DNA from: a virus
Length of the DNA: 55,818 nucleotides
Reading direction: 5' to 3' (one strand)
IMG/VR virus record: IMGVR_UViG_3300028822_000225
Coordinates: 1-55,818 of that record
A program made the translations under genes and the position numbers. Positions within the stretch are counted from its first letter, which is position 1, and each line of letters begins with the position of its first letter. The notes beneath the pieces were generated by a model that saw only the letters and a list, made by a program, of their open reading frames with translations, did no database searches and was not told the DNA's origin. Below are positions 1 through 55,818 of this stretch, piece after piece.

Positions 1-144
1 CGGCGACTTCTCCAAACCCTAATATTAAACAAACTTCAGAAGAAAAATGAATAAAGAAAAAACAAAAAAACTTTATTTAAGAGAACTAAAGATACCCAGA
101 AAATTTACTTATGATGTTTCTTTAGATATAATTGAAAAAGATTA
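1..144. repeat. Terminal direct repeat, left copy (contig closes as a circle)
   Basis: Bases 1-144 are identical to 55675-55818, compared base by base. This is what an assembler produces from a circular or circularly permuted genome, so the unique length is 55,674 bp. The overlap is inside the end of the cytosine methyltransferase gene and the start of the 62-aa gene at 47, so it is not a natural-looking terminal repeat. Confidence 0.95.
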
Positions 145-235
145 TTCTGAATTAAAAGAAGATAAGAAATATATTGAAAAAATTATGTTTGCTGAAAGTG
201 TTAGATATTTTGAATTAAAAGGAGTAAGAGTATAA
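47..235 (+). CDS. Hypothetical protein, 62 aa, lysine-rich
   Basis: Starts at an ATG overlapping the TGA of the methyltransferase in the closed genome (the other copy begins at 55721), so it is the next gene of the same operon. The protein is charged (many K and E), with no membrane segment or cysteine motif. Its stop overlaps the next ATG (TAATG). I do not recognise a family. Confidence 0.7.
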   Translation: MNKEKTKKLYLRELKIPRKFTYDVSLDIIEKDYSELKEDKKYIEKIMFAESVRYFELKGVRV

Positions 236-393
236 TGACAAAAGAAACACTACAATTCGAAATAAGTAATTTTTGTGATAACTGCAAAGAGTATGGAACA
301 GTTTATTATGATTACTTACTTGAAAAATATTGGTGTAAAAATTGTAAGAAAGAATCAAATAAAGATTTCACAACAAGGTATAGGAGAAAATGA
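235..393 (+). CDS. Small zinc-ribbon protein, 52 aa
   Basis: The ATG at 235 overlaps the previous stop, and the TGA at 391-393 overlaps the next ATG. Two cysteine pairs (CDNC near residues 14-17 and CKNC near 34-37), separated by a Tyr-rich stretch, form a typical four-cysteine zinc ribbon. The overlapping junctions on both sides and the paired cysteines support a real gene. Its role is unknown; small viral zinc ribbons often bind nucleic acid or protein. It is one of about ten such proteins in this genome. Confidence 0.75.
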   Translation: MTKETLQFEISNFCDNCKEYGTVYYDYLLEKYWCKNCKKESNKDFTTRYRRK

Positions 394-950
394 GAACATT
401 TGTGGTTTTAGGTGTTCCTCGTGGGGGAACAAGTATGATTGCTGGTTTACTTAGAATTTTCGGTATTCATATGGGAGATTATGTTGATGATACTAAACAT
501 GAGGCTCTTGAATTTGCTGGTTTAACTGTTGATGAGTGTATTGATTTGATTGAAATTAGGAATATTCGTGACGAAGATTGGGGTTGGAAGGAACCATGGA
601 TAGGTCTAATACTTAATGATATACATAATTCTTTTGCTAATCCACACTATATTTATATTTCAAGAGACTTAATTGCTTGTTTGAATAGTGATTTGAGACA
701 TAATGATACTTTTAAAGAAAGAGAGAACGCAGAGTCGTTTATCTGGAATAGGAACCTACACTTAGTTAATGAGATGAATAAGGTACTTAGATATGCAGAT
801 AAGAAACTACTATTGAGTTACGAGGAAAGTTTAAAAAGACCAGAAAATTTAATAGAACAACTTGAAACCTTTATTGGTAAAAAACTCTCTAAAGATAAGA
901 GGGAACAAGCAATTAAATTCATAAAACCAGGATATAGGAAAATAAAATGA
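390..950 (+). CDS. Sulfotransferase family protein (PAPS-dependent)
   Basis: The 186-aa protein begins with a beta strand followed by the PAPS 5'-phosphosulfate loop (PRGGTS, residues 10-15). It has the 3'-phosphate-binding strand motif ISRD at 90-93, the two hallmarks of the sulfotransferase fold. Members of this fold move sulfate from PAPS to a sugar, protein or lipid hydroxyl. It is shorter than typical carbohydrate sulfotransferases (about 250-300 aa), as is common in viruses. It lies upstream of a second sulfotransferase, a UDP-galactopyranose mutase and glycosyltransferases, so the acceptor is probably a surface glycan (inference). ATGA overlaps on both sides place it in one operon. Confidence 0.85.
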   Translation: MRTFVVLGVPRGGTSMIAGLLRIFGIHMGDYVDDTKHEALEFAGLTVDECIDLIEIRNIRDEDWGWKEPWIGLILNDIHNSFANPHYIYISRDLIACLNSDLRHNDTFKERENAESFIWNRNLHLVNEMNKVLRYADKKLLLSYEESLKRPENLIEQLETFIGKKLSKDKREQAIKFIKPGYRKIK

Positions 951-1102
951 AAAAAGCTAAATTTGGATGTGAACCATTATATAGGGAGGGAGACAAGTTT
1001 AGGGTTGTTAAAAAAAACAAAGACCCCAACCTTATGCCTATAGAAGCCCTACATTTGAGAACTAAACAAGTTTATGGATTTGAGGAGGATGAATTAGAAT
1101 GA
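947..1102 (+). CDS. Hypothetical protein, 51 aa
   Basis: The ATG at 947 overlaps the sulfotransferase stop, and the TGA at 1100 overlaps the ATG at 1099. The composition is basic in the middle and ends in an acidic tail (EEDELE) that also carries a GAGGAGGAT ribosome binding site for the next gene. No family is recognised. Confidence 0.6.
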   Translation: MKKAKFGCEPLYREGDKFRVVKKNKDPNLMPIEALHLRTKQVYGFEEDELE

Positions 1103-1287
1103 ATGAAAATAACTACTCAGGAGGAATTGGATTTTTAGGACTGCTTGGATTGTTATTCATAGGACTTAAATTAACTGGATACATTACATGGAGTTGGTGG
1201 TATGTGCTTATGCCTTTGTGGGGACCAATAGCGTTAGTAATATTTGTATTAATGATATTAATTGGGATAAATTTAATAAGGAGTTAA
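1099..1287 (+). CDS. Two-helix membrane protein, fragile-X-F-associated-like
   Basis: The 62-aa protein has two hydrophobic helices (about residues 8-30 and 38-60) separated by a Trp-rich segment WSWWYVLMPLWGP. Small two-helix phage proteins with a WSWWxVxxPLW core are usually annotated as transmembrane fragile-X-F-associated-like proteins; that match is from memory. Such proteins insert in the host membrane; their role is unknown. The start overlaps the previous stop (GAATGA) and is preceded by GGAGGA. Confidence 0.75.
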   Translation: MNENNYSGGIGFLGLLGLLFIGLKLTGYITWSWWYVLMPLWGPIALVIFVLMILIGINLIRS

Positions 1288-1288
1288 A

Positions 1289-1684
1289 ATGAGAAAAGGA
1301 AATTTCGTAAATTTAAATGATGCAATTCCACCTGAGGACCAAAAATTAAGAGATAGCGTTCAAAAAACTAAACACACGGAGGAAAAAGTTATGCAGACGA
1401 AATCAAGATACGAAGTAATCTCAGACCTTGAACAGCAAAAGAGAAATCTTATCAAGGAAAGAGATGGTCTTAAAGACGCTTTGAAAGAGAAGGAAAAGGA
1501 TATTAAGGACCTTGAGAGAAAGAAAAGCGATACTGTCTTGTATTTAGATAGACAGATTGAGGATGCCAAAGACGACCTTGAAAACTTCCAGAAAACACTA
1601 GAAGAAAGAAAGGAAACAATTAGTGAACTTATCAAGGGTGTTGATGAGAGTCTTCAAAGATTTAATGAAATGCAGCAGAAATAG
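1289..1684 (+). CDS. Coiled-coil protein, 131 aa
   Basis: The ATG follows the previous stop after one base. From about residue 30 to the end the sequence is almost entirely K/E/D/L/R with heptad-like leucines (DLEQQKRNLIKERDGL and similar), so a long coiled coil is expected. There are no cysteines, signal or catalytic motif. It is the last gene before a non-coding gap. Coding potential is convincing, the function unknown. Confidence 0.7.
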   Translation: MRKGNFVNLNDAIPPEDQKLRDSVQKTKHTEEKVMQTKSRYEVISDLEQQKRNLIKERDGLKDALKEKEKDIKDLERKKSDTVLYLDRQIEDAKDDLENFQKTLEERKETISELIKGVDESLQRFNEMQQK

Positions 1685-1689
1685 TTGCA

Positions 1690-1699
1690 TTTCTTTTTA
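1690..1699 (+). promoter_or_regulatory. Archaeal TATA box for the structured RNA at 1731-1837
   Basis: TTTTTATACT lies in the gap after the coiled-coil gene. Archaeal transcription usually starts about 25 nt downstream, near 1720, just before the predicted folded RNA begins. Inferred from position only. Confidence 0.45.
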
Positions 1700-1730
1700 T
1701 ACTCTTCAGAAAACAAAATCAAAAATTTGA

Positions 1731-1837
1731 CCCCCACCTGAGGAGATGCCCACTGTCGGGCTACCTTAATAAGATGGATAAGGTATAGTGCCTTAAACAG
1801 GTACATTTATATATCATAAATCGTTTCAAAGTGGGGG
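1731..1837 (+). ncRNA. Predicted structured RNA, three-way junction with alternative hairpins
   Basis: Complementary arms are nested: CCCCC (1731-1735) with GGGGG (1833-1837), and ACCTG (1736-1740) with CAGGT (1798-1802). They enclose two adjacent hairpins: GCCC/GGGC (1748-1751 with 1758-1761) and TACCTTA/TAAGGTA (1762-1768 with 1779-1785). The strand TAAGG (1779-1783) can instead pair with CCTTA (1791-1795), so two mutually exclusive forms exist, as in riboswitches. The GC-rich arms stand out in this AT-rich genome. A TATA box sits upstream and a second (1805-1815) lies inside the large internal loop, before the gene at 1853. I do not recognise a known RNA class. It could be a free ncRNA or a leader. 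Confidence 0.5.
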
Positions 1838-1852
1838 ATTCATACTCAAAAA

Positions 1853-2077
1853 ATGGACGAAGAATTTGCACAAGAACAGTTTAGAAAGTATTTGAAGAAA
1901 GTAGAAGAAATTTCGGATTTGAAAAATTATATTAAAAAATTAAAGAATACCATAACTGTTTTAGAAGAAGAAAACACAGAATTGAGGAAAGAAAATAAAA
2001 AAATGGGTAAAGAGATAGAAGAATGGATGAAAATATCTCCAAATTGCCATGCTGACCCAGATAGAAAAAATGAATAA
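1853..2077 (+). CDS. Coiled-coil protein, 74 aa
   Basis: First gene after the structured RNA. Residues 10-60 are a heptad-rich K/E/L helix with EEENTEL and RKENKK runs, typical of a coiled coil. A TATA-like ATTTATATAT (1805-1814) would give a start near 1838 and a leader of about 15 nt. No catalytic motif. Its last eight codons overlap the next gene. Function unknown. Confidence 0.65.
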   Translation: MDEEFAQEQFRKYLKKVEEISDLKNYIKKLKNTITVLEEENTELRKENKKMGKEIEEWMKISPNCHADPDRKNE

Positions 2078-2330
2078 AAAAGATAAAGAAAAAATAAAAA
2101 GACTAGCAGAAATCCTATATTTTGAAAAAGGAGTGGAGGAGATTAAATTTCTCCCCTTTCTTAGAAATGGCTATCCTAACTGGGTTAGTAAGTTATTTTA
2201 TAATCCAAAAAGAGATTATGTTGGTAAGTGGATAGAAGAAAAGGGAGAAGAAATTAAGGATATTATTTTTGCCTTAGCTGTTGAGGGAGATGTTGATTCT
2301 ATTTTAAGGGAGTTGGAAAAAAATGAGTGA
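2070..2330 (+). CDS. Hypothetical protein, 86 aa
   Basis: The frame is open further upstream, to an ATG at 2049. I prefer the ATG at 2070 (MNKKDKEKIKRLAEIL), which gives a shorter overlap with the preceding gene and a natural basic-helix N-terminus. The protein is mixed helical with no cysteines. Its 3' end overlaps the radical SAM start by 8 nt, indicating translational coupling. No family recognised. Confidence 0.65.
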   Translation: MNKKDKEKIKRLAEILYFEKGVEEIKFLPFLRNGYPNWVSKLFYNPKRDYVGKWIEEKGEEIKDIIFALAVEGDVDSILRELEKNE

Positions 2331-3336
2331 AATTTTTGGACAAGACAAGATATTTAGTCATGTAGATAAAATACACAATTGGCTAGAAGGAGACCCAAAT
2401 ACATTAATCACTATGGAGATGGACCCAACAGATAATTGTAATAACAATTGTCCAGGGTGTGCAGGGGGGAGAACAGGCCAATCATCCTTAACATTGGAAG
2501 AAATGACTGGTTACATTGACCAGATGAAAGATATTGATGTTAGAGGTCTTATTTTTTCAGGGGGAGGTGAACCCTTAGTTAATCCATCTACGCATAAGGC
2601 TATTTCTCATGCTAGAATGTCTGGATTGGATGTTGGTTTTATAACTAATGGTCTTGCTTTAAAAGAGGATTTATATGATACTCTCCTAAATGATTGTACA
2701 TGGATTAGATTTAGTTTAGATGCTGGAACCCCTGAGATGTATAAACAAACTCATGGGATGAATGAAAGAGCCTTTAATAAGGTTCTTGAAAACATTAGAG
2801 GGATTTCTAGTCGTAAAAAAGAAATTGGTTCTGATTGTACATTGGGAGTTGGTTATCTTGCAGGTAAGGAAACTTTGGGTGATATGGTTAATTTCGCAAG
2901 AATAAGCAGCGAATTAGGTGTAGACTATGCACAATTTAGACCCTTTCATAGAGACCGTACTTCAATAGCTCCAGAACTTGCTAAGTCAAAGAAATATGAA
3001 AGAGATGATTTCAAAGTACTTCATTCTGCACAGAAATATAAACATTTTTTAGAGGAAAACCCCAGACCATATAATGAATGTCATGGAGTTAATTTTGCTT
3101 CAGTAATCCAAGCTGATTCAAATTTGACTACTTGCTGTCACATGAGGGGGAAACCTAAGTATTACTTAGGCAATCTAAAAGAAAATACACTTAGGGAAAT
3201 ATGGGAATCGGATAAGAAAAAAGAAGTTTTTGAAAATATTGATTTTAATGATTGTGTTCCTTACTGTAGATGCGATTCGTTCAATAGGGTACTTTATGAT
3301 ATTAAACAAGAAAAGACACATAAGAATTTTTTATAA
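2323..3336 (+). CDS. Radical SAM enzyme with C-terminal SPASM-like cysteine cluster
   Basis: 337 aa. The radical SAM CxxxCxxC motif is at C39, C43 and C46, with the SAM-binding GGGEP at 80-84 after a hydrophobic strand. The C-terminal part carries C253, C271, C272, C311, C315 and C317 in a SPASM/twitch-like pattern that would bind auxiliary iron-sulfur clusters. SPASM enzymes modify peptides, sugars or cofactors by radical chemistry; the substrate here is unknown. Flanked by a sulfotransferase and UDP-galactopyranose mutase, so a glycan-related substrate is the simplest guess. The other main option is a peptide-modifying (sactisynthase-like) role, but no precursor peptide was seen. Confidence 0.9.
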   Translation: MSEIFGQDKIFSHVDKIHNWLEGDPNTLITMEMDPTDNCNNNCPGCAGGRTGQSSLTLEEMTGYIDQMKDIDVRGLIFSGGGEPLVNPSTHKAISHARMSGLDVGFITNGLALKEDLYDTLLNDCTWIRFSLDAGTPEMYKQTHGMNERAFNKVLENIRGISSRKKEIGSDCTLGVGYLAGKETLGDMVNFARISSELGVDYAQFRPFHRDRTSIAPELAKSKKYERDDFKVLHSAQKYKHFLEENPRPYNECHGVNFASVIQADSNLTTCCHMRGKPKYYLGNLKENTLREIWESDKKKEVFENIDFNDCVPYCRCDSFNRVLYDIKQEKTHKNFL

Positions 3337-3337
3337 A

Positions 3338-3907
3338 ATGATTTACTTTATACATATACCAAGAACAGGCGGTGGAAGTTTAACCAAAGCCATTGAAGAT
3401 AATAATGCGAACATTAAGAGAATAGGGCATAACACTTATAATCCAAAATGGAAATCCGCAAATGATATTTTGGAAGAAGAACAAGGGGCAGAGTTTTTTA
3501 CAATCCTTAGAAATCCTTATGATAGGATAATTTCTGTTTATAAGGCATTAAAGTTTAATCCGGGTACTAGTGATATGGAATTTTATAAAAAATATATGAA
3601 AAAATATAATAATATTAATGAATTTGTGGACGATTTGGATTTCTTAATTAAAAATACAAACAATCCCCACATTAAACCACAAACTTTCTTCATCCCAATG
3701 GAAGAATCGATAGGAATATTTTTTTATGAGAAGATGGAAATGCTTAAAGAATTTTTAGATATTTTTGATAGTAATATATTTAATTCTTTTAAAAGTGCTA
3801 AAAGGCATTTATCTCCTAAGAAAGATATTCAATTAAATGAGGAATCTAAAAAAAAGATAGCAAAGATTTATGAAATAGATTTTGCTTTCGGGGGTTATCA
3901 AAAATGA
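3338..3907 (+). CDS. Sulfotransferase family protein, second copy
   Basis: 189 aa from the ATG at 3338, one base after the radical SAM stop; a longer open frame overlaps that gene and is rejected. The N-terminus IHIPRTGGGSL (5-15) is the PAPS 5'-loop of the P-x-x-G-G type seen in membrane carbohydrate sulfotransferases. RNPYDRIISVYK (58-69) is the 3'-phosphate motif with the usual R-P-Y-R-S-Y spacing. It is not a recent duplicate of the protein at 390: the two share only the motifs. Predicted to sulfate a glycan. Its stop overlaps the next ATG. Confidence 0.87.
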   Translation: MIYFIHIPRTGGGSLTKAIEDNNANIKRIGHNTYNPKWKSANDILEEEQGAEFFTILRNPYDRIISVYKALKFNPGTSDMEFYKKYMKKYNNINEFVDDLDFLIKNTNNPHIKPQTFFIPMEESIGIFFYEKMEMLKEFLDIFDSNIFNSFKSAKRHLSPKKDIQLNEESKKKIAKIYEIDFAFGGYQK

Positions 3908-4908
3908 AATTTAAAATAATTGGAGCTGGGTTGACAGGGTTAACAATAGCTAGAATTATGCAAGATGCAGGACATAATGTTACTGTATTTGAGAAAGGTG
4001 AAAATATTGGTGGGCTTTGTAGAGATGTTAAAGAGAGAAAGTCAGGGGTTTGGTATAATCCACACGGAGTTCACATTATGCATTTCAGAGAATCAGATAA
4101 AGAGGCACTCTCATTCATTAAAAAACATGTTAGATTGATTAGTTACAATCACAGAGTCCTGATGCTTGGTAAGGGAACTTTTGGATATTTCCCTCCTAAT
4201 GAATTGTCTCAAGAATTATATAATATTACTAATCCCAGAGATTCTTTCTTTAAGGAATTCATAAAATCTTATTCTAAAAAAATGTGGGGATTAAAATGGA
4301 ATATAATAAAGAAGAAAATTAGTAATAGATTTGCTTTCCAGAACAAGAGAAATTATTCTTTCTTCGGAAGTGAAAAAGTCTTTGTACCAGAAAATTATAC
4401 TAAATTATTTGAAAACCTTTCTAAAGGAATTAAGATAAAATTTGGGAATAGGGTTGATGTTACAGACTACAAATTAGATAAAGAGAAATCTATTTATATC
4501 ATAACATCTCCAATTGATGAATTCTTTTTAAATTGTTATGGTAAATTGAGTTGGAGAGGTATAGAAATTGGAAATCATTTAATCAAAACGAATGAAAATA
4601 TTTTACCTGAAGCAGTAGTAAATACAAATAAACATCCTAAACTACTTAGAATGGTTGAATATAACCAATTACCTCATAATAGGAAAAGTACAGGATATAG
4701 TATAATCTCTTTAGAATATCCTTCTAAAAAAGAGAATCTTTGTTATCCTATCCCAACTAAAAGTAATGAACGAAAGTTAAATAAATACTTAGAGCTTTCT
4801 AAAAGTTATGAAGATATTTACTTTGTTGGGAGGCTTGGGGAATACAAGTATAAAAACATGAATGAAGCGATTGCAGATGCTATTAAATTTTGTGAGAAAT
4901 TCAAATGA
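3904..4908 (+). CDS. glf: UDP-galactopyranose mutase-like FAD enzyme
   Basis: 334 aa. The N-terminal dinucleotide loop is GAGLTG (7-12) with the acidic end of strand 2 (VFEKG, 28-32) and IGGLCRD (35-41). NPHGVHIMH (52-60) corresponds to the substrate loop (usually YGPHIFHT). A C-terminal GRLGEYKYKNMNEAI (about 309-323) matches the family's second FAD signature. The enzyme interconverts UDP-galactopyranose and UDP-galactofuranose, supplying Galf for glycans. Slightly shorter than the usual 367-390 aa. With glycosyltransferases downstream it points to a galactofuranose-containing surface polymer. The general FAD amine oxidase family is the alternative. Confidence 0.85.
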   Translation: MKFKIIGAGLTGLTIARIMQDAGHNVTVFEKGENIGGLCRDVKERKSGVWYNPHGVHIMHFRESDKEALSFIKKHVRLISYNHRVLMLGKGTFGYFPPNELSQELYNITNPRDSFFKEFIKSYSKKMWGLKWNIIKKKISNRFAFQNKRNYSFFGSEKVFVPENYTKLFENLSKGIKIKFGNRVDVTDYKLDKEKSIYIITSPIDEFFLNCYGKLSWRGIEIGNHLIKTNENILPEAVVNTNKHPKLLRMVEYNQLPHNRKSTGYSIISLEYPSKKENLCYPIPTKSNERKLNKYLELSKSYEDIYFVGRLGEYKYKNMNEAIADAIKFCEKFK

Positions 4909-4926
4909 GAACTAATATTCAGGGGA

Positions 4927-5008
4927 GTGTGCAGGAAGTAAAAACCTTGAAAAATCTTTCTAAGAAAGTTTCATTTATCGTTGGTGTATTGTTTCCTTCC
5001 TCGCACAC
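4927..5008 (+). repeat. Duplicated hairpin element, copy A
   Basis: GTGTGCAGGAAG (4927-4938) pairs with CTTCCT-C-GCACAC (4996-5008): 12 bp with one bulged C. The loop contains an internal hairpin, CTTTC/GAAAG closed by TGAAA/TTTCA (about 4949-4973). Copy B at 52217-52299 has identical arms and flanks (GGGAGTGTGC before, TTTAAAATGAAA after) but a different loop. Both copies can be read as short ORFs (here 4905-5018, 37 codons), yet the arms are in different frames in the two copies. The conservation is therefore of DNA or RNA, not protein. Each copy lies shortly upstream of a gene of the same paralogous family (5142 and 52340). Confidence 0.75.
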
Positions 5009-5019
5009 ATTGATTTAAA

Positions 5020-5145
5020 ATGAAAGATAAAAAAAGAAAAGAATTACTTGAATGGAAATATCATAAAGCATTACAACTTAAACAATATGATAGAGCAAAG
5101 GTGTATTTAAAATTATTAAAAGAATTGGAGGAAAAAGAAGAATGA
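5020..5145 (+). CDS. Small charged protein, 41 aa, ending in the LEEKEE joint
   Basis: ATG at 5020 directly follows the hairpin element. Basic N-terminal helix and acidic end LLKELEEKEE, whose DNA (5125-5145) supplies GGAGG and the ATGA overlap for the next gene. The same end sequence recurs at seven other gene boundaries. Probably a short helix; function unknown. Confidence 0.55.
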   Translation: MKDKKRKELLEWKYHKALQLKQYDRAKVYLKLLKELEEKEE

Positions 5146-5405
5146 GTAAAATAAAAACTATAAAAGATTTGAAAGAGGATATTATGTATTTTGATTTTAG
5201 AAAAGAAACATTTAAACACCCTCATTATAAAAGAAAAGATGAAGAAGAATTTAAAGAAAGATTTACAGCGGGAACGATGAATATAGTTTCAGTAGAAGAA
5301 CTAAAAGAAGAAGCAATTAAGTGGGTTAAGGAGTTTAGACATCAGGGGAATTGGGAAGAGAAGTTCATTCGTTTCTTTAATCTCACAGGGGAGGATTTGG
5401 AATGA
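5142..5405 (+). CDS. Paralogous family protein, KTLKDL / FFNxTxEDLE type, member 1
   Basis: 87 aa. Begins MSKIKTIKDLKED, has a central VEELKEEAIKWVKEF helix and ends FIRFFNLTGEDLE. The same three blocks occur in the proteins at 49775 and 52340, and the end block in the one at 9704. I recall similar proteins in archaeal metagenome data, but no function. Start overlaps the previous stop (ATGA) with GGAGG upstream; its own end carries GGAGGATTTGG before the next ATG. Conserved hydrophobic and acidic positions suggest a folded helical domain. Confidence 0.75.
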   Translation: MSKIKTIKDLKEDIMYFDFRKETFKHPHYKRKDEEEFKERFTAGTMNIVSVEELKEEAIKWVKEFRHQGNWEEKFIRFFNLTGEDLE

Positions 5406-6739
5406 AAACACTTGTAGTTGCTAAATATAATGAGGATACCAAATGGACAAGAGATTTTGAAAATGTAGAGATAATTCATAAGGGAGTGGATTTACCTAAT
5501 TTTGGAAGAGAACAACATACTTTCCTTTGGTATATTGTGAATAATTATGAGGAACTTAATGGATATTATTTCTTTGTTCAAGGAAATCCTTTTGACCATT
5601 GTGAGGATTTAAAGGAAGTTTATGAAACTCGTTTAGAAAAGAAATGGACACCTTTAGGGAAGAAACTGGGAAGTAAAAAAGGGGAACGTATTTGTGAATT
5701 GGATGGGAGACCACATCATGGAACAGGAAATTTAAAAATTAAAGAATTCTTATCAGATATTGGGATAAATTATAATCGTAATTTGATTAAATTCTATGCT
5801 GGAGGGCAATATTCTATTCATTCTAGTGAGATAAAAAAGAAACCGAAAGAATATTATGAAAAAGTTCTTAATTTATTTGATAAATATGGAGAAAAGGCAG
5901 GATATATCTTAGAAAGAGTTATGCAATTTGTATTTAATTGGAAGGAATTTGAACATTATGTTGTTACTAGATTTGCTTACCCAACCAATTATCCTTATTT
6001 TGAAGAGAGAAAAAGGATTTTCAAATTATTTTTAATTGAATGTTTAAAAGAACAGACTAATAAAAACTTTAAATTTATAATAATTGGAAACGATAAAACA
6101 CATGAATTAGAAGAAGAACTAAAAGGAATTAATTATCAAATCTTACATGAGGGCTTGGGATTTGTTAAAGAAAAACCTTTAGAAGTTTTCGACCTTCAAT
6201 GTAATTATCTTATAACTACAAGATTTGATGATGATGATTTAGTTCACCCAGAATTTGTGGGAAAGATTCAAGAATTATTCAAAAAATTAGATTATCTTTC
6301 TCCCTATGTAATAGATTTTAAGGGTTTTAGATATGATATGAGAAATCGTAAGGCCTATAAAGTTACTGAGTATGACCCTAGAACTGGTTGGGGAACTTCT
6401 CCTTTCTTAACTTTTGTTGAAAAAGCAGATATAGAAAACATAAAGACTTGTGTCTACCTTAAACATGGGCATATGGGACATAATTTCCATTTACACTATG
6501 TGGACCAAGAATATTGGATTCAGGTTGCACACCATCTTAACATTTCAAACAACAAATTGCCTCGCTTATTTAAATATCCTGAAGTTAAGGAAAGACTCTA
6601 TTTTTCTAAATATATAAAATTCTTACTTGAAAATTTTAATTTAGTTGATTATAGTGATGTTGTTATCACTAATGAATACTTGAAAAAGATTAAAAAAGAG
6701 AAGGATTATTTAGATAAAGAAATTACTAAAGAAAAATGA
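5402..6739 (+). CDS. DUF3431 domain fused to a putative rhamnosyltransferase-like glycosyltransferase
   Basis: 445 aa, two domains. Residues 1-180 start VVAKYNEDTKW and contain LPNFGREQHTFLWYI and FVQGNPFDH, the signature of DUF3431 proteins, found near glycosyltransferases. Residues 186-440 contain VVTRFAYP, the FKLFLIECLKEQTNKNF stretch and ITTRFDDDDLVHPEF (D276-D279), matching the putative rhamnosyltransferase family with a DxD-type metal site. The fusion implies that both parts act on the same glycan. It sits between a small family gene and a second glycosyltransferase, with overlapping junctions, in the glycan cassette. The donor sugar cannot be told. Confidence 0.8.
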   Translation: MKTLVVAKYNEDTKWTRDFENVEIIHKGVDLPNFGREQHTFLWYIVNNYEELNGYYFFVQGNPFDHCEDLKEVYETRLEKKWTPLGKKLGSKKGERICELDGRPHHGTGNLKIKEFLSDIGINYNRNLIKFYAGGQYSIHSSEIKKKPKEYYEKVLNLFDKYGEKAGYILERVMQFVFNWKEFEHYVVTRFAYPTNYPYFEERKRIFKLFLIECLKEQTNKNFKFIIIGNDKTHELEEELKGINYQILHEGLGFVKEKPLEVFDLQCNYLITTRFDDDDLVHPEFVGKIQELFKKLDYLSPYVIDFKGFRYDMRNRKAYKVTEYDPRTGWGTSPFLTFVEKADIENIKTCVYLKHGHMGHNFHLHYVDQEYWIQVAHHLNISNNKLPRLFKYPEVKERLYFSKYIKFLLENFNLVDYSDVVITNEYLKKIKKEKDYLDKEITKEK

Positions 6740-7608
6740 TAAGTGTAATTACTTGTGTTTGGAACAGAGAGAATGAAAGGATACAAAACTGTATAGATTA
6801 TTTAAAAGACCAAGTAGACGAGATAATAGTTGTCGATTATGGAAGTGATGAACCTATAAAAATTAATAATGCTAAAATAATTAGGTATGATAAAAATCCT
6901 GTATTTAATAAATCTCATGCACTAAATTTAGGAATTAAGGCTGCCAAAAATAAATTTATTATGTGTGTAGATTGTGATATGATTATTCCCGAAGATGTGG
7001 TTTCTGATATAAAAAACACTTTGATAGACGATGCAACTTTTATAATAAATACAAATGTTAATAGGATAAATAAGGGGGACATTGGTAATTGGGATAAGGC
7101 TTTCCCTTGGCATAAGGAAAATATTGGTATGAATCGTGCGAGGTCCTCTGCAAATGGGGGGATGCAAGTATTTTCAAAAGAATGGGTAGAAGAAATTCAT
7201 GGATATGATGAACAATTCATACTATTGGGATGTATGGATAATGATATGGTGAATAGGGCTGTTTTCAGTGAAATGAGAATAATTGATGTTAATATGCCTA
7301 TATATCATCAAGAACATGAAAAGAAGAAGGGAGATGTTTTTGGTAAAGAAAATGAGGAGAAAGTTAACTTTATCACAAACGAGAAACTGCATTACTACAT
7401 AGAAAAAACAAATAATATGATTGTAAAAAATCCAGGTCCTTGGGGAGAAGATGAACCAAATCAAGATAAATTCATAAGTTTATGGACTAATTGGGATGAA
7501 ACATTTCCTGCATTACAAGACAAACGTGAAAAAATGCTTCAAGAAATTAAAAATTTTATAATTGAAAAAAAAATACCTATAAAAAAAATGGATGTGAAAT
7601 GGAAATAA
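6736..7608 (+). CDS. Family 2-like glycosyltransferase (GT-A fold)
   Basis: 290 aa. The N-terminus ISVITCVWNRENERIQNCI is the start of a GT2 nucleotide-binding domain. CVDCDMII (77-84) gives the DxD metal and sugar-nucleotide motif (D79, D81). The GYDEQFILLGCMDNDMV stretch (about 155-171) resembles the C-terminal galactosyltransferase-type segment, with the ED/DN base region. Transfers a sugar from a nucleotide donor to a glycan acceptor; the galactosyl preference is a guess. Start overlaps the stop of the preceding gene. Confidence 0.85.
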   Translation: MISVITCVWNRENERIQNCIDYLKDQVDEIIVVDYGSDEPIKINNAKIIRYDKNPVFNKSHALNLGIKAAKNKFIMCVDCDMIIPEDVVSDIKNTLIDDATFIINTNVNRINKGDIGNWDKAFPWHKENIGMNRARSSANGGMQVFSKEWVEEIHGYDEQFILLGCMDNDMVNRAVFSEMRIIDVNMPIYHQEHEKKKGDVFGKENEEKVNFITNEKLHYYIEKTNNMIVKNPGPWGEDEPNQDKFISLWTNWDETFPALQDKREKMLQEIKNFIIEKKIPIKKMDVKWK

Positions 7609-7862
7609 AAAAGAGAAAATCAACCTATACTCTGGGGGAAAAGGTAAAATTTTACATAGCTCTTAAATTGAATAAAAACCCTGAATATTGTTGGATGAAT
7701 TTGGTTTTATGGGTATTAGGTTATAGAAGTTTTTGGAGTTTGTTTTTTAAAAATCACCCTGAAAATGATTATAAAGACCAATCTTGCAGAGAAGATAATA
7801 TTTATTGTCCTTATGCTTATTGTGGTAAATGTGAAGAAACAGGGAGGTTTTATAATAAATGA
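7599..7862 (+). CDS. Hypothetical Cys- and Trp-containing protein, 87 aa
   Basis: Overlaps the glycosyltransferase end by 10 nt and ends overlapping the next ATG. A hydrophobic stretch (YCWMNLVLWVLGYRSFWSLFF, about 30-50) could be a membrane-surface helix. It is followed by four cysteines (SCRED, YCPYAYCGKC) near 68-83 that may bind a metal. No family recognised. Its position between two glycosyltransferases suggests a role in the same pathway. Confidence 0.65.
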   Translation: MEIKKRKSTYTLGEKVKFYIALKLNKNPEYCWMNLVLWVLGYRSFWSLFFKNHPENDYKDQSCREDNIYCPYAYCGKCEETGRFYNK

Positions 7863-8518
7863 AAAAGAAAATCCTTATAGCAATCATAAGTAATAGAAGT
7901 GCTTGGTCTAAACATTTTTCTATGAGTTTGGTTAATTTAATCCATGAAACAAGAATGAAACACAACATTGAATGGATTAATGTTTCTAGTTGTGATGTTA
8001 ATTATATGAGAAATCGTGCATGTCTTATTGCTCAGGCTAAAGGGAATGAGGCTCGGGAATGGAATTATGATTATATTGTTATGTTAGATGATGACCACAT
8101 TTATCCTGAAGATTTCATTAATAAATTTGTGGATTATGATTTACCTGTAGTCACCGGATGCACTAGTCAAAGAACCCCCCCATACAAACAGACTCAATAT
8201 AAACAAATAAAAGGGATTGGGATGAAAGATGAAGAAAATATTGTTAATCCTAAAGAAACTGAGGGGTTAGTTCAAATAGATGCTAGTGGGCCTGTAGGGA
8301 TGTGTATTAAGACAGAAGTCCTTGAAAAAATGAAATATCCTTATTTCGAACAGATTAATCTAAATAATAGTCCAAGTATCCGTGGTGGAGATATTCAATT
8401 TTGTCAACAATTAAAAGAATTAGAAATACTTCTTTATTTGGATAGTTCAGTATCATTTCCCCATTGTGCGGGAGATACATTATATGCAGATAGAGGGCAA
8501 GTTCATTATCACCCATAA
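7859..8518 (+). CDS. GT-A glycosyltransferase-like protein, 219 aa
   Basis: Contains MRNRACLIAQAK (50-61), a Rossmann-like segment, then DYIVMLDDDHIYPEDF (71-86) with the DDD metal motif at 77-79. DASGPVGMCIKTEVLEKM follows in the acceptor half. This layout matches the short Anp1/GT2-like glycosyltransferases frequent in phages and archaeal viruses. It closes the glycan cassette. The C-terminus ends HYHP* before a non-coding stretch with inverted repeats. Sugar and acceptor unknown. Confidence 0.8.
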   Translation: MKKKILIAIISNRSAWSKHFSMSLVNLIHETRMKHNIEWINVSSCDVNYMRNRACLIAQAKGNEAREWNYDYIVMLDDDHIYPEDFINKFVDYDLPVVTGCTSQRTPPYKQTQYKQIKGIGMKDEENIVNPKETEGLVQIDASGPVGMCIKTEVLEKMKYPYFEQINLNNSPSIRGGDIQFCQQLKELEILLYLDSSVSFPHCAGDTLYADRGQVHYHP

Positions 8519-8540
8519 TACTCAAAACCAATAAAATGGA

Positions 8541-8560
8541 GTTCACAACTATTGTTCACC
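8541..8560 (+). repeat. Inverted repeat / operator candidate, left copy
   Basis: GTTCACAACTATTGTTCACC is close to the reverse complement of 8727-8748, with GTTCACAAC exactly complementary to GTTGTGAAC. The two copies face each other across about 165 bp. Confidence 0.6.
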
Positions 8561-8726
8561 AAATTTCATGTAAGTGTTCTTAGTATTCTAGAAATTAGGC
8601 TACTAAGCAAAAAAATAGGAGTAAATTGGTTTTGTCTTAATCGTCGATATATTAAAAAAATGGATAAAAAAATGGATAAAAGGCTTAAAATTAAAAAAAC
8701 AATAAAATGGTTAGAAAAACCTAAGA

Positions 8727-8748
8727 GTTGTGAACAACAGTTGTGAAC
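8727..8748 (+). repeat. Inverted repeat / operator candidate, right copy
   Basis: GTTGTGAAC occurs twice separated by AACA, containing the palindrome ACAAC-A-GTTGT, and ends five bases before the ATG of the ribbon-helix-helix gene. A tandem palindromic site next to the gene for a DNA-binding protein suggests autoregulation (inference). Confidence 0.6.
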
Positions 8749-8752
8749 TAAA

Positions 8753-9043
8753 ATGTCTCAAAAAAAGTATTTAAGAACAAGTATTAACTTCGGAAAAAGA
8801 GGAGAATTATCTAGAGAAATTGTAGAGAAGATAATTAAGAAAAAAGGGAATGTGGGTCTCTCTGAAGAAATCAGGAAAGCACTTGTAACACACTTTTCGA
8901 ATAAGCCTGAGTTTAAGGAGGCTAAGATTAATTCCTTAATTGAAGAGAGAAAAAAGCTTCACAAAGAATTAAAAAACCTATCTGAGAAACTAAGTAATAA
9001 TGGGGATGATTTAGAAAAACTTGGATATGAGGTAGATTTATGA
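8753..9043 (+). CDS. Ribbon-helix-helix-like DNA-binding protein with coiled-coil tail
   Basis: 96 aa. A short N-terminal strand (YLRTSINFG) is followed by two predicted helices (ELSREIVEKIIKKK and GLSEEIRKALVTHF), the Arc/MetJ-like arrangement. From residue 60 a K/E/L helix (IEERKKLHKELKNLSEKL) could dimerise. RHH proteins bind DNA as dimers on short inverted or tandem sites, and tandem GTTGTGAAC sites lie just upstream of the start, so this is a likely autoregulator. Stop overlaps the next ATG. Confidence 0.6.
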   Translation: MSQKKYLRTSINFGKRGELSREIVEKIIKKKGNVGLSEEIRKALVTHFSNKPEFKEAKINSLIEERKKLHKELKNLSEKLSNNGDDLEKLGYEVDL

Positions 9044-9330
9044 GAGAGAAAAAAGAAAGGAAGAAAATATTTGAGAGTTGTGTTGGAAAAGGGAGAGTTG
9101 TAAAAGTGGAAGATGAGCATGAATCCTTTAGATTTTGGAATAAGGGAACAGTGCATAAACCCTGTTATCTTTTTCAAGATGGGAAGGGTGAGGAAAAAAG
9201 AATAATTGACCCTAATATTAAAGAAGGGGATGGACATATTATAGAGAATAAAGAAGTTTCAAATATTAAAAATGCTAAAGAAGTTTTTTCAAAAACAGGA
9301 AGTATACATGAAAATCATTATTTCAAGTAA
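9040..9330 (+). CDS. Hypothetical protein, 96 aa
   Basis: Start overlaps the RHH stop (TTATGA), so it is co-transcribed. The sequence is a mixed beta-type region (SCVGKGRVVKVEDEHESFRF, GTVHKPCYLF) followed by a charged half with two ENK/ENH segments. No recognised motif. Last gene of this transcription unit: a new promoter follows. Confidence 0.6.
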   Translation: MREKKERKKIFESCVGKGRVVKVEDEHESFRFWNKGTVHKPCYLFQDGKGEEKRIIDPNIKEGDGHIIENKEVSNIKNAKEVFSKTGSIHENHYFK

Positions 9331-9351
9331 TCACTATAAAGTTAATGGAAA

Positions 9352-9363
9352 GTTTTATAAATA
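9352..9363 (+). promoter_or_regulatory. Archaeal TATA box, leaderless promoter for 9383
   Basis: GTTTTATAAATA is centred about 25 nt before the ATG at 9383, so transcription would start at or very near the start codon. Confidence 0.7.
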
Positions 9364-9382
9364 AGTGTTTTTTTAATTAAAA

Positions 9383-9634
9383 ATGGGAGAGATAATTTTT
9401 GAGGAAAAAAGAACTTATTTAGATACTAAAACCTGTAGAAAATTAATCTTAGACTTCTTGAAATCAAATATGGAATGGAATAATACTAAACAAGTAGCTA
9501 ATAGCATTAAAGTAAATTATGTTACTGTGAAAAATCATTTGGAACACATGAGAGATTCTAACCAAGTAGAGAAGATGAATGTTCCTTATGGAAATAGGCA
9601 GATGACTTTATGGAAGGCAAAATTAAAGAAATAA
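9383..9634 (+). CDS. Winged-helix DNA-binding protein, 83 aa
   Basis: After an N-terminal strand, residues 18-60 (CRKLILDFLKSN, TKQVANSIKVNYVTVKNHLEHMRDSN) form a helix plus helix-turn-helix with a typical recognition helix. QVEKMNVPYGNRQMTLWKAK forms the wing. This is an ArsR/MarR-like small wHTH, probably a transcription regulator. It has its own leaderless TATA promoter. Confidence 0.75.
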   Translation: MGEIIFEEKRTYLDTKTCRKLILDFLKSNMEWNNTKQVANSIKVNYVTVKNHLEHMRDSNQVEKMNVPYGNRQMTLWKAKLKK

Positions 9635-9703
9635 AACATAATAGAGATAGAGAAATTCTTTAAAAGTAAAGAAAATAAAAATGTACAAATATAAATTAGA
9701 AAA

Positions 9704-9979
9704 ATGAAAACAATTAAAGATGTTAGTAGGATAGTACTAAACCATGATTTATATGATGCAGTAGATAATTATGAAATTAAAAGAATTGTTGTAGAAAATA
9801 TGAAACAAATCCTAAAGAATAACCCTGAAGTTGATATTGAACAAATAAAAGTAGTGGGTATTACAGAATCAGGTAAACTTCAATTTAAGGTTCCAGAGAC
9901 ATTTAAAAATAGGCAAGTAATTATTCTATTAGCTTATTTGAAATGGTTTTTTGATTTAAATGATGAGGATTTGAAATGA
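9704..9979 (+). CDS. Hypothetical protein, 91 aa, C-terminus related to the FFNxTxEDLE family
   Basis: Ends LAYLKWFFDLNDEDLK, resembling the end block of the proteins at 5142, 49775 and 52340, and begins MKTIKDVSRIV, like their KTLKDL start. The middle (VVENMKQILKNNPEVDIEQIKVVGITESGKLQFKV, quoted in part) is not shared. A small ORF of 8 codons ends at its start (AAAATGA). Function unknown; likely a diverged family member. Confidence 0.65.
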   Translation: MKTIKDVSRIVLNHDLYDAVDNYEIKRIVVENMKQILKNNPEVDIEQIKVVGITESGKLQFKVPETFKNRQVIILLAYLKWFFDLNDEDLK

Positions 9980-10536
9980 GTGAAAAAGTTAACCCTAGAG
10001 TTGGAAAAGATGCCAGGAATGTAAAAAGTACTAAAGAGAGGAAGAAAGTAATCCAATTAAGGAGTAAGGGAAAAACATGGGATGAGATTGCCAAACAAGT
10101 TGGTATAAATATTATGACTGCTAAAAAATATTATAATGAGGAGATGGGGATGAGTGTAACAATGAGTAAACCACATGGAAATTATTTTCAAAAACACCTT
10201 GAATATATGGAGGAAAGATATAGTGGGGTTGTTGAAACAACTGACCGTTTACACAATATGGCTAAAAAAGCAATAGATACTATAGAAGAACAAGATATTG
10301 ATGATGTTAGGACTTATGTTAAATTTATGAAAACAGCTCCTGTTATACTTCAAATTATTAGGGAAATACGTGAACAAATAGAGGGTCTTCGTAAGGAAAA
10401 TGGAGAAATTACTATGGAAATGAAAAAACGTATGCCAACACTTTCTGACTTCAACAAACAATTAAATGAGGCTATTATTACTTTACAAGAACAAGGATAT
10501 ATAGTAATAAAGAAACCACTCAATATAGATAAGTGA
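9976..10536 (+). CDS. HTH plus helical protein, candidate small terminase subunit
   Basis: 186 aa. Residues 20-52 (KERKKVIQLRSKGKTWDEIA, then VGINIMTAKKYYNEE) form a helix-turn-helix of the kind found at the N-terminus of phage small terminases. The rest is long helices (EYMEERYSGVVETTDRLHNM, LQIIREIREQIEGLRKENGE) suited to oligomerisation. No other small-terminase candidate is clear in the genome. It is on the opposite strand and about 27 kb from the large subunit, so it may instead be a regulator. Confidence 0.45.
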   Translation: MSEKVNPRVGKDARNVKSTKERKKVIQLRSKGKTWDEIAKQVGINIMTAKKYYNEEMGMSVTMSKPHGNYFQKHLEYMEERYSGVVETTDRLHNMAKKAIDTIEEQDIDDVRTYVKFMKTAPVILQIIREIREQIEGLRKENGEITMEMKKRMPTLSDFNKQLNEAIITLQEQGYIVIKKPLNIDK

Positions 10537-10552
10537 AAGGAGGAGAATTAAA

Positions 10553-10969
10553 ATGGATGCAAATAAAAAAGTGTATGAATTAAGTGAAGAAGAAATTACT
10601 CAAAAGAGACTTCAATTAGAGAGGAAAGAATTAGAAGTTGAAAAAAAAGAAATTGAATTAGAAAAATTGAATTTGCTGCTTGAAAAAAAACTTCCTGAAA
10701 TCGCTTCAAAAGAATCTCTTGAAACATTAGAAGAAGAAGTATCTAGTGGAAAGACTTATGAGAATGGTATTTATCGTGAATTAAAACCTTCAGAAATTGA
10801 AGAAAAGAAATTAGATATAGAAATGCAAAAGAAGTTTATAGAACAAAAACTATCAACCCGTTCTCTTAGAAATAATATTGGTATTTTGAGAAGCGAGATA
10901 GACCAAGCAAAGAGAAATCAAATAAACCCTCTTAAAAAACAATTAAGGGAAGGAGTTATAAAACAATGA
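10553..10969 (+). CDS. Coiled-coil protein, 138 aa
   Basis: Preceded by a strong ribosome site (AAAGGAGGAGAATTAAAATG). Residues 10-45 are an uninterrupted E/K/L heptad helix, followed by a GKTYENGIYRELKPSEIEEK hinge and a second helix. This antiparallel two-helix layout resembles scaffold-like or terminase-associated phage proteins, but no family is recognised. Confidence 0.65.
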   Translation: MDANKKVYELSEEEITQKRLQLERKELEVEKKEIELEKLNLLLEKKLPEIASKESLETLEEEVSSGKTYENGIYRELKPSEIEEKKLDIEMQKKFIEQKLSTRSLRNNIGILRSEIDQAKRNQINPLKKQLREGVIKQ

Positions 10970-11241
10970 GCAATCTAGATATATTATCTGTAACAGAGAG
11001 ACAAATCCTTTTATCTGTTAATAAAAAAAAAGTGAATCATGCATATAATATATGCAGAGGTATTTGTAGCTATGTCCATGGTCTTAACACATTAGATAGA
11101 TTAGAAGTAAAAGGTCTTATTGAAATAAATAAAACCAAAAGAGAAAAAAAGATTACCTTAACAAATAAAGGGAAAGAAGTTATATTATGTTTATTAAACC
11201 TAAAGAAAATAGCAGATGAAGATAATACCGTTCAGAACTAG
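10966..11241 (+). CDS. Winged-helix (MarR-like) DNA-binding protein, 91 aa
   Basis: LSVTERQILLSVN, an HTH region around NICRGICSYVHGLNTLDRLE, then VKGLIEINKTKREKKITLTN with the KGKEV end. This is the usual MarR/PadR-type order: helix, HTH, wing strand pair, closing helix. Start overlaps the previous stop. Overlaps the SWIM protein by 26 nt. Probably a transcription regulator. Confidence 0.65.
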   Translation: MSNLDILSVTERQILLSVNKKKVNHAYNICRGICSYVHGLNTLDRLEVKGLIEINKTKREKKITLTNKGKEVILCLLNLKKIADEDNTVQN

Positions 11242-11473
11242 ACTAGATAATAGGTGGAATAGAATTTATGAATTCAATTTCAAACCAAGCAATCCAAAAC
11301 ATGAAATCCATATAACTGAAATTAAAATTGATGAAATAAACGATGAACTTGTTTATACAGATTGTACCTGCAATGATACAATCTATAATAAAAATCCTTT
11401 ATGTAAGCATAAGAAAGAAGCTCTTAGGATATTAAAAGAATTTAAAATTTACCCTTTTGAAGATGAAAAATGA
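11216..11473 (+). CDS. SWIM zinc-finger-like protein, 85 aa
   Basis: The C-terminal half reads YTDCTCNDTIYNKNPLCKHK, that is CxC followed by CxH, the ligand pattern of SWIM zinc fingers. The N-terminal half is beta-rich (YEFNFKP, EIHITEIKID), as in SWIM domains, which bind DNA or proteins and often accompany recombination or helicase factors. The start at 11216 lies inside the end of the preceding wHTH gene. The stop overlaps the nuclease-like gene start (AAATGA). Confidence 0.75.
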   Translation: MKIIPFRTRLDNRWNRIYEFNFKPSNPKHEIHITEIKIDEINDELVYTDCTCNDTIYNKNPLCKHKKEALRILKEFKIYPFEDEK

Positions 11474-11844
11474 ACTCGCAACAAAAGAAATTTGCTGAAT
11501 ATAGAATATTACAATCATTGAAATTTCCTCGTAGGAACTCAGGGGAAGTTAAATGTTGGAAAGGAACTAGTTTTGAACACTTTAGAGCAATGTCAGAGAT
11601 TGTTTGGTATCTAGTAAATCAGGGTTATGATGTCCGTACTGAATGTGAATTCACTAAAGGAGGGAGATGTGATATTTTGGCTATCTCAAATGGACAAGCA
11701 TGGATTATTGAGGTATTAAAAAGTGAAACTAAAGAGATGTTCTTAAATAAATTAAACTATTATCCCGACGACATTTCAGATATAATCCCTATTCGTGTAG
11801 AAGATTGGAATATGAATTATGCTGAAGAATTGCTTGGATTGTAA
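11470..11844 (+). CDS. PD-(D/E)xK nuclease-like protein, 124 aa
   Basis: Residues 35-60 give a helix (EHFRAMSEIVWYLVNQGYDV), then GGRCDILAISNGQAWIIEVL (65-84), with the acidic D of strand 1 and the E of strand 2 of a restriction-endonuclease-like core. The usual ExK is EVLK, so the lysine is shifted by one residue; the enzyme may be inactive or slightly rearranged. Last gene before the acidic membrane protein. Alternatives are a Holliday-junction-resolvase-like or repair nuclease. Confidence 0.6.
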   Translation: MNSQQKKFAEYRILQSLKFPRRNSGEVKCWKGTSFEHFRAMSEIVWYLVNQGYDVRTECEFTKGGRCDILAISNGQAWIIEVLKSETKEMFLNKLNYYPDDISDIIPIRVEDWNMNYAEELLGL

Positions 11845-11887
11845 TATATGTTATAAAACACCCTATATTTAAAATGACTATAGAAAA

Positions 11888-11920
11888 CCTTATAAATAAC
11901 TTTATACTGATATATTTATG
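11888..11920 (+). promoter_or_regulatory. Two TATA-like boxes upstream of the acidic membrane protein gene
   Basis: CCTTATAAATA (11888-11898) and GATATATTTAT (about 11909-11919) precede the ATG at 11964. The second predicts a leader of about 20 nt containing the ribosome site GGGGG. Confidence 0.5.
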
Positions 11921-11963
11921 ATTTCACCTCAAATTAAAATAGATGTAAGGGGGTATAGATAGA

Positions 11964-12560
11964 ATGGAAGACAAATGGTTAGTAACTCTCTTTGTTGTGG
12001 CTGGTTTACTTGTTGGTACTTTAATAGGTGCTACAGGATTCTCTCAAACAGAAATTGTAGAGAAAGAAGTTCCGGTTATACAGGAGAAGTTAGTAGAGAA
12101 AGAATGTCCTTCTTGTCCGGAAGTTACTTGTCCAGAGGTAGAAATGCCTGAAGTTGAGAATGCTGATAATGAGCTTCTTAATGAATTCTTAGAAGATGAG
12201 TTTAGTGATGAATATGGTGCTATAGAATCCAATGCAACAATGTATGCAATGGAAGAACTTGAAGATGATGACTATGAAGTAGTCTTAGAATATCTAGAGT
12301 CAATTGTTGATGGTGCTATAGACGAAGATTCTATTGAAGTAGATGAGGAATCTATGGAAATAGATGTGGAAGTTACAAAACTAGGACTTGGAGAAGATGA
12401 GGACAAGAAAGCAATTGTCACTTTCGAACTTGAAGTTGAATACGAACTCGAAGAGGGAGTAAGAGACGAATATGAGAGAGACCTTGTAGTTGAATATGAG
12501 GTATTTTTCGAAGAAGGTGATTTTGATGACGAAGAAGTTACACTTCTTAACATTGCTTAA
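11964..12560 (+). CDS. N-terminally anchored, very acidic protein, 198 aa
   Basis: Residues 6-27 (LVTLFVVAGLLVGTLIGATG) form a membrane anchor or signal. The next 40 residues contain VEKEVPVIQEKLVEKECPSC repeats and two cysteine pairs. The rest is dominated by D and E (for example LEDDDYEVVLEYLES). The expected topology is a short cytoplasmic tail with the acidic domain outside. It may be a surface or spanin-like/exclusion protein; no family is recognised. It ends the rightward transcription unit: a poly-T tract follows at once. Confidence 0.7.
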   Translation: MEDKWLVTLFVVAGLLVGTLIGATGFSQTEIVEKEVPVIQEKLVEKECPSCPEVTCPEVEMPEVENADNELLNEFLEDEFSDEYGAIESNATMYAMEELEDDDYEVVLEYLESIVDGAIDEDSIEVDEESMEIDVEVTKLGLGEDEDKKAIVTFELEVEYELEEGVRDEYERDLVVEYEVFFEEGDFDDEEVTLLNIA

Positions 12561-12562
12561 TT

Positions 12563-12599
12563 GTTAAAATTATTTTTTATTTTTTTATTTTTTTATTTC
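12563..12599 (+). terminator. Poly-T transcription terminator
   Basis: Three runs of six to seven T separated by single A residues follow the stop at 12560, the normal form of an archaeal terminator on the + strand. It separates the 47-12560 operon from the tRNA pair. Confidence 0.7.
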
Positions 12600-12601
12600 T
12601 T

Positions 12602-12672
12602 GGGCAGATGGTGAAATGTTATCACGCTTCTTTTGCAAGGAAGAGTTCGGGGTTCAATTCCCCGTCAGTCCA
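12602..12672 (+). tRNA. tRNA-Ala (anticodon UGC)
   Basis: 71 nt, cloverleaf folded by eye. The acceptor arm GGGCAGA pairs with TCAGTCC, with one A-A mismatch at pair 5 and the G3:U70 pair that defines alanine tRNAs. D-stem GTGA/TCAC; anticodon stem CTTCT/GGAAG with loop TTTGCAA; T-arm CGGGG-TTCAATT-CCCCG; discriminator A73. CCA is not encoded. Reads GCA and other GCN codons. Confidence 0.92.
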
Positions 12673-12675
12673 TAA

Positions 12676-12746
12676 GCCTCAATAGTTTAGTGGAAAAATA
12701 CCTAACTGTCTATCAGGAGTCCTGAGTTCGATTCTCAGTTGAGGCG
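12676..12746 (+). tRNA. tRNA-Asp (anticodon GUC)
   Basis: 71 nt, three bases after tRNA-Ala. The acceptor arm GCCTCAA pairs perfectly with TTGAGGC; discriminator G73 as usual for aspartate tRNA. Anticodon stem CCTAA/TCAGG has one A-C mismatch around the loop CTGTCTA; T-arm CTGAG-TTCGATT-CTCAG. CCA is not encoded. The D-stem is weak (GTTT with AAAT). Confidence 0.9.
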
Positions 12747-12873
12747 TAGAACTTTTTGTAATTTTATAGTTAATAGAAATGTTTATATATTTCAAGATAT
12801 TTATTATAATACCTCTTTTTACTTGGGGGAGGGTATAGTTCCCACTAGAGGAATTATAATCTCTCTCAAGTTT
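12747..12873. other. Gap between tRNAs and the end of the leftward virion operon
   Basis: No gene seen. It contains GTTTATATATTT (TATA-like, + strand, about 12780) and a G-rich/C-rich pair (GGGA near 12830 with TCCC near 12840) that could form a weak hairpin. A frame open across 12739-12975 on + covers the tRNA end and is rejected as coding. Confidence 0.4.
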
Positions 12874-13020
12874 TTATTGATGAGATTTTTTCCATTGCTG
12901 TACAGCAATAGCATACCTTTGAGAACTATCTTGGAATTCTTTTATCATCGCTTGATTTGCCATAAACCTTGCTAAGAAAGAATCCCTATCCTCATTTGGT
13001 TTTGGTTTCAATAAAGGCAT
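12874..13020 (-). CDS. Small virion-module protein, 48 aa, phage MPLxKPK...QW type
   Basis: Translation of 13020 down to 12874 gives a protein starting MPLLKPKPNEDRDSFLARFM and ending with an EFQD...QRYAIAVQQWKK segment. The order (MPxPKPxxxE, then FxxRxM, then EF...QR.AVxxxQW) is a recurring small domain in phage head and tail operons, sometimes fused to prohead proteases; that match is from memory. It is the last gene of the leftward operon and would be missed by a 60-codon cut-off. Codon use matches its neighbours. Function unknown. Confidence 0.65.
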   Translation of the reverse strand: MPLLKPKPNEDRDSFLARFMANQAMIKEFQDSSQRYAIAVQQWKKSHQ

Positions 13021-13064
13021 TTTATTTCTTCTTTAAAGAATTCTAACTTTTTAAAACTCCCTAT

Positions 13065-13271
13065 TTAATTAAAAATCTTTAAATCTCTTATACCAAATAG
13101 ACCTAGAATAACAGCTAATTCTGTTGCCAGAGTCTGTAATCCTGAAAGTCCACTAATATTCCCATTAAGAATTCCTGCAATAGTTCCTAATACTGCAGAA
13201 AGACCTCCTAGGAAAGCTGCAACCTTGGTCTTACTTACTTTTCCTTCCTTATTTAGAAAAGGGTTTTCCAT
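13065..13271 (-). CDS. Two-helix membrane protein, holin-like
   Basis: 68 aa from the ATG at 13271, chosen because GGAGGAAAAA precedes it by the right spacing; the frame is open to 13283. MENPFLNKEGKVSKTKVAAF leads into two hydrophobic helices (about 17-35 and 45-62). The size, the last-genes position of the virion operon and the basic start fit holin-like proteins. In archaea the lysis mechanism differs, so release function is only inferred. Confidence 0.6.
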   Translation of the reverse strand: MENPFLNKEGKVSKTKVAAFLGGLSAVLGTIAGILNGNISGLSGLQTLATELAVILGLFGIRDLKIFN

Positions 13272-13503
13272 TTTTTCCTCCATTAGATTTAATTGGTTCT
13301 AAAAATTTATCTTTAATACTTTTAGGCTTTTTATCTTCTAAAAAAGATTCAATCTTTCTTATTCGATTATCCATCTGTGTAAGCATCTCTAGCACTTTCG
13401 ATAATTCTCCACGACTATTTAATAGCAACCCAACTTCCTCCAACTCACAGTTTATTCTTTCAATTTCAGATTTAATTTCCAATATTTCGTATTCTATACG
13501 CAT
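13249..13503 (-). CDS. Coiled-coil protein, 84 aa
   Basis: Residues 1-60 are an amphipathic helix (YEILEIKSEIERINCELEEV, MLTQMDNRIRKIESFLEDKK). The end IKSNGGKNGKP is read from the same DNA that provides the ribosome site of the downstream membrane protein gene. No family recognised. Small coiled-coil proteins next to holin-like genes are common in phages (XhlA-type regulators). Confidence 0.6.
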   Translation of the reverse strand: MRIEYEILEIKSEIERINCELEEVGLLLNSRGELSKVLEMLTQMDNRIRKIESFLEDKKPKSIKDKFLEPIKSNGGKNGKPFSK

Positions 13504-13533
13504 TTTATATAATGTTTTATTTCCTTTTAAATT

Positions 13534-13785
13534 TTATTGAAGTATAATTTTTTTTAATTTTTTCTTAGCATATTGGATTCTTGTCTCTTCCTCAGACCAT
13601 TTTTTGTTAGATAAAAGAATACCTCCAACTAAAAACAATATCCCTATCCACTCATGCCCAAAAAAATCTCCTAAAGAGATATATCCATAAGAATAAATAT
13701 GTTCGATAATTAAAAAACATCCAACCCCAATGAGACTAATACTTGTTAATTTTTTAAATTCTTTTTTTATATATTCCATTTTCAT
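13534..13785 (-). CDS. Two-helix membrane protein, 83 aa
   Basis: Hydrophobic helices at about residues 15-32 (ISLIGVGCFLIIEHIY) and 45-60 (WIGILFLVGGILLS), with a basic C-terminal tail (KKKLKKIILQ). Start overlaps the tail hub stop. Could take part in release or in membrane penetration; function unknown. Confidence 0.6.
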   Translation of the reverse strand: MKMEYIKKEFKKLTSISLIGVGCFLIIEHIYSYGYISLGDFFGHEWIGILFLVGGILLSNKKWSEEETRIQYAKKKLKKIILQ

Positions 13786-15260
13786 TTATATAAAAGGCCG
13801 ATTGTTTTTACCTGAGCATCTTCTGACCTTAATTCAACCTTAATCTTTAAATCTTTCCCTGTAGTTATCTCCCTACTCCCAGTAAAACTTGTCGGTATAT
13901 AATTAGTTCCTCCATTAAGACTTACATAAACTTCTACATTAGATAAATCCTCCCCCTCAACACGAGGTTCAATATTAGAAACATTTTTATCTAAAATGTA
14001 TAATTCACTTATCCAATTTCCTGAGGAAACCCCATCGGTCTTTAATAATCCCTTATTTGTATCTATTAATGTGTTGGAATGTTCTCCTGTATCATTTTCA
14101 AAATTAAAAATTATTGATTCTTCCATCTCATTAGGGTTATCATTTTCAGATATTTCTGTTTCAAATTTTATTCTACTCTTTAAAATATGGGGTATAGACA
14201 ATTTTTCTTTCTGTATTTCTATATCTGTTTTTGGGGGTTCATCATTACTAAAATTATGTGTAAAGGTATGAACCAAATATTCCCCAGGGGTTAAACCATT
14301 TAAAGGGTCAGATATTCTAACTTTCTCTCCAGGAGCTATTGTTGGGAGCATGAGGCTTGTTACTGTCCCAATTGTTGGAGGGTCTTTTTGTCTTGCTAAT
14401 TCATAATCTGCCCTATCCTTAACCTGTTGTCTTGTAATTATATTTGAATCATTTATTTTAAGTTCCTTAATATCTCCATCTAAATCTGCCTGAGAATTTG
14501 TATCCTCTGCAGTAGCAATAAGAGGAATTCCACCAAATCTTGCTCCATATACCCTTATACGGTTATAAACTCTCTCCAAGTCTTGTGAAAATTCTCCTGT
14601 ATTAATTAGATTATATTCGTGAACAATGGCTTCTGTTGTATTTAATCTAGAATTCCTAGGGAAATAATGAAAATCAAAATCTGCATCTATATATGCATCG
14701 TAATCGGATGTTTTACAAAGTTCTTCTACAACTTCCCAAAAAGGCCTTTCAAAATAATTCACTGTGGATTTGCCTGAATCTGTTTCTATATTATTTGTAG
14801 TTATAACCCCTGAAAAATATTTATTTATTATTTCTGAAAGTATTGTACTCCTAGATTTTTCTGTTGCAGAGTAAGTTATATTTTTCCCTGTTACTCTTGC
14901 TGCAGAACCTCTCCCATAAATAACAATATTGCTTTCTGTTTTAGGTATTTTTTCAATCATCCCAGTAAATCTAAGAGTTGTGGCGGTAGCCCCATAGTCT
15001 AAATATATTTTAACCTTATCATAGAGAGAAAATTTATTACTATATTCTTGTGTGGAATTGTCTATTTTTATTTCAAAAGAACCAATTGTTTCGGTTATAC
15101 CATCTTTATAAGAACCCTCTAAAACAAAATCTGTTACATCATAATTACCAAGACTAGTTTCTATTTCAATTTTATAGATTGGACTAAAAGAAGGAGGAAT
15201 CCAGGTATATATGGGTATTGGTTTCGTTGCTCCTATTGAAGTTATATTTCTTACAGCCAT
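13782..15260 (-). CDS. Tail hub / baseplate protein, gpD/gp27-like
   Basis: 492 aa from the ATG at 15260; a TTG seven codons upstream is in frame, but GGAGG lies 10 nt before this ATG. The N-terminal part has the strand-rich YKIEIETSLGNYDVTDFVLEG and FTGMIEKIPKTESNIVIYGR typical of tail hub barrels. Then YNRIRVYGARFGGIPLIA and PGEKVRISDPLNGLTPGEYL follow in the order seen in phage late-control D / siphovirus Gp37-like hubs. The C-terminal 130 residues form an extra beta domain that may bind fibres. It directly follows the giant adhesin gene, sharing TAATG. Confidence 0.75.
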   Translation of the reverse strand: MAVRNITSIGATKPIPIYTWIPPSFSPIYKIEIETSLGNYDVTDFVLEGSYKDGITETIGSFEIKIDNSTQEYSNKFSLYDKVKIYLDYGATATTLRFTGMIEKIPKTESNIVIYGRGSAARVTGKNITYSATEKSRSTILSEIINKYFSGVITTNNIETDSGKSTVNYFERPFWEVVEELCKTSDYDAYIDADFDFHYFPRNSRLNTTEAIVHEYNLINTGEFSQDLERVYNRIRVYGARFGGIPLIATAEDTNSQADLDGDIKELKINDSNIITRQQVKDRADYELARQKDPPTIGTVTSLMLPTIAPGEKVRISDPLNGLTPGEYLVHTFTHNFSNDEPPKTDIEIQKEKLSIPHILKSRIKFETEISENDNPNEMEESIIFNFENDTGEHSNTLIDTNKGLLKTDGVSSGNWISELYILDKNVSNIEPRVEGEDLSNVEVYVSLNGGTNYIPTSFTGSREITTGKDLKIKVELRSEDAQVKTIGLLYK

Positions 15261-18200
15261 TATATCAAATCCTCCGAACAATAAGTATTATTAGCACATT
15301 GTCTAAAATAAAGATTTGGATTGAATAATCTCCAATTATTATAACTACAATCATAATCTGCCCACATCCAAATATTAGTGGTGTTTAAATATTCTTTGTT
15401 AGAAACTATCTCCTCCCATGATTCATTTAATTGGTATCCATCACTTTTTGAATTTGTAGTACTGATAGTTAAATTTACACAATTAGAGGTGTTTTCTAAA
15501 TAAACACTAAGATTGGAATCTTTCCCTCCATATCCATAATTTGTTATATTTATTATTGGATTAATATCACTCTGTCCATAAGGGGTAACATTATTTTTGC
15601 TAGGAGAATCAGGAACAAATTCTAAAAAATCCACTAAATTAGGAACAAAAGAATAATCCCATCTAGAGTAATAAAAAGTAACATATCTAGTCAAATTAAG
15701 GGAGTTATCATTATTTTGTGCTGTTACTTTTATAGTCTCATTTCCTCCTGCATAATTATAATTTAAATTAGTTATATTAACCGACCCCTCCTGGCTTCTA
15801 AGAGGAATAGTAAAATTAGTAATTCCTTCCCCATAATTATTCAAATAATCTTGAATAAAGGTTGTATTAATAAAAACAGGGTTTGGGTCATAGGTTATAT
15901 TAATCCAATTTATATCTAATTCCCCTGGGGTATCTGTACCTATTTCTAAAGGTATCTTATAAAGATGGGAATATATTTGTGAATCTTCTACAAAAGAAGA
16001 AGATAAATCTGAATTTGTTAAATTAATTATTTTGCTTCCGTTTGATTTTGAAAAAATTCCCGAAATATTATAATCTGATATTCCATCATTACCAAAATCA
16101 AATGTCAAATTAGAAAGATTATTTTTTTCTAATTGGATAGATATTTTTGATATTTCAATAGAATTTGTTTTATCTTTTGGTTCAGAAATATTGAAATCTA
16201 ATCTCCACCTAAGATTTTTACCTGGATTGGAAAAAGAGTGGGCAGAATTTAAGGATACTCCCTCCCAATTTTGACCATCGTCAGCACTCAGGTATGGAGA
16301 AAGTGTTTCATTTTCCGGAAAGAAACCACTTAGAGTAATATTATCTATATTTTGTATATTAGAATTTGGGTTATAAATAGAATTAGAAATTACTGAACTA
16401 TTTTCTCTTTCTGAAAGAGTCCTATTAATATAATCTACTAATAAAGTATTATCTACATAAGGGTCATCTGAACCTTTTGTTATTGATATATAGAAATTTA
16501 AAAAATTAACAATAGAGGCAGAAACATAAGTTACATTATTGTCGTAAACAATTTCTTTAGAATATCCATCAGTATTGCTAGAATTTTCCGTACCATCTAT
16601 TGTAACCTTAAAATGAGAAGTATTAAATTGTTCTATATGGAAAAAAAGTTTGGCTGAAGCCTCACTAGACCCACTAGGTAAATCAGAAGGAGGGATATTC
16701 ATCTCCCATATCTTTTCCCCTCCAAACTGAATAAAATTATCCCCCCCAACTCCAAAATCATTCGACATACTACCAAAAAAATCGACTTCTAAGGGAAAAT
16801 AAATGTCTTCAGATTGAACCCCTGAGATATTATAGGTATAAACAGGGAGGGTAGCACTCGCCAAATCGTCCCCATTATCACTAAAAATTCTTGATTTTAA
16901 ATTCCCTCCTGTTTCTGAAGTACAAACAATTTCTGATGAAGAGGAAACCGGACAAGAATATGTCCATAAACTAGAATTAATAGCTCCATCATTAAAATCA
17001 TCAAAAGTATAATTCTTTTTATTGGATTTTTTTGGTAGGATTTTTCCAATAAGAGCTAGGTGGGCATCAGTTTGAGACTCATCTATATCACTATAATTGG
17101 AAAAAGAGTTAGTATAATTAAAACCAAATTTTTCTGAAGAAATATTAAGAGAAATATTTTTTATATTAGCATTATCATCTAAATAAAAATATATTAATGA
17201 ATCCCCTTTTGAAGAAAAACCAATTGTCTTATTAGTTTCTCCAGTAGTAGTTTTATTGAGATAAATATTTTTATTCCTTAATACTCCTTCATAAATTCTG
17301 TCTCTTGTAGTTGTATTACAACCATAAAATAAAACATTTTTTGCATCACCAGACATATTAAAACTTAAATTAACAACTTCATCATACCTATGAGATGTAA
17401 TGGAAAGATTTTCATCATCAACATGTATCCCTCCAAAAACAAAATTCTTATAAGAACTTCCGTCAGAAAATAACTTTTTGTTAAAATAATTGATTGTTAA
17501 ATTAATTAAATTATCCCAAAAAGAACAAGTATAATTTTTCCCATAATCTGGATGGTCTATACTAAAACAAATATTGTCAAGAGTATTTGTTCCGTTTAAT
17601 TCAATATCAGTACCCAATTCTGCAGAGACATTATCATACTCTCTCTGAATGGAAAAATTTATAATCTCTTCACCATATTTTCTAACTCCCGCATTTTCCT
17701 TATTCCCTGCCTTATCAATAATAGATACATTCCAATAATACATTGTTCCTCCTGAAAGGCCTGTCCAATTAATTGTTCTTTTTCCATCACTAGAACTTGT
17801 TGAATTAACAATTCCTTCTCTAGTATATAAATTAAAAACTATTTCATCTTCTTTTGTTTCAGTTATACTAACATTTACAAATATCCAATCTTTATTATTA
17901 AAATTTGCAGAAGTATTGGAATCATCACTATTTGGGGTGTAAGAAATAATAGGGGATATACTGTCTATATAAGTTATCCTACTTTCTGAAGAATTGTTTC
18001 TCCCAGACAAATCAAACACTGTAAAATTAAATGTATAATTTCCATTAGGGACATCATAAAAAATTATTGAATTGTTATCATTTTCTGTTTTCATATTGTA
18101 AGAGGTAATATTATATTCTCCTGTTTCATTATAAAGACGAAAAGTTATATTTTTTGTATTATTTTCATTAACAATTGCATCTATTGTTATATTTGGAGTC

Positions 18201-19762
18201 GAATACCATGTATCATTATCATTTGTACCAGAACCATAAAGAACCCCCGGATTTGTGGTGTCAATATAAAAAGTTGAATAATTACAAGTTTTTTGTCCCA
18301 AAGTATCATTAGAACAAATCATCCAATCATTTTCACCTTCAGAACTAGAAATACCTGTAACATTATTGTGGCATACTACTGTTGTATTTGTTTCCCCTCC
18401 ATTTAGGGAGTACCAACAGGAATCGGCTTCTCCATTTAATACTTTTAAAGAATAATTTAGAGTTGATTTTTGTGTTTGATAATATGTTTCTTCTTCAGGA
18501 AAGGTAAAATTAATTAAAGGGTCTTGATAAGATAAAACAGTAAAGTTAAATAAATAAAAATCCATGCTATCGGAAGGGCCATCACTTTCAGCGGCTATCT
18601 GTTCGAAGATTATATGCCAATTTTCTATCACCGATATATCTTTTGTAGCAAGTATTTCTGTATCATTTGAAAATGTTACTGTTTCTGCAGAAGAGTCTAT
18701 ATCTAAAGAATAATCTACTGGAGATTGTTCTAATTCTGTTTCTGAAAAAGAATAGATTAGAGTTGAATTCCATTCGTCTACCTTATCATTCATTGTGGAA
18801 GATGTTCCACAGGTTGGGCCTGAAGATGATTCATCTTTTGTAAAATAAAGATTAGATACCGCACTATCTTCTGTTCCATTTATTGTAAAATTTATTTGAT
18901 AATCTTCCCCCTCTTTAAAGTCTTGGTTTGTCCAAAAAGCAGCCCATCTTCTCACAGAATTACCTGGAGCCGAATTAGCTAAAACATAAGCCCTCAAAGA
19001 ACCATCAGTATAAAAATTACCTTCCTCTACTACACTTTCACTTCCTGGATTAGAACCTCCCTGACAACTGTATGTTTTGTTATCCCATAAACTCTCATTA
19101 ATACTAGAATCCTCAAAATCATCATTCCAATAATATCTGCTTGTATAATAGGGGTCAAAAAGTCTAACATAAAAAGTCTCGTTATTTGAATTAATATCAT
19201 ATTGTGCCGAAAGCGAATTAGAACCATAAGGCCAACCAATCCACGCCCACCTATAATCTTTTTGAAGTTCAACATTCATATTCTTCCCAAAAGATAATTC
19301 TGTTTCATCAATTAATTTTCTTTTTTCCCCTGTATCAGTTAAATCATCTACTGTATAACGATAGAATTTTCCTTTAGCATTCAAAACAGTAACTTTATGG
19401 CTAATTGGGAAATATTCAACCCCCTCTACATCTCCTCTAAAATAATATGTATCAATAATTACTTGTCCTCTTTGATAAGGGGTTCTACGTTCTATCCAGA
19501 TTTCTTGTGTTTCATTATTTATTCTTTTATCTATTTGTATTCCATCGGTTTGTCTGTACATTATACTAGTACCATCGAATAGACGATTTTCTTCGCGGCC
19601 AGCAACAGTCCAAATCCAAGAATAGTTTTCATGAGGAACATAAAAAGTTGTTTTATCATTATCTACACGGATTCTTACCTTATCCATATATTGGATATAA
19701 ATTATACTACTAGAGACAATAATAAGGAGTAATATCCCTATTGTTATTTTTTTCTTGTCCAT
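15260..19762 (-). CDS. Giant N-glycosylation-rich surface or tail-tip adhesin, 1500 aa, N-terminal membrane anchor
   Basis: Starts MDKKKITIGILLLIIVSSSI, a signal anchor (about 7-25). The rest is beta-rich with dozens of N-x-S/T sequons and Ig/fibronectin-like segments (for example SGGTMYYWNVSIIDKAGNKE and FNFTVFDLSGRNNSS). There are no catalytic motifs. It lies between the tip protein and the hub gene, where phages keep receptor-binding proteins. A signal anchor is unusual for a virion tail protein, because tails assemble in the cytoplasm. It may be exported and displayed on the host surface, or the segment may act as a tail-tip membrane probe. Confidence 0.75.
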   Translation of the reverse strand: MDKKKITIGILLLIIVSSSIIYIQYMDKVRIRVDNDKTTFYVPHENYSWIWTVAGREENRLFDGTSIMYRQTDGIQIDKRINNETQEIWIERRTPYQRGQVIIDTYYFRGDVEGVEYFPISHKVTVLNAKGKFYRYTVDDLTDTGEKRKLIDETELSFGKNMNVELQKDYRWAWIGWPYGSNSLSAQYDINSNNETFYVRLFDPYYTSRYYWNDDFEDSSINESLWDNKTYSCQGGSNPGSESVVEEGNFYTDGSLRAYVLANSAPGNSVRRWAAFWTNQDFKEGEDYQINFTINGTEDSAVSNLYFTKDESSSGPTCGTSSTMNDKVDEWNSTLIYSFSETELEQSPVDYSLDIDSSAETVTFSNDTEILATKDISVIENWHIIFEQIAAESDGPSDSMDFYLFNFTVLSYQDPLINFTFPEEETYYQTQKSTLNYSLKVLNGEADSCWYSLNGGETNTTVVCHNNVTGISSSEGENDWMICSNDTLGQKTCNYSTFYIDTTNPGVLYGSGTNDNDTWYSTPNITIDAIVNENNTKNITFRLYNETGEYNITSYNMKTENDNNSIIFYDVPNGNYTFNFTVFDLSGRNNSSESRITYIDSISPIISYTPNSDDSNTSANFNNKDWIFVNVSITETKEDEIVFNLYTREGIVNSTSSSDGKRTINWTGLSGGTMYYWNVSIIDKAGNKENAGVRKYGEEIINFSIQREYDNVSAELGTDIELNGTNTLDNICFSIDHPDYGKNYTCSFWDNLINLTINYFNKKLFSDGSSYKNFVFGGIHVDDENLSITSHRYDEVVNLSFNMSGDAKNVLFYGCNTTTRDRIYEGVLRNKNIYLNKTTTGETNKTIGFSSKGDSLIYFYLDDNANIKNISLNISSEKFGFNYTNSFSNYSDIDESQTDAHLALIGKILPKKSNKKNYTFDDFNDGAINSSLWTYSCPVSSSSEIVCTSETGGNLKSRIFSDNGDDLASATLPVYTYNISGVQSEDIYFPLEVDFFGSMSNDFGVGGDNFIQFGGEKIWEMNIPPSDLPSGSSEASAKLFFHIEQFNTSHFKVTIDGTENSSNTDGYSKEIVYDNNVTYVSASIVNFLNFYISITKGSDDPYVDNTLLVDYINRTLSERENSSVISNSIYNPNSNIQNIDNITLSGFFPENETLSPYLSADDGQNWEGVSLNSAHSFSNPGKNLRWRLDFNISEPKDKTNSIEISKISIQLEKNNLSNLTFDFGNDGISDYNISGIFSKSNGSKIINLTNSDLSSSFVEDSQIYSHLYKIPLEIGTDTPGELDINWINITYDPNPVFINTTFIQDYLNNYGEGITNFTIPLRSQEGSVNITNLNYNYAGGNETIKVTAQNNDNSLNLTRYVTFYYSRWDYSFVPNLVDFLEFVPDSPSKNNVTPYGQSDINPIINITNYGYGGKDSNLSVYLENTSNCVNLTISTTNSKSDGYQLNESWEEIVSNKEYLNTTNIWMWADYDCSYNNWRLFNPNLYFRQCANNTYCSEDLI

Positions 19763-20199
19763 TATATATTAACTCCTTCTAAAAATTTAACTTCAACCTC
19801 ATACCTTCCATGGTCGTCTCCACTATACGTGGGATTATCTTGAGATTCCTCCGAAACAGTACATTCTTCTACATACCCTGTTATAGAGTCTGTGGAACCA
19901 GCTAATCCCACACAATCATCATAGGCAAGGGTTACCGTTCCCCCATTTAGACCTGCTCCACGAAAAATAGTTACCAAGTTTTCTTTATCTGTTGCTGTTT
20001 GAATCCATCCTTTTATATTAAGATAATGAGTAACTCTAAGTAAATCCACTATTTTTGTTGATTTTGGACCTGATGATTGGTTACTTTTTGTCTGAGGAGG
20101 GGTTATTGGGAAAAGTTTATTCTTGTATTCTTCATCCACCCGTGTAGAATAAATAGTCACTGAAGTTCCACCTTTTGACAAAGTTATATTTGATGCCAT
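19762..20199 (-). CDS. Probable tail tip / distal tail protein, 145 aa
   Basis: Directly downstream of the tape measure gene, where distal tail proteins lie. The sequence is beta-rich (NITLSKGGTSVTIYSTRVDE at the start, YEVEVKFLEGVNI at the end) with a central VDLLRVTHYLNIKGWI stretch. Start overlaps the tape measure stop. The assignment is by position and fold type, not by a recognised motif. Confidence 0.5.
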   Translation of the reverse strand: MASNITLSKGGTSVTIYSTRVDEEYKNKLFPITPPQTKSNQSSGPKSTKIVDLLRVTHYLNIKGWIQTATDKENLVTIFRGAGLNGGTVTLAYDDCVGLAGSTDSITGYVEECTVSEESQDNPTYSGDDHGRYEVEVKFLEGVNI

Positions 20200-21686
20200 T
20201 ATGTATTTACGAGCCTCCTTGTCTCATTTACCATTTTACGATTATTTCTTTCTAACATACTTTCAAATTCTTTCTTATCTGATACATTTACATTATATGT
20301 AACATTTAGATTAACATTCCCCCCAAATCCATTCTTACTCCCAATAATAGTATCATTCATATCTGTCTTTATTAATCTCCCCCCTGGCTGTAATATAAAA
20401 TCTTCTACTTCCTCTATTTTTTCCCCTGTAAAAGGGTCCCTCCCCCATTTTTTTAATCTATTCATCTTATCTATATTTTTTCTTGTATCCACCACTCCAA
20501 GGTTAGCATCATAAACAATATCTGTTGGTTCTTGTCCGCCAAATATATCTTTTAATGGAACACCTTCCTTAAACATTTCGAAAGAAGATTCTACCTCATC
20601 AATCGTATTTTGAACTTTTTCTCTTATCCAATTTCCAGTTTTTTCCATCCATTTGAATTTTATTTCTGCCAAAACCAAAAAAGTTAATGCACCAACAGTT
20701 ATTGCTGCAGGTAGAGAAGCTCCAACCAAAAGTGCAGCAATCCCTGCAGAAATCCCAGATATAAAAAAATCTTGAAGAGACTTAGAAATCTGTTCCTCTT
20801 TCATCCCTTTAAATGCAAAGGTTATTGCTGCAGTTATTGCTATTGCCGTCCCAACCCCTTTTAAAATACCTTTTAGTCCAGAAACCTTACCTTTTGCTGT
20901 ATTTGCAGAATTACCAATTCCAGTTATATTTGCTGCTGTTTGCCCAAAATTCATCATCTTCAAACTAGCCAAACCAAGCCCTAATTGGCCTATTACAAAT
21001 AATGCTCCACCGATTACACTACCCAAGACAACCATAACACCTATCACTCTACGAGTAGATTCTGGCATATCCATCATCCACTCCATAATTGGAAAAAGAA
21101 TATTAAGTAAATCTTCTGCAATAGGTAAAAAGAAAACTCCAAGTGTTTGTCCAAGTAAGTCGGTAATTCCCATCCATTCCATAGAAGTCTTAATTAACCC
21201 ATTAAAGGTTCTCTGTAAAGACATACCAAAAAACATAACTCCTAACAATTCAAATTGGAATCCTTGTGCAGATTCAGACATGCCATCAAAAGTTCTAATT
21301 TGATTTTGTCCATATCCTCCTAATCTTTGGAATGAGGTCCCAATTCCAGAGTATCTCTCATTTATGGATGTTGCTAAATTTGATGTTTGTTCTCTAATGC
21401 TTTGTTGGTTTTTAATAAAAGAATTGGCAGCAGCTCTCCCTGATTGAACAAGTTCTTTATTAAATCTAGAAACAGTATCGGTAGTGGATTCAAATACTGA
21501 ACCCAACATCCGTAGATTTGTTGCTTCTTCCTGTCTCAATCTAATATTATTCGCCAAAATTGAGGATTGGGACCTATTTATCTTTTGATTTTTTTGGATA
21601 TTTTGTGCCAACATATCCATAGATTTCCTCACAAATTCAAAACCTTTCTGTTGTGCTTCTATCAAAACTCCTAATTTTGTAACCAT
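20199..21686 (-). CDS. Tail tape measure protein
   Basis: 495 aa. The N-terminal helical region is QN-rich (AQNIQKNQKINRSQSSILAN). Three hydrophobic stretches follow (about 145-200, 215-245 and 270-335, for example VIGVMVVLGSVIGGALFVIG). The C-terminal VNLNVTYNVNVSDKKEFESM is the usual tape measure ending. It follows two chaperone genes and precedes the tip gene. At about 1.5 angstrom per residue it predicts a tail of roughly 75 nm. Confidence 0.85.
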   Translation of the reverse strand: MVTKLGVLIEAQQKGFEFVRKSMDMLAQNIQKNQKINRSQSSILANNIRLRQEEATNLRMLGSVFESTTDTVSRFNKELVQSGRAAANSFIKNQQSIREQTSNLATSINERYSGIGTSFQRLGGYGQNQIRTFDGMSESAQGFQFELLGVMFFGMSLQRTFNGLIKTSMEWMGITDLLGQTLGVFFLPIAEDLLNILFPIMEWMMDMPESTRRVIGVMVVLGSVIGGALFVIGQLGLGLASLKMMNFGQTAANITGIGNSANTAKGKVSGLKGILKGVGTAIAITAAITFAFKGMKEEQISKSLQDFFISGISAGIAALLVGASLPAAITVGALTFLVLAEIKFKWMEKTGNWIREKVQNTIDEVESSFEMFKEGVPLKDIFGGQEPTDIVYDANLGVVDTRKNIDKMNRLKKWGRDPFTGEKIEEVEDFILQPGGRLIKTDMNDTIIGSKNGFGGNVNLNVTYNVNVSDKKEFESMLERNNRKMVNETRRLVNT

Positions 21687-21687
21687 T

Positions 21688-21900
21688 TTATTTCTTCTTT
21701 TTCATAGCTTTTTTTTCTAGCTCATGCCTTTTATTTATCATTTTAAGGAGGTAATTCATTGTTGGGATGGGGAGTTCATTGAGTTCTTTTAATGTCCATC
21801 CAAATTCCTTCATAAGAACATACATATTCTCAATAAGATTTTCCTCATAACCTTCTTTAGCGAGAATATCTCTTCTCAAATCAGGAATTTTGTTTTTCAT
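21688..21900 (-). CDS. Tail assembly chaperone, downstream member (gpT-like)
   Basis: 70 aa. Contains MKEFGWTLKELNELPIPTMN then YLLKMINKRHELEKK, the compact helical pattern of the second tail chaperone in many siphoviruses. Lies between the upstream chaperone (20-nt overlap) and the tape measure gene. It has its own ATG; no clear slippery site joins it to the upstream frame. Confidence 0.7.
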   Translation of the reverse strand: MKNKIPDLRRDILAKEGYEENLIENMYVLMKEFGWTLKELNELPIPTMNYLLKMINKRHELEKKAMKKKK

Positions 21901-22207
21901 TCTCTTCTAATAATTTCTTTTTAGCATCTGACACATCAATGTTGTTAACACTACTTACAGCATTCATTATCTCTTCTAAGAACTTAACTCTAACTTGATT
22001 GATTTCCTCGTCTTTTGCATCAGGGTCAATCTGTTTCAAGACTAATTTAATAACCTCTTTGGTTGCATTAGCCTGAATAGTCGGGTCTTTGCTAGACATC
22101 TTAGTAAGTAGGGGAAGTTCATTTATAGTGAAAGGTTTCAACATATACTTTTCACCAGCTATTTCAACTTCCTGTGGTTTTGCCAAAAACTTATCAAGTT
22201 TTCCCAT
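21881..22207 (-). CDS. Tail assembly chaperone, upstream member (gpG-like)
   Basis: 108 aa from the ATG at 22207, chosen because GGAGG sits six bases upstream; the open frame continues to 22258. MGKLDKFLAKPQEVEIAGEK, then MLKPFTINELPLL and a helical C-terminal half rich in K/E/D, the usual gpG-type layout. It is followed by the gpT-like gene and the tape measure gene, which supports the call. Confidence 0.72.
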   Translation of the reverse strand: MGKLDKFLAKPQEVEIAGEKYMLKPFTINELPLLTKMSSKDPTIQANATKEVIKLVLKQIDPDAKDEEINQVRVKFLEEIMNAVSSVNNIDVSDAKKKLLEENEKQNS

Positions 22208-22493
22208 TTTTTCCTCCGAATGATTTAATTGGTTGACCAGAAATACTTTTTCTGACATTTTCTGAAGTATCTTCAGGTTGATTATTAATTAATTGGATTG
22301 CTAATTCTGAATTCAAAAATTTGGATTTGAATAATTCGTATTCATTTGCTTGTTTTATTAAATAAGCAAGAACTTGGCCATAATCATCACAAAATTCATC
22401 TTTTGCTCTTTCCTTTATGTAGGTCTTTGCCCAACTAGGAAGTCTACTTATGACCAAGCCTTTCAATTCAATCTTATCCTTAATTTCACTCAT
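22194..22493 (-). CDS. Hypothetical tail-module protein, 99 aa
   Basis: Between the tail tube and chaperone genes. ISRLPSWAKTYIKERAKDEF and YGQVLAYLIKQANEYELFK suggest helices. The last residues (SFGGKNGKT) are encoded by the ribosome site region of the next gene. Phages often have a small protein here; no function can be named. Confidence 0.6.
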   Translation of the reverse strand: MSEIKDKIELKGLVISRLPSWAKTYIKERAKDEFCDDYGQVLAYLIKQANEYELFKSKFLNSELAIQLINNQPEDTSENVRKSISGQPIKSFGGKNGKT

Positions 22494-22495
22494 TC

Positions 22496-23080
22496 TTAAC
22501 TACTAGTGTACGAACTAACTTCACTTAATGTCTTACCAGTAGAACCGTCTGTAGACTCATAAGTTATGTTAGATGTACCAGATTTATTGAACGGTGTCAC
22601 TTTATATGTAATAGTGAATTTCCATACGCCATCAGTGAAACTTGCATTCACATTAGTAAAATGACCATTTTGGAATGTATATCTTATAGCAGCATCCCCT
22701 TCAGAGGTAGCACTAGTTGCATTAGTTTGACTAGCGTTATCTGTAGCGAGAACAACTAATTGATATTCATATCTTGTTAGGTCTGTACTTATACTAAGTG
22801 GTTGTGTTGTATCCTGTGAGTGCATTAGGTCGTAAAAACCATTACCAGTTGTGCTAGTAGAACCAAGTTCAACAGCATAACCCTCTAAAGTTATTTCTGT
22901 AGGTTCTTGTGGGTTGAATTTTTTCAATCTTCCCCCCGCAATTGTGGCAATCTGGTCAAAATCTTTTGCACCACCAGAGATGTCAACAGTTTCAATCATA
23001 GCCTTGAAATCCATATCACTTCCGTCTTTCTTAGTTATACTAAGATAAGTGCTTCCATCACTAAATGTATCATAGGCCAT
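22496..23080 (-). CDS. Major tail tube protein
   Basis: 194 aa, beta-rich. Typical tube elements are an N-terminal strand pair (YLSITKKDGSDMDFKAMIET), a middle EITLEGYAVELGS strand and a late WKFTITYKVTPFNKSG. The Thr/Ser-rich loops and the position between head-tail joining proteins and chaperones fit the tube protein of siphoviruses, which stacks around the tape measure protein. Confidence 0.72.
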   Translation of the reverse strand: MAYDTFSDGSTYLSITKKDGSDMDFKAMIETVDISGGAKDFDQIATIAGGRLKKFNPQEPTEITLEGYAVELGSTSTTGNGFYDLMHSQDTTQPLSISTDLTRYEYQLVVLATDNASQTNATSATSEGDAAIRYTFQNGHFTNVNASFTDGVWKFTITYKVTPFNKSGTSNITYESTDGSTGKTLSEVSSYTSS

Positions 23081-23081
23081 A

Positions 23082-23282
23082 TTATTTTCTCCTTATTGTT
23101 TTAGTTTTCTTCCTAGGAATCCTAGTACTGCTATTCTTCTTTTCTACTGGTCTGAATATTTCGAATGAACGAGAATCATAAACAATTTTTTCCCCTTCAA
23201 TAATCCCTTTCGGAGGAACTACAACAATTTTTCCATGAATCCAAAGCCTTTTTGGAGATTTGGTCTTATTTCTTAATTTCAT
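23082..23282 (-). CDS. Small basic virion protein, 66 aa
   Basis: SPKRLWIHGKIVVVPPKGII, then a beta segment and a basic tail (IPRKKTKTIRRK). Its position between the gp10-like and tube genes suggests a minor neck or tail component. Short proteins with a PxxG-turn like this occur next to phage head-tail genes; the function is unknown. Confidence 0.55.
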   Translation of the reverse strand: MKLRNKTKSPKRLWIHGKIVVVPPKGIIEGEKIVYDSRSFEIFRPVEKKNSSTRIPRKKTKTIRRK

Positions 23283-23782
23283 CTTGATTTTTGTATCGCC
23301 CTCTGTACGAATTTATTTAAGTGAGTAGGTATTTTGGGTCTAAATCTTCTAAGTGCAGGTTCAACGAAAGGTCCTCTCCAATGCACAGTAACATATCCTT
23401 CAGGTTGTACTCCAAGTTCCTTGGCCGTTTTACCAACAGTAGAACCAGGCATACTTTCATGTCTTTTTAATACTCCTATTGATACTTGATGCATTCTAAA
23501 TCCTTCTTCCAACATCCTCATATATTCTTCTGTTCTACCAAAACCAACATAAACTATTGCTCCTTGTTTTGTTTTTTTGTATTCTATACTTTTAAATCCT
23601 TTCTTAGAAGACCATTGGCTTGAACCATATCCTCTAATCTTAAAACTTCTCCTTATATTGTCTCTAAGTAATCTTGACATTTGAGGGATTCCTACATCCC
23701 TAACTTCTCTTCGAATATTTGGGGGAAGGCTTCTAAGTAATTTCTGTGTCTCTTTCAACCCTGTTACTCTAACTTGCATCAT
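23279..23782 (-). CDS. HK97 gp10-like tail component
   Basis: 167 aa, basic. MMQVRVTGLKETQKLLRSLP, with the second helix pair PQMSRLLRDNIRRSF and the end GPFVEPALRRFRPK, matches the HK97 gp10 family order: ferredoxin-like start, KxTK core, F-x-x-PAL-x-x-xF end. These proteins sit at the head-tail junction. Overlaps the basic 66-aa gene by 4 nt. Confidence 0.72.
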   Translation of the reverse strand: MMQVRVTGLKETQKLLRSLPPNIRREVRDVGIPQMSRLLRDNIRRSFKIRGYGSSQWSSKKGFKSIEYKKTKQGAIVYVGFGRTEEYMRMLEEGFRMHQVSIGVLKRHESMPGSTVGKTAKELGVQPEGYVTVHWRGPFVEPALRRFRPKIPTHLNKFVQRAIQKSR

Positions 23783-23783
23783 T

Positions 23784-24272
23784 TTAATGTGAACGTGTCT
23801 TAGTGTACCTAGTTATAAAACTATATGTAACACTTCGTACATGAACTTTAATTTGGTCTCTTTGAGCAGAATCAGAATCCATACTAGCCATAGTTATTTT
23901 ATGTATCTTGTTATCAGCTAAATCATCTTTCCTAGTCTCAATAGAATTCATTATTTTATTCATAAACTTGTCGGCTGCTTCTGAATTTGTAGTCCATATT
24001 TCTATTGTAATCTCTCCTGTCAATTGTTCTTTATCTAATGTAAATGATTCACTTGAAAAAGTGGGAGAACTTATTACAAGAAGAGGATAAGTGCTTTTTT
24101 TGTCTATTTGGGTATCTGGGAAAGAACTTGTTGCTTTAGTTAAATTATGAGTGATATTATGAGAATCAGTAACGCTTTCACCGACTACGTCAGAGACTAA
24201 ACTATCATAAAAGTTTTTCCAAGATTCGCTTACTAATGTTGTTTTTGTTAAAGCACTTGCCAATTTACTCAC
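23784..24272 (-). CDS. Probable tail terminator / neck protein, GTG start
   Basis: 162 aa. STYPLLVISSP followed by GEITIEIWTTNSEAADKF and a C-terminal strand pair resembles tail terminator (gpU-like) proteins, which cap the tail tube. The start is GTG at 24272; TATA-like sequence 25-30 nt upstream allows a nearly leaderless mRNA. It stands between the head closure and gp10-like genes, as expected. Confidence 0.65.
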   Translation of the reverse strand: MSKLASALTKTTLVSESWKNFYDSLVSDVVGESVTDSHNITHNLTKATSSFPDTQIDKKSTYPLLVISSPTFSSESFTLDKEQLTGEITIEIWTTNSEAADKFMNKIMNSIETRKDDLADNKIHKITMASMDSDSAQRDQIKVHVRSVTYSFITRYTKTRSH

Positions 24273-24312
24273 CCGAGTTTATTTTGCTCTCCTGAGCTAA
24301 TAATTTATAGTT

Positions 24313-24339
24313 TTATAACTTTATAAAAGTTGTTATACT
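24313..24339 (-). promoter_or_regulatory. Shared promoter module, copy 1 (27 nt, identical at 37256)
   Basis: On the minus strand this reads as a TATA box, CTTTTATAAAG, next to GTATAACAA. The 27 bases are identical to 37256-37282. It overlaps the stop of the head closure gene and serves the tail terminator gene. Confidence 0.6.
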
Positions 24340-24926
24340 TTATTGCATCGCACTTCATGGCATTGAGTAGCTCCCTGAAGTCTATGTGTTATAACATCTT
24401 TTATTTCATAATTATTCTCATCAAATTTAATCTTATTTGCTACAGATAGTCCCGTTACTGTAGACTTGGCGAAAAAGGTTTTATCTCCTGGACTATATCT
24501 TCCTTCACGATTAAATTCTTCATCTCCATTAATATCATTATGAACTACTGTAATTGTTGAACTACTTGTTGTTTGAGACATATCTCCCCATGCAGAATAA
24601 GTAGTTTCACTAGCAGTAATCAATATTACATCTTCACCATATCTATCAATTTGTCTGTCTACTATAGTAACACTTACACTCTCAGCAGTTGTAGTATAAA
24701 TAATTGAGATATTCATATCATCATAAATCTTCCGTGTAAAAGTAATTGTGCTGCTAGAATCATTATGGGTTACATTATAGTCGCTTGTACTTACTAAAAG
24801 ACCACTTACATAAACTTCAAAATTCTCGCTTTCAGTGAGTTCAGTATTATTCAAAGTTAGTACTCTATTCGTCTCTCCTGAATTTCCTGTACATTCACTT
24901 CCGGTTCTATCTTCTTGTGTAGCCAT
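24333..24926 (-). CDS. Probable head closure / head-tail adaptor protein with Ig-like N-terminus
   Basis: 197 aa. Residues 20-85 are a beta sandwich (LTLNNTELTESENFEVYVSG, TITFTRKIYDDMNISII). Residues 88-197 (VTIVDRQIDRYGEDVILIT, GDKTFFAKSTVTGLSVANK, NNYEIKDVITHRLQGATQ) match the small beta-barrel of head closure proteins. It lies upstream of the tail terminator and gp10-like genes. The extra N-terminal domain is unusual and may be a decoration on the neck. Confidence 0.6.
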   Translation of the reverse strand: MATQEDRTGSECTGNSGETNRVLTLNNTELTESENFEVYVSGLLVSTSDYNVTHNDSSSTITFTRKIYDDMNISIIYTTTAESVSVTIVDRQIDRYGEDVILITASETTYSAWGDMSQTTSSSTITVVHNDINGDEEFNREGRYSPGDKTFFAKSTVTGLSVANKIKFDENNYEIKDVITHRLQGATQCHEVRCNKV

Positions 24927-24957
24927 ATTTTTATAAGGTTATAATTTTATTTAAACT

Positions 24958-27900
24958 TTATGTAGGTACTATCCCCTCCCTAACATTTGTGTAATATTTA
25001 CATCCGGGAGGAATTATTAGTTTTCCTGGTTCTTCTTTCCAACAATTTTCTGAGATTACTTCTTCCACAATTGTGACATTCCAATGGCTTGTTTCATTTG
25101 AAATACTCATGTTACTTGTTACATTTGCAAATGCAAAAAATTCATAAGTATCTAAATCTCCTGTTGCATTTACATAGAAAGTCACTGTTTCACTTTGTCC
25201 TGAACTTAAACTGCTTGTTGTTAATGGATTTGAACTTGCATTTGTATAAAAAGCATCTGTTCCGTTAGTAAAATCTGATTCTATTGGTATTAATCCTGAT
25301 TTTGTGGTTGAGGAAACCTCTGAATATGTGATATTGAGATAAGGTCTCAAAGAGGTATTTGAATGTTCTTTAGAATAAAAATGTGTATCTTCGGTAACAT
25401 CCGCCTCACTCTTAAAGAATATACTGGAATTAGGGTACAAATTTACATAATCACTGTTTATCCAGGACGTAATATCACATTTTTTCCACCCAGTGCTTCC
25501 GGCATAGAAAGTATCCAATATTGCACCAACACTTTCATTATCTGTTGTTCCATCCTCCTCATTCCATGACCTATTAGTATATTCATAACATCCATAATCA
25601 TAAAAACTCTGGTCATATATGTTTAGATAAAGGGTAGCATTATCTATCTGCTGACCTTCTGGTATCCCACTAATATTAAACATCATCAATGTAGGGTATA
25701 CACCCACAATATCATCTAAATTCTGTGTTGCTACAGTAAGATTATGGGATGCACCACCCCTATAGTTGTCATAGTCATTAAGTATTTCTGTATCAGGGGT
25801 CTCTAATATAACTATCGGGTCTAAACTAACATTAACAGTACCACAACTACCAGAAAGACAAGTAACATTAAGAGTTACATTAAAGAATTCATTTTGAGTT
25901 GCATTATAGTTATTATCTACTAAATTTGGATATATTCTTTCTATTGAAGTATCTATTGTTTCTTCAGTTGTGAAATTCCATGTATCTGAAGTTGTTGTGG
26001 AAGTTCCATCTGTTACATTAACATACCATTGATAATCTGTAAGTTCGGATAGACCAGACCAAGTGCAAAGAACATCGCTTCCATTTTCTATGTTTGTGTT
26101 ATTATTACAGATGGTTGTGTGGTCTGAATTGTTTATGAAAGTTACATTCATAGCATCTCCATCTGAATCTGTTATTGTTACATTCAAAAGAGGGTTAAGA
26201 GATTGTCCTGAGGCATCATCTGTTGGAGCATTTAGTGTTGGAGAGGATGGAGCAGAGTTTCCTGCACTTTCTGTCTCCTCAGCATCAAGTGAAACATGAT
26301 TTGATTTTTCGTATAAAGTGCTTACTTCTGAACTTGAGAGCGCTCTGTCGTATATTTGGACTTCGTCTATAATAGAATTTTCTTGAGTAAGCCAATAACC
26401 TTGAGAAGAATGCCATTTAACATTAAGTTTAGTATACATATTTTCGGGTGGAACAACATCAGAAACATTCCCAATATTTATTCCATTAAGATATACTTCT
26501 ATTTTATTACCTGAAGGATTACTATCATCCAAAACAATACCTAAAAAATAAAATTCACCATAGTTTAAAGAATGTGAAATTATATCACCAAATCCAATTC
26601 CATTTAAATTACCTGTTACTCCAACAGTATCATCTGTAGGATTAATAAAAGAACTCCAGTGGTCTTTATCAGGGTCGGGGCCAGAACCCGTTGTTTCATT
26701 TGCATTTCCAAAAAGGTAAGCATTTCCTCCAGTTGTATTTGAAGCTATTTTAATCCATCCTGTATATGTTTTTTGAGAATCTCCAACACCCAATCTGTTT
26801 GAAGACAATGTAACATCTTCTTCACTACCATCTGTCTGGTCTGTAAAACTAAAAGAATTATTTATTTTACCTGTTACTCCTCTTGTTGCTCCGTTATTTG
26901 TTCCATCATTTCCTCCTATATAATCTTTTACATCTCCTGAACTTCTATCTAAAGCATAATGAGCAACTAAACCTTCAGGAGGATTAGGACAACTACTTCT
27001 ATTATTTAAAGTATCAATTATACATGTTTCGGTTGTATTATTTGCAGTTACAGCATCAGTATCATTATTATAATAAACACTTGCACTTGAACCTGAAGGA
27101 ACACCATATAAAACCTCGTTATTTCCGTCTCCATCTATATCTGAAGTACAAGAAGTTCCTCCCGAACAATTAAGTGGAAGTAATAAATTTGAACTTGAGT
27201 TTGTTATGTTTCTTTTGTATGTGAAAGAACTATTCCACCATGGGTCTAATAAATATAAATTTCCATCATTATAAGCACTAATCACATTTTCTCCATAACT
27301 ACTCGGATAACCTGCAAAATCATATTTTCCCTGAGTTCCAGGGATTACTTCCATATATGCTCTAACTTTATAAGTTTGATTTGCTTCTATTGGAACATTG
27401 CTTGCATAATACCAAGTATCTTTTCCATTCAAATCTCTATTAATTTTTCCTAATTCCCCTGAAATATCTTGCCATTCTGTATATTCCCAATGTTTTGTTT
27501 CCCAAGTTAAATTATAGTCGTTACTGGATTGAGTATAACTATCAAAACAAAAGACTTCTGTTGTTTCATTAGTTCCATTCAAACCCAAATAACTTACTTC
27601 TTGGTGTATATTATTATATTCATTCCCATAATCACAAGGCAATTCTGTGGGAGCATTATTTGTTACATTATAAACTGTCTTTGTGTGTGTTGTATTCCAT
27701 GTTTCATTTGTTGGATTATATAACGCCGCACTTCTTGGAATTGTATTTGATGTATTAAACCCCCAGATTACATTTATATCTCCAGTGTATGTTTTTGATT
27801 TAATATCAAATTCTACATAATCTGAACTTTTTAATGTATGTGGTTCTGCTGAAATATAAGCATTAGAATCATTTACAAATACCTTACTTCCCTCTATTTG

Positions 27901-28425
27901 TGCTTGTATACCTTCCCAAACAGGGTCTATTCTATCTACTCCACTAAATGCTCCCCACTTAATATTATCAAAAGGATTATTTTTATATGCAGTAATTCTT
28001 AATTGATAATCTCTATCTTCTCTAAAAGCATAAGAATACTTGTTGTCTTCCATATTATTTTCTGGAGCTCCACACCAAGTATATTGACAGGTTTCGTTTA
28101 AAGGAATTTCTCTCCAACCACTTCCCCAACTTCTTTCTAATTTCCAGCTTTTTACATTTGGGTCAAAGTCAAAAGGAGTATTCCTGCCCCAGGGGTCATA
28201 ATTTACTGGATAAATAAAAATATCTTCTTCTGCTGTGAAGTTAATAAAAGCATAACAAGGGTCTTCTATTGTACCTGCACAAACCATATCATCAGAATAG
28301 CTTACATTACTAATTGCTCCTATTGCAAATAAATACATAAAGATTAATCCGATTAGAGTTCCACCCGTTAATCCTGCTTTTTTCCAATATTTTTTAACTG
28401 TTTCGGTATAAATTCGTTTAGCCAT
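24958..28425 (-). CDS. Giant adhesin with LamG and DNRLRE-like domains, 1155 aa
   Basis: A membrane-spanning segment at about 20-38 (GGTLIGLIFMYLFAIGAISN) follows a basic start. A DUF2341-like stretch (about 385-460, DPWWNSSFTYKRN) precedes a LamG/concanavalin-like domain (about 485-720, AHYALDRSSGDVKDYIGG to IDEVQIYDRALSSSEVSTLY). An Ig-like segment and a DNRLRE-like domain (about 930-1065, ending HSNTSLRPYLNITY) follow. Many N-x-S/T sequons. LamG and DNRLRE parts bind sugars in archaeal surface proteins, so this is probably a receptor-binding or surface-displayed protein. Its place inside the neck gene block is unusual. Confidence 0.75.
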   Translation of the reverse strand: MAKRIYTETVKKYWKKAGLTGGTLIGLIFMYLFAIGAISNVSYSDDMVCAGTIEDPCYAFINFTAEEDIFIYPVNYDPWGRNTPFDFDPNVKSWKLERSWGSGWREIPLNETCQYTWCGAPENNMEDNKYSYAFREDRDYQLRITAYKNNPFDNIKWGAFSGVDRIDPVWEGIQAQIEGSKVFVNDSNAYISAEPHTLKSSDYVEFDIKSKTYTGDINVIWGFNTSNTIPRSAALYNPTNETWNTTHTKTVYNVTNNAPTELPCDYGNEYNNIHQEVSYLGLNGTNETTEVFCFDSYTQSSNDYNLTWETKHWEYTEWQDISGELGKINRDLNGKDTWYYASNVPIEANQTYKVRAYMEVIPGTQGKYDFAGYPSSYGENVISAYNDGNLYLLDPWWNSSFTYKRNITNSSSNLLLPLNCSGGTSCTSDIDGDGNNEVLYGVPSGSSASVYYNNDTDAVTANNTTETCIIDTLNNRSSCPNPPEGLVAHYALDRSSGDVKDYIGGNDGTNNGATRGVTGKINNSFSFTDQTDGSEEDVTLSSNRLGVGDSQKTYTGWIKIASNTTGGNAYLFGNANETTGSGPDPDKDHWSSFINPTDDTVGVTGNLNGIGFGDIISHSLNYGEFYFLGIVLDDSNPSGNKIEVYLNGINIGNVSDVVPPENMYTKLNVKWHSSQGYWLTQENSIIDEVQIYDRALSSSEVSTLYEKSNHVSLDAEETESAGNSAPSSPTLNAPTDDASGQSLNPLLNVTITDSDGDAMNVTFINNSDHTTICNNNTNIENGSDVLCTWSGLSELTDYQWYVNVTDGTSTTTSDTWNFTTEETIDTSIERIYPNLVDNNYNATQNEFFNVTLNVTCLSGSCGTVNVSLDPIVILETPDTEILNDYDNYRGGASHNLTVATQNLDDIVGVYPTLMMFNISGIPEGQQIDNATLYLNIYDQSFYDYGCYEYTNRSWNEEDGTTDNESVGAILDTFYAGSTGWKKCDITSWINSDYVNLYPNSSIFFKSEADVTEDTHFYSKEHSNTSLRPYLNITYSEVSSTTKSGLIPIESDFTNGTDAFYTNASSNPLTTSSLSSGQSETVTFYVNATGDLDTYEFFAFANVTSNMSISNETSHWNVTIVEEVISENCWKEEPGKLIIPPGCKYYTNVREGIVPT

Positions 28426-31400
28426 TTATACCTCCTCAATTATCATATAACCACTTGCATTTACATACTGTTTCCAACAATTTGCTCCATTACAAAAGGT
28501 TTGATAACTTGAATTGGTTACATTATTATTGCTCATATCAAGATTTCCAGTCATTGTATCTCCAGTATCATCTAAATATTGGTCATCTAATGCTGTATTG
28601 CTCAATGTTAGTGAACCATAAGTTCCACTTACTTCTCCTCCGAAGGAATCTCCTAATTCAATATACTCATCATCAAGACTTCCAGAAACAATATTTCCTG
28701 ATGAATCCAATTCTCCTGCATCTTCCCATTCTATGTTTCCACTTGCATCTATATTTGCACTTGAACCCAAAACACCTGTATTATCTACATCTAATTCTTC
28801 TCCATCACAAGATAAATAATTTCCATCGTGTTCAGAGCAATGTGCTTCATCTTCATAACTTAAACCAATTACCCAATCATATATTTGGTCTGCTGTACTT
28901 AGATGTGTTGTATCTCCATTGCTTGGTGTTGCTGTTGGAACATCTCCTATTGCATCCCAAAATGTTCCCTGTAACCATGAAATTACATTTGCTCCATTGA
29001 ATCCTATTGAATCTCCTGCATCATCATAAGTAAAATTAGCTGTAAAGGCACTTCCTACTGCATCCTGCATTTCTTCTGTTGTGTTATAAGTATTTGTGTC
29101 CGTGTCATCAAAATAAGCACTTGAACTTTGACAAGTTCCATTCCCAAGTAAGACTTCATCTGTTGCACACTCTGTACTTGCATTTGTATCAGTTGTATAA
29201 TCTAATTCAGAATCATAGGTGATAGCATCACAAGAACCATCTACTGAACAGTTTGAAATTGTTGTGTCTGTATCTCTTGCATCTATTGTATTATTTAAAT
29301 ATGTTTCATTGAAATCTAAATTAACTGAACCACTCGCACTTCCACCTAATAAGTATGGAGTCAAACCAGTCAAAACCTCTGTTATATCTCCACTTCCTGT
29401 TCCTGCATCACTTAGGCAATTTCCTCCCTCAATACAAATATCTTGAGTAGTATTTATTGTCCCATTAGCTAAAACAGAACCATTTATATGCAGTTTTCTT
29501 AGTGGTGAGCTTGTGCCTATTCCTATTTCTCCACTTTCTTTAATTGTCATTATTTCATTATTAGAACTATCCAAAAAATACATGTAAGTATCTGTGTCCC
29601 TTAGTCTAAATGTAAGGTCTCCTATTGTTGCATAAGGTCTTACTCCCCCTGAACCTATATTTAAATAAGCTGAAACTCCCCCTGAACCTATATTTAAATA
29701 AGCTGAACTACCTGTGGAAATTGAACCTCCGGGAATCGAAACACTTAATAAATCATCCCCATTATGTTCAAACATCATAAATCCTCCCCACGGTTTGGGT
29801 TCTACATATATACCTATTTCTTCCTCTACTTCTTGAGAACCATCCCATCTCGAGCCAGTAACTCCTAGTCTATAACTTTCATATAAAGTATTATCTGCGT
29901 CTGCTGTTCCCTTTTTTCCTACAGACATATTTCCACCTTCAATATTATAATCTCCTGTCGCTGTGTCTCCGTCGTTTTTTAAATAAGCATCATCATTTGA
30001 AATTGCATTTATAGCCCTTGCTTCTGTAAAATATAAATTAGTGCTTCCTTCTGTTAGGTTATCTGTGTCTTTTCCAGAAAACCATGAATCAATAAAATTA
30101 GTTAAAAAAGTATCAAATATTCCTAATTTTCCATCTGCTTGTTCTTCTAATTCACTCGTGTTATAAAGATTATCATCTATAATATTTGTATTTGTGTCTG
30201 CTTCGTATTGTTCTGTTTCACAGGTTCCATCTCCACTTAAATAAGTGTCTGTTCCTGAACAAGCAGTTGAAGCATTTGTATCAGTTGTATAATCTAATTC
30301 TGAGTCGTATGTAATTAATCCACAAGAGTTATCTACTGAACAATTTGTATCTGCTTCATAATCATCTCCATCATCCAATCCACTTGGAACATTAGTCAAA
30401 TTATCCCAGTGGCTTATTATTAAATTGTTTAAATCACCTGCCACATCATAATTATCCCAATAATTACTTGAATTAACATTGAAATTTCCTTCGTTTCCTA
30501 TATTTGTTATATTGTTGTTACTCATATTTAAGTTTCCAGACATATTTACATTTTTAACACTTAAAGTATCTGTTGTTTTATTATAAGAAAAATTACAATC
30601 TTGATATAATTCTCCTTCGCCATTAGCAAAAATAACACATCCTGAATTAAAATTATCTAATTCTCTGTCTATATCTATTAAAATTTGTCCTTGATTTTCA
30701 CTACTTCTTATTACTGTTCCTACCCTAAAAGATTTGTTTGGAAAAGAAGGTTTAACATTAGTATATTCTCCTGCATTAGTTGCAGAAACATATAAAAAAT
30801 CTCCTTCTGAATATGTAGATGTATTTAATTCTCTAACCCTTCCAAAAGTTGTAATATATCCTACTGCGTTATTAGAAATAGAATTTTCTGTAACCATTCC
30901 AATCATTCTTGAAGTTGAAAGATTATCTGATTTTGCTAATTTTACCTGTGGATTATCTCCAGTAGAACCCATTATATAAACTACATCTCCATTGTTAATA
31001 GTGCTTCCTTCTGTATTTTTAACTCTCATTAATAATTCTTCTCCAATATTTACTGCAACATCTTCTTCGTCATTAAAATAAACTAACGTTTTTTGCTCAT
31101 CATCGTAAAAAACCCTTCCTTCTGAATAAGAAGGAGTACTTCCTTGAGGATAATAATCTGTATAAGTAAAATTAGAATTAGTGCCATTTATATGAGTAAA
31201 TCTATTATCTGATTGTGTTTCGTTGTAAAATCCAAGAGATTGAACAAAACTCATAACTATTCTATTGTCTATTAATAAATTAATAAAACTATCTAAAATT
31301 CCTAATTTTCCATCTGTTTGTTCTTCTAATTCACTTGCATTGTAAAGATTATCATCTATTATGTTATTTCCTGATGATATTCCAGTCAATTGGCTTCCAT

Positions 31401-31575
31401 TTCCATAATAAATTGTATAATTACTTGTTGTTCCCTGTGCATATTTAACATTTGTAAGATTATGGTCTCCGTCTCTTAAATTTATATTATCATAACCATA
31501 AGGAGTCCAATCTGCTGAAGATATTAATCCTATTAAGACTATACTTGCAATTAGGAAGGTTATTATTTTTTTCAT
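28426..31575 (-). CDS. Giant tail fibre-like protein with signal peptide, 1049 aa
   Basis: A classic signal peptide (MKKIITFLIASIVLIGLISS, likely cut after SSA near residue 21) is followed by repeated phage-fibre blocks. These include NLTEGSTNLYFTEARA, DGDTATGDYNIEGG, EIGIGTSSPLRKLHING and DTMTGNLDMSNNNVTN. Two long repeats share the ITYDSELDYTTDTNAS segment. SAYLNIGSGGV is duplicated exactly (DNA repeat 29642-29707). Acidic and sequon-rich. The blocks are those of trimeric fibres; the signal peptide is not expected in a normal fibre and suggests export. Confidence 0.78.
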   Translation of the reverse strand: MKKIITFLIASIVLIGLISSADWTPYGYDNINLRDGDHNLTNVKYAQGTTSNYTIYYGNGSQLTGISSGNNIIDDNLYNASELEEQTDGKLGILDSFINLLIDNRIVMSFVQSLGFYNETQSDNRFTHINGTNSNFTYTDYYPQGSTPSYSEGRVFYDDEQKTLVYFNDEEDVAVNIGEELLMRVKNTEGSTINNGDVVYIMGSTGDNPQVKLAKSDNLSTSRMIGMVTENSISNNAVGYITTFGRVRELNTSTYSEGDFLYVSATNAGEYTNVKPSFPNKSFRVGTVIRSSENQGQILIDIDRELDNFNSGCVIFANGEGELYQDCNFSYNKTTDTLSVKNVNMSGNLNMSNNNITNIGNEGNFNVNSSNYWDNYDVAGDLNNLIISHWDNLTNVPSGLDDGDDYEADTNCSVDNSCGLITYDSELDYTTDTNASTACSGTDTYLSGDGTCETEQYEADTNTNIIDDNLYNTSELEEQADGKLGIFDTFLTNFIDSWFSGKDTDNLTEGSTNLYFTEARAINAISNDDAYLKNDGDTATGDYNIEGGNMSVGKKGTADADNTLYESYRLGVTGSRWDGSQEVEEEIGIYVEPKPWGGFMMFEHNGDDLLSVSIPGGSISTGSSAYLNIGSGGVSAYLNIGSGGVRPYATIGDLTFRLRDTDTYMYFLDSSNNEIMTIKESGEIGIGTSSPLRKLHINGSVLANGTINTTQDICIEGGNCLSDAGTGSGDITEVLTGLTPYLLGGSASGSVNLDFNETYLNNTIDARDTDTTISNCSVDGSCDAITYDSELDYTTDTNASTECATDEVLLGNGTCQSSSAYFDDTDTNTYNTTEEMQDAVGSAFTANFTYDDAGDSIGFNGANVISWLQGTFWDAIGDVPTATPSNGDTTHLSTADQIYDWVIGLSYEDEAHCSEHDGNYLSCDGEELDVDNTGVLGSSANIDASGNIEWEDAGELDSSGNIVSGSLDDEYIELGDSFGGEVSGTYGSLTLSNTALDDQYLDDTGDTMTGNLDMSNNNVTNSSYQTFCNGANCWKQYVNASGYMIIEEV
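29642..29707 (-). repeat. Exact 33-nt tandem duplication in the fibre gene
   Basis: 29642-29674 is repeated without change at 29675-29707. It adds 11 residues in frame (SAYLNIGSGGV twice). Confidence 0.95.
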
Positions 31576-31576
31576 T

Positions 31577-31834
31577 TTATATTATAATTGATATTACTAA
31601 TGCCCCCGAAAAACCAATCAAAGCACCAATAATTCCTATCATAAATTTAATTAATTTATTATCTGAAGGAAGCGACCTATTTGAAAGATGATTGTATAAT
31701 TGTCTATTAGTTTTTTCCAAATCCTCAAATGACTTCCTTATCTCTTTTTTGAATTCATCAAATTCCTTAACGAGATTTTCCACCATATTTCTTGTCACTT
31801 TACCATACGTACAGCCCCCATTAGATTTGGACAT
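31577..31834 (-). CDS. XhlA-like coiled coil plus C-terminal membrane helix, 85 aa
   Basis: Residues 18-52 form a coiled coil (NLVKEFDEFKKEIRKSFEDL). Residues 62-85 form one membrane helix (FMIGIIGALIGFSGALVISI). This is the layout of XhlA-type phage membrane proteins. It lies between the connector and the giant fibre gene, outside the classical release position, so it could instead help to place or display the adhesins. The start overlaps the connector stop. Confidence 0.6.
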   Translation of the reverse strand: MSKSNGGCTYGKVTRNMVENLVKEFDEFKKEIRKSFEDLEKTNRQLYNHLSNRSLPSDNKLIKFMIGIIGALIGFSGALVISIII

Positions 31835-32474
31835 TTGCCTCCCTCCAATTCGATTTTAATGTTGAATATCCTAATACCTCTTTCATAATATCCTTATATT
31901 TTTTCATATATTCTCCATAACCTGCACTAAGTTTCTGAGATATTGTTACATTCCCAAATTTTACTGAACCATCAATTCCAGCATCTCTTTTAAGATAAGC
32001 ATAGGCACTAGTTAAATATGATGCAGCTAAGCCTAGCAATGCATCTGGTGTCATGGGGTCTATCGGAGTATAGGTGTAAGAAACAAATAATTTGTAAGAA
32101 GAAGAATACGCACTAGATAAAACAAATTTCCCTTCATTATAAGTTACAGAACTCACAGTCGCAGTTGTTTCTGTTCCATCGTCGTGAACAGCATAAACAG
32201 TTATATCATCTGTATCCACAGTACCATCCAAATTAGTATCTCCTAGATAGTTTCCGTACCATTTTTTAATATAATACGTTGTATTATCCCCATCAATCTT
32301 ATTTTCTCTGGTGTTATCAATATAAAGAATTCTCTCTCTAGTAACCTTTGTGTTTATTTTTCTCATTAACTCCTTAGTTGCCTCTAAGATTAAATTAGAA
32401 ATAATAGAATCAGAGACTTCGCTAGAAGTAACATTGCTAATTCTTCTAACTTCCGAAACTGTTGTGAGAGCCAT
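31821..32474 (-). CDS. Head-tail connector (adaptor) with a dockerin-like insert, 217 aa
   Basis: The N-terminal ALTTVSEVRRISNVTSSEVS, then SIISNLILEATKELMRKINT, and the C-terminal PDALLGLAASYLTSAYAYLK and YMKKYKDIMKEVLGY helices match phage gp6-like connector proteins that sit under the portal. The middle holds GDTNLDGTVDTDDITVYAV (about 78-96), a calcium-binding dockerin type I-like loop with D-x-N-x-D-G spacing, not usual in connectors. It is followed by a small beta domain that may reach outward. Confidence 0.68.
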   Translation of the reverse strand: MALTTVSEVRRISNVTSSEVSDSIISNLILEATKELMRKINTKVTRERILYIDNTRENKIDGDNTTYYIKKWYGNYLGDTNLDGTVDTDDITVYAVHDDGTETTATVSSVTYNEGKFVLSSAYSSSYKLFVSYTYTPIDPMTPDALLGLAASYLTSAYAYLKRDAGIDGSVKFGNVTISQKLSAGYGEYMKKYKDIMKEVLGYSTLKSNWREANVQI

Positions 32475-32476
32475 AT

Positions 32477-32656
32477 TTACCTCCCTGCTTCAACAACTGC
32501 TGTTTTATTAGTAGCAGGGTCGAAATATATCACGCTTATTGCATGTAAATTCTTATCGCTCAATTCTTGGGCTAATTCAGAAATCACATTATCTGTTGTA
32601 GCTGCATCACTAACAAGTTTTCTATATCTTCCATAGTTTGTTGTTGTTACTGCCAT
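32477..32656 (-). CDS. Small virion-module protein, 59 aa
   Basis: MAVTTTNYGRYRKLVSDAAT leads into VISELAQELSDKNLHAISV and a strand FDPATNKTAVVEAG. The end AGR-stop carries GGGAGGTAA, the ribosome site for the connector gene. Lies between the SAP-like and connector genes with two or three bases between stop and start. It is 59 codons long and easily missed. Function unknown; probably a neck or head component. Confidence 0.7.
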   Translation of the reverse strand: MAVTTTNYGRYRKLVSDAATTDNVISELAQELSDKNLHAISVIYFDPATNKTAVVEAGR

Positions 32657-32657
32657 T

Positions 32658-32966
32658 TTACTCTATCTCCGGTTCTTTAGAACCACTCTGAATATCAAGA
32701 ATGTCTTTAATAAGGCCCTTTTTACTCCTACCTCTAGCTCCAACAGTGTATCCAATCTCTCTCAATTCATCGAAAGTGTGTCCTTCCAATTCCTTCTTAG
32801 TCCAGACCTTATCTTTTAATCCCTCATTTCTTGTTTTATGGAAATATTCTTCCATATTAGAGGAACTATCAAATTTTCTTAATCTGTTTAGAACTTTTTG
32901 AGCTTCATTGGATTTCCCTGCTCTTACTAAGTCTTTATACTTCGTTTTAAGTTCAGCTTTATACAT
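32658..32966 (-). CDS. SAP / Rho-N-like helix-loop-helix protein, 102 aa
   Basis: Residues 55-92 read WTKKELEGHTFDELREIGYT then ARGRSKKGLIKDILD, the SAP/Rho N-terminal pattern (KKELxxxTxxELRxIAxxxG..GRSKKxxLI) used for DNA or RNA contact. The N-terminal half is basic and helical. In phages such domains occur in head-completion proteins beside the connector. Confidence 0.65.
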   Translation of the reverse strand: MYKAELKTKYKDLVRAGKSNEAQKVLNRLRKFDSSSNMEEYFHKTRNEGLKDKVWTKKELEGHTFDELREIGYTVGARGRSKKGLIKDILDIQSGSKEPEIE

Positions 32967-32987
32967 TCTCTATTTACCTAAGTTTAG

Positions 32988-33287
32988 TTATGCAAACCCA
33001 GTAGCCGGGTCGTCCATTGCCATATAACCCACAGTTATATCTGTTCCAGTTACAGTAGCCCCATCACAGTGTATCGTAAAACCCGATGTGCTTCTAAGAC
33101 TAGCATTACAAGTAATTGTATCATCGCTTGTCTGAGCTACAGGTAAACAAATTGGTGTGTTTTTGAACTTTCTTTTAAAAGTTACAGCCTTTGTTCCGTC
33201 TCCATTAGAGTCCAAAGTAACTGTCGCACTTCCAGCTTGTATGTTCTGAAACTTTCCATAACCACTTCTTAAACCATATCTTCCCAT
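32988..33287 (-). CDS. Probable capsid decoration / head fibre-like protein, 99 aa
   Basis: Beta-rich. AGSATVTLDSNGDGTKAVTF, then KFKNTPICLPVA and TSGFTIHCDGATVTGTDITV with GYMA follow the order of H-type-lectin-like or decoration domains found just after the capsid gene. It is separated from the capsid gene by 124 non-coding bases with two hairpins, which may set its expression apart. Confidence 0.6.
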   Translation of the reverse strand: MGRYGLRSGYGKFQNIQAGSATVTLDSNGDGTKAVTFKRKFKNTPICLPVAQTSDDTITCNASLRSTSGFTIHCDGATVTGTDITVGYMAMDDPATGFA

Positions 33288-33332
33288 AGTTTTTTCTCCT
33301 TCAAAATTTAATTGAAATGTTACTCGGAGGTA

Positions 33333-33402
33333 TCCCCCGAGTCAACCTTACGGTTTCCACATTCAATAGTTTTATGCTTCCCAAAAAATAAATTGGAAGC
33401 TA
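33333..33402 (-). promoter_or_regulatory. Two hairpins between capsid and decoration genes
   Basis: ACTCGG/CCGAGT (about 33333-33353) and GCTTCC/GGAAGC (about 33376-33400, loop about 13 nt) are the only strong inverted repeats in the 124-base gap. They could stabilise or partly terminate the capsid mRNA. Confidence 0.5.
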
Positions 33403-33411
33403 AAAAATAAT

Positions 33412-34473
33412 TTACTCGTTAGATACGTAGATTTTTACTACCGCATCATCATGTACAATTGCTGTATCATAAGCTGTCTCTAGTACAATAGATACTTGTT
33501 TTCTCCATTGGATAGGAGCCATATCTATTACTGGTTCTTGTCCCCAACATAATGTACAAGCTTTCTTCGGTTTAGCAAGAACACAAAGTGTACCTGCTAC
33601 AGCCGCAGTGTTTCCATCTGGTGCAGCTGCACTACTAGCGAAAGTTTCTACATTATCAGTTACAATAACCCTTATACCAAGGTACTTACCTATTTCCCCG
33701 TTTTGTACTACCTCGTTACTACCATACTCTGAAGCATTGGTAAACTGAGAGTCTTGTCTCATAGCCATCTCTTGAGCTGGACCTATGAAAAGTACGAATG
33801 GGTCGTCAGGTGTATTAGACCAAGGATTCTTGGAATTTGTTGCTTTAGTAATTGTACCCGAACTGTTATAATACATTGTGCTATCTTTAAGATACCTAGC
33901 AGCCTTAGCAATCATGTCAGTAGTAAGTATATCACCACTAGCAAGATTATCAGTACCATCTCTATCATTAGCATATATGTTCAATGCTCCTTGAGTAGTA
34001 TCCCCAGAATTTGTTGCATCACCCAATTTTTGAGCAATAGCATAGTCTATTCTATCACCAATAGCTTCAGATAATTCAGCTTTAGCTTCCTGAACTACAT
34101 TGAATGCATTAGTTCTTATAGAATAATTTGTAACAGTAAATCTAGCAGTAACTACACTTGGTGTTAATTGAACCCCTGTAAGTGTGCTAAGACTTGTATT
34201 GGAGATGTCACTAGTTGTAGCCTCCCCAGTATCGAAAGTTACACCACCCCTACCAAGGTATTTTGTCCTTTTCTTAACGATATAATCGTGATGACCTTCT
34301 GGAAGATAAACTACATTTACAAAATTAGCAAAGTAGAATCTCTTCTGAGCAGCATCCATTACTTCATTAGCGAACAAAATTGGATGGTTAGTGTATGCAC
34401 TTGAGATAGCTGTACCTTGTACAGTTGATGCCTGAGTCTCATTAGACAAGTCTAAAAATTTTTGATTACTCAT
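33412..34473 (-). CDS. Major capsid protein, HK97 fold
   Basis: 353 aa. Helical and beta order are as in phage capsid proteins: an N-terminal arm (LDLSNETQASTVQGTAIS), YTNHPILFANEVMDAAQKRF, the E-loop region VKKRTKYLGRGGVTFDTGEA, the spine helix NVVQEAKAELSEAIGDRIDY and the P-domain strand end IVLETAYDTAIVHDDAVVKI. It resembles N4-gp56/HK97-type capsid proteins and immediately follows the protease/scaffold gene (ATGA overlap). Confidence 0.85.
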   Translation of the reverse strand: MSNQKFLDLSNETQASTVQGTAISSAYTNHPILFANEVMDAAQKRFYFANFVNVVYLPEGHHDYIVKKRTKYLGRGGVTFDTGEATTSDISNTSLSTLTGVQLTPSVVTARFTVTNYSIRTNAFNVVQEAKAELSEAIGDRIDYAIAQKLGDATNSGDTTQGALNIYANDRDGTDNLASGDILTTDMIAKAARYLKDSTMYYNSSGTITKATNSKNPWSNTPDDPFVLFIGPAQEMAMRQDSQFTNASEYGSNEVVQNGEIGKYLGIRVIVTDNVETFASSAAAPDGNTAAVAGTLCVLAKPKKACTLCWGQEPVIDMAPIQWRKQVSIVLETAYDTAIVHDDAVVKIYVSNE

Positions 34474-35525
34474 CTTAATTTCGCTTGACTCAACAGCATT
34501 TCGGCGAACTCTGCATCTCCTTTTGAATAACCTTTTGGAATCTTCACTGTGTTATCTACGACAGACATAGATTTCACATCTTTCTTTTTAGAAAGATTTT
34601 CAGAAGACTCTTCTTCCTTCTTCTCTTCTTTTGGTTCCTCTTGAGATTCAGAAAGTTTAGCTATTTTTTCTCCAAGAGACTTGAGTTCTTTTATAACGAG
34701 ATTTAATTTAGAACTTAATTCTTCTGATTTGTCTTCAGATTCTTTCCCTGATTCTTCTGTTGTTTCTTCCTTAGATTCCTCTTCAGAATTTTCAACAGTT
34801 TCTTCTTTGGGTTCCTCTTTAGACTCTTCAGAAGGTTGTTCTATAACTTCATCTTTTTTCTCGTCTTCCATCTTCTCTGTTAAATCTTGACCCCCTTTCA
34901 TCTCTGTTGATTCTGATTCATCTTCCATATCCTCTTTTTTCTTTTTCTTCTTTTTTTCCCAATATTTTTTCTCATTTGTTTCTCCCCCAATTGATTCTCC
35001 TGAAACTCCTCCAGAACTTGTTACAGATAATTCCATTGGTTTTACTCTCATAGTTTTTTCTTCTTTTAATTTTTCAGATAGGTTGATATAAGCATTTTTA
35101 CATGCAGGGTCATAGACTACAGAAAAGTTAGCAAATTTTTTAATATTGAAATTTCCATCATCATCTTCTACACCAAGAACTCTGGCAGAAACACCTAATT
35201 TAGCACCACCTTTTACTAATTTCAATGCAAGGTCTTTATCCCAAATTTCCAAATCTCCCACAAGTTCCCCGCTGTCAGTCACCTCTAAATTAAGAACATT
35301 CCCTAACCAATTAGTTGCTCTTTCTTCGTGTTCATAAATAAGTGCATAATTTTTCTTATCGCTCCAATCTGTTAATTCAAAACCCTCTTTAATACTATTA
35401 GCAGTAAAGTTTAATCCATTCCATTTTCCTGGGGTTAATAATGTTTTTCCTTTTAGAATTACAGGTAATTTCAACTCGTTTTGTTCAACTTCATATTCTT
35501 GCTTTGCTAAAGTCATTTCTTGCAT
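34470..35525 (-). CDS. Prohead protease fused to an acidic scaffold
   Basis: 351 aa from the ATG at 35525, 26 nt after a TATA box; a GTG six codons upstream is possible. Residues 10-160 are a U9/S78-like protease: IYEHEERATNWLGNV with H66, and KLGVSARVLG with S113 as likely catalytic pair. From about 180 the chain is made of K/E runs (KEETVENSEEESKEETTEES) and a short coiled coil, the removable scaffold. The two functions in one chain are common in tailed viruses. Confidence 0.8.
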   Translation of the reverse strand: MQEMTLAKQEYEVEQNELKLPVILKGKTLLTPGKWNGLNFTANSIKEGFELTDWSDKKNYALIYEHEERATNWLGNVLNLEVTDSGELVGDLEIWDKDLALKLVKGGAKLGVSARVLGVEDDDGNFNIKKFANFSVVYDPACKNAYINLSEKLKEEKTMRVKPMELSVTSSGGVSGESIGGETNEKKYWEKKKKKKKEDMEDESESTEMKGGQDLTEKMEDEKKDEVIEQPSEESKEEPKEETVENSEEESKEETTEESGKESEDKSEELSSKLNLVIKELKSLGEKIAKLSESQEEPKEEKKEEESSENLSKKKDVKSMSVVDNTVKIPKGYSKGDAEFAEMLLSQAKLR

Positions 35526-35546
35526 AAAAAAATTAAGTTTCACTCC

Positions 35547-35593
35547 TTTATAAAATTTGTTATAGTTTTATAACTTTATAATATTATAACAAA
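35547..35593 (-). promoter_or_regulatory. Promoter with palindromic upstream element for protease/scaffold
   Basis: CTTTATAAAA (35547-35556, minus-strand TATA) is 26 nt from the ATG at 35525. Just upstream, TTTGTTATA (35556-35564) and TATAACAAA (35585-35593) form a 9-bp inverted repeat around TTATAACTTTATAA, which is also present in the other promoter modules. Confidence 0.6.
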
Positions 35594-35598
35594 TCCCC

Positions 35599-36963
35599 TT
35601 ATTCTTCTTTAGCTTGAGGTTTTTTTGTCTCCTCGTTAGGAGGAAAGGGTGCTGAAGGCAATTTCTTTGGGTTAGATTTTGCAGTTCCTCTGAATGCTTT
35701 GTATGCTTTTTCATTTTCTTCAATATCTTCTGCCGACAACATATAGGGTCTAACCTCATCGGGTGCTAGAACACCATTTCTAACTGCAGCCATTAATCTT
35801 TCATTCTTTGAATCCTTTTCTTCTGCGATTATGTCTCCAAAATCAATAGACGCTACTTCAGGGATGTTATTTGTTTCTGCTATTCTTTTAAGAACATATT
35901 TTCTGAACGCACTAGAAAATTTCTTAACAATCTGTTCAAGACTTAATTCTAATGTCATGTGCATAGTTTGAAGGGTTTGCTTATTTGCTGTTTCCCCCTC
36001 ACCAGTAGCCATAGCCATAGGCATACCTGAACTAGCTGTCTGATTTAGTTTCAAATAAGAAAGGGTCTCGTCAACAACCTTGCTATCTTGAATAGGTAGG
36101 GTATCTAATTTAACCCAGTAAGGGAAACTAAAATAACGATTATGCTTGAAATTAGAGACTTGGTCTAATACATCAGAGATTTCTTGTGGTCCTGGCTCGT
36201 GGTCTTCATTACCTACAGTAGCGATAATTGTGTTAGCCCCTCTTGTATATATTTCATTTGTTCTTGCATCTTCTAAAAGCATTTTACGATTAGTAGACTT
36301 GTGTGCCGGTTCAATTAGTCCTATTCCATAGAAACGTTCCCCATAAGTATGCAATTTGAAATGAGCTATACGTTTAGGTAAAAAGAAAATTTGATTAGAA
36401 TCTTTGGATATTTTGCTCCTATATTCTTGGGGAACAGGGTCTCCTTTTCCCTCCGCAGAATATCCAAAAGGGAGGTTCATAACATATCCGAGAGGTTTCC
36501 CATACATATCCACTGCGATTTCCTTATTATTATTTAGAGCATAATCCATCTTTTTTTCGGGAATTAGTTTCAAATCAACTACTTTCTTATCTTTAGAATC
36601 ATAAATTAATTCTACGAAAGCATTCCCATACATCAACATGTCTTGTAAGATATATTCAATAAGTTCTTCCTTTGTTACTTCTTCTCCAACGAATCCGATG
36701 TCTTCAAAGAATTGGTCCCACCATTTCTGCCATCTAGCTGTTTTACTTTTTATTTGAAAACCTGCACGAAGAATAAGTTGGAGTTGTTTATTTATTGTAT
36801 TAAATGTAACTGGGTCAAAACGATAATCTCTTTCCAATTCCTCACGTTTTACCCTATCGGTTCCCTTAACCCCTAAGGGGATTCCCATAGGTCTTCCAGC
36901 TGCCTCACCTCTAGCTAAATTAACTGCACTTACCCCTTTTAATGTATCACTTAAAAATCCCAT
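35599..36963 (-). CDS. Portal protein
   Basis: 454 aa. MGFLSDTLKGVSAVNLARGE, DPVTFNTINKQLQLILRAGF, the YILQDMLMYGNAFVELIYDS helix and strand, FYGIGLIEPAHKSTNRKMLL and the C-terminal helix TLELSLEQIVKKFSSAFRKY follow the classical portal order (wing, stem, clip, crown). The end is a proline- and lysine-rich tail. It lies between the large terminase unit and the protease, and forms the DNA channel of the head. Confidence 0.88.
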   Translation of the reverse strand: MGFLSDTLKGVSAVNLARGEAAGRPMGIPLGVKGTDRVKREELERDYRFDPVTFNTINKQLQLILRAGFQIKSKTARWQKWWDQFFEDIGFVGEEVTKEELIEYILQDMLMYGNAFVELIYDSKDKKVVDLKLIPEKKMDYALNNNKEIAVDMYGKPLGYVMNLPFGYSAEGKGDPVPQEYRSKISKDSNQIFFLPKRIAHFKLHTYGERFYGIGLIEPAHKSTNRKMLLEDARTNEIYTRGANTIIATVGNEDHEPGPQEISDVLDQVSNFKHNRYFSFPYWVKLDTLPIQDSKVVDETLSYLKLNQTASSGMPMAMATGEGETANKQTLQTMHMTLELSLEQIVKKFSSAFRKYVLKRIAETNNIPEVASIDFGDIIAEEKDSKNERLMAAVRNGVLAPDEVRPYMLSAEDIEENEKAYKAFRGTAKSNPKKLPSAPFPPNEETKKPQAKEE

Positions 36964-37241
36964 TATTTAAACCTTATGGACCTAATCCATTTAACTAATT
37001 TAGTTTCTAGAAGATATATTGTAAACCCGTATCCTACAAAAGAGTACCATGTGAAAGGATTTCTGAAAATAACAAAAATAGCTAAACTAGACATCCCTCC
37101 AAATAAAATAACTTGCCCAATTATGTTAAAAATAACTTTCCTATCTTGTTCATCTAATTTAAAAATTTTAATATTTTTTAAGAAATTAGTGGATTTTTTC
37201 CATTTTTTCTTTAATTTTTTCCAAATTTCATTAAATTTCAT
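36963..37241 (-). CDS. Two-helix membrane protein, 92 aa
   Basis: A basic N-terminal part (KKLKKKWKKSTNFLKNIKI) is followed by helices at about 37-58 (VIFNIIGQVILFGGMSSLAI) and 66-84 (TWYSFVGYGFTIYLLETKLV). It sits between terminase and portal, an unusual place for a membrane protein. It has its own leaderless promoter. It could hold packaging at the membrane; function unknown. Confidence 0.65.
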   Translation of the reverse strand: MKFNEIWKKLKKKWKKSTNFLKNIKIFKLDEQDRKVIFNIIGQVILFGGMSSLAIFVIFRNPFTWYSFVGYGFTIYLLETKLVKWIRSIRFK

Positions 37242-37255
37242 AAAAAATAATAGAA

Positions 37256-37282
37256 TTATAACTTTATAAAAGTTGTTATACT
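37256..37282 (-). promoter_or_regulatory. Shared promoter module, copy 2, for the 36963-37241 gene
   Basis: The same 27 bases as 24313-24339. Minus-strand TATA CTTTTATAAAG (37262-37272) is centred 26 nt before the ATG at 37241. It overlaps the terminase stop. Confidence 0.7.
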
Positions 37283-38747
37283 ACCGAGACATTCCTATAG
37301 ATGTAGCGGTTCTAATATTAACTGCGTGTTTCACAGCCATAGCGAGAGTAATAAGTATATCATCATGTTGTGCGGTGGATAAAAATACCTGATTGTCACT
37401 TTCAGATTTCTTTCTCATAAACCCAATCGCTTGTTCTACCATAGTATCGGTAAGTTCTAATGCTTTTGCATCTCTCGGATGTCTTGGTATTCTAATTGAT
37501 TCGCTCTCAAAAACATTAGAAAGGGTTATAAGAAGTCCCTTTCTAGATTGATGGTCAAATTTCTGAAAAATTGTTGTACATCCGTTTGCTCTAAGTTGTC
37601 TAGCCACTTCGGTACCCACATTGTTTGGGTCTAATACTAATTTAACAGTTCTCCCATTCTGAAAAGTATTATACAATTCAAGGAGTCTATCTCTTTTAAA
37701 TGGAACAGGTTTCCCTTTCCAAATCTCTATATGTTTAATAGTTAAGATGTCATCTAATTTTTCTAATACAAGGAAACAGTCATAATCTGCTTTTGGCCCT
37801 TTACTAACAGCAAAGTCTCCGGCGATAAAATACTGTGCTTCAGGTCTAACTGAGTAATCAAATTTAAGGGATTCATCAAATCCTTTTGCTATAATATTAA
37901 CTGAGAATATAGCATCCTCCCCCTCGATTATATTACATTGATAAGTTAATTCGAATGCAGCATCCCCCATTGCTTGTCTTTCTCTAAGCAAATATTCTAC
38001 ACTAAAACGTTCGGGCCAATTAGAATAAACCTTGTTCTCGTCATAAGGAGGCTCCGCCCTAGTACCATCTTCATTAATAAGTGCAGGTGTTAGAAGGAAG
38101 GCATATCCTTGTGGTTTCCTAGCCTTAAGTTGACCAATAAGAAGGGTGGTTCCTTTTGTGGTACTTATTAAACAAATCTTACCTCCTGGGATTATACGGC
38201 TAGTCACTTCAGAAAAATATAAATCTGGGTTTTCGTATGTATCTGCTTCATCACAAATAATTAGGTCTGCACGATATGAACGAATATTAATATTATAAGG
38301 AACATTTGTTACAAGAGAATTGTCTACTAACTTAATTTGGGTTTTATTCCAAACAGTCTCCTTTTCTGGTTTAAATAATTTTTTTGTTAATTCATTTAGG
38401 TGAATATAGTGTTTGATTCTTTCAAGAAGATTTGTTTCCGCCTGTTTCATTGCTTTAGAAACCAATAGAACTTTTGCTCCAGGATGATTAAGAATATAAT
38501 ATAATGTGTAAGCTACTCCCACAATTTCTGTCTTTGAAAAACCTGCTGCTGATTCTATTACACTCGCTTTATTATTTTGTATAGTATAGAACCAATCCAT
38601 CTGGTATTTGTGTATCCCTCCAAATTCATTAATTTCTAGAAGCCTTTCACAAAAGAATTTGAAGTCTACCTTACACCTTAAAAGAAATTGAACATAAGAC
38701 ATATCTCCCAAAATATCTTCTTCTGTTTTATATAATCCTTTTTCCAT
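37281..38747 (-). CDS. terL: Large terminase subunit (packaging ATPase and nuclease)
   Basis: 488 aa. Walker A-like SAAGFSKTE (66-74), Walker B LIICDEAD (162-169), coupling motif STT (195-197). The C-terminal RNase H-like nuclease carries D311 (IAGDFAV), D373 (LVLDPNN) and the HDD at 461-463 with ILITLAMA. It pumps DNA into the head and cuts concatemers. The size is normal. TATA ATTTATAAAT at 38768-38777 is 25 nt from the start, so the mRNA is leaderless. It opens the packaging and head gene block. Confidence 0.93.
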   Translation of the reverse strand: MEKGLYKTEEDILGDMSYVQFLLRCKVDFKFFCERLLEINEFGGIHKYQMDWFYTIQNNKASVIESAAGFSKTEIVGVAYTLYYILNHPGAKVLLVSKAMKQAETNLLERIKHYIHLNELTKKLFKPEKETVWNKTQIKLVDNSLVTNVPYNINIRSYRADLIICDEADTYENPDLYFSEVTSRIIPGGKICLISTTKGTTLLIGQLKARKPQGYAFLLTPALINEDGTRAEPPYDENKVYSNWPERFSVEYLLRERQAMGDAAFELTYQCNIIEGEDAIFSVNIIAKGFDESLKFDYSVRPEAQYFIAGDFAVSKGPKADYDCFLVLEKLDDILTIKHIEIWKGKPVPFKRDRLLELYNTFQNGRTVKLVLDPNNVGTEVARQLRANGCTTIFQKFDHQSRKGLLITLSNVFESESIRIPRHPRDAKALELTDTMVEQAIGFMRKKSESDNQVFLSTAQHDDILITLAMAVKHAVNIRTATSIGMSR

Positions 38748-38767
38748 AATTCAATAGAATTTTACAG

Positions 38768-38777
38768 ATTTATAAAT
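38768..38777 (-). promoter_or_regulatory. Leaderless promoter of the large terminase gene
   Basis: ATTTATAAAT centred 25 nt upstream of the ATG at 38747 (minus strand). Confidence 0.7.
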
Positions 38778-38779
38778 GT

Positions 38780-38948
38780 TTATAAACTCACTCTAATCCT
38801 TCTTTCAAGACCAGATAGTTTTACTTTTGGACTACCTTTTCTTGCTGGTTCTAATCCACTTGTATGAGCATAACTCCCCCAATGACTTAAATAACTTCCG
38901 GTTAAAAGGAAATGTTTTTGTTTTTCTGTTATTTTTTTCTTTTTTCAT
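38780..38948 (-). pseudogene. Small gene interrupted by a one-base frame change in a poly-A run
   Basis: Reading leftward, the ATG at 38948 overlaps the previous stop (ATGA). That frame leads to a stop with unusual codons (CGG, TGC, ACC). The neighbouring frame, which has no start codon of its own, reads ...KQKHFLLTGSYLSHWGSYAH, then TSGLEPARKGSPKVKLSGLE and RRIRVSL-stop, with codons typical of this genome (AGA, GGT, third-position A or T). Removing one base from the A-run at 38932-38938 joins the ATG to this frame and gives a 55-aa basic protein. Either a sequencing indel, a true frameshift mutation or programmed frameshifting. Confidence 0.6.
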
Positions 38949-39130
38949 TTTGGTATGTAAAGTCTTTTATAGTGATTGCATCCTTTTTCAAGACAATGTT
39001 CTGGACTTGTTGGAACTCCTTGATGGAATCCAAAGTCACAATAGTCTATATATCTTCCTTTTTCATCTTTCTTTGGTTTGAATTCAACCACTCTATTTTC
39101 TAATTTATTTAATTTTAATCGTTTAGCCAT
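38945..39130 (-). CDS. Small Cys/His protein, 61 aa
   Basis: IDYCDFGFHQGVPTSPEHCL, then EKGCNHYKRLY: three Cys and several His that could bind zinc. The N-terminus is basic (MAKRLKLNKLENR). It overlaps the nucleotidase end by 16 nt. The nucleotidase-side zinc protein at 39740 also has paired cysteines. Function unknown. Confidence 0.65.
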   Translation of the reverse strand: MAKRLKLNKLENRVVEFKPKKDEKGRYIDYCDFGFHQGVPTSPEHCLEKGCNHYKRLYIPK

Positions 39131-39723
39131 ATTTCATCCACGAGATAGTTAAATAACTCTCTCCAATTTTTAACTGTTGGAACACTTGAGGGTCTGTTTT
39201 TTCTATTGTAATCGCGGTCCATAAGGATTGGTTGTGTTGATAGACTCTTTCCCATAGTGTCAATCACATTTTCGAGATTATCTTCAACTAAATAATCTAA
39301 TTTTCTCTTTCTTGCTTCATCTCCTTTATTCCCTGAAAATATTATACATTGGTTTCTATCAAGTAATCCATCATCTTTGAGTCTTAGGAAAGTGTCTTCA
39401 GCATTTTGTTTGTGCCAATTTCGGTCTGTTATATAATATATTTGATTAGAACGGCTTAATTTTTTAATTAGGTTAATTGATTCTTCGTATTCAGGTATCC
39501 ATAAAAAAGGTCTATGTTGTGCAAATCTACAAAGGAGGCTCTTACTTTCTTCTTTTGAATCAATAAGGTCATACCTTTCTTCAAGATTGTATTTGTCTGG
39601 TCTTACTAAATCAGAACCATTATTCATTTTCAACCACTCTGAGAAAGGGGTTTCAAAATCATACACTACCCCATCTAAATCTAATCCAATTACTTTGTGT
39701 TTTTCTTCTTGTTTTCTTTTCAT
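39115..39723 (-). CDS. HAD-family 5'-deoxynucleotidase-like protein
   Basis: 202 aa from the ATG at 39723, chosen because AGGAG lies four bases upstream and the previous gene ends 16 bases earlier. Motif I GLDLDGVVYDF (D15, D17), motif II IYYITDRN, and motif III with KLDYLVEDN give the HAD phosphatase set. The order fits the cytosolic 5'(3')-deoxyribonucleotidase (NT5C) group found in phages, which cleaves dNMPs and adjusts nucleotide pools. The exact substrate is not provable. Confidence 0.78.
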   Translation of the reverse strand: MKRKQEEKHKVIGLDLDGVVYDFETPFSEWLKMNNGSDLVRPDKYNLEERYDLIDSKEESKSLLCRFAQHRPFLWIPEYEESINLIKKLSRSNQIYYITDRNWHKQNAEDTFLRLKDDGLLDRNQCIIFSGNKGDEARKRKLDYLVEDNLENVIDTMGKSLSTQPILMDRDYNRKNRPSSVPTVKNWRELFNYLVDEIWLND

Positions 39724-39739
39724 TTTCTCCTGATGCTTT

Positions 39740-39961
39740 TTAATCCTTCTTTTGTGGAAAGCCTTTAGCTTCTCTTCCAAGTTCTTCAAGTTTTGATTCA
39801 TCATAAACCTCAAACATATCATAGTGAAATTCTTTATAATAAGGACAATCATAATTGTTTGGGTGATTATCTGAGTAATCTTTAGTACAACCCTTACAGT
39901 AATTTAGAAATCTATTTAGGCAAGTCTTTTCCCTATCCATAAAAATTAAAGGGTTTTCCAT
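39740..39961 (-). CDS. Small cysteine-rich protein, 73 aa
   Basis: MDREKTCLNRFLNYCKGCTK and NNYDCPYYKEFH give four cysteines and one His in a possible metal site, followed by an acidic helix. Upstream of the nucleotidase gene. No family recognised. Confidence 0.6.
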   Translation of the reverse strand: MENPLIFMDREKTCLNRFLNYCKGCTKDYSDNHPNNYDCPYYKEFHYDMFEVYDESKLEELGREAKGFPQKKD

Positions 39962-39974
39962 TTTATAAATGTTA

Positions 39975-40481
39975 TTATACTTCTTTATATGAAACTTTTA
40001 TTTTTCCTTTTTCCTTAAATTTAGATGCTATTAAGAATTTGGAGCAGTAATTATTGTTTAAGTAAAATAGGGCTTTTTCTTTTTCTTCTTTATCTAAGTA
40101 TCCATTCGTTTTACATTCTACGAATATTATTTCATAATGCTTATATACTAATTGTTCCCCATATTCTCCTTCTTCAAATTTACTTTTTAGTACCTTTTTT
40201 TGTAATATATAAGCGATAAAATCTGGAAACCCTGTTTGCATCATTCTAAACCTTCCTGGTTTAGCTGGAACGAGTTTTCCTATTTTCACTTCTTTACCTG
40301 TTATATCATAAACTTGATGTTCATATCCTGTTAGGTCTTTTTCTTTCTGTTTTATAAATTCCACATTATTACCCCAACGGCTAACTATCCAACCTTTTAA
40401 CTCAAGGTTTTCTCTAACTCTTCTTTCAAAGTCTGCTCCAGAGCGTTTATTTTTTTTTCCTTGTTTAACTTTATCTACCAT
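39975..40481 (-). CDS. PD-(D/E)xK nuclease, VRR-NUC / Hjc-like
   Basis: 168 aa. GADFERRVRENLELKGWIVS (about 14-33) gives the first acidic residue of the fold and an archaeal Hjc-like start. TGFPDFIAYIL has the catalytic D, and IIFVECKTNGYLDKEEKEKA has ExK. The combination is that of archaeal Holliday junction resolvases and VRR-NUC nucleases, which cut branched DNA. In a virus this would serve resolution of replication or packaging intermediates. Confidence 0.75.
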   Translation of the reverse strand: MVDKVKQGKKNKRSGADFERRVRENLELKGWIVSRWGNNVEFIKQKEKDLTGYEHQVYDITGKEVKIGKLVPAKPGRFRMMQTGFPDFIAYILQKKVLKSKFEEGEYGEQLVYKHYEIIFVECKTNGYLDKEEKEKALFYLNNNYCSKFLIASKFKEKGKIKVSYKEV

Positions 40482-40500
40482 TTTTTTAAATTCTTCAGGT

Positions 40501-40758
40501 TTATTTTTTATTTTGATTATGTTTCGAATATTCAGGATACTTATCGGCAGTTAATCTATCCCAAACATCAAGAGCAAGGTCTTCAAAAGCGAAATCAATA
40601 ACAGTTTTAGAAATACTCTCATTTTTTATTTTGGTGCCAATTTCACAAACCTTCCTTTTATTGTTTTTCTTTTTCAAATTAACATTTAATATAAGTTCAA
40701 GGTAGTACCCTTCATTAATTGATTCTTTAGGTGTTTTTCTTTTCATTTTCTTCCCCAT
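40501..40758 (-). CDS. Hypothetical protein, 85 aa
   Basis: Basic start (MGKKMKRKTPKESINEG), then a beta-type LELILNVNLKKK and a helix (VIDFAFEDLALDVWDRL). Lies between the nuclease and the DNA-binding-like gene. A start four codons later is possible. No family recognised. Confidence 0.6.
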   Translation of the reverse strand: MGKKMKRKTPKESINEGYYLELILNVNLKKKNNKRKVCEIGTKIKNESISKTVIDFAFEDLALDVWDRLTADKYPEYSKHNQNKK

Positions 40759-40805
40759 TATATTCTTTACCTGTTAGTTCTGGATTCTCAAATTTATTTC
40801 CTTAC

Positions 40806-41033
40806 TCATTTAAACACATTAACCTCCTCAATATCCTGATTAAGCATCTCAACTTCCTCATCATAATCAATTAGTATAAACTGTATACGTTTACCCGCAA
40901 ATATACTAGGTAAATTAATAACCCCCATACCTCTAGAATCTCTAACAACCTTACGGTCCAATAAGTAACCATACTTACCATCAATTCCTTTTAGTTTCTT
41001 AGGTTTGTTTTTTTTCCAAGGTCCTTTAGCCAT
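40806..41033 (-). CDS. Small basic protein with AbrB/DUF2080-like segment, 75 aa
   Basis: From the ATG at 41033, 25 nt after the TATA box CATTTAAATAC (41053-41062); an in-frame GTG upstream is less likely. A basic start (MAKGPWKKNKPKKLKG) is followed by SRGMGVINLPSIFAGKRIQF and ILIDYDEEVEML. This resembles the short strand-loop-strand of AbrB-like or archaeal DUF2080 proteins. Possible DNA binding; first gene leftward of the candidate origin. Confidence 0.55.
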   Translation of the reverse strand: MAKGPWKKNKPKKLKGIDGKYGYLLDRKVVRDSRGMGVINLPSIFAGKRIQFILIDYDEEVEMLNQDIEEVNVFK

Positions 41034-41260
41034 AATATTCACTATACATACTCATTTAAATACTTTTCTCTAAACTCCCTAGTAGTATCATATGTATTTA
41101 AATCCTGATTTTGGTGTGTTTGCGGAGAAGGTAACACTAACCATTATTTTTCATAAGAGAGTAGTGACAAAATGAACCTTCTTTTTACTACTTACAAGTG
41201 TATAGGAACATTTATAAATAAGTTTTCATTAGTAAAAACAGAACTTATAAAACTATAAGG

Positions 41261-41274
41261 TTATAACATTATAA
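41261..41274. repeat. TTATAA element, inverted relative to 41977 and 42001
   Basis: TTATAACATTATAA is the reverse complement of TTATAATGTTATAA at 42001-42014 (and of 13 of its bases at 41977-41989), so copies face each other across about 700 bp. The adjoining TTATAACTTTATAA recurs in the promoter modules near 24313, 35569 and 37256. Confidence 0.6.
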
Positions 41275-41378
41275 CTTTATAATATTATAAGTTTATAACA
41301 CAGCTGGAATAAAAATAAATTTCATTTCAAAAAACCCACAGAGTAAAGACCATAAGGTTATTGTGGGTTTTATATTTT

Positions 41379-41521
41379 CCACTGGAAATAAAGGTATATG
41401 TAAAAAGTCAATTTGCCCACAGGTAAAAACTCTAAATACATATGAGATTGCCTTATAAAAAAAATAATCTCCACAAGAAATAAAGGTATAGGTAATAAAT
41501 AAATACATATGAGTTTGCCTT
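41379..41521 (+). repeat. Iteron-like imperfect direct repeats
   Basis: CCACTGGAAATAAAGGTATA (41379-41398) recurs as CCACAAGAAATAAAGGTATA (41471-41490). AAATACATATGAG followed by A/T-TTGCCTT occurs at 41434-41454 and 41501-41521. A third CCACAGGTAA lies at 41418-41427. Spacing is about 67-92 nt. Such repeats in the main non-coding region suggest binding sites for an initiator or regulator. Confidence 0.65.
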
Positions 41522-41613
41522 TGTAAAGAAAAAAAAGAGGGTTTTTATAACTCCACCCCGAGCAACACAAAAATAAGAAAAATAAATATTCAAATAAAAA
41601 AAAATATAATAAA

Positions 41614-41913
41614 ATGAGATTGAAAAAACTAAAACAACAAAAGAATAAAGAACAAAAAGAGAAGAATTTTATTTCTTATGATGATTACTCAAGAAGGCTT
41701 AATTTATTTAATCAAGTTAATGTTTATTATAAAAGGAGTTTATTTAAGTTTTATAGTGGGTTATGTTGTTTATTTATTGGAATTATTCCCAATGGTTTGG
41801 GTTTTATTTTTTATCCTTTAGGTTTTTATCTTCTTAATATTAATAAGAAAGATGTTTATAGTAAGATTTATCTTTATAGAATTAAATTTAAATATGGATT
41901 TAAGATCATATGA
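41614..41913 (+). CDS. Small membrane protein, 99 aa
   Basis: A charged N-terminus (KLKQQKNKEQKEKNF) is followed by a hydrophobic segment with a central turn (LFKFYSGLCCLFIGIIPNGL and FIFYPLGFYLLN), one hairpin or two short helices. The A/T-rich codons match neighbours. TATA-like ATAAATATTC is about 27 nt upstream. First gene of the rightward operon. Function unknown. Confidence 0.6.
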   Translation: MRLKKLKQQKNKEQKEKNFISYDDYSRRLNLFNQVNVYYKRSLFKFYSGLCCLFIGIIPNGLGFIFYPLGFYLLNINKKDVYSKIYLYRIKFKYGFKII

Positions 41914-41976
41914 GTTTATGGTATTTGTTTATAAAATGGTTAATGTTATTTTAAAAAATATTGATAAAATTAAAAG

Positions 41977-42053
41977 TTATAATGTTATAGGATTATATTA
42001 TTATAATGTTATAATTTTATTTAAACTCGTATGTAGTTACAAATATTTAAATA
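41977..42053 (+). promoter_or_regulatory. AT-rich repeats and leaderless promoter before 42075
   Basis: TTATAATGTTATA occurs at 41977-41989 and 42001-42013. ATATTTAAAT (42044-42053) is 26 nt upstream of the ATG at 42075. A long ORF in this gap (41852-42073) overlaps the repeats and is rejected. Confidence 0.55.
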
Positions 42054-42074
42054 GTAGTGGTGCTTTAATATAAT

Positions 42075-42209
42075 ATGAAACAAGAACAGATAATAAATAA
42101 AATGATTAATTCAGAAATAGAGTTTGATCTTAAAATGAACTATGTGCTTATAGTTTATTATAGGAATGGTTTAAGGTTTAAATATGTTAATAAGGAGTGT
42201 TTAAAATGA
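42075..42209 (+). CDS. Small protein, 44 aa
   Basis: MKQEQIINKMINSEIEFDLK then VLIVYYRNGLRFKYVNKECL. Leaderless promoter upstream; the GGAGTGTTTAAAATGA end is the joint to the next gene. No family recognised. Confidence 0.6.
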   Translation: MKQEQIINKMINSEIEFDLKMNYVLIVYYRNGLRFKYVNKECLK

Positions 42210-42343
42210 TGATTGAAAAAAGGTTTAAATCTTATAATGATTATTTAAATTTTTTGTATTCTTTTAAAAGGATAGAGGTATTAAGTAGATTTGATATAAA
42301 TAAAAAAGAGTATGTAGTCCTTTATGAGGAGGGTTTAAAATGA
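42206..42343 (+). CDS. Small protein, 45 aa
   Basis: Starts ATGATG overlapping the previous stop. Reads MMIEKRFKSYNDYLNFLYSF, then a strand-type KKEYVVLYEEGLK end. GGAGG, TTTAAA and ATGA join it to the next gene. No family recognised. Confidence 0.6.
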   Translation: MMIEKRFKSYNDYLNFLYSFKRIEVLSRFDINKKEYVVLYEEGLK

Positions 42344-42519
42344 GTTATAAAATAATAAATGATACAGAAGCATTAATGACTAAAATAGATGATTTAATAA
42401 TTGATATTGAAGATTTGAGATATAATAAAAACTATTCTGAAGTTGCTTGTAATGTTAAAGGGTTTATATTTGATATTTTAAGAGAAATGAAAGGGGGTTT
42501 AAGTGAGAATGATATATGA
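42340..42519 (+). CDS. Small helical protein, 59 aa
   Basis: MSYKIINDTEALMTKIDDLI, IDIEDLRYNKNYSEVACNVK and a final helix FIFDILREMKGGL. Overlaps both neighbours (GTG start of the next at 42503). Easily missed at 59 codons. Function unknown. Confidence 0.62.
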   Translation: MSYKIINDTEALMTKIDDLIIDIEDLRYNKNYSEVACNVKGFIFDILREMKGGLSENDI

Positions 42520-42925
42520 GGAAATAGACGAAAGTCTTTTTATAAGTCGTTTTGAGGATTTTAAAAGGGTTGAAACAGATGAGAAGGGTGGAAACTTTAC
42601 TTATAAGGGTTTAAGATATTTATTTAATTATCTTGATGATTTAAGTGAAGACACAGACGAAAATATACAGCTTGATGTAATTGCTTTATGTTGTGATTTT
42701 TCAGAATATAAAGACATTAAAGAGTATTTAAGGGATTATGGAAACCAACACGAGGTCCTTAAAAAAGAAATTGAAAACCTTAAAGATACTTTTGAAGAGA
42801 AAACAAAAAAAGAAAACCTCTTAAAAGACCTTTACAGCAGGTTAGAAGAAGAAATAAACGAGAAAACAACACTTATAAAGTTTTCAGACGATTTGAACGA
42901 GGGCTTTATAATTGGGAGTTATTAA
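42503..42925 (+). CDS. Acidic helical protein, 140 aa
   Basis: The start is taken as the GTG at 42503, placed seven bases after GGGGG exactly like the ATGs of the neighbouring joints; an ATG two codons on is possible. EDFKRVETDEKGGNFTYKGL and a long K/E helix (LKKEIENLKDTFEEKTKK). Ends the first sub-operon: poly-T repeats follow. Confidence 0.62.
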   Translation: MRMIYEEIDESLFISRFEDFKRVETDEKGGNFTYKGLRYLFNYLDDLSEDTDENIQLDVIALCCDFSEYKDIKEYLRDYGNQHEVLKKEIENLKDTFEEKTKKENLLKDLYSRLEEEINEKTTLIKFSDDLNEGFIIGSY

Positions 42926-42972
42926 TTTTTATTTTTTTTATTTTTTTTATTTTTTTTATTTTTTTTATTTTG
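42926..42972 (+). terminator. Poly-T repeat tract and adjacent hairpin
   Basis: Four runs of eight T separated by single A (9-nt period) follow the stop at 42925, matching an archaeal terminator and also a simple repeat. Immediately downstream TGTCTT/AAGACA (42968-42987) can form a hairpin. Confidence 0.65.
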
Positions 42973-43026
42973 TCTTTTATCCTAAGACATAAAACAAGGA
43001 TAGAATTAAACAAGGAGTTTAAAAAA

Positions 43027-43158
43027 ATGGAATTGAACGAGATAGACCAACAAGAGATAGCAAGACTTATAACAGAAGGAAATACGAGTGGGATTTTAGA
43101 TGATGAAGGGGGTTATCGTATTGTATGGGATTTAAAGGTTAATAAGTTTAAAGATTAA
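43027..43158 (+). CDS. Small phage-type protein, 43 aa
   Basis: ATG at 43027 after AAGGAGTTTAAAAAA. Reads MELNEIDQQEIARLITEGNT then SGILDDEGGYRIVWDLKVNK. The IARLIxEGxTSGILDxEGxxIxWxLK pattern recurs in small phage proteins near replication genes (from memory). A longer TTG-started frame is rejected. Confidence 0.65.
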   Translation: MELNEIDQQEIARLITEGNTSGILDDEGGYRIVWDLKVNKFKD

Positions 43159-43211
43159 AGTAACGAAGAAGTGATTACAAAACTTTAAGTAATATAAGGT
43201 TATAAGAATAG

Positions 43212-43382
43212 ATGGAATTAGAAGAAAAAATTAAGGGATTGACTAAAATAGTCAGGAAATTAAATAATGAAATGGTTAGAGTGACACCTTATTGTATTAA
43301 GGATTATTCTAATTGTTTTAAAGACAGGGAATGTTTTTATTATAGGGAATACAAATGGGAATGCAAAAAGAATTTAGTTTAA
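43212..43382 (+). CDS. Small cysteine protein, 56 aa
   Basis: Four cysteines at about 28, 36, 42 and 52 (YCIKDYSNC, ECFYY, WECKK) may bind zinc. Weak TATA-like CTTTAAGTAA about 26 nt upstream. Overlaps the next gene by 28 nt. Confidence 0.6.
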   Translation: MELEEKIKGLTKIVRKLNNEMVRVTPYCIKDYSNCFKDRECFYYREYKWECKKNLV

Positions 43383-43648
43383 AGAGCTGTAATAATTGTA
43401 ATAGGTTAGTTCGTAGGAGTTGGAGATTTAGGGGGGAATTTCTGTGCTATTGGTGTTACCATAAGAAATTAAGGGAATTTCATAAGGAGATTGAAGGGGA
43501 AATAGAAGGAAAAATATCAAAACATTTTCCTGAACCAAAACTTTGTGGAGAATGTAAAAAGATTCTCTCAGATCAGGTTAAAAGTGGCTTATGTAGAGAG
43601 TGTTATCAGAGAGAATACAATAAGAAAAAGAAGGAGAGAAAACTATAA
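43355..43648 (+). CDS. Double zinc-ribbon protein, 97 aa
   Basis: Four CxxC pairs: CNNC (about 12-15), CYWC (31-34), CGEC (64-67) and CREC (79-82), forming two zinc ribbons separated by a helix (HKKLREFHKEIEGEIEGK). The C-terminus is basic. Such doubled ribbons in viruses usually contact nucleic acids or host transcription proteins. Starts inside the preceding gene. Confidence 0.7.
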   Translation: MGMQKEFSLKSCNNCNRLVRRSWRFRGEFLCYWCYHKKLREFHKEIEGEIEGKISKHFPEPKLCGECKKILSDQVKSGLCRECYQREYNKKKKERKL

Positions 43649-43736
43649 CTCTATAAAATTGTAACTAATCAGTGGTGAGATAAATATATAAATGAGTATG
43701 TATTTAATATATCATATTAAATTAGGAGGATTTAAA

Positions 43737-43883
43737 ATGAAACAAAAAAAACGACGAGAACCTGCATACAGCAGAAAAATAGGTAAGTTACTTACTGAAG
43801 ATAAAATTAAATATAGAGGAAACTCTGACAATTTAAAGGCAGAAATGTCTATTATGCCTAATTTGTCTGTAACTATTGCTTAA
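43737..43883 (+). CDS. Small basic protein, 48 aa
   Basis: ATG at 43737 after TAGGAGGATTTAAA; the upstream in-frame ATG at 43692 lies within the promoter-like AT stretch and is rejected. MKQKKRREPAYSRKIGKLLT then IKYRGNSDNLKAEMSIMPNL. No family recognised. Confidence 0.6.
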   Translation: MKQKKRREPAYSRKIGKLLTEDKIKYRGNSDNLKAEMSIMPNLSVTIA

Positions 43884-43884
43884 A

Positions 43885-44124
43885 ATGGAAGTAGAATTAA
43901 GTAGTATATCTATGAAGATGTCAGATTTTAGGGTCTGTGAGGATTGTGGTAGCTTTAACTTCTATGAAAATGATGTATGTAGTAGATGTTTTAGTGAGAA
44001 CGAAGACGGGAAAGCACACTTTAGAGAAGTTACTGACGAAGATATAAGTAATGAATATAACTTTTGGATAGATGAAGAAGGTTATACAGAGGAAGAAGCA
44101 GATAACTTACTTGTGGAGGTTTAA
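43885..44124 (+). CDS. Zinc-ribbon protein, 79 aa
   Basis: ATG one base after the previous stop. FRVCEDCGSFNFYENDVCSR then CFSE gives two CxxC pairs; the rest is acidic (TDEDISNEYNFWIDEEG). The ribbon-plus-acidic-tail form suggests protein or RNA contact. The end GGAGGTTTAAAATG leads to the next gene. Confidence 0.68.
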   Translation: MEVELSSISMKMSDFRVCEDCGSFNFYENDVCSRCFSENEDGKAHFREVTDEDISNEYNFWIDEEGYTEEEADNLLVEV

Positions 44125-44125
44125 A

Positions 44126-44335
44126 ATGGGACATATAGCAGAAATGTATTTTGATATAGAAGAATGCCCTTATTGTAAGGGAACTAAATTAAAGGCGATT
44201 ATAACTAAAACAGATATTGCTTATTTTGATGATGGAAAGTATTGGATTGATGAGATGGAGAGTGATTTTCCAGATGATGTAAGTATAATTTGTTGTGATT
44301 GTAACAAGGAGATAGAAAATGAAAAAGATATTTAA
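44126..44335 (+). CDS. Zinc-ribbon protein, 69 aa
   Basis: ATG at 44126 directly after GGAGGTTTAAA; a longer frame overlaps the previous gene. MGHIAEMYFDIEECPYCKGT with a second pair CCDC near residue 60. Acidic middle. Overlaps the next gene by 17 nt. Confidence 0.68.
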   Translation: MGHIAEMYFDIEECPYCKGTKLKAIITKTDIAYFDDGKYWIDEMESDFPDDVSIICCDCNKEIENEKDI

Positions 44336-44438
44336 TGTAGATATAGTTTATGAAGGTAGTCAATCTGAACTTATGGATGATTTAAATTCCTTAGATGGAA
44401 TTATTAAATTTGAGATTGTTTTAGAGGAGGATTATTGA
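44319..44438 (+). CDS. Small acidic protein, 39 aa
   Basis: ATG at 44319 after AAGGAGATAGAAA. MKKIFNVDIVYEGSQSELMD then a beta-alpha-like GIIKFEIVLEEDY. Reads like one half of a small fold. No family recognised. Confidence 0.55.
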   Translation: MKKIFNVDIVYEGSQSELMDDLNSLDGIIKFEIVLEEDY

Positions 44439-44440
44439 AA

Positions 44441-44680
44441 ATGAAATGTCTGAAATGTAAGAAAGATATTAACTATTTATTAGTTAGTTTTGTAAAACAC
44501 CACGATGGAACTCTAAGTATTGATGAGTATGGATTTGAGGAATATGAGGAAGAACCAGCTATTCAGGATTGGGAGGAAGAAAAATACTTTTGTCCAGAAT
44601 GTGATGAATTGCTTTTTGAATGTGGTGATGAAGCAATAAATTTTTTGAAAGGGGAGAAAAATGACGAAAGCACAGATTGA
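44441..44680 (+). CDS. Zinc-ribbon protein, 79 aa
   Basis: MKCLKCKKDINYLLVSFVKH with the second pair CPECDELLFEC (about 52-62). The central part is strongly acidic. ATG at 44441; a TTG two codons earlier is in frame. GGGGAGAAAAATGA joins it to the next gene. Confidence 0.68.
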   Translation: MKCLKCKKDINYLLVSFVKHHDGTLSIDEYGFEEYEEEPAIQDWEEEKYFCPECDELLFECGDEAINFLKGEKNDESTD

Positions 44681-44861
44681 TGACCTTTTTTGTGAGTGTG
44701 ATAATTGTTTTAAGGAAACTCAAGAGAATATTAACCTGACAGGAGAGGAAAGGAATTTTTTAATTGGTTTGCTTGAAGAAACGAGAAATAAATTTGATGT
44801 TGGTGAGATACTTGACTATTCTCATATAGTTAAGGACTTGCTTGATAAGTTGTATTTATAA
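44661..44861 (+). CDS. Small helical protein, 66 aa
   Basis: MTKAQIDDLFCECDNCFKET, then LTGEERNFLIGLLEETRNKF and VKDLLDKLYL. Three cysteines at the start could pair with a neighbour. GGGGAGAAAA is the ribosome site. No family recognised. Confidence 0.62.
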   Translation: MTKAQIDDLFCECDNCFKETQENINLTGEERNFLIGLLEETRNKFDVGEILDYSHIVKDLLDKLYL

Positions 44862-44862
44862 A

Positions 44863-45012
44863 ATGGAATATGAAGTAGAATTTGTAGGTCACCATATAAT
44901 TGATGTGGAAGCTAAAAGTCCAGAGGAAGCAGAGGAGAAAGCCATAAAAGAATTTGGTGGGTTTGACCGATTTGATGTAAATGTGAATGAGATAGGAAAT
45001 GAAACCGAATGA
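44863..45012 (+). CDS. Small acidic protein, 49 aa, VEAKSPEEAEEKAI type
   Basis: MEYEVEFVGHHIIDVEAKSP then EEAEEKAIKEFGGFDRFDVN. The ...VEADSPEEAEEKAI... segment is a widespread small beta-alpha fold in phages and bacteria (from memory). Start one base after the previous stop; overlaps the next gene by 14 nt. Confidence 0.68.
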   Translation: MEYEVEFVGHHIIDVEAKSPEEAEEKAIKEFGGFDRFDVNVNEIGNETE

Positions 45013-45175
45013 GATTATACCCAAAAATATTAAAGTTAATGTGTATTGGGTATTAGATGAAGAAGATAATATCGTATTTGATTTTGACCTTATGAGAGAG
45101 GAATTTGAAAGTAAATTGAAAGATTTAAAGAGTCTTGCTGGGGGGGTTAAATTGGAGGGATATGCAAATGGATAA
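44999..45175 (+). CDS. Small protein, 58 aa
   Basis: MKPNEIIPKNIKVNVYWVLD, an acidic turn and a helix (LMREEFESKLKDLKSLAG), ending VKLEGYANG. GATAGGAAATG supplies the start; its end provides GGAGGGATATGC for the next gene. No family recognised. Confidence 0.6.
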   Translation: MKPNEIIPKNIKVNVYWVLDEEDNIVFDFDLMREEFESKLKDLKSLAGGVKLEGYANG

Positions 45176-45305
45176 AGAACCACTAAAAAGAACCTTAAAG
45201 AAAGCACAGGATTTAATTAAAAAACATCCTATTGATTTTTTTGAGATAAGCGAAGGTAGAGATGATAAAATGGTTGAAATCAAGATAAGAATTGATTTAA
45301 AATAA
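45168..45305 (+). CDS. Small basic protein, 45 aa
   Basis: MDKEPLKRTLKKAQDLIKKH then PIDFFEISEGRDDKMVEIKI. Helix followed by a strand pair. GGAGGGATATGCAA precedes the ATG. No family recognised. Confidence 0.58.
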   Translation: MDKEPLKRTLKKAQDLIKKHPIDFFEISEGRDDKMVEIKIRIDLK

Positions 45306-45319
45306 AAGGATTTAAAAAA

Positions 45320-45556
45320 ATGGATAGAGAATTTGAAGAGTTATATAACTTATATCTTGAAGAGTGGTATAAAAATCACTCGGAAGGAGAACCCGCCTGT
45401 TATGAGGAGTGGGTTGATAATGAACTAAATGATTTAAGGGGGAGGTATAGAAGATACCTTAAAGAAGCTGTCTTGGAAGATAAAGACTTTGATGAAGCTA
45501 TGGTTGAAGATTTTTATACCTTTTGTGAGGAAGAGATAACAGACCCTATTTGGTAA
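45320..45556 (+). CDS. Acidic helical protein, 78 aa
   Basis: MDREFEELYNLYLEEWYKNH, YEEWVDNELNDLRGRYRRYL and a Glu-rich end. AAGGATTTAAAAAA is the ribosome site. No cysteine pair, no membrane segment. Function unknown. Confidence 0.62.
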   Translation: MDREFEELYNLYLEEWYKNHSEGEPACYEEWVDNELNDLRGRYRRYLKEAVLEDKDFDEAMVEDFYTFCEEEITDPIW

Positions 45557-45557
45557 A

Positions 45558-45662
45558 ATGGATGAATTTGAATTAATAGATGTGGAACTTCGTGACAAGA
45601 AAGTAGAACAAGAAGTTGAAGAAGAATTAAAACAAATAGAAAGGGAGTTTATAGGAAAATGA
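45558..45662 (+). CDS. Short acidic protein, 34 aa
   Basis: MDEFELIDVELRDKKVEQEV then EEELKQIEREFIGK; a helix. The ATG is one base after the previous stop, and its own TGA overlaps the ParB-like start. Weak support, but tightly packed and in frame with the operon. Confidence 0.45.
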   Translation: MDEFELIDVELRDKKVEQEVEEELKQIEREFIGK

Positions 45663-46276
45663 AAAAAACACACACAAGACAAAAACTTGAAGATAAGAAA
45701 ATTATCAATCAAAGGATTGAGGAGTTGAAGAAAGAATTTAAGAAATTTACTTCAAACAGGATAGGAGAGATGTATAAAATATTAAGTAAGATTGTTGAGA
45801 TTAGGAAACAGGAAAACCGAAGATATGCTCCTCGTTCTTTAGAATGGGAGAAAGACCTTAATCTAAATTCTATGCAAATTAGATATATCTTTTCTTACCA
45901 ATACATTTCAGGTATGTCTGAAAGATTGATAGAAGAAGGGAAAATCACAGACACAGCGGTATGTTGTCTTATTTATAGATTTAGTTTCTTAAAAGAACCC
46001 CAATGGCAAAATCGTATGGTTCAAAAATATCTAAATAAAGAGATAAGGATTTCTGAAAGTGCGGAGATGGGTGTTAATGAACTAAAAGATTTTCTTTTGG
46101 GAAAAAAGATAATCAGAAAAGATGATAAATATATTCTTACTGCAACAAAAACACTTCGTTCTATGTCATCTCGTCTAAGAAAAAAACAAGATGTCTTAAA
46201 GAAATCTAAACACAAAAAATCACTATTATATCAAATAAATGAACTAAAGAGAGAAGTGGAAGGATATTTGAAATGA
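45659..46276 (+). CDS. ParB/KorB-like helix-turn-helix protein
   Basis: 205 aa. From about 75: NLNSMQIRYIFSYQYISGMS then ERLIEEGKITDTAVCCLIYR, FLKEPQWQNRMVQKYLNKEI and RISESAEMGVNELKDFL. This is the order of ParB central domains (HTH, IxEGKIxxxxA helix, QxxxVxKxL helix, ISxxEA). The N-terminal ParB nuclease box is missing and the C-terminus is basic. Could act in replication initiation, partition or regulation. Lies in the early-type operon that begins at the candidate origin. Confidence 0.55.
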   Translation: MKKTHTRQKLEDKKIINQRIEELKKEFKKFTSNRIGEMYKILSKIVEIRKQENRRYAPRSLEWEKDLNLNSMQIRYIFSYQYISGMSERLIEEGKITDTAVCCLIYRFSFLKEPQWQNRMVQKYLNKEIRISESAEMGVNELKDFLLGKKIIRKDDKYILTATKTLRSMSSRLRKKQDVLKKSKHKKSLLYQINELKREVEGYLK

Positions 46277-46554
46277 AATATACAACAATCGCAGTTATGC
46301 CAGAAGTGAAAGAGAAATTTGAGAAGTTTAAGGATTTCTTACGAAGTGAAAAAAAGGTGTCAGATAGCCAATTTGTTGATTTCCTTATAGAAAGTAATCT
46401 AAAATATTCTGAATATCTATTCAAATTGAAAGAAGAGGGATGGAAGAAAGAATATACAGACCTTTGTATGAAGGAAACACCTCAAATTAGTTATACTGAT
46501 TTTCGTTTAAATAAAATTAAGGAGGAATTGTCTGATGGAAGAAGTAATCAATAA
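46273..46554 (+). CDS. RHH-like regulator, 93 aa
   Basis: MKYTTIAVMPEVKEKFEKFK with FLRSEKKVSDSQFVDFLIES forms the strand-helix-helix of ribbon-helix-helix proteins. The C-terminal half is helical. Directly follows the ParB-like gene, often seen as a pair in plasmids and viruses. Stop lies within the next gene (20-nt overlap). Confidence 0.6.
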   Translation: MKYTTIAVMPEVKEKFEKFKDFLRSEKKVSDSQFVDFLIESNLKYSEYLFKLKEEGWKKEYTDLCMKETPQISYTDFRLNKIKEELSDGRSNQ

Positions 46555-46699
46555 GACAGAAAACCCTGACTCTATTGAATGGAGATTGACAACAGGGAAA
46601 AGTGTTAAAGTGTATGGAGATGCAAATAAACCTGAAGAATTTAAACAAAAACTTCAGAATGCAATAAATATACTAAAACAATTTGAGGAAGAAAAATGA
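46535..46699 (+). CDS. Small protein, 54 aa
   Basis: MEEVINKTENPDSIEWRLTT, a strand GKSVKVYGD and the helix PEEFKQKLQNAINILKQFEE. AAGGAGGAATTGTCTG precedes the ATG. No family recognised. Confidence 0.6.
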   Translation: MEEVINKTENPDSIEWRLTTGKSVKVYGDANKPEEFKQKLQNAINILKQFEEEK

Positions 46700-46839
46700 T
46701 AGATTATAGGGTTTGTATGTGGGCATTCATAATAATTTGGATACTTACTGCATATCTTTTAATTAGGAGGATTGAGGAAGTAAAGAAACTTAAAGAACTT
46801 CTTGGTTTTGAAGAGGGGCTTGAGTTGAAATACAAATGA
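46696..46839 (+). CDS. Single-helix membrane protein, 47 aa
   Basis: One membrane helix (CMWAFIIIWILTAYLLI, about 7-23) followed by a charged helix. ATGA overlap at both ends. Topology: short outside N-terminus and cytoplasmic tail, or the reverse. Confidence 0.6.
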   Translation: MIDYRVCMWAFIIIWILTAYLLIRRIEEVKKLKELLGFEEGLELKYK

Positions 46840-46973
46840 GAGAAATAGAACAAAGAGTTGAGATACTTGAACAACAGGTATGGAATTTAATTAAAGCATT
46901 AAATAGTATGTCTAAGGTTGAGTTATCTCTATCTGCAAGACTTAGGAAACTTGAAAATGAACGAACTAAATGA
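46836..46973 (+). CDS. Short coiled-coil protein, 45 aa
   Basis: MREIEQRVEILEQQVWNLIK then ALNSMSKVELSLSARLRKLE: heptad-spaced hydrophobics. Overlaps the next ATG by 17 nt. Function unknown. Confidence 0.55.
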   Translation: MREIEQRVEILEQQVWNLIKALNSMSKVELSLSARLRKLENERTK

Positions 46974-47061
46974 AGCAATACAAGAAATATTTGATAGTAT
47001 TCAAGACATAGATATGAAAGAAAATCTTAGAAAAGATTGGGAGAAATTAAATGGTAAGTGA
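46957..47061 (+). CDS. Short helical protein, 34 aa
   Basis: MNELNEAIQEIFDSIQDIDM then KENLRKDWEKLNGK. Bridges two genes with overlaps on both sides, so it may serve for translational coupling. Weakly supported. Confidence 0.4.
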   Translation: MNELNEAIQEIFDSIQDIDMKENLRKDWEKLNGK

Positions 47062-47335
47062 AACAAGTAGAGAAGCATTTAGAGAACTTGATAAGGAAAC
47101 AAGACAGATAGAAGTGCTTAGAGCATTAAGAGAGATACAACCCGCTAACAATAAGATGATTGCAAAGAAACTTTTTTTGGGTATTAATCAAGTTACTCCA
47201 AGAATATACGAACTAAGAAATCAGAAGAAGTTTGTAACATTTAGTCATAAAGATAAGTGTCCTTACACTCTAAAAAATAGTATGTTTTGGAAATTAACTA
47301 AATTGGGAGAGGATAGATTAGATGGAGATAAATAA
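47051..47335 (+). CDS. Winged-helix DNA-binding protein, 94 aa
   Basis: SREAFRELDKETRQIEVLRA, ANNKMIAKKLFLGINQVTPR, IYELRNQKKFV and a short wing end in MFWKLTKLGEDR. The N-x-VTPRIxELR recognition helix is typical of a phage wHTH family near replication genes. Start is inside the preceding short gene. Confidence 0.72.
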   Translation: MVSETSREAFRELDKETRQIEVLRALREIQPANNKMIAKKLFLGINQVTPRIYELRNQKKFVTFSHKDKCPYTLKNSMFWKLTKLGEDRLDGDK

Positions 47336-47519
47336 AACACATAAACAATTCTATTTGAAGGGTGTTGAGGATTTTAGTAATTTTTTTATAAATATGGTTC
47401 CTGAGCCTGATAAAGAATCTCTAAAAAATCTTATTTCTGCTATAAAAGAACAACTTGAAAGGAATATTAATCTAATAATAGAATTAAATAAAACCCAAAA
47501 CAAGAATGAAAATCAGTAA
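47322..47519 (+). CDS. Helical protein, 65 aa
   Basis: MEINKTHKQFYLKGVEDFSN then EPDKESLKNLISAIKEQLER; two helices, charged end. Overlaps the wHTH and ATPase genes by 14 nt at each side. No family recognised. Confidence 0.58.
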   Translation: MEINKTHKQFYLKGVEDFSNFFINMVPEPDKESLKNLISAIKEQLERNINLIIELNKTQNKNENQ

Positions 47520-48126
47520 ATTATTTGATAAGCCAAAGATAATAGGAATATGCTCGGATGTTAATAGTGGGAAGTCTAATCTAATCTATTACCTAATTTC
47601 AAAACTAAGGAAATACTATGATTTTGACCTTTTTACTTATGGTCTTAGGTTTAATATAAATGATAATAAAATATACTCTATTGAGGAACTTGAGGAGATT
47701 CGTAATTCAGTAGTCTTTATAGATGAATTTTTTTCTCTTTTTGATTTGGAAGATAGGAAGAAAGCCAAATTAATAGAAAGAACTATTAGGTTGATTAATC
47801 ACAATAACAACATATTAGTTCTTTGTGGATTGCCTGAAAACTTTAGGAAGTTTATAAGCAATAAACTTGATGCAGTGTTTTTTGGTAAATCAACTCTTGG
47901 AGATTTCATTAATGGTAGCCGTCTGAAACAGATTTGTTTAAGTTATAAAGGAAATGAGTTGGGTTCTACCAAGTTAAATCTGTCTAAAGGAGAGGTTATT
48001 TTCTTTAATAGGAGTTATGAAAAAGTTAATATCCCTTATTTGCCTCAATATGATAGCAAGAAAGATAATGAACCTATCTTAAAATGTGCAAAAAAATGTT
48101 CCAAAAAAAATGTGCAAAAAAAATAA
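47506..48126 (+). CDS. P-loop ATPase, HerA/FtsK-like or Zot-like
   Basis: 206 aa. IIGICSDVNSGKSNLIYYL (12-30) holds the Walker A loop, here CSDVNSGKS instead of GxxxxGKS. VVFIDEFF (69-76) is Walker B, followed by LCGLPENFRKF. Short compared with HerA (about 500 aa). May power DNA translocation, initiation or exit. The C-terminus turns into a lysine/cysteine tail (KCAKKCSKKNVQKK), encoded by a repeated AAATGTGC tract. Opposite the SSB-like gene, which suggests a DNA-handling pair. Confidence 0.6.
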   Translation: MKISKLFDKPKIIGICSDVNSGKSNLIYYLISKLRKYYDFDLFTYGLRFNINDNKIYSIEELEEIRNSVVFIDEFFSLFDLEDRKKAKLIERTIRLINHNNNILVLCGLPENFRKFISNKLDAVFFGKSTLGDFINGSRLKQICLSYKGNELGSTKLNLSKGEVIFFNRSYEKVNIPYLPQYDSKKDNEPILKCAKKCSKKNVQKK

Positions 48127-48159
48127 GGTAAAAAAAATGTGCTAAAAAGGTGCAAAAAG

Positions 48160-48459
48160 ATGAAAACACTGGATATTGAAAAATTAAAGGAGAAAGCAAA
48201 TAGTTTTGAAAGAAAACCAAGTGGGAAGATTAAAGATTCTATTCTCAGAGCAAGGAGGATACTTAAAATCCTTGAAAGAGATAACTTCTCTTGTGTAGAA
48301 TGTGGAAAAAATACTAAATTAACTATTGACCACATAGAAAAGAATAAATTTAAAAGATATGGAAAATCTTGTTATTATAAAATAAACGAATGTCAGACAC
48401 TCTGTTCGGAATGTCATACAAAAAAGAATATAAAAATAAAGTTACTAATTAGTAACTAA
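48160..48459 (+). CDS. HNH endonuclease
   Basis: 99 aa from the ATG at 48160; GTG at 48139 is also in frame. FSCVECGKNTKLTIDHIEKN gives CxxC and the DH of the HNH motif; NECQTLCSECHTKKN gives the N and the second CxxCH. A small stand-alone HNH nuclease, as used by tailed viruses in packaging or as a homing enzyme. Convergent with the SSB-like gene: four bases lie between their stops. Confidence 0.8.
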   Translation: MKTLDIEKLKEKANSFERKPSGKIKDSILRARRILKILERDNFSCVECGKNTKLTIDHIEKNKFKRYGKSCYYKINECQTLCSECHTKKNIKIKLLISN

Positions 48460-48467
48460 TTAGTTAC
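48442..48467. terminator. Palindromic tract between convergent genes
   Basis: TTACTAATTAGTAA (48442-48455) and GTAACTAATTAGTTAC (48452-48467) are overlapping perfect palindromes covering both stop codons. It may end transcription from both sides or bind a dimer. Confidence 0.5.
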
Positions 48468-48907
48468 CAATTAGGATTATCTAAAATAGCTTTAACCATC
48501 TGTGCAAATTGTTGTATGTTCTGCTGAGTTAAAGGCATCTTCTCTTCAAACGACTCATTATGTGCTTTCAACCACTCTATTGCTCTTGCTACACAACTTT
48601 GTTTGATGATTGATTCTTGTCTTTCATCTTTAAAGGCGTTTGCTGGTTGTGTTTGAACAGCAGGTGTTTGAGAATTTTGCGAAGAAGGAACCTCCTTATT
48701 TCCACTGGAAAGAACTTTTACTTTAGTAGCTTTGTAAGATTTCCCTTCTCCCTCGTGTTCAGTTATATTAACTGAACAAGGAACCTTATCCTTAAGGAAA
48801 TTACTTACTGCCTCTGTTGTTCCAATAAAGTTTCCTTCATCTGTTAAAAGATAATGTCCGTATTGAGATTTTCCTGTCTTTTTTATATTATGTGCTTTGT
48901 CTTCCAT
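48464..48907 (-). CDS. ssDNA-binding-like protein (OB-fold candidate)
   Basis: 147 aa from the ATG at 48907, one base after the upstream stop, with GGGGGTGAT just before. Residues 5-75 are beta-rich (SQYGHYLLTDEGNFIGTTEA, VPCSVNITEHEGEGKSYKAT), fitting an OB fold. A Q/P-rich linker follows. The C-terminal helix pair SIIKQSCVARAIEWLKAHNE resembles the C-terminus of phage single-stranded DNA-binding proteins (RxxxIVxQxxxKxAxEL). Would protect ssDNA in replication. Confidence 0.6.
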   Translation of the reverse strand: MEDKAHNIKKTGKSQYGHYLLTDEGNFIGTTEAVSNFLKDKVPCSVNITEHEGEGKSYKATKVKVLSSGNKEVPSSQNSQTPAVQTQPANAFKDERQESIIKQSCVARAIEWLKAHNESFEEKMPLTQQNIQQFAQMVKAILDNPNW

Positions 48908-48908
48908 T

Positions 48909-49124
48909 TCAATCACCCCCTTTCATTTTTACACCAAAGTCTTCTTTTAAACCATTTTTTGTATCTTTTGGTGATTGTTTAAGTTTTTTAGTTGATTTAG
49001 TTATTGATATTCCTTTTCTGAATCTTTTCGAATTATCTTCTTTTAACTCATCAAAATGTTTGCTACAAACATTATGGGTTCTAATAATTCCTACTACTTC
49101 TTTTTTACATAATTCACATTTCAT
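48909..49124 (-). CDS. Small zinc-finger protein, 71 aa
   Basis: MKCELCKKEVVGIIRTHNVC then SKHFDELKEDN: CxxC plus C and H form one metal site. A basic tail follows (KSTKKLKQSPKDTK). Overlaps the double zinc-ribbon gene by 11 nt. Possibly binds DNA beside the SSB-like protein. Confidence 0.65.
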   Translation of the reverse strand: MKCELCKKEVVGIIRTHNVCSKHFDELKEDNSKRFRKGISITKSTKKLKQSPKDTKNGLKEDFGVKMKGGD

Positions 49125-49404
49125 TTTTATTATTTCTCTTTTCTCTGCATTTATAACATCTTCGAGGGTAGTTAATCTTTTTTACCTTTGGGTTATTTTC
49201 TCCATCAGGATAAGTAACAATTGGGTTAACCTTTATCCCACAATCATAACATCTTTTTAAATTATTTCGTTTAAGCCTGTTTCTTCTACTTCTTATTTTA
49301 GGTAAACAATCACTACAATAACCACTGACATTATTTAATCCCAAACTTTTTCCACATTCTAAACAGGTCATTCTTCTCCACTTATGCTGTGTTCTTTTAA
49401 CCAT
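49114..49404 (-). CDS. Double zinc-ribbon protein, 96 aa
   Basis: MTCLECGKSLGLNNVSGYCS with DC, then RCYDCGIKVNP and RRCYKCREKRNN: four CxxC pairs, basic linkers. First gene of the small leftward operon and leaderless (TATA 25 nt upstream). Similar in form to the protein at 43355 but not a close copy. Confidence 0.7.
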   Translation of the reverse strand: MVKRTQHKWRRMTCLECGKSLGLNNVSGYCSDCLPKIRSRRNRLKRNNLKRCYDCGIKVNPIVTYPDGENNPKVKKINYPRRCYKCREKRNNKNEM

Positions 49405-49424
49405 AATAAATTATAGTTAGAGTT

Positions 49425-49435
49425 CCTTATAAATC
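49425..49435 (-). promoter_or_regulatory. Leaderless promoter for 49404
   Basis: Minus-strand ATTTATAAGGA, centred about 26 nt before the ATG at 49404. Confidence 0.65.
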
Positions 49436-49617
49436 TTTGTAACCACTACTTAGTTATATTGGGAGGTGGTTGGCCTTATTCAGACCAACCCAAAAATGAA
49501 ACTCCGAACGAAAAACCAGCCTCATCGTAATGTCTTAGTTCCCATAAGTTGATTCATTTAAAAGAATATTCTTCCCTTTTTATAAATTATTGTAGTCACT
49601 AAATTATAGTTAGAAAT

Positions 49618-49629
49618 GTTTATAAATAA
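49618..49629 (+). promoter_or_regulatory. Leaderless promoter for 49647
   Basis: GTTTATAAATAA is centred about 24 nt before the ATG at 49647; it starts the 49647-12560 rightward operon in the closed genome. Confidence 0.7.
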
Positions 49630-49646
49630 CCATACTATTTATTTAT

Positions 49647-49778
49647 ATGGTAATGAAGATAGTTTGTCTTGATTGTGGGGAAGAATTCTTAGAGGATAAT
49701 GTCAAAACTCTAAAAATTAAATTCGAAGCACACAAAAAAGAACACGCTAAAAGAAACCAGGAGATGAAAAGAAAATGA
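49647..49778 (+). CDS. Small zinc-motif protein, 43 aa
   Basis: MVMKIVCLDCGEEFLEDNVK then KIKFEAHKKEHAKRNQEMK: CxxC near 7-10 and HxxxH near 28-32, a C2H2-like pattern. Leaderless; its TGA overlaps the next ATG. Probably binds zinc. Confidence 0.68.
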   Translation: MVMKIVCLDCGEEFLEDNVKTLKIKFEAHKKEHAKRNQEMKRK

Positions 49779-50131
49779 GTAAACTTAAAACCCTTAAAGA
49801 TTTGAAAAGAATAGAAGACGACCATCAGATCCTGAATATTGATGAAATAGAAGAATATTCTGGATATGGGAGAACTAAAGAAGATGTAATAAAAGAAGGA
49901 GATAAAGATAGTTATGCTTCATTTTATGATTTAAAACAAGAAGCGATTAGGTGGATAAAGGTATTAGAAGAAGATGCAAAAGAAATCGCAAATAATAATG
50001 TAATTCCCTACCACCAGGGAGAACAGCAGATAAGATGTTATGAATTCCAAAAGAAGATGGAATTAGTTAGTTGGATTAAAAACTTCTTTAATATCACAAA
50101 AGAAGATTTAGAAGGAGAAAAAGAAGAATGA
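49775..50131 (+). CDS. Paralogous family protein, KTLKDL / FFNxTxEDLE type, member 2
   Basis: 118 aa. MSKLKTLKDLKRIEDD at the start, a middle FYDLKQEAIRWIKVLEED helix and the ending WIKNFFNITKEDLEGEKEE. Same block order as 5142 and 52340, with a longer insert (EYSGYGRTKEDVIKEGDKDS). Start overlaps the zinc protein stop. Function unknown. Confidence 0.72.
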   Translation: MSKLKTLKDLKRIEDDHQILNIDEIEEYSGYGRTKEDVIKEGDKDSYASFYDLKQEAIRWIKVLEEDAKEIANNNVIPYHQGEQQIRCYEFQKKMELVSWIKNFFNITKEDLEGEKEE

Positions 50132-50697
50132 GTGAAGAAAGCATTGTAAGTCAAATGAAGAAAGAATATGAGGGAGAAATAAAAACATTTGAAGAATGGA
50201 CTAAAATTCTTGCAGAAAAATTAATTGGAATAAAAATAATAACTTCAAATAAAGTTAAGGCGATAAGAACTGAGCGAGAGAGAAATAAAAGATATTTGAG
50301 CGAGAGAGAAATAAAAGATATTAAGTTTAGATTTAAAAAAATGAAAGATAAAATCAAAGAAAAGTTAGAGAAAGAGATTGAAGAAATTAAACCAATAAAA
50401 ATGATTATGGTTTGTGATGAAGTTGGTTGTGCTTCAAATAGAGAGGGATTTTGTCAAAGAGCAATAAAATGTGATGGAAAAAAAGGAGATATTGATTACA
50501 AGAGGGTGATTAAAACAAAACAATTAGAACAACACGAAGAAACAAAAAAAGCAGAACGAGAGAGGATTAGGGAGATAGCAAGAAGGCTTAATGATAAGTT
50601 CAGAGCAGATAATACTCCTCAAACATTAAGTGGTGATGAATTTAATGATGTTTGGGAAGAAGAATTAATAAAAAAATTGGGAGAAAAAGAAGAATGA
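50128..50697 (+). CDS. Fused small protein, 189 aa, formed by a 26-nt tandem duplication
   Basis: Residues 1-57 (MSEESIVSQMKKEYEGEIKT...) and 72-189 look like two former genes. The second part starts MKDKIKEKLEKEIEEIKP, as do the separate proteins at 51919 and 53541, then has CDEVGCASNREGFC cysteines and HEETKKAERERIREIARRL, shared with them. The joint TERERNKRYLSEREIKDIKF is read from the repeat 50271-50322 in two different frames. With a single repeat unit the first frame would stop (TAT TAA). It ends with the GGAGAAAAAGAAGAATGA joint. Confidence 0.7.
   Translation: MSEESIVSQMKKEYEGEIKTFEEWTKILAEKLIGIKIITSNKVKAIRTERERNKRYLSEREIKDIKFRFKKMKDKIKEKLEKEIEEIKPIKMIMVCDEVGCASNREGFCQRAIKCDGKKGDIDYKRVIKTKQLEQHEETKKAERERIREIARRLNDKFRADNTPQTLSGDEFNDVWEEELIKKLGEKEE
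50271..50322 (+). repeat. Exact 26-nt tandem duplication joining two reading frames
   Basis: 50271-50296 is repeated exactly at 50297-50322. Since 26 is not divisible by 3, the second copy is read in another frame and removes a stop codon. Confidence 0.95.
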
Positions 50698-50918
50698 AAA
50701 GTAATTATAAAACTAAAGGATTTGTTTTAATCTATTCTGAAATTGGAGATTATGACCATTTAGAATATTGGTTTAACACTTATGATGAAGCAGAAAAAGA
50801 GTTTAAAGAACTTGAAAAGGAGTATAATGATAAAGGGTTTTTTGGTTATATTGCAGAAATTAAATTATGTAGAAGTTTAGATGAATTTGGTGAATTAAGA
50901 GAGAGTGAGTTTGAATGA
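50694..50918 (+). CDS. Hypothetical protein, 74 aa
   Basis: MKSNYKTKGFVLIYSEIGDY, then EYWFNTYDEAEKEFKELEKE and YIAEIKLCRSLDEFGELRES. Beta-alpha-beta-like small fold with an aromatic core, similar in type to small phage accessory proteins. ATG at 50694 overlaps the previous stop; an upstream in-frame ATG is rejected. Confidence 0.65.
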   Translation: MKSNYKTKGFVLIYSEIGDYDHLEYWFNTYDEAEKEFKELEKEYNDKGFFGYIAEIKLCRSLDEFGELRESEFE

Positions 50919-51022
50919 AAACAAAAGTATATGAAAAAATTGATGAAGAAGGGAAAAAGATAATATACTACGACCCTTTTAGACAATTTATAGAAGAAGA
51001 ATTGGAGGAAAAAGAAGAATGA
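50915..51022 (+). CDS. Short protein, 35 aa, ending in the LEEKEE joint
   Basis: MKTKVYEKIDEEGKKIIYYD then PFRQFIEEELEEKEE. A strand pair followed by a helix; the final bases carry GGAGG and ATGA for the methyltransferase gene. Confidence 0.52.
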   Translation: MKTKVYEKIDEEGKKIIYYDPFRQFIEEELEEKEE

Positions 51023-51594
51023 GATATAGAGAGAAAAAAATAATGAATTTTATCCCTAAAGATGTTGAAAGTGTTTTGGATGTTGGTAGTGCAGGAAATA
51101 TTTTTAATAAGAACTATAAAACAACTACACTTGATGCTGTGTTCGATGCAGATATAAAACAAGACCTTAATTTAAATCAAAAACTTCCTTTCAAAGATAA
51201 TTCTTTTGATTTGGTTGTGATGAATCAAATATTAGAACATTTGGTCTATCCTCAAGAACTAATAGATGAAGCAAAAAGAGTTTCAAAGAAATATATTTTA
51301 ATTGGTTTGCCTAATGAATATTTAATAAAATTCAGATTATATCATTTTTTGGGTTTTCCTATGAAAGATACTTTTATAGGTACAGGTTATAATCCCTTTG
51401 GACATAAACCTAGTTTTACAATTCCAACAATTAAAAAATTTATTGATTTATTTTTTTCCGACACAAAATTAGTCAATTCTTTTTATATCCCTTTTTTATC
51501 AGATAGGTTGGGAATATTTTCAGAGTATTTAACTAAATTAAGACCCAATTTATTTGCTAATGAGGTTTATTATTTGTTAGGGGTTGTTGAATGA
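51019..51594 (+). CDS. SAM-dependent methyltransferase, class I
   Basis: 191 aa. VESVLDVGSAGNIF (17-30) is motif I with DVGSAG; TTTLDAVFDADIKQDLN gives motif II; LPFKDNSFDLVVMNQILEHL is motifs III-IV of the Methyltransf_11 type; KYILIGLPNEYL follows. The substrate is unknown; the type often methylates small molecules, lipids or sugars. Possibly accessory to the glycan cassette. An overlapping 17-codon basic ORF (51591-51644) follows it and is not listed. Confidence 0.75.
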   Translation: MRYREKKIMNFIPKDVESVLDVGSAGNIFNKNYKTTTLDAVFDADIKQDLNLNQKLPFKDNSFDLVVMNQILEHLVYPQELIDEAKRVSKKYILIGLPNEYLIKFRLYHFLGFPMKDTFIGTGYNPFGHKPSFTIPTIKKFIDLFFSDTKLVNSFYIPFLSDRLGIFSEYLTKLRPNLFANEVYYLLGVVE

Positions 51595-51665
51595 AAGCTA
51601 AAAAAACTAGAGGGAAAAGAAGAATGAAACAGATAAAGAGATAAAAAAACAGAATAAAAAACAAA

Positions 51666-51929
51666 ATGAATGAAGCAATAATAAACCATATAATAAGCAT
51701 TATAACAGTAACATTATCAATTATCTTATTACTTACATCTATACTTGTTTTAGGTATACAAGACAATAAAAAAACAGATTTAGAAAATAAATTAGAGAAA
51801 AAACAAGAGATTATTAATGAACTTTGTAAGACATTTCAAGAATATAAACCTGACGAAGATTTTACTAGTAGAGCAATCTCTGAAAAAGAAGTAAAATATC
51901 TTTATTTATGTAATCAAAATGAAAGATAA
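51666..51929 (+). CDS. Single-helix membrane protein, 87 aa
   Basis: A long hydrophobic segment near residues 6-30 (IINHIISIITVTLSIILLLT), a K/E coiled coil (DLENKLEKKQEIINELCKTF) and a C-terminal YLYLCNQNER. It overlaps the next gene by 11 nt. Could be a small membrane anchor with a cytoplasmic coiled coil. Confidence 0.6.
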   Translation: MNEAIINHIISIITVTLSIILLLTSILVLGIQDNKKTDLENKLEKKQEIINELCKTFQEYKPDEDFTSRAISEKEVKYLYLCNQNER

Positions 51930-52194
51930 AATCAAAGAAAAGTTAGAGAAAGGTTTAGATTTACTTAAACATGTAGAAGATTATGATTTTGACGTCTTTA
52001 GTGAGAATGCTGAACTTTTGGAATATACACACTTTCAAGGAAGATTAAAACAACACGAGGAAACAAAAAAAGCAGAAAGAGAGAGATTTTTAAGATTGAT
52101 AGAACGACACGAGTTTGAACACGGGGATTTTCAAGGACTAATTATAAGTTCTGTAGAATTATTAAAAAAAGAATTGGAGGAAAAAGAAGAATGA
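51919..52194 (+). CDS. MKDKIKE / HEETKKAERER family protein, 91 aa
   Basis: Starts MKDKIKEKLEKGLDLLKHVE, has LKQHEETKKAERERFLRLIE and ends VELLKKELEEKEE. The first and third blocks occur in 50128 and 53541 as well. Basic/acidic helices. The GGAGG joint (52174-52194) ends it, followed at once by hairpin element copy B. Confidence 0.65.
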   Translation: MKDKIKEKLEKGLDLLKHVEDYDFDVFSENAELLEYTHFQGRLKQHEETKKAERERFLRLIERHEFEHGDFQGLIISSVELLKKELEEKEE

Positions 52195-52216
52195 AAAGAG
52201 ATAATACTCAAAGGGA

Positions 52217-52299
52217 GTGTGCAGGAAGTAAATACTTTGAGAGCAATAATTCTAATACCAGAGCTTGTTTTATTGTTTTTGTGCTACTTCCTCGCACAC
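52217..52299 (+). repeat. Duplicated hairpin element, copy B
   Basis: GTGTGCAGGAAG (52217-52228) pairs with CTTCCT-C-GCACAC (52287-52299), the same arms as copy A at 4927-5008. In the loop, CAATAA (about 52244) can pair with TTATTG (about 52270), unlike copy A. Its reading as a short ORF (52191-52304) is in another frame than copy A. It is followed by a 10-codon fragment (52311-52343, MKTLKEIKEK) and the KTLKDL family gene at 52340. Confidence 0.75.
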
Positions 52300-52339
52300 A
52301 ATAATTTAAAATGAAAACACTTAAAGAGATAAAGGAAAA

Positions 52340-52648
52340 ATGAAAGAACTTAAAACATTAAAAGATATTGAATTTTTTGATGACCATGATAACCATATAG
52401 CAAAGGAATATAATGACAGTGTTAAGAATGATTTGAAAGCCGAAGCTGTGAAGTGGATTTATAAATTTGATGAAGACCCTTATTATATGGAGCAGGAAAA
52501 TGGAGAGATAATGAAATGGATTATGTATTTTTTTAATATAACAAATGAAGAATTGGAGGAAAAAGAAGATGATTGTGATAAAGGAAAAGAAAAAGGAGAT
52601 GACATAAGAATCTGTGGATATAAAATATTGGAGGAAAAAGAAGAATGA
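52340..52648 (+). CDS. Paralogous family protein, member 3, extended through a damaged joint
   Basis: 102 aa. MKELKTLKDIEFFDDHDN at the start, DLKAEAVKWIYKFDEDP in the middle and MYFFNITNEELEEKE where the other members end. Here the joint sequence GGAGGAAAAAGAAGATGA has one A fewer than the normal GAAGAATGA, so the frame continues through DDCDKGKEKG to a second LEEKEE end. This makes a C-terminal extension of about 26 residues and a lost separate gene. Confidence 0.68.
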   Translation: MKELKTLKDIEFFDDHDNHIAKEYNDSVKNDLKAEAVKWIYKFDEDPYYMEQENGEIMKWIMYFFNITNEELEEKEDDCDKGKEKGDDIRICGYKILEEKEE

Positions 52649-53541
52649 AAGACAAAAAGTATAAATTAACAAATGAGAAAAAAGAAGTTTTTGGGAGAAC
52701 ATTATATAGAATAGAGGCAATTAGAAATTTTGGAATTATAGAAAAAGGAGAATTGGGGGGATTTATTGAAAAAGAAGAAAATTTATCTCATTATAGAAAT
52801 GCCTGGGTGTATGGAGATGCTAAGGTGTATGGGTATGCTGAGGTGTATGGAGATGCTGAGGTGTGTGGAGATGCTGAGGTGTATGGGTATGCTGAGGTGT
52901 ATGGAGATGCTGAGGTGTATGGAGATGCTGAGGTGTGTGGAGATGCTAGGGTGTGTGGAGATGCTAAGGTGTGTGGAGATGCTAGGGTGTATGGAGATGC
53001 CTGGGTGTATGAAAAGGCTAGGGTGTATGAAAAGGCTAAGGTGTGTGGAGATGCTAGGGTGTGTGGAGATGCTAAGGTGTGTGGAGATGCTAGGGTGTAT
53101 GGAGATGCTGAGTTGTTTGGAAATGCAACAATAAAAGAACAGCAAAAAATAACAACAGGATTTATTACAAAACCTTTAGAAGGAAAATATAGTTTTATGG
53201 CACAAATAGGTTTTTATCCTACTGATGAATTTATTTTATATAAAAGAGTGAATAAAGTCAGCGAGGGAAAATATTCAAGTGGTTATGATAAAAATTTTAT
53301 ATATAAAGATGGAAAAATAAAAAATTTTATATATAAAGATGGAAAAATAGTTGAAGTTAAAAATCCAGATATGTCCAACAAATCTTGTTCAAAAGGAATA
53401 CATCTATCTAATCCACTATATTGGGAACAAGGAGATACTATAATAGCCTGTCAAGTAAAATGGAAAGATGTTATAACAATACAAGAGGGAAAGGTCAGAG
53501 TAAAAAAATGTTATGTAATTGGAGAAGTAAATGATTTTTAA
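52645..53541 (+). CDS. Hexapeptide-like beta-helix protein with DUF7666-like C-terminus
   Basis: 298 aa. Residues 1-55 read KKEVFGRTLYRIEAIRNFGI then GELGGFIEKEENLS. Residues 55-155 are about eighteen copies of a six-residue unit of the type V-Y/C-G-D-A-x, which would form a left-handed beta helix. The rest (about 165-298) is a compact domain (GFYPTDEFILYKRV, KCYVIGEVNDF). This form is known in many phages and thought to be structural or polymer-forming. DNA of the repeats is highly uniform, so the number of units probably varies. Part of the rightward accessory operon. Confidence 0.72.
   Translation: MKDKKYKLTNEKKEVFGRTLYRIEAIRNFGIIEKGELGGFIEKEENLSHYRNAWVYGDAKVYGYAEVYGDAEVCGDAEVYGYAEVYGDAEVYGDAEVCGDARVCGDAKVCGDARVYGDAWVYEKARVYEKAKVCGDARVCGDAKVCGDARVYGDAELFGNATIKEQQKITTGFITKPLEGKYSFMAQIGFYPTDEFILYKRVNKVSEGKYSSGYDKNFIYKDGKIKNFIYKDGKIVEVKNPDMSNKSCSKGIHLSNPLYWEQGDTIIACQVKWKDVITIQEGKVRVKKCYVIGEVNDF
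52806..53112 (+). repeat. Tandem 18-bp repeats encoding the beta helix
   Basis: Units such as GTGTATGGAGATGCTGAG and GTGTGTGGAGATGCTAGG repeat about seventeen times with small changes; some copies are almost identical. This suggests recent expansion by slippage or recombination. Confidence 0.9.
53290..53349 (+). repeat. Exact 30-nt tandem duplication
   Basis: 53290-53319 is repeated exactly at 53320-53349, adding KNFIYKDGKI in frame to the beta-helix protein. Confidence 0.95.
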
Positions 53542-53849
53542 TGAAGATGAAAGATAAAATAAAAGAACAAATAAGAATGATGCAAGAAAAAAACATTAAT
53601 AGAGTTTATATTCCTAATGGAGCTTTCAGAAGATTAGAAGTTATGATAGATAAAGCAATAGAAGAAACAAAAAAAGCAGAACGAGAGAGGATTTTGGATT
53701 TGGTTAATGAATTGGCTTCTTGGACTTGTGAATGTAATTGTATCACTTTTGATAATGGAAAATGTAGAAATTGTGGGAAATCTCCAAAATATGGAGAATT
53801 AGATGTTGAAGAATTTAAAAGAAAATTGGAGGAAAAAGAAAATGGTTAA
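53541..53849 (+). CDS. MKDKIKE / EETKKAERER family protein with zinc ribbon, 102 aa
   Basis: MKMKDKIKEQIRMMQEKNIN at the start, IEETKKAERERILDLVNEL in the middle, then CECNC and CRNC cysteines (about 66-80) and an acidic end carrying the GGAGG joint. Shares two blocks with 50128 and 51919 but has an added zinc ribbon. An ATG two codons on is possible. Confidence 0.65.
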   Translation: MKMKDKIKEQIRMMQEKNINRVYIPNGAFRRLEVMIDKAIEETKKAERERILDLVNELASWTCECNCITFDNGKCRNCGKSPKYGELDVEEFKRKLEEKENG

Positions 53850-54078
53850 CATAGAAATAATGATTGAAAACTGGTGTGAAGAAAAAAGGATTGATATTGA
53901 TAAAATTCCAGATGAAATACTTAGACAAACAGAAAATAGGATAGATGATGATTTTGATAATTTTTTAAGAGAAAAAGGTAAAAAAATAGTTGATGAGTGG
54001 TGTTGGATGTTTATAGAACAAGAGTTGGAAGATAATCCTGAATGGAAAATAAAAGAATTGGAGGAAAAAGGAGAATGA
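53842..54078 (+). CDS. Helical protein, 78 aa, ending in the LEEKGE joint
   Basis: MVNIEIMIENWCEEKRIDID, KIPDEILRQTENRIDDDFDN and EWCWMFIEQELEDNPEWK, then KELEEKGE. Start overlaps the previous stop; an upstream ATG in frame is rejected. The helix-rich, Trp-containing form has no known match. The end joint (54059-54078) feeds the next gene. Confidence 0.58.
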   Translation: MVNIEIMIENWCEEKRIDIDKIPDEILRQTENRIDDDFDNFLREKGKKIVDEWCWMFIEQELEDNPEWKIKELEEKGE

Positions 54079-54257
54079 AAAGTAGCAATATAATTCCACA
54101 GGAAATGAAGGGGTATTATACCAACGATAAAACAGATGTTTTTCCAGACCATTATTTCCAATGGAAAGTTCGTTTAACCTATATTCCCAGCAGGAAGAAC
54201 AAATTTAAATTTTCAAGCAGGAAGAACAAATTTAAATTTTCACTCCCAGCGTTATAA
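54075..54257 (+). CDS. Small protein with a 9-residue internal duplication, 60 aa
   Basis: MKSSNIIPQEMKGYYTNDKT, an aromatic FQWKVRLTYIP and the duplicated unit SRKNKFKFS, ending LPAL. The duplication is recent at DNA level. Function unknown. Confidence 0.58.
   Translation: MKSSNIIPQEMKGYYTNDKTDVFPDHYFQWKVRLTYIPSRKNKFKFSSRKNKFKFSLPAL
54189..54242 (+). repeat. Exact 27-nt tandem duplication
   Basis: 54189-54215 is repeated exactly at 54216-54242; adds nine codons in frame. Confidence 0.95.
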
Positions 54258-54258
54258 A

Positions 54259-54627
54259 ATGGAAGAAAATCAAAAAATAGCACAAATAAGAAAGTTGAAG
54301 AGAATGAATAAAAAATTGTTAAACATAGTTCCACTTATTGAAAAAAAAGCTGGACAAAAATTAAAATTACTCCACAACAATTCTTTTTATGATAGGTGTG
54401 AAGAATATGTTGATGGAAAAGCATTAGGAGTTTCCAACTTTTATTACGAATGGTTTAAAGAAGGAACTATGACTTCTGTTGAATTTATGTATGGTGTTGA
54501 GTTAATGAATAACAATTTTTATTTCGTCTTTGAGAAGTGTAATATAATTGTTCAAGATGAAGTTAAGAAGTTTCTCAACTTTCAAGACTTTTTTGATTTT
54601 CTTAAAAAGAGGGGGAAACTATCGTGA
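54259..54627 (+). CDS. Hypothetical protein, 122 aa
   Basis: MEENQKIAQIRKLKRMNKKL then a mixed alpha-beta chain (YDRCEEYVDGKALGVSNFYY, FYFVFEKCNIIVQDEVKKF). One base after the previous stop. Its TGA overlaps a GTG start. No family recognised. Confidence 0.65.
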   Translation: MEENQKIAQIRKLKRMNKKLLNIVPLIEKKAGQKLKLLHNNSFYDRCEEYVDGKALGVSNFYYEWFKEGTMTSVEFMYGVELMNNNFYFVFEKCNIIVQDEVKKFLNFQDFFDFLKKRGKLS

Positions 54628-54761
54628 AAATTAAAACTTCTGGGAATATCAATTTAGGAGTTCCGAAAATCAAAGATTTTCTCCATCCTAATTTCTGCTT
54701 CGCAGAAACTATCCTAAACAACAATATTAAACGAAATAAACTTGCCCCCTCGCAGAGATGA
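54624..54761 (+). CDS. Small protein, 45 aa, GTG start
   Basis: GTGA overlap with the previous stop. VKIKTSGNINLGVPKIKDFL then HPNFCFAETILNNNIKRNKL. A perfect hairpin TTCTGC-TTC-GCAGAA lies inside it. Codons are somewhat different from neighbours (CCG, CGA, TCG), so it may have come in with the methyltransferase. Weakly supported. Confidence 0.42.
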   Translation: MKIKTSGNINLGVPKIKDFLHPNFCFAETILNNNIKRNKLAPSQR

Positions 54762-54764
54762 AAA

Positions 54765-55724
54765 ATGAGATACTTCAGTATATTTACAGGAATCGGTGGA
54801 TTTGAATATGGAATACAACAAGCATTACCAAACGCAGAATGTGTCGGATACTCAGAGATTGACAAATACGCAATCCAAACTTACGAAAGACACTTCAAAC
54901 ACAAAAACTATGGAGACGCAACAAAAATTAAGCCAGAAGAATTACCAGACTTTGATATGCTCTGTGGAGGATTTCCTTGTCAAGCATTCTCAATCGCTGG
55001 AAAACGGAGAGGTTTCAAAGATACCAGAGGCACGATGTTTTTTGAGATTGCAAGAATACTTGAAGTTAAAAGACCTAAGATTGTATTCCTCGAAAATGTC
55101 AAAGGGTTACTCAATCACCAAAAAGGGGAAACTTTCAGAGTCATCATTCAAACGCTTTCAGAATTGGGGTATGATGTTCAATGGATGGTTCTTAACAGCG
55201 AATTTTTTGGAGTTCCCCAGCAACGGGAAAGAGTCTATATTATTGGACTACTTAGAGGAAAATCCATCAGAGAAATCATTTCTTTCAAAACAAGAAATAA
55301 AAAAGATAGTGAGTTGTTATCAACCAAGAGAGTTCAAAACTGGAAAAAGACAAGGTGCAATTACATTAAATACGAAGATTCCGAAAAAAGCGTGGACTCT
55401 TACATCAACGAGAATAATTGGGAGGACTTCATTTGTGATTCCAAGATGAGAACTTTAACACCAATAGAATATGAAAGATTGCAGGGATTCCCTGATGGAT
55501 GGACAGAAGGAGTATCCGACACACAGAGATACAAACAATGTGGTAATGCTGTAACAACTAAAGTAATAAAATCCATCATGGAGAAACTAATCGTGGGCAA
55601 GTTTACTCAAGGGGCTACGCCCTCGTTTAATAAGGATTTAGAGGTTTCGGCTACGCCTACACCCAAATCGCCTTCGGCGACTTCTCCAAACCCTAATATT
55701 AAACAAACTTCAGAAGAAAAATGA
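54765..55724 (+). CDS. dcm: DNA (cytosine-C5) methyltransferase
   Basis: 319 aa. Motif I FTGIGGFEYG (7-16), motif IV GGFPCQAFS (68-76, catalytic C72), motif VI VFLENVKGLL (108-116), motif VIII QQRERVYIIG, and the C-terminal motifs RLQGFPDGW and QCGNAV. Methylates cytosine at C5 in a specific site, probably to protect viral DNA from host restriction; the target site cannot be read. No restriction partner is nearby. The last 45 residues are an odd Pro/Ser/Thr tail (ATPTPKSPSATSPNPN) encoded by short GC-rich hairpins, perhaps a trace of transfer. Confidence 0.92.
   Translation: MRYFSIFTGIGGFEYGIQQALPNAECVGYSEIDKYAIQTYERHFKHKNYGDATKIKPEELPDFDMLCGGFPCQAFSIAGKRRGFKDTRGTMFFEIARILEVKRPKIVFLENVKGLLNHQKGETFRVIIQTLSELGYDVQWMVLNSEFFGVPQQRERVYIIGLLRGKSIREIISFKTRNKKDSELLSTKRVQNWKKTRCNYIKYEDSEKSVDSYINENNWEDFICDSKMRTLTPIEYERLQGFPDGWTEGVSDTQRYKQCGNAVTTKVIKSIMEKLIVGKFTQGATPSFNKDLEVSATPTPKSPSATSPNPNIKQTSEEK
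55611..55682 (+). repeat. Cluster of short GC hairpins in the methyltransferase tail
   Basis: GGGCTACGCCC, CGGCTACGCC and CGCCTTCGGCG lie within about 70 bases, each a 3-5 bp stem with a three-base loop. Base composition differs sharply from the rest of the genome. Confidence 0.7.
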
Positions 55725-55818
55725 ATAAAGAAAAAACAAAAAAACTTTATTTAAGAGAACTAAAGATACCCAGAAAATTTACTTATGATGTTTCTTTAGA
55801 TATAATTGAAAAAGATTA
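55675..55818. repeat. Terminal direct repeat, right copy
   Basis: Identical to 1-144. Contains the start (55721) of the 62-aa gene that is complete at 47-235. Confidence 0.95.

Follow-up and report, generated by a model that had tools for sequence, protein, structure and literature searches.

Two copies of a hairpin with identical 12-bp arms, at 4927-5008 and 52217-52299, were found in a single virus record of 55,818 bases (IMGVR_UViG_3300028822_000225; the window, meaning the whole stretch of DNA that was analysed), and we consider it plausible that they are a putative regulatory structured element. Our preferred reading, to which we give a probability of about 0.38, is that of an mRNA hairpin, lying between cistrons and acting in cis, that would set translation initiation of the ORF behind it. 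The 12-bp stem would fold and take out ~82 nt, bringing the GGGGA or GGGA at its 5′ foot to 11 nt from the ATG past its 3′ foot and producing a split Shine-Dalgarno (SD) site comparable to those of T4 genes 25 and 38; initiation would be possible with the stem intact, and a ribosome arriving from upstream, or a bound factor, would alter the effect. All three parts of this reading are inferred from the sequence: that the element works as RNA, that translation is its target, and which way the effect runs.

The genome is probably complete and terminally redundant, as indicated by a 144-bp terminal direct repeat (1-144 = 55675-55818), and it encodes an HK97-type major head protein, a portal, and a large terminase. 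Among annotated phages, an archaeal tailed virus, represented by two records, was the only match to the terminase (23% identity), and TTTATAAA, which resembles archaeal promoters with their TATA box, lies ~20-30 nt ahead of the ATG in several minus-strand genes; the terminase matches and this promoter-like motif suggest that the host is probably archaeal. A common motif with TTTATAAA was located 5′ of minus-strand genes at 24298-24339, 35525-35566, 37241-37282, and 39940-39981. One relative (G003) has a 76% identical terminase and syntenic structural genes, and a strain fragment (G001, 99.8% identical) spans only 18.5-39.2 kb and is thus uninformative on the hairpin element. The gene content also includes a run of surface and modification genes at 390-8518 (sulfotransferase-like, radical SAM/SPASM, UDP-galactopyranose mutase, and glycosyltransferases) and, at 52780-53130, 18-nt tandem repeats within a gene (52645-53541) whose product is a YdcK-type beta-solenoid protein.

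Table 1. Coordinates of the two hairpin copies and of the features around them in the window
Feature	Position	Strand	Basis
5′ arm of copy 1, GTGTGCAGGAAG	4927-4938	+	sequence, fold
57-nt loop of copy 1; initial ~14 nt common to copy 2	4939-4995	+	
3′ arm of copy 1, CTTCCT-C-GCACAC, bulged C	4996-5008	+	sequence, fold
5′ arm of copy 2	52217-52228	+	sequence, fold
58-nt loop of copy 2; two additional pairs, TA/TA, lengthen the stem	52229-52286	+	
3′ arm of copy 2, bulged C	52287-52299	+	sequence, fold
GGGGA, SD-like, touching the 5′ foot of copy 1	4922-4926	+	sequence, layout scan
GGGA, SD-like, touching the 5′ foot of copy 2	52213-52216	+	sequence, layout scan
11-nt spacer ATTGATTTAAA and ATG of next ORF, copy 1	5009-5022	+	
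ORF behind copy 1, 41 aa	5020-5145	+	
11-nt spacer AATAATTTAAA and ATG of next ORF, copy 2	52300-52313	+	
10-codon ORF behind copy 2, overlapping the start of the next gene	52311-52343	+	
KTLKDL/FFNxTxEDLE family gene downstream of copy 1	5142-5405	+	
KTLKDL family gene downstream of copy 2	52340-52648	+	
37-aa ORF spanning copy 1, start overlapping the upstream stop; translation uncertain	4905-5018	+	
37-aa ORF spanning copy 2, good GGAGG; frame differs from that of copy 1	52191-52304	+	

The identity of the arms, which the first-pass annotation had reported together with the single bulged C, was borne out in full (25/25 nt between the copies, bulged C included), and the stem consists of two 6-bp helices around a single 1-nt bulge (Table 1). 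The exact arms occur at these two places only in the window; with up to two mismatches allowed, the 5′ arm had one additional, unpaired match at 2457 (mean in shuffles, 1.51) and the 3′ arm had no additional match in the window (mean in shuffles, 0.27). The copies are homologous over the whole element of ~115 nt, from just past the upstream stop codon to ATTTAAAATG at the next start (74.4% identity over 129 blastn columns; E = 7e-15, calculated for a small local set). A covariance model built from both recovered only these two in the window (124-126 bits), the next match reaching 17.6 bits once their reverse complements, at 17.5 and 23.7 bits, are set aside. They lie ~8.4 kb apart on the terminally redundant genome, in the same orientation and both ahead of a gene.

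Conservation sits in two blocks, GGGAGTGTGCAGGAAGTAAAnACnTTGAnA and CTTCCTCGCACACAnTnATTTAAAATG: the stem, the bulge, GGGA, the 11-nt spacing, and ATTTAAAATG are kept in both copies, while most of the loop has drifted. The loops had been described as different, which does not apply to their first ~14 nt (TAAAnACnTTGAnA), common to both, and does apply to the remainder, which is weakly alignable, 20 of 500 shuffles scoring equally well; in the inner loop, ~40% of aligned positions differ. Under drift of this kind, 25 unchanged arm bases would be very unlikely (~0.6^25, an estimate), which points to stems that are under constraint or repeatedly converted. All 12 paired positions are invariant between the two copies, with no compensatory changes seen, and the invariant sequence hints that something may also read it, either a protein or a hidden AGGAAG constraint. 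Conservation as nucleic acid and not as protein, as originally proposed, was upheld by the identity of the arms, by the differing frames of the 3′ arm, and by indels ahead of the loop and within it. RNA fold z-scores were −1.1 for copy 1 and −4.4 for copy 2, so energy alone would have missed copy 1.

Genes in this operon mostly overlap, and few are more than 100 nt apart; the elements fill two of these rare gaps, of 111 and 116 nt, and behind each comes, as had been noted, a short ORF with a KTLKDL gene after it (Table 1). In both, the ATG starts exactly 11 nt past the 3′ foot of the stem, and there is no SD within 20 nt before ATG 5020 or ATG 52311, an absence qualified by the lack of an SD in about half of the listed genes. 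The commonest arrangement in SD-bearing genes is GGAG or GGAGG 10 nt ahead of the ATG, in agreement with the folded spacing. When both strands were scanned for an SD-like sequence, a stem, 7-13 nt, and an ATG, the two copies ranked first and second (16.2 and 14.2), with the next in the window at 12.0 and 11.4. Among 189 stems from the window and G003, an SD was present at the foot in 9 and an ATG at 7-13 nt in 36, rates from which ~1% would be expected to have both by chance; none of the stems in six Markov shuffles had both.

In T4, folding shortens the spacing from 27 to 11 nt in gene 25 and from 22 to 5 nt in gene 38 (PMC3014915). The elements described here share with these intercistronic sites the order of SD-like sequence, hairpin, and start codon, with the SD-like sequence directly 5′ of the stem and the start codon 3′ of it in both copies; their folded spacing of 11 nt is that of gene 25, within the functional T4 range of 5-11 nt (PMC3014915); and they have no alternative SD near the start codon (20 nt), which is also true of many genes of this virus. 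They differ in that the hairpin is much larger (82 nt), has a fixed stem sequence and a bulge, and is present in two copies in one genome, that of an unrelated, probably archaeal virus; no homology is claimed. Literature searches turned up no direct precedent for split ribosome sites outside T4, nor for structured RNAs in archaeal tailed viruses. Structured translation control is, to our knowledge, little described in archaeal tailed viruses, and if the hairpin does assemble a ribosome-binding site, then the T4 solution would have arisen elsewhere too. Nature supplies a ready-made test pair in these two copies, whose loops differ, and even with no role at a ribosome site they would still be a clear case of two stem halves that stayed identical despite drift of the intervening loop.

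Several findings count against a split site. The copies are homologous, so their layout is a single observation kept twice; pairing would suffice for such a site, with no fixed stem sequence needed, yet no compensatory change was seen; the ORFs behind the copies are short and unlike each other; and G003, for all the similarity of its terminase, is without the element. The main rival, which we regard as unlikely, makes the stem a cover rather than a bridge: it would hide the AGGAAG (4933-4938, 52223-52228) of a small hydrophobic ORF (23 and 25 aa) that starts at TTG 4947/52237 and ends at the next ATG, and translation from upstream would open the hairpin and so couple the genes. This reading draws on the frames through the element. 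The arms had been said to fall in different reading frames, which is true of the 3′ arm and of the ORFs that start with ATGA, but the 5′ arm can be read in one shared frame from GTG 4929/52219 or TTG 4947/52237; GTG 4929 and TTG 4947 lie in frame within the ORF at 4905-5018, with AGGAAG 8 nt before the TTG. That AGGAAG-8 nt-TTG arrangement is conserved, the shared 5′ block stops just past it, and the frame is open up to the next start in both copies. Read from the GTG, it gives MQEVKTLKNL in copy 1 and MQEVNTLRAI in copy 2, resembling the KTLKDL N-terminus, and a shortened family gene may therefore be what the element is or descends from. Among the 2807 start-codon 10-mers of the window, MQEVKTLKNL was the best match after the three true family genes (34 vs. 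47-48; next, 28), and MQEVNTLRAI, with a score of 25, was among the best 10, although this comparison was post hoc, made after the sequence had been seen. Past their first residues, however, the peptides diverge completely, the frames of the 3′ arm differ, the SD-like sequence is merely 1-2 nt from the GTG, and T-rich loops would yield hydrophobic residues anyway. The split-SD and SD-hiding readings predict opposite outcomes of stem breakage.

A further alternative, less likely again, is that the fixed stem and its bulged C are read by a partner, either as an operator for a viral RNA-binding protein or as an endonuclease processing site between cistrons, such that the translation or stability of the downstream message would be controlled in trans. 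Protein-bound translational operators of phages are stem-loops before or at a start codon with a sequence-conserved stem and a bulged base, and the element is like them in its position, its conserved stem, and its bulge, but differs in its long variable loop. Such recognition accords with a stem whose sequence and pairing are both unchanged while the inner loop drifted, with the one bulged C kept, and with two sites ~8.4 kb apart in the same orientation and at the same place ahead of a gene; it is countered in that no candidate binding protein was identified and that neither an Rfam family nor a third site was found. On the sequence evidence we prefer the split ribosome-binding site to both the leader ORF with a hidden SD and the protein-read hairpin. 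A composite of these ideas seems doubtful, though less so than either rival: a virus-specific RNA element of a probably archaeal tailed virus, in which a factor would read the fixed stem and folding would assemble or hide the ribosome-binding site of small accessory genes, making it an SD site, split or switchable, beyond the T4 group.

Two explanations that give the hairpin no role in translation both appear improbable. One is a DNA-level element (a site of recombination, a cassette site, or an old miniature mobile unit), as might be suspected because the two copies are dispersed, keep their ends while varying in the middle, and lie amid shuffled small genes that share junctions; the copies are, however, always in the sense orientation ahead of an ATG, no transposase or integrase was present among ~30 proteins scanned, and the diverged loops indicate no recent movement. 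Integron attC sites likewise lie between genes and are imperfect inverted repeats with a variable middle and an extrahelical base, but the element lacks their GTT/AAC core boxes, has a single bulge, and does not form an array, and no integrase was seen; attC was rejected on the stem ends of the element, which are GTGTGC/GCACAC and not R boxes with AAC/GTT cores. The other is a functionless remnant of an old segmental duplication with arms equalised by gene conversion; both copies do lie ahead of related genes in a region rich in duplicated pieces, but conversion would have had to hit two separate blocks of ~13-26 nt while sparing the intervening loop, and the kept blocks coincide exactly with the two stem halves. 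Also rejected were an intrinsic terminator, since no T-run follows the stem; programmed bypassing, since the upstream gene has a stop codon ahead of the element; a CRISPR-type repeat; and the archaeal bulge-helix-bulge splice motif, which has two 3-nt bulges and a 4-bp helix where the element has one 1-nt bulge and two 6-bp helices.

The first-pass annotation had also proposed that the element is mobile and travels with the KTLKDL family, and neither proposal held. In IMG/VR, the exact arms gave no third copy, the 16-mer GTGTGCAGGAAGTAAA gave 7 matches with the second arm in none, relaxed arms (GTGTGCAGG..CCTCGCACAC, inner part free) gave 2 chance matches (L028 and L029), and arms with the inner part fixed and the outer part free gave 59 matches with no true copy, one of which pairs 6 more bases but is GC-rich and unrelated. 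GTDB genomes had no exact arms, blastn of both copies against annotated phages returned weak partial matches only, and Rfam, at gathering and permissive thresholds, returned nothing credible and no family above the gathering threshold. The suggested search with a covariance model for copies with compensatory arm changes yielded none in 20 records carrying a related terminase or a KTLKDL gene, where the top score of 17.5 bits was noise that lacked the stem. Because these scans rely on exact sub-patterns or kept sequence, wholly changed stems in unrelated viruses could escape them. A MITE-like miniature mobile element, for which multiple near-identical copies in related genomes would be expected, was rejected, there being no third copy in the collections scanned.

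Members of the KTLKDL family were present at 11 further viral loci and on 2 MAG contigs, and the proteins downstream of the two copies are 37% identical. The third family gene in this virus (49775) has no comparable upstream hairpin, and the best upstream stems at the family genes tested (49775 and those in other contigs) scored 7.8-12.0, within a background whose 95% point is 13.2, vs. 14.2 and 16.2 for the copies; the association is thus with these two genes and not with the family. The element may hold a shortened or decayed family start, which may explain the KTLKDL neighbourhood better than a travelling hairpin would. Among the small genes, which are otherwise unlike one another, the junction AATTGGAGGAAAAAGAAGAATGA recurs (5117-5145, 50676-50697, 50997-51022, 52165-52194, 52548-52570, 52623-52648, and 54050-54078); it encodes the C-terminal ELEEKEE of one gene's product while supplying the next gene with its ribosome site and start, which suggests cassette shuffling at these shared junctions.

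Other structured regions were observed in the window. In a 168-nt gene gap, 1725-1850 is predicted to fold strongly (−39.7 kcal/mol, z −3.0) into a GC-rich multibranched structure, closed by CCCCCAC/GTGGGGG, just ahead of ATG 1853; it has no Rfam match and may be a structured RNA of its own. Another region with strong hairpin potential (z −3.5) is 12800-12925, behind the two tRNA genes (Ala and Asp); it includes a long stem around ACTTGGGGGAGG/TCTCTCTCAAGT. Small perfect hairpins of the GGGCTACGCCC, GCCTTCGGC, and GGCTACGCC types are clustered at 55600-55700, at the end of a DNA methyltransferase gene, and a denser set of small perfect hairpins is found at 29-30 kb of G003 (L016, around 9000-10000).

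Follow-up and report, generated by a model that had tools for sequence, protein, structure and literature searches.

A 26-nt tandem duplication that joins two small viral genes is probably an assembly artefact

The duplicated locus and its reading frames

The stretch of DNA analysed here (the window) is the whole 55,818-nt viral record IMGVR_UViG_3300028822_000225. The locus under study holds, as deposited, a single 189-aa ORF that runs through an exact repeat (Table 1). This repeat is certainly present in the deposited sequence: the unit TGAGCGAGAGAGAAATAAAAGATATT occurs in exactly two head-to-tail copies, at 50271-50296 and 50297-50322, with zero mismatches and with no additional matching base on either side of the pair, and the exact tandem duplication claimed in an earlier, sequence-only reading of this DNA is thereby confirmed. 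Across 100 Markov-1 genomes of matched composition and length, exact matches at offsets of 15-60 reached at most 16 nt, as against the 26 nt observed, so the repeat did not arise by chance similarity.

It had also been proposed that the two copies are read in different frames, that with only one copy the upstream frame ends at TAA, and that the downstream part starts with MKDKIKE like two separate proteins of the same genome; all three statements are correct. The 189-aa ORF reads the two copies in two frames, and removal of one copy leaves a 56-aa ORF ending in TAA, followed 16 nt later by the start of a 118-aa ORF with the N-terminus MKDKIKEKLEKE. The frame of the 118-aa ORF is open upstream only as far as a TAA just before the repeat, and codon usage over the ~30 nt around the repeat gives a signal too weak for a choice of frame.

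Table 1. Positions of the features at the duplicated locus and of the other exact two-copy arrays in the window
Feature	Position	Strand	Remarks
189-aa ORF as assembled	50128..50697	+	crosses both 26-nt copies in two frames
Tandem 26-nt pair	50271..50322	+	identical copies, zero microhomology
First gene, one-copy state	50128..50296	+	56 aa; TAA stop at the end of the unit
Second gene, one-copy state	50341..50697	+	118 aa; MKDKIKE start; paralogues at 51919 and 53541
37-nt start cassette	50338..50374	+	identical to 51916-51952
Sister duplication, 33 nt x 2	29642..29707	-	in frame, ORF 28426-31575; single copy in IMGVR_UViG_3300000374_000004
Sister duplication, 30 nt x 2	53290..53349	+	in frame, ORF 52645-53541
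Sister duplication, 27 nt x 2	54189..54242	+	in frame, short ORF ending at 54257

The start of the 118-aa ORF lies in a 37-nt cassette whose identical copy opens a separate 91-aa protein (start at 51919), and a near copy opens the protein at 53541/53547. To judge from these shared beginnings, MKDKIKE appears to be the true N-terminus of a small set of paralogues in this genome arm. With a single copy the locus regains the start found in the paralogues, and its original state is likely to have been two adjacent small genes of a tailed-virus genome.

The three MKDKIKE proteins also have in common a 26-nt internal stretch encoding ETKKAERER. The cassettes concerned lie at 50536-50568, 52060-52085 and 53661-53693, the first and third being identical over 33 nt, and beyond these and the common start the three proteins are dissimilar. 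A further 22-nt cassette, ATTGGAGGAAAAAGAAGAATGA, is found on the + strand at seven sites with at most three mismatches (5124, 50676, 51001, 51606, 52173, 52627 and 54057). It mostly spans a gene junction, codes for the common C-terminus LEEKEE and at the same time resembles a ribosome-binding site for the gene that follows. That these small proteins end alike may therefore be a property of the junction and not a mark of kinship between the proteins. The genome arm looks like a mosaic of short, nearly identical modules.

The two ends of the record share an exact direct repeat of 144 nt (1-144 and 55675-55818), which indicates a circular, circularly permuted or terminally redundant genome. In a related 51,589-bp contig (L011, L012, L006), the gene order likewise joins the two ends of the window. 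The run of genes at 390-8518 comprises, as assigned by eye, a putative sulfotransferase, a radical-SAM protein, a UDP-galactopyranose-mutase-like protein and glycosyltransferases, and the related contig L012 carries a similar, not identical, gene set.

Searches for relatives

Searches of viral contigs, 84,980 genomes and 50,697 phage records, whose reach was to close relatives only, yielded no homologue of the fused 189-aa protein, and no contig besides the window was found among the viral contigs, genome contigs and phage records to cover 50271-50322. Matches of the fused protein in Pfam and PHROG were weak, below the cut-offs, and are not taken as evidence. The second half of the protein has paralogues beginning MKDKIKE in the same genome and no relatives in six related or partly similar records, and at the same close-relative reach no orthologue of either half was found. 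As baits, the neighbouring gene at 49775 retrieved distant relatives only, and those at 51019, 53128-53538 and 54259 retrieved none. Terminase and capsid baits recovered one identical contig and two contigs that are ~76-82% alike, the longer of which has the corresponding arm without a counterpart of the fused gene; the terminase search of genome contigs gave no match.

Three further exact duplications in the window

Four exact two-copy arrays in the window, three of them absent from the earlier reading, were revealed by Tandem Repeats Finder together with a scan for exact repeats; their units are 26, 27, 30 and 33 nt long, and each has 2.0 copies, 100% identity and zero microhomology. At all three sister sites (33, 30 and 27 nt) the ORFs stay intact when one copy is removed. 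Outside a natural 18-nt solenoid array, the window's remaining arrays with a unit length of at least 20 nt are ~78-82% identical internally, so that the arrays are either perfect or well diverged and no intermediate age class is seen. The protein encoded at 52645-53541, where the 30-nt pair lies, contains a YdcK-type beta-solenoid with 18-nt repeats (Pfam B_solenoid_ydck, E 2.6e-14). The C-terminal part that follows is similar to phage proteins, of which several carry the annotation RIIB lysis inhibitor. In an Oceanotoga phage, the distantly homologous counterpart of the 53290 region shows a gap at roughly the position of the second 30-nt unit, which fits a derived insertion there, whether real or made in assembly.

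No comparable duplication (exact, with a unit of at least 25 nt and not of low complexity) was found in 464 kb of comparison sequence, comprising IMGVR_UViG_3300000374_000004, three related or partly similar viral contigs, and the isolate phages Oceanotoga phage, T4, P-SSM2, phage K, BUCT083 and AhMtk13a. Assuming an equal rate, the probability that all four would fall within 55.8 of ~520 kb is ~1e-4. Four uniform exact arrays in the range of 26-33 nt, with none alike in the comparison set, count in favour of an origin in assembly.

The lengths of the units lean somewhat towards the opposite view. Of the four, three are multiples of 3 (P ~0.11 if lengths were random), and a random 26-nt duplication would fuse genes at 149 of 47,367 coding positions (~0.3%), yet the 26-nt unit fuses rather than truncates. 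Units that keep the frame, together with so rare an outcome as a fusion, fit selected real duplications somewhat better than random insertion, although gene fusion would also be rare among real duplications that are tolerated. If the four duplications were real, a single enzymatic process of the virus or its host might have made them all, generating coding variants and here joining two genes, for example through staggered nicks spaced by ~30 nt, with subsequent fill-in and rejoining; we consider this very improbable.

Replication slippage was considered and is disfavoured: there are 0 extra matching bases at any of the four arrays, despite the exact tandem copy. The earlier proposal that slippage had created a new fusion protein survives in part. 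A single copy does read as two genes, and the downstream gene has a natural start that it shares with two neighbours. Slippage itself finds no support in the 26-nt junction or the three sister junctions, all with zero microhomology, and the claim of a real new fusion protein is likewise not supported, since one of the four duplications is absent from a separate, otherwise identical contig.

Comparison with a separately assembled contig

That contig, IMGVR_UViG_3300000374_000004 (20,606 bp), was recovered by the terminase search. Aligned with window positions 39168-18530, it shows zero mismatches and one 33-nt gap, which corresponds to exactly one unit of the 29642 duplication, and by this alignment the two sequences are judged to come from the same virus. 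Long duplications free of microhomology are far rarer than substitutions. The finding of 0 substitutions in 20.6 kb together with one 33-nt duplication therefore makes ordinary mutation a very unlikely explanation, and leaves either copies made in assembly or, less likely, fresh copy-number variants.

The second of these alternatives would be a real and very young polymorphism, in which the strain in the window carries the four duplications and the strain in the sister contig lacks at least one of them. The 26-nt duplication would then join two genes in the window strain, with no sign that the fused product is used. It is in keeping with such a polymorphism that the frame is preserved by three of the units, while the remaining one joins two frames into one that stays open. 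The sister contig, moreover, derives from a named sample, one of three sequenced replicates of Pond 1C sediment from reclaimed salterns near San Francisco (PMC6048260), so that samples may differ in their strains. However, the lack of any substitution beside a microhomology-free 33-nt duplication would require duplications to arise at about the frequency of point mutations, and the 464 kb of comparison sequence holds no such duplications. We regard this explanation as possible, but doubtful.

It might instead be supposed that two copies are true everywhere and that the 33-nt repeat was collapsed during assembly of IMGVR_UViG_3300000374_000004. Assemblers using short k-mers can collapse tandem copies, and the longest exact repeat resolved in this contig is only 29 nt. 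Collapse of the 66-nt array would, however, need k of 33 or less, whereas a JGI pipeline documented for the period, whose use for this contig we infer, worked with k of 81-101 (PMC4149020), and a collapse is accordingly unlikely.

The explanation that we prefer, and on balance think probable, is that the second 26-nt copy and with it the fused frame were made in assembly or merging, and that the locus really consists of two genes, of 56 aa and 118 aa. A short stretch shared by two pieces of sequence would have been written twice when the contig was assembled or merged, and the same fault would have given rise to the three sister copies of 27, 30 and 33 nt. Absence of the extra copy from a second assembly is seen at the 33-nt site 29642-29707, the one comparable site; that the 26-nt and 33-nt copies have a common origin, and that this origin is technical, is what the likeness of the arrays suggests. 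The 189-aa frame is thus probably artefactual and is not counted here as a biological entity. It counts against an origin in assembly that this JGI pipeline, as described in the paper cited above, also used merge overlaps of 80 nt, and with such k-mers and overlaps would not obviously create copies of this kind.

Implications and comparison with known systems

Should the copies stem from assembly, the record is wrong in its 189-aa 'fusion' and in three genes that the extra copies lengthen, and a set of exact two-copy repeats of 26-33 nt that lack microhomology would serve as a rapid alert when other contigs are inspected. Real copies would mean that short stretches are duplicated in this virus at about the rate of single-base mutation, which would be unusual. 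Annotators of IMGVR_UViG_3300028822_000225 should be cautioned that the fused frame exists in the assembly and is probably an artefact.

Replication slippage is known to give tandem duplications that shift the frame or fuse genes, and the repeat at 50271-50322 resembles its products in being an exact tandem copy, with a length that is not a multiple of 3, that joins two frames. It differs from them in that there is no flanking microhomology, and in that three sister events occur on the same contig, one of them missing from an otherwise identical contig. The joining of overlapping pieces in draft metagenome assemblies is, equally, known to leave short duplication artefacts. The copies in the window share with such artefacts the form of short, exact, two-copy repeats free of microhomology, present, at the comparable site, in one assembly only.
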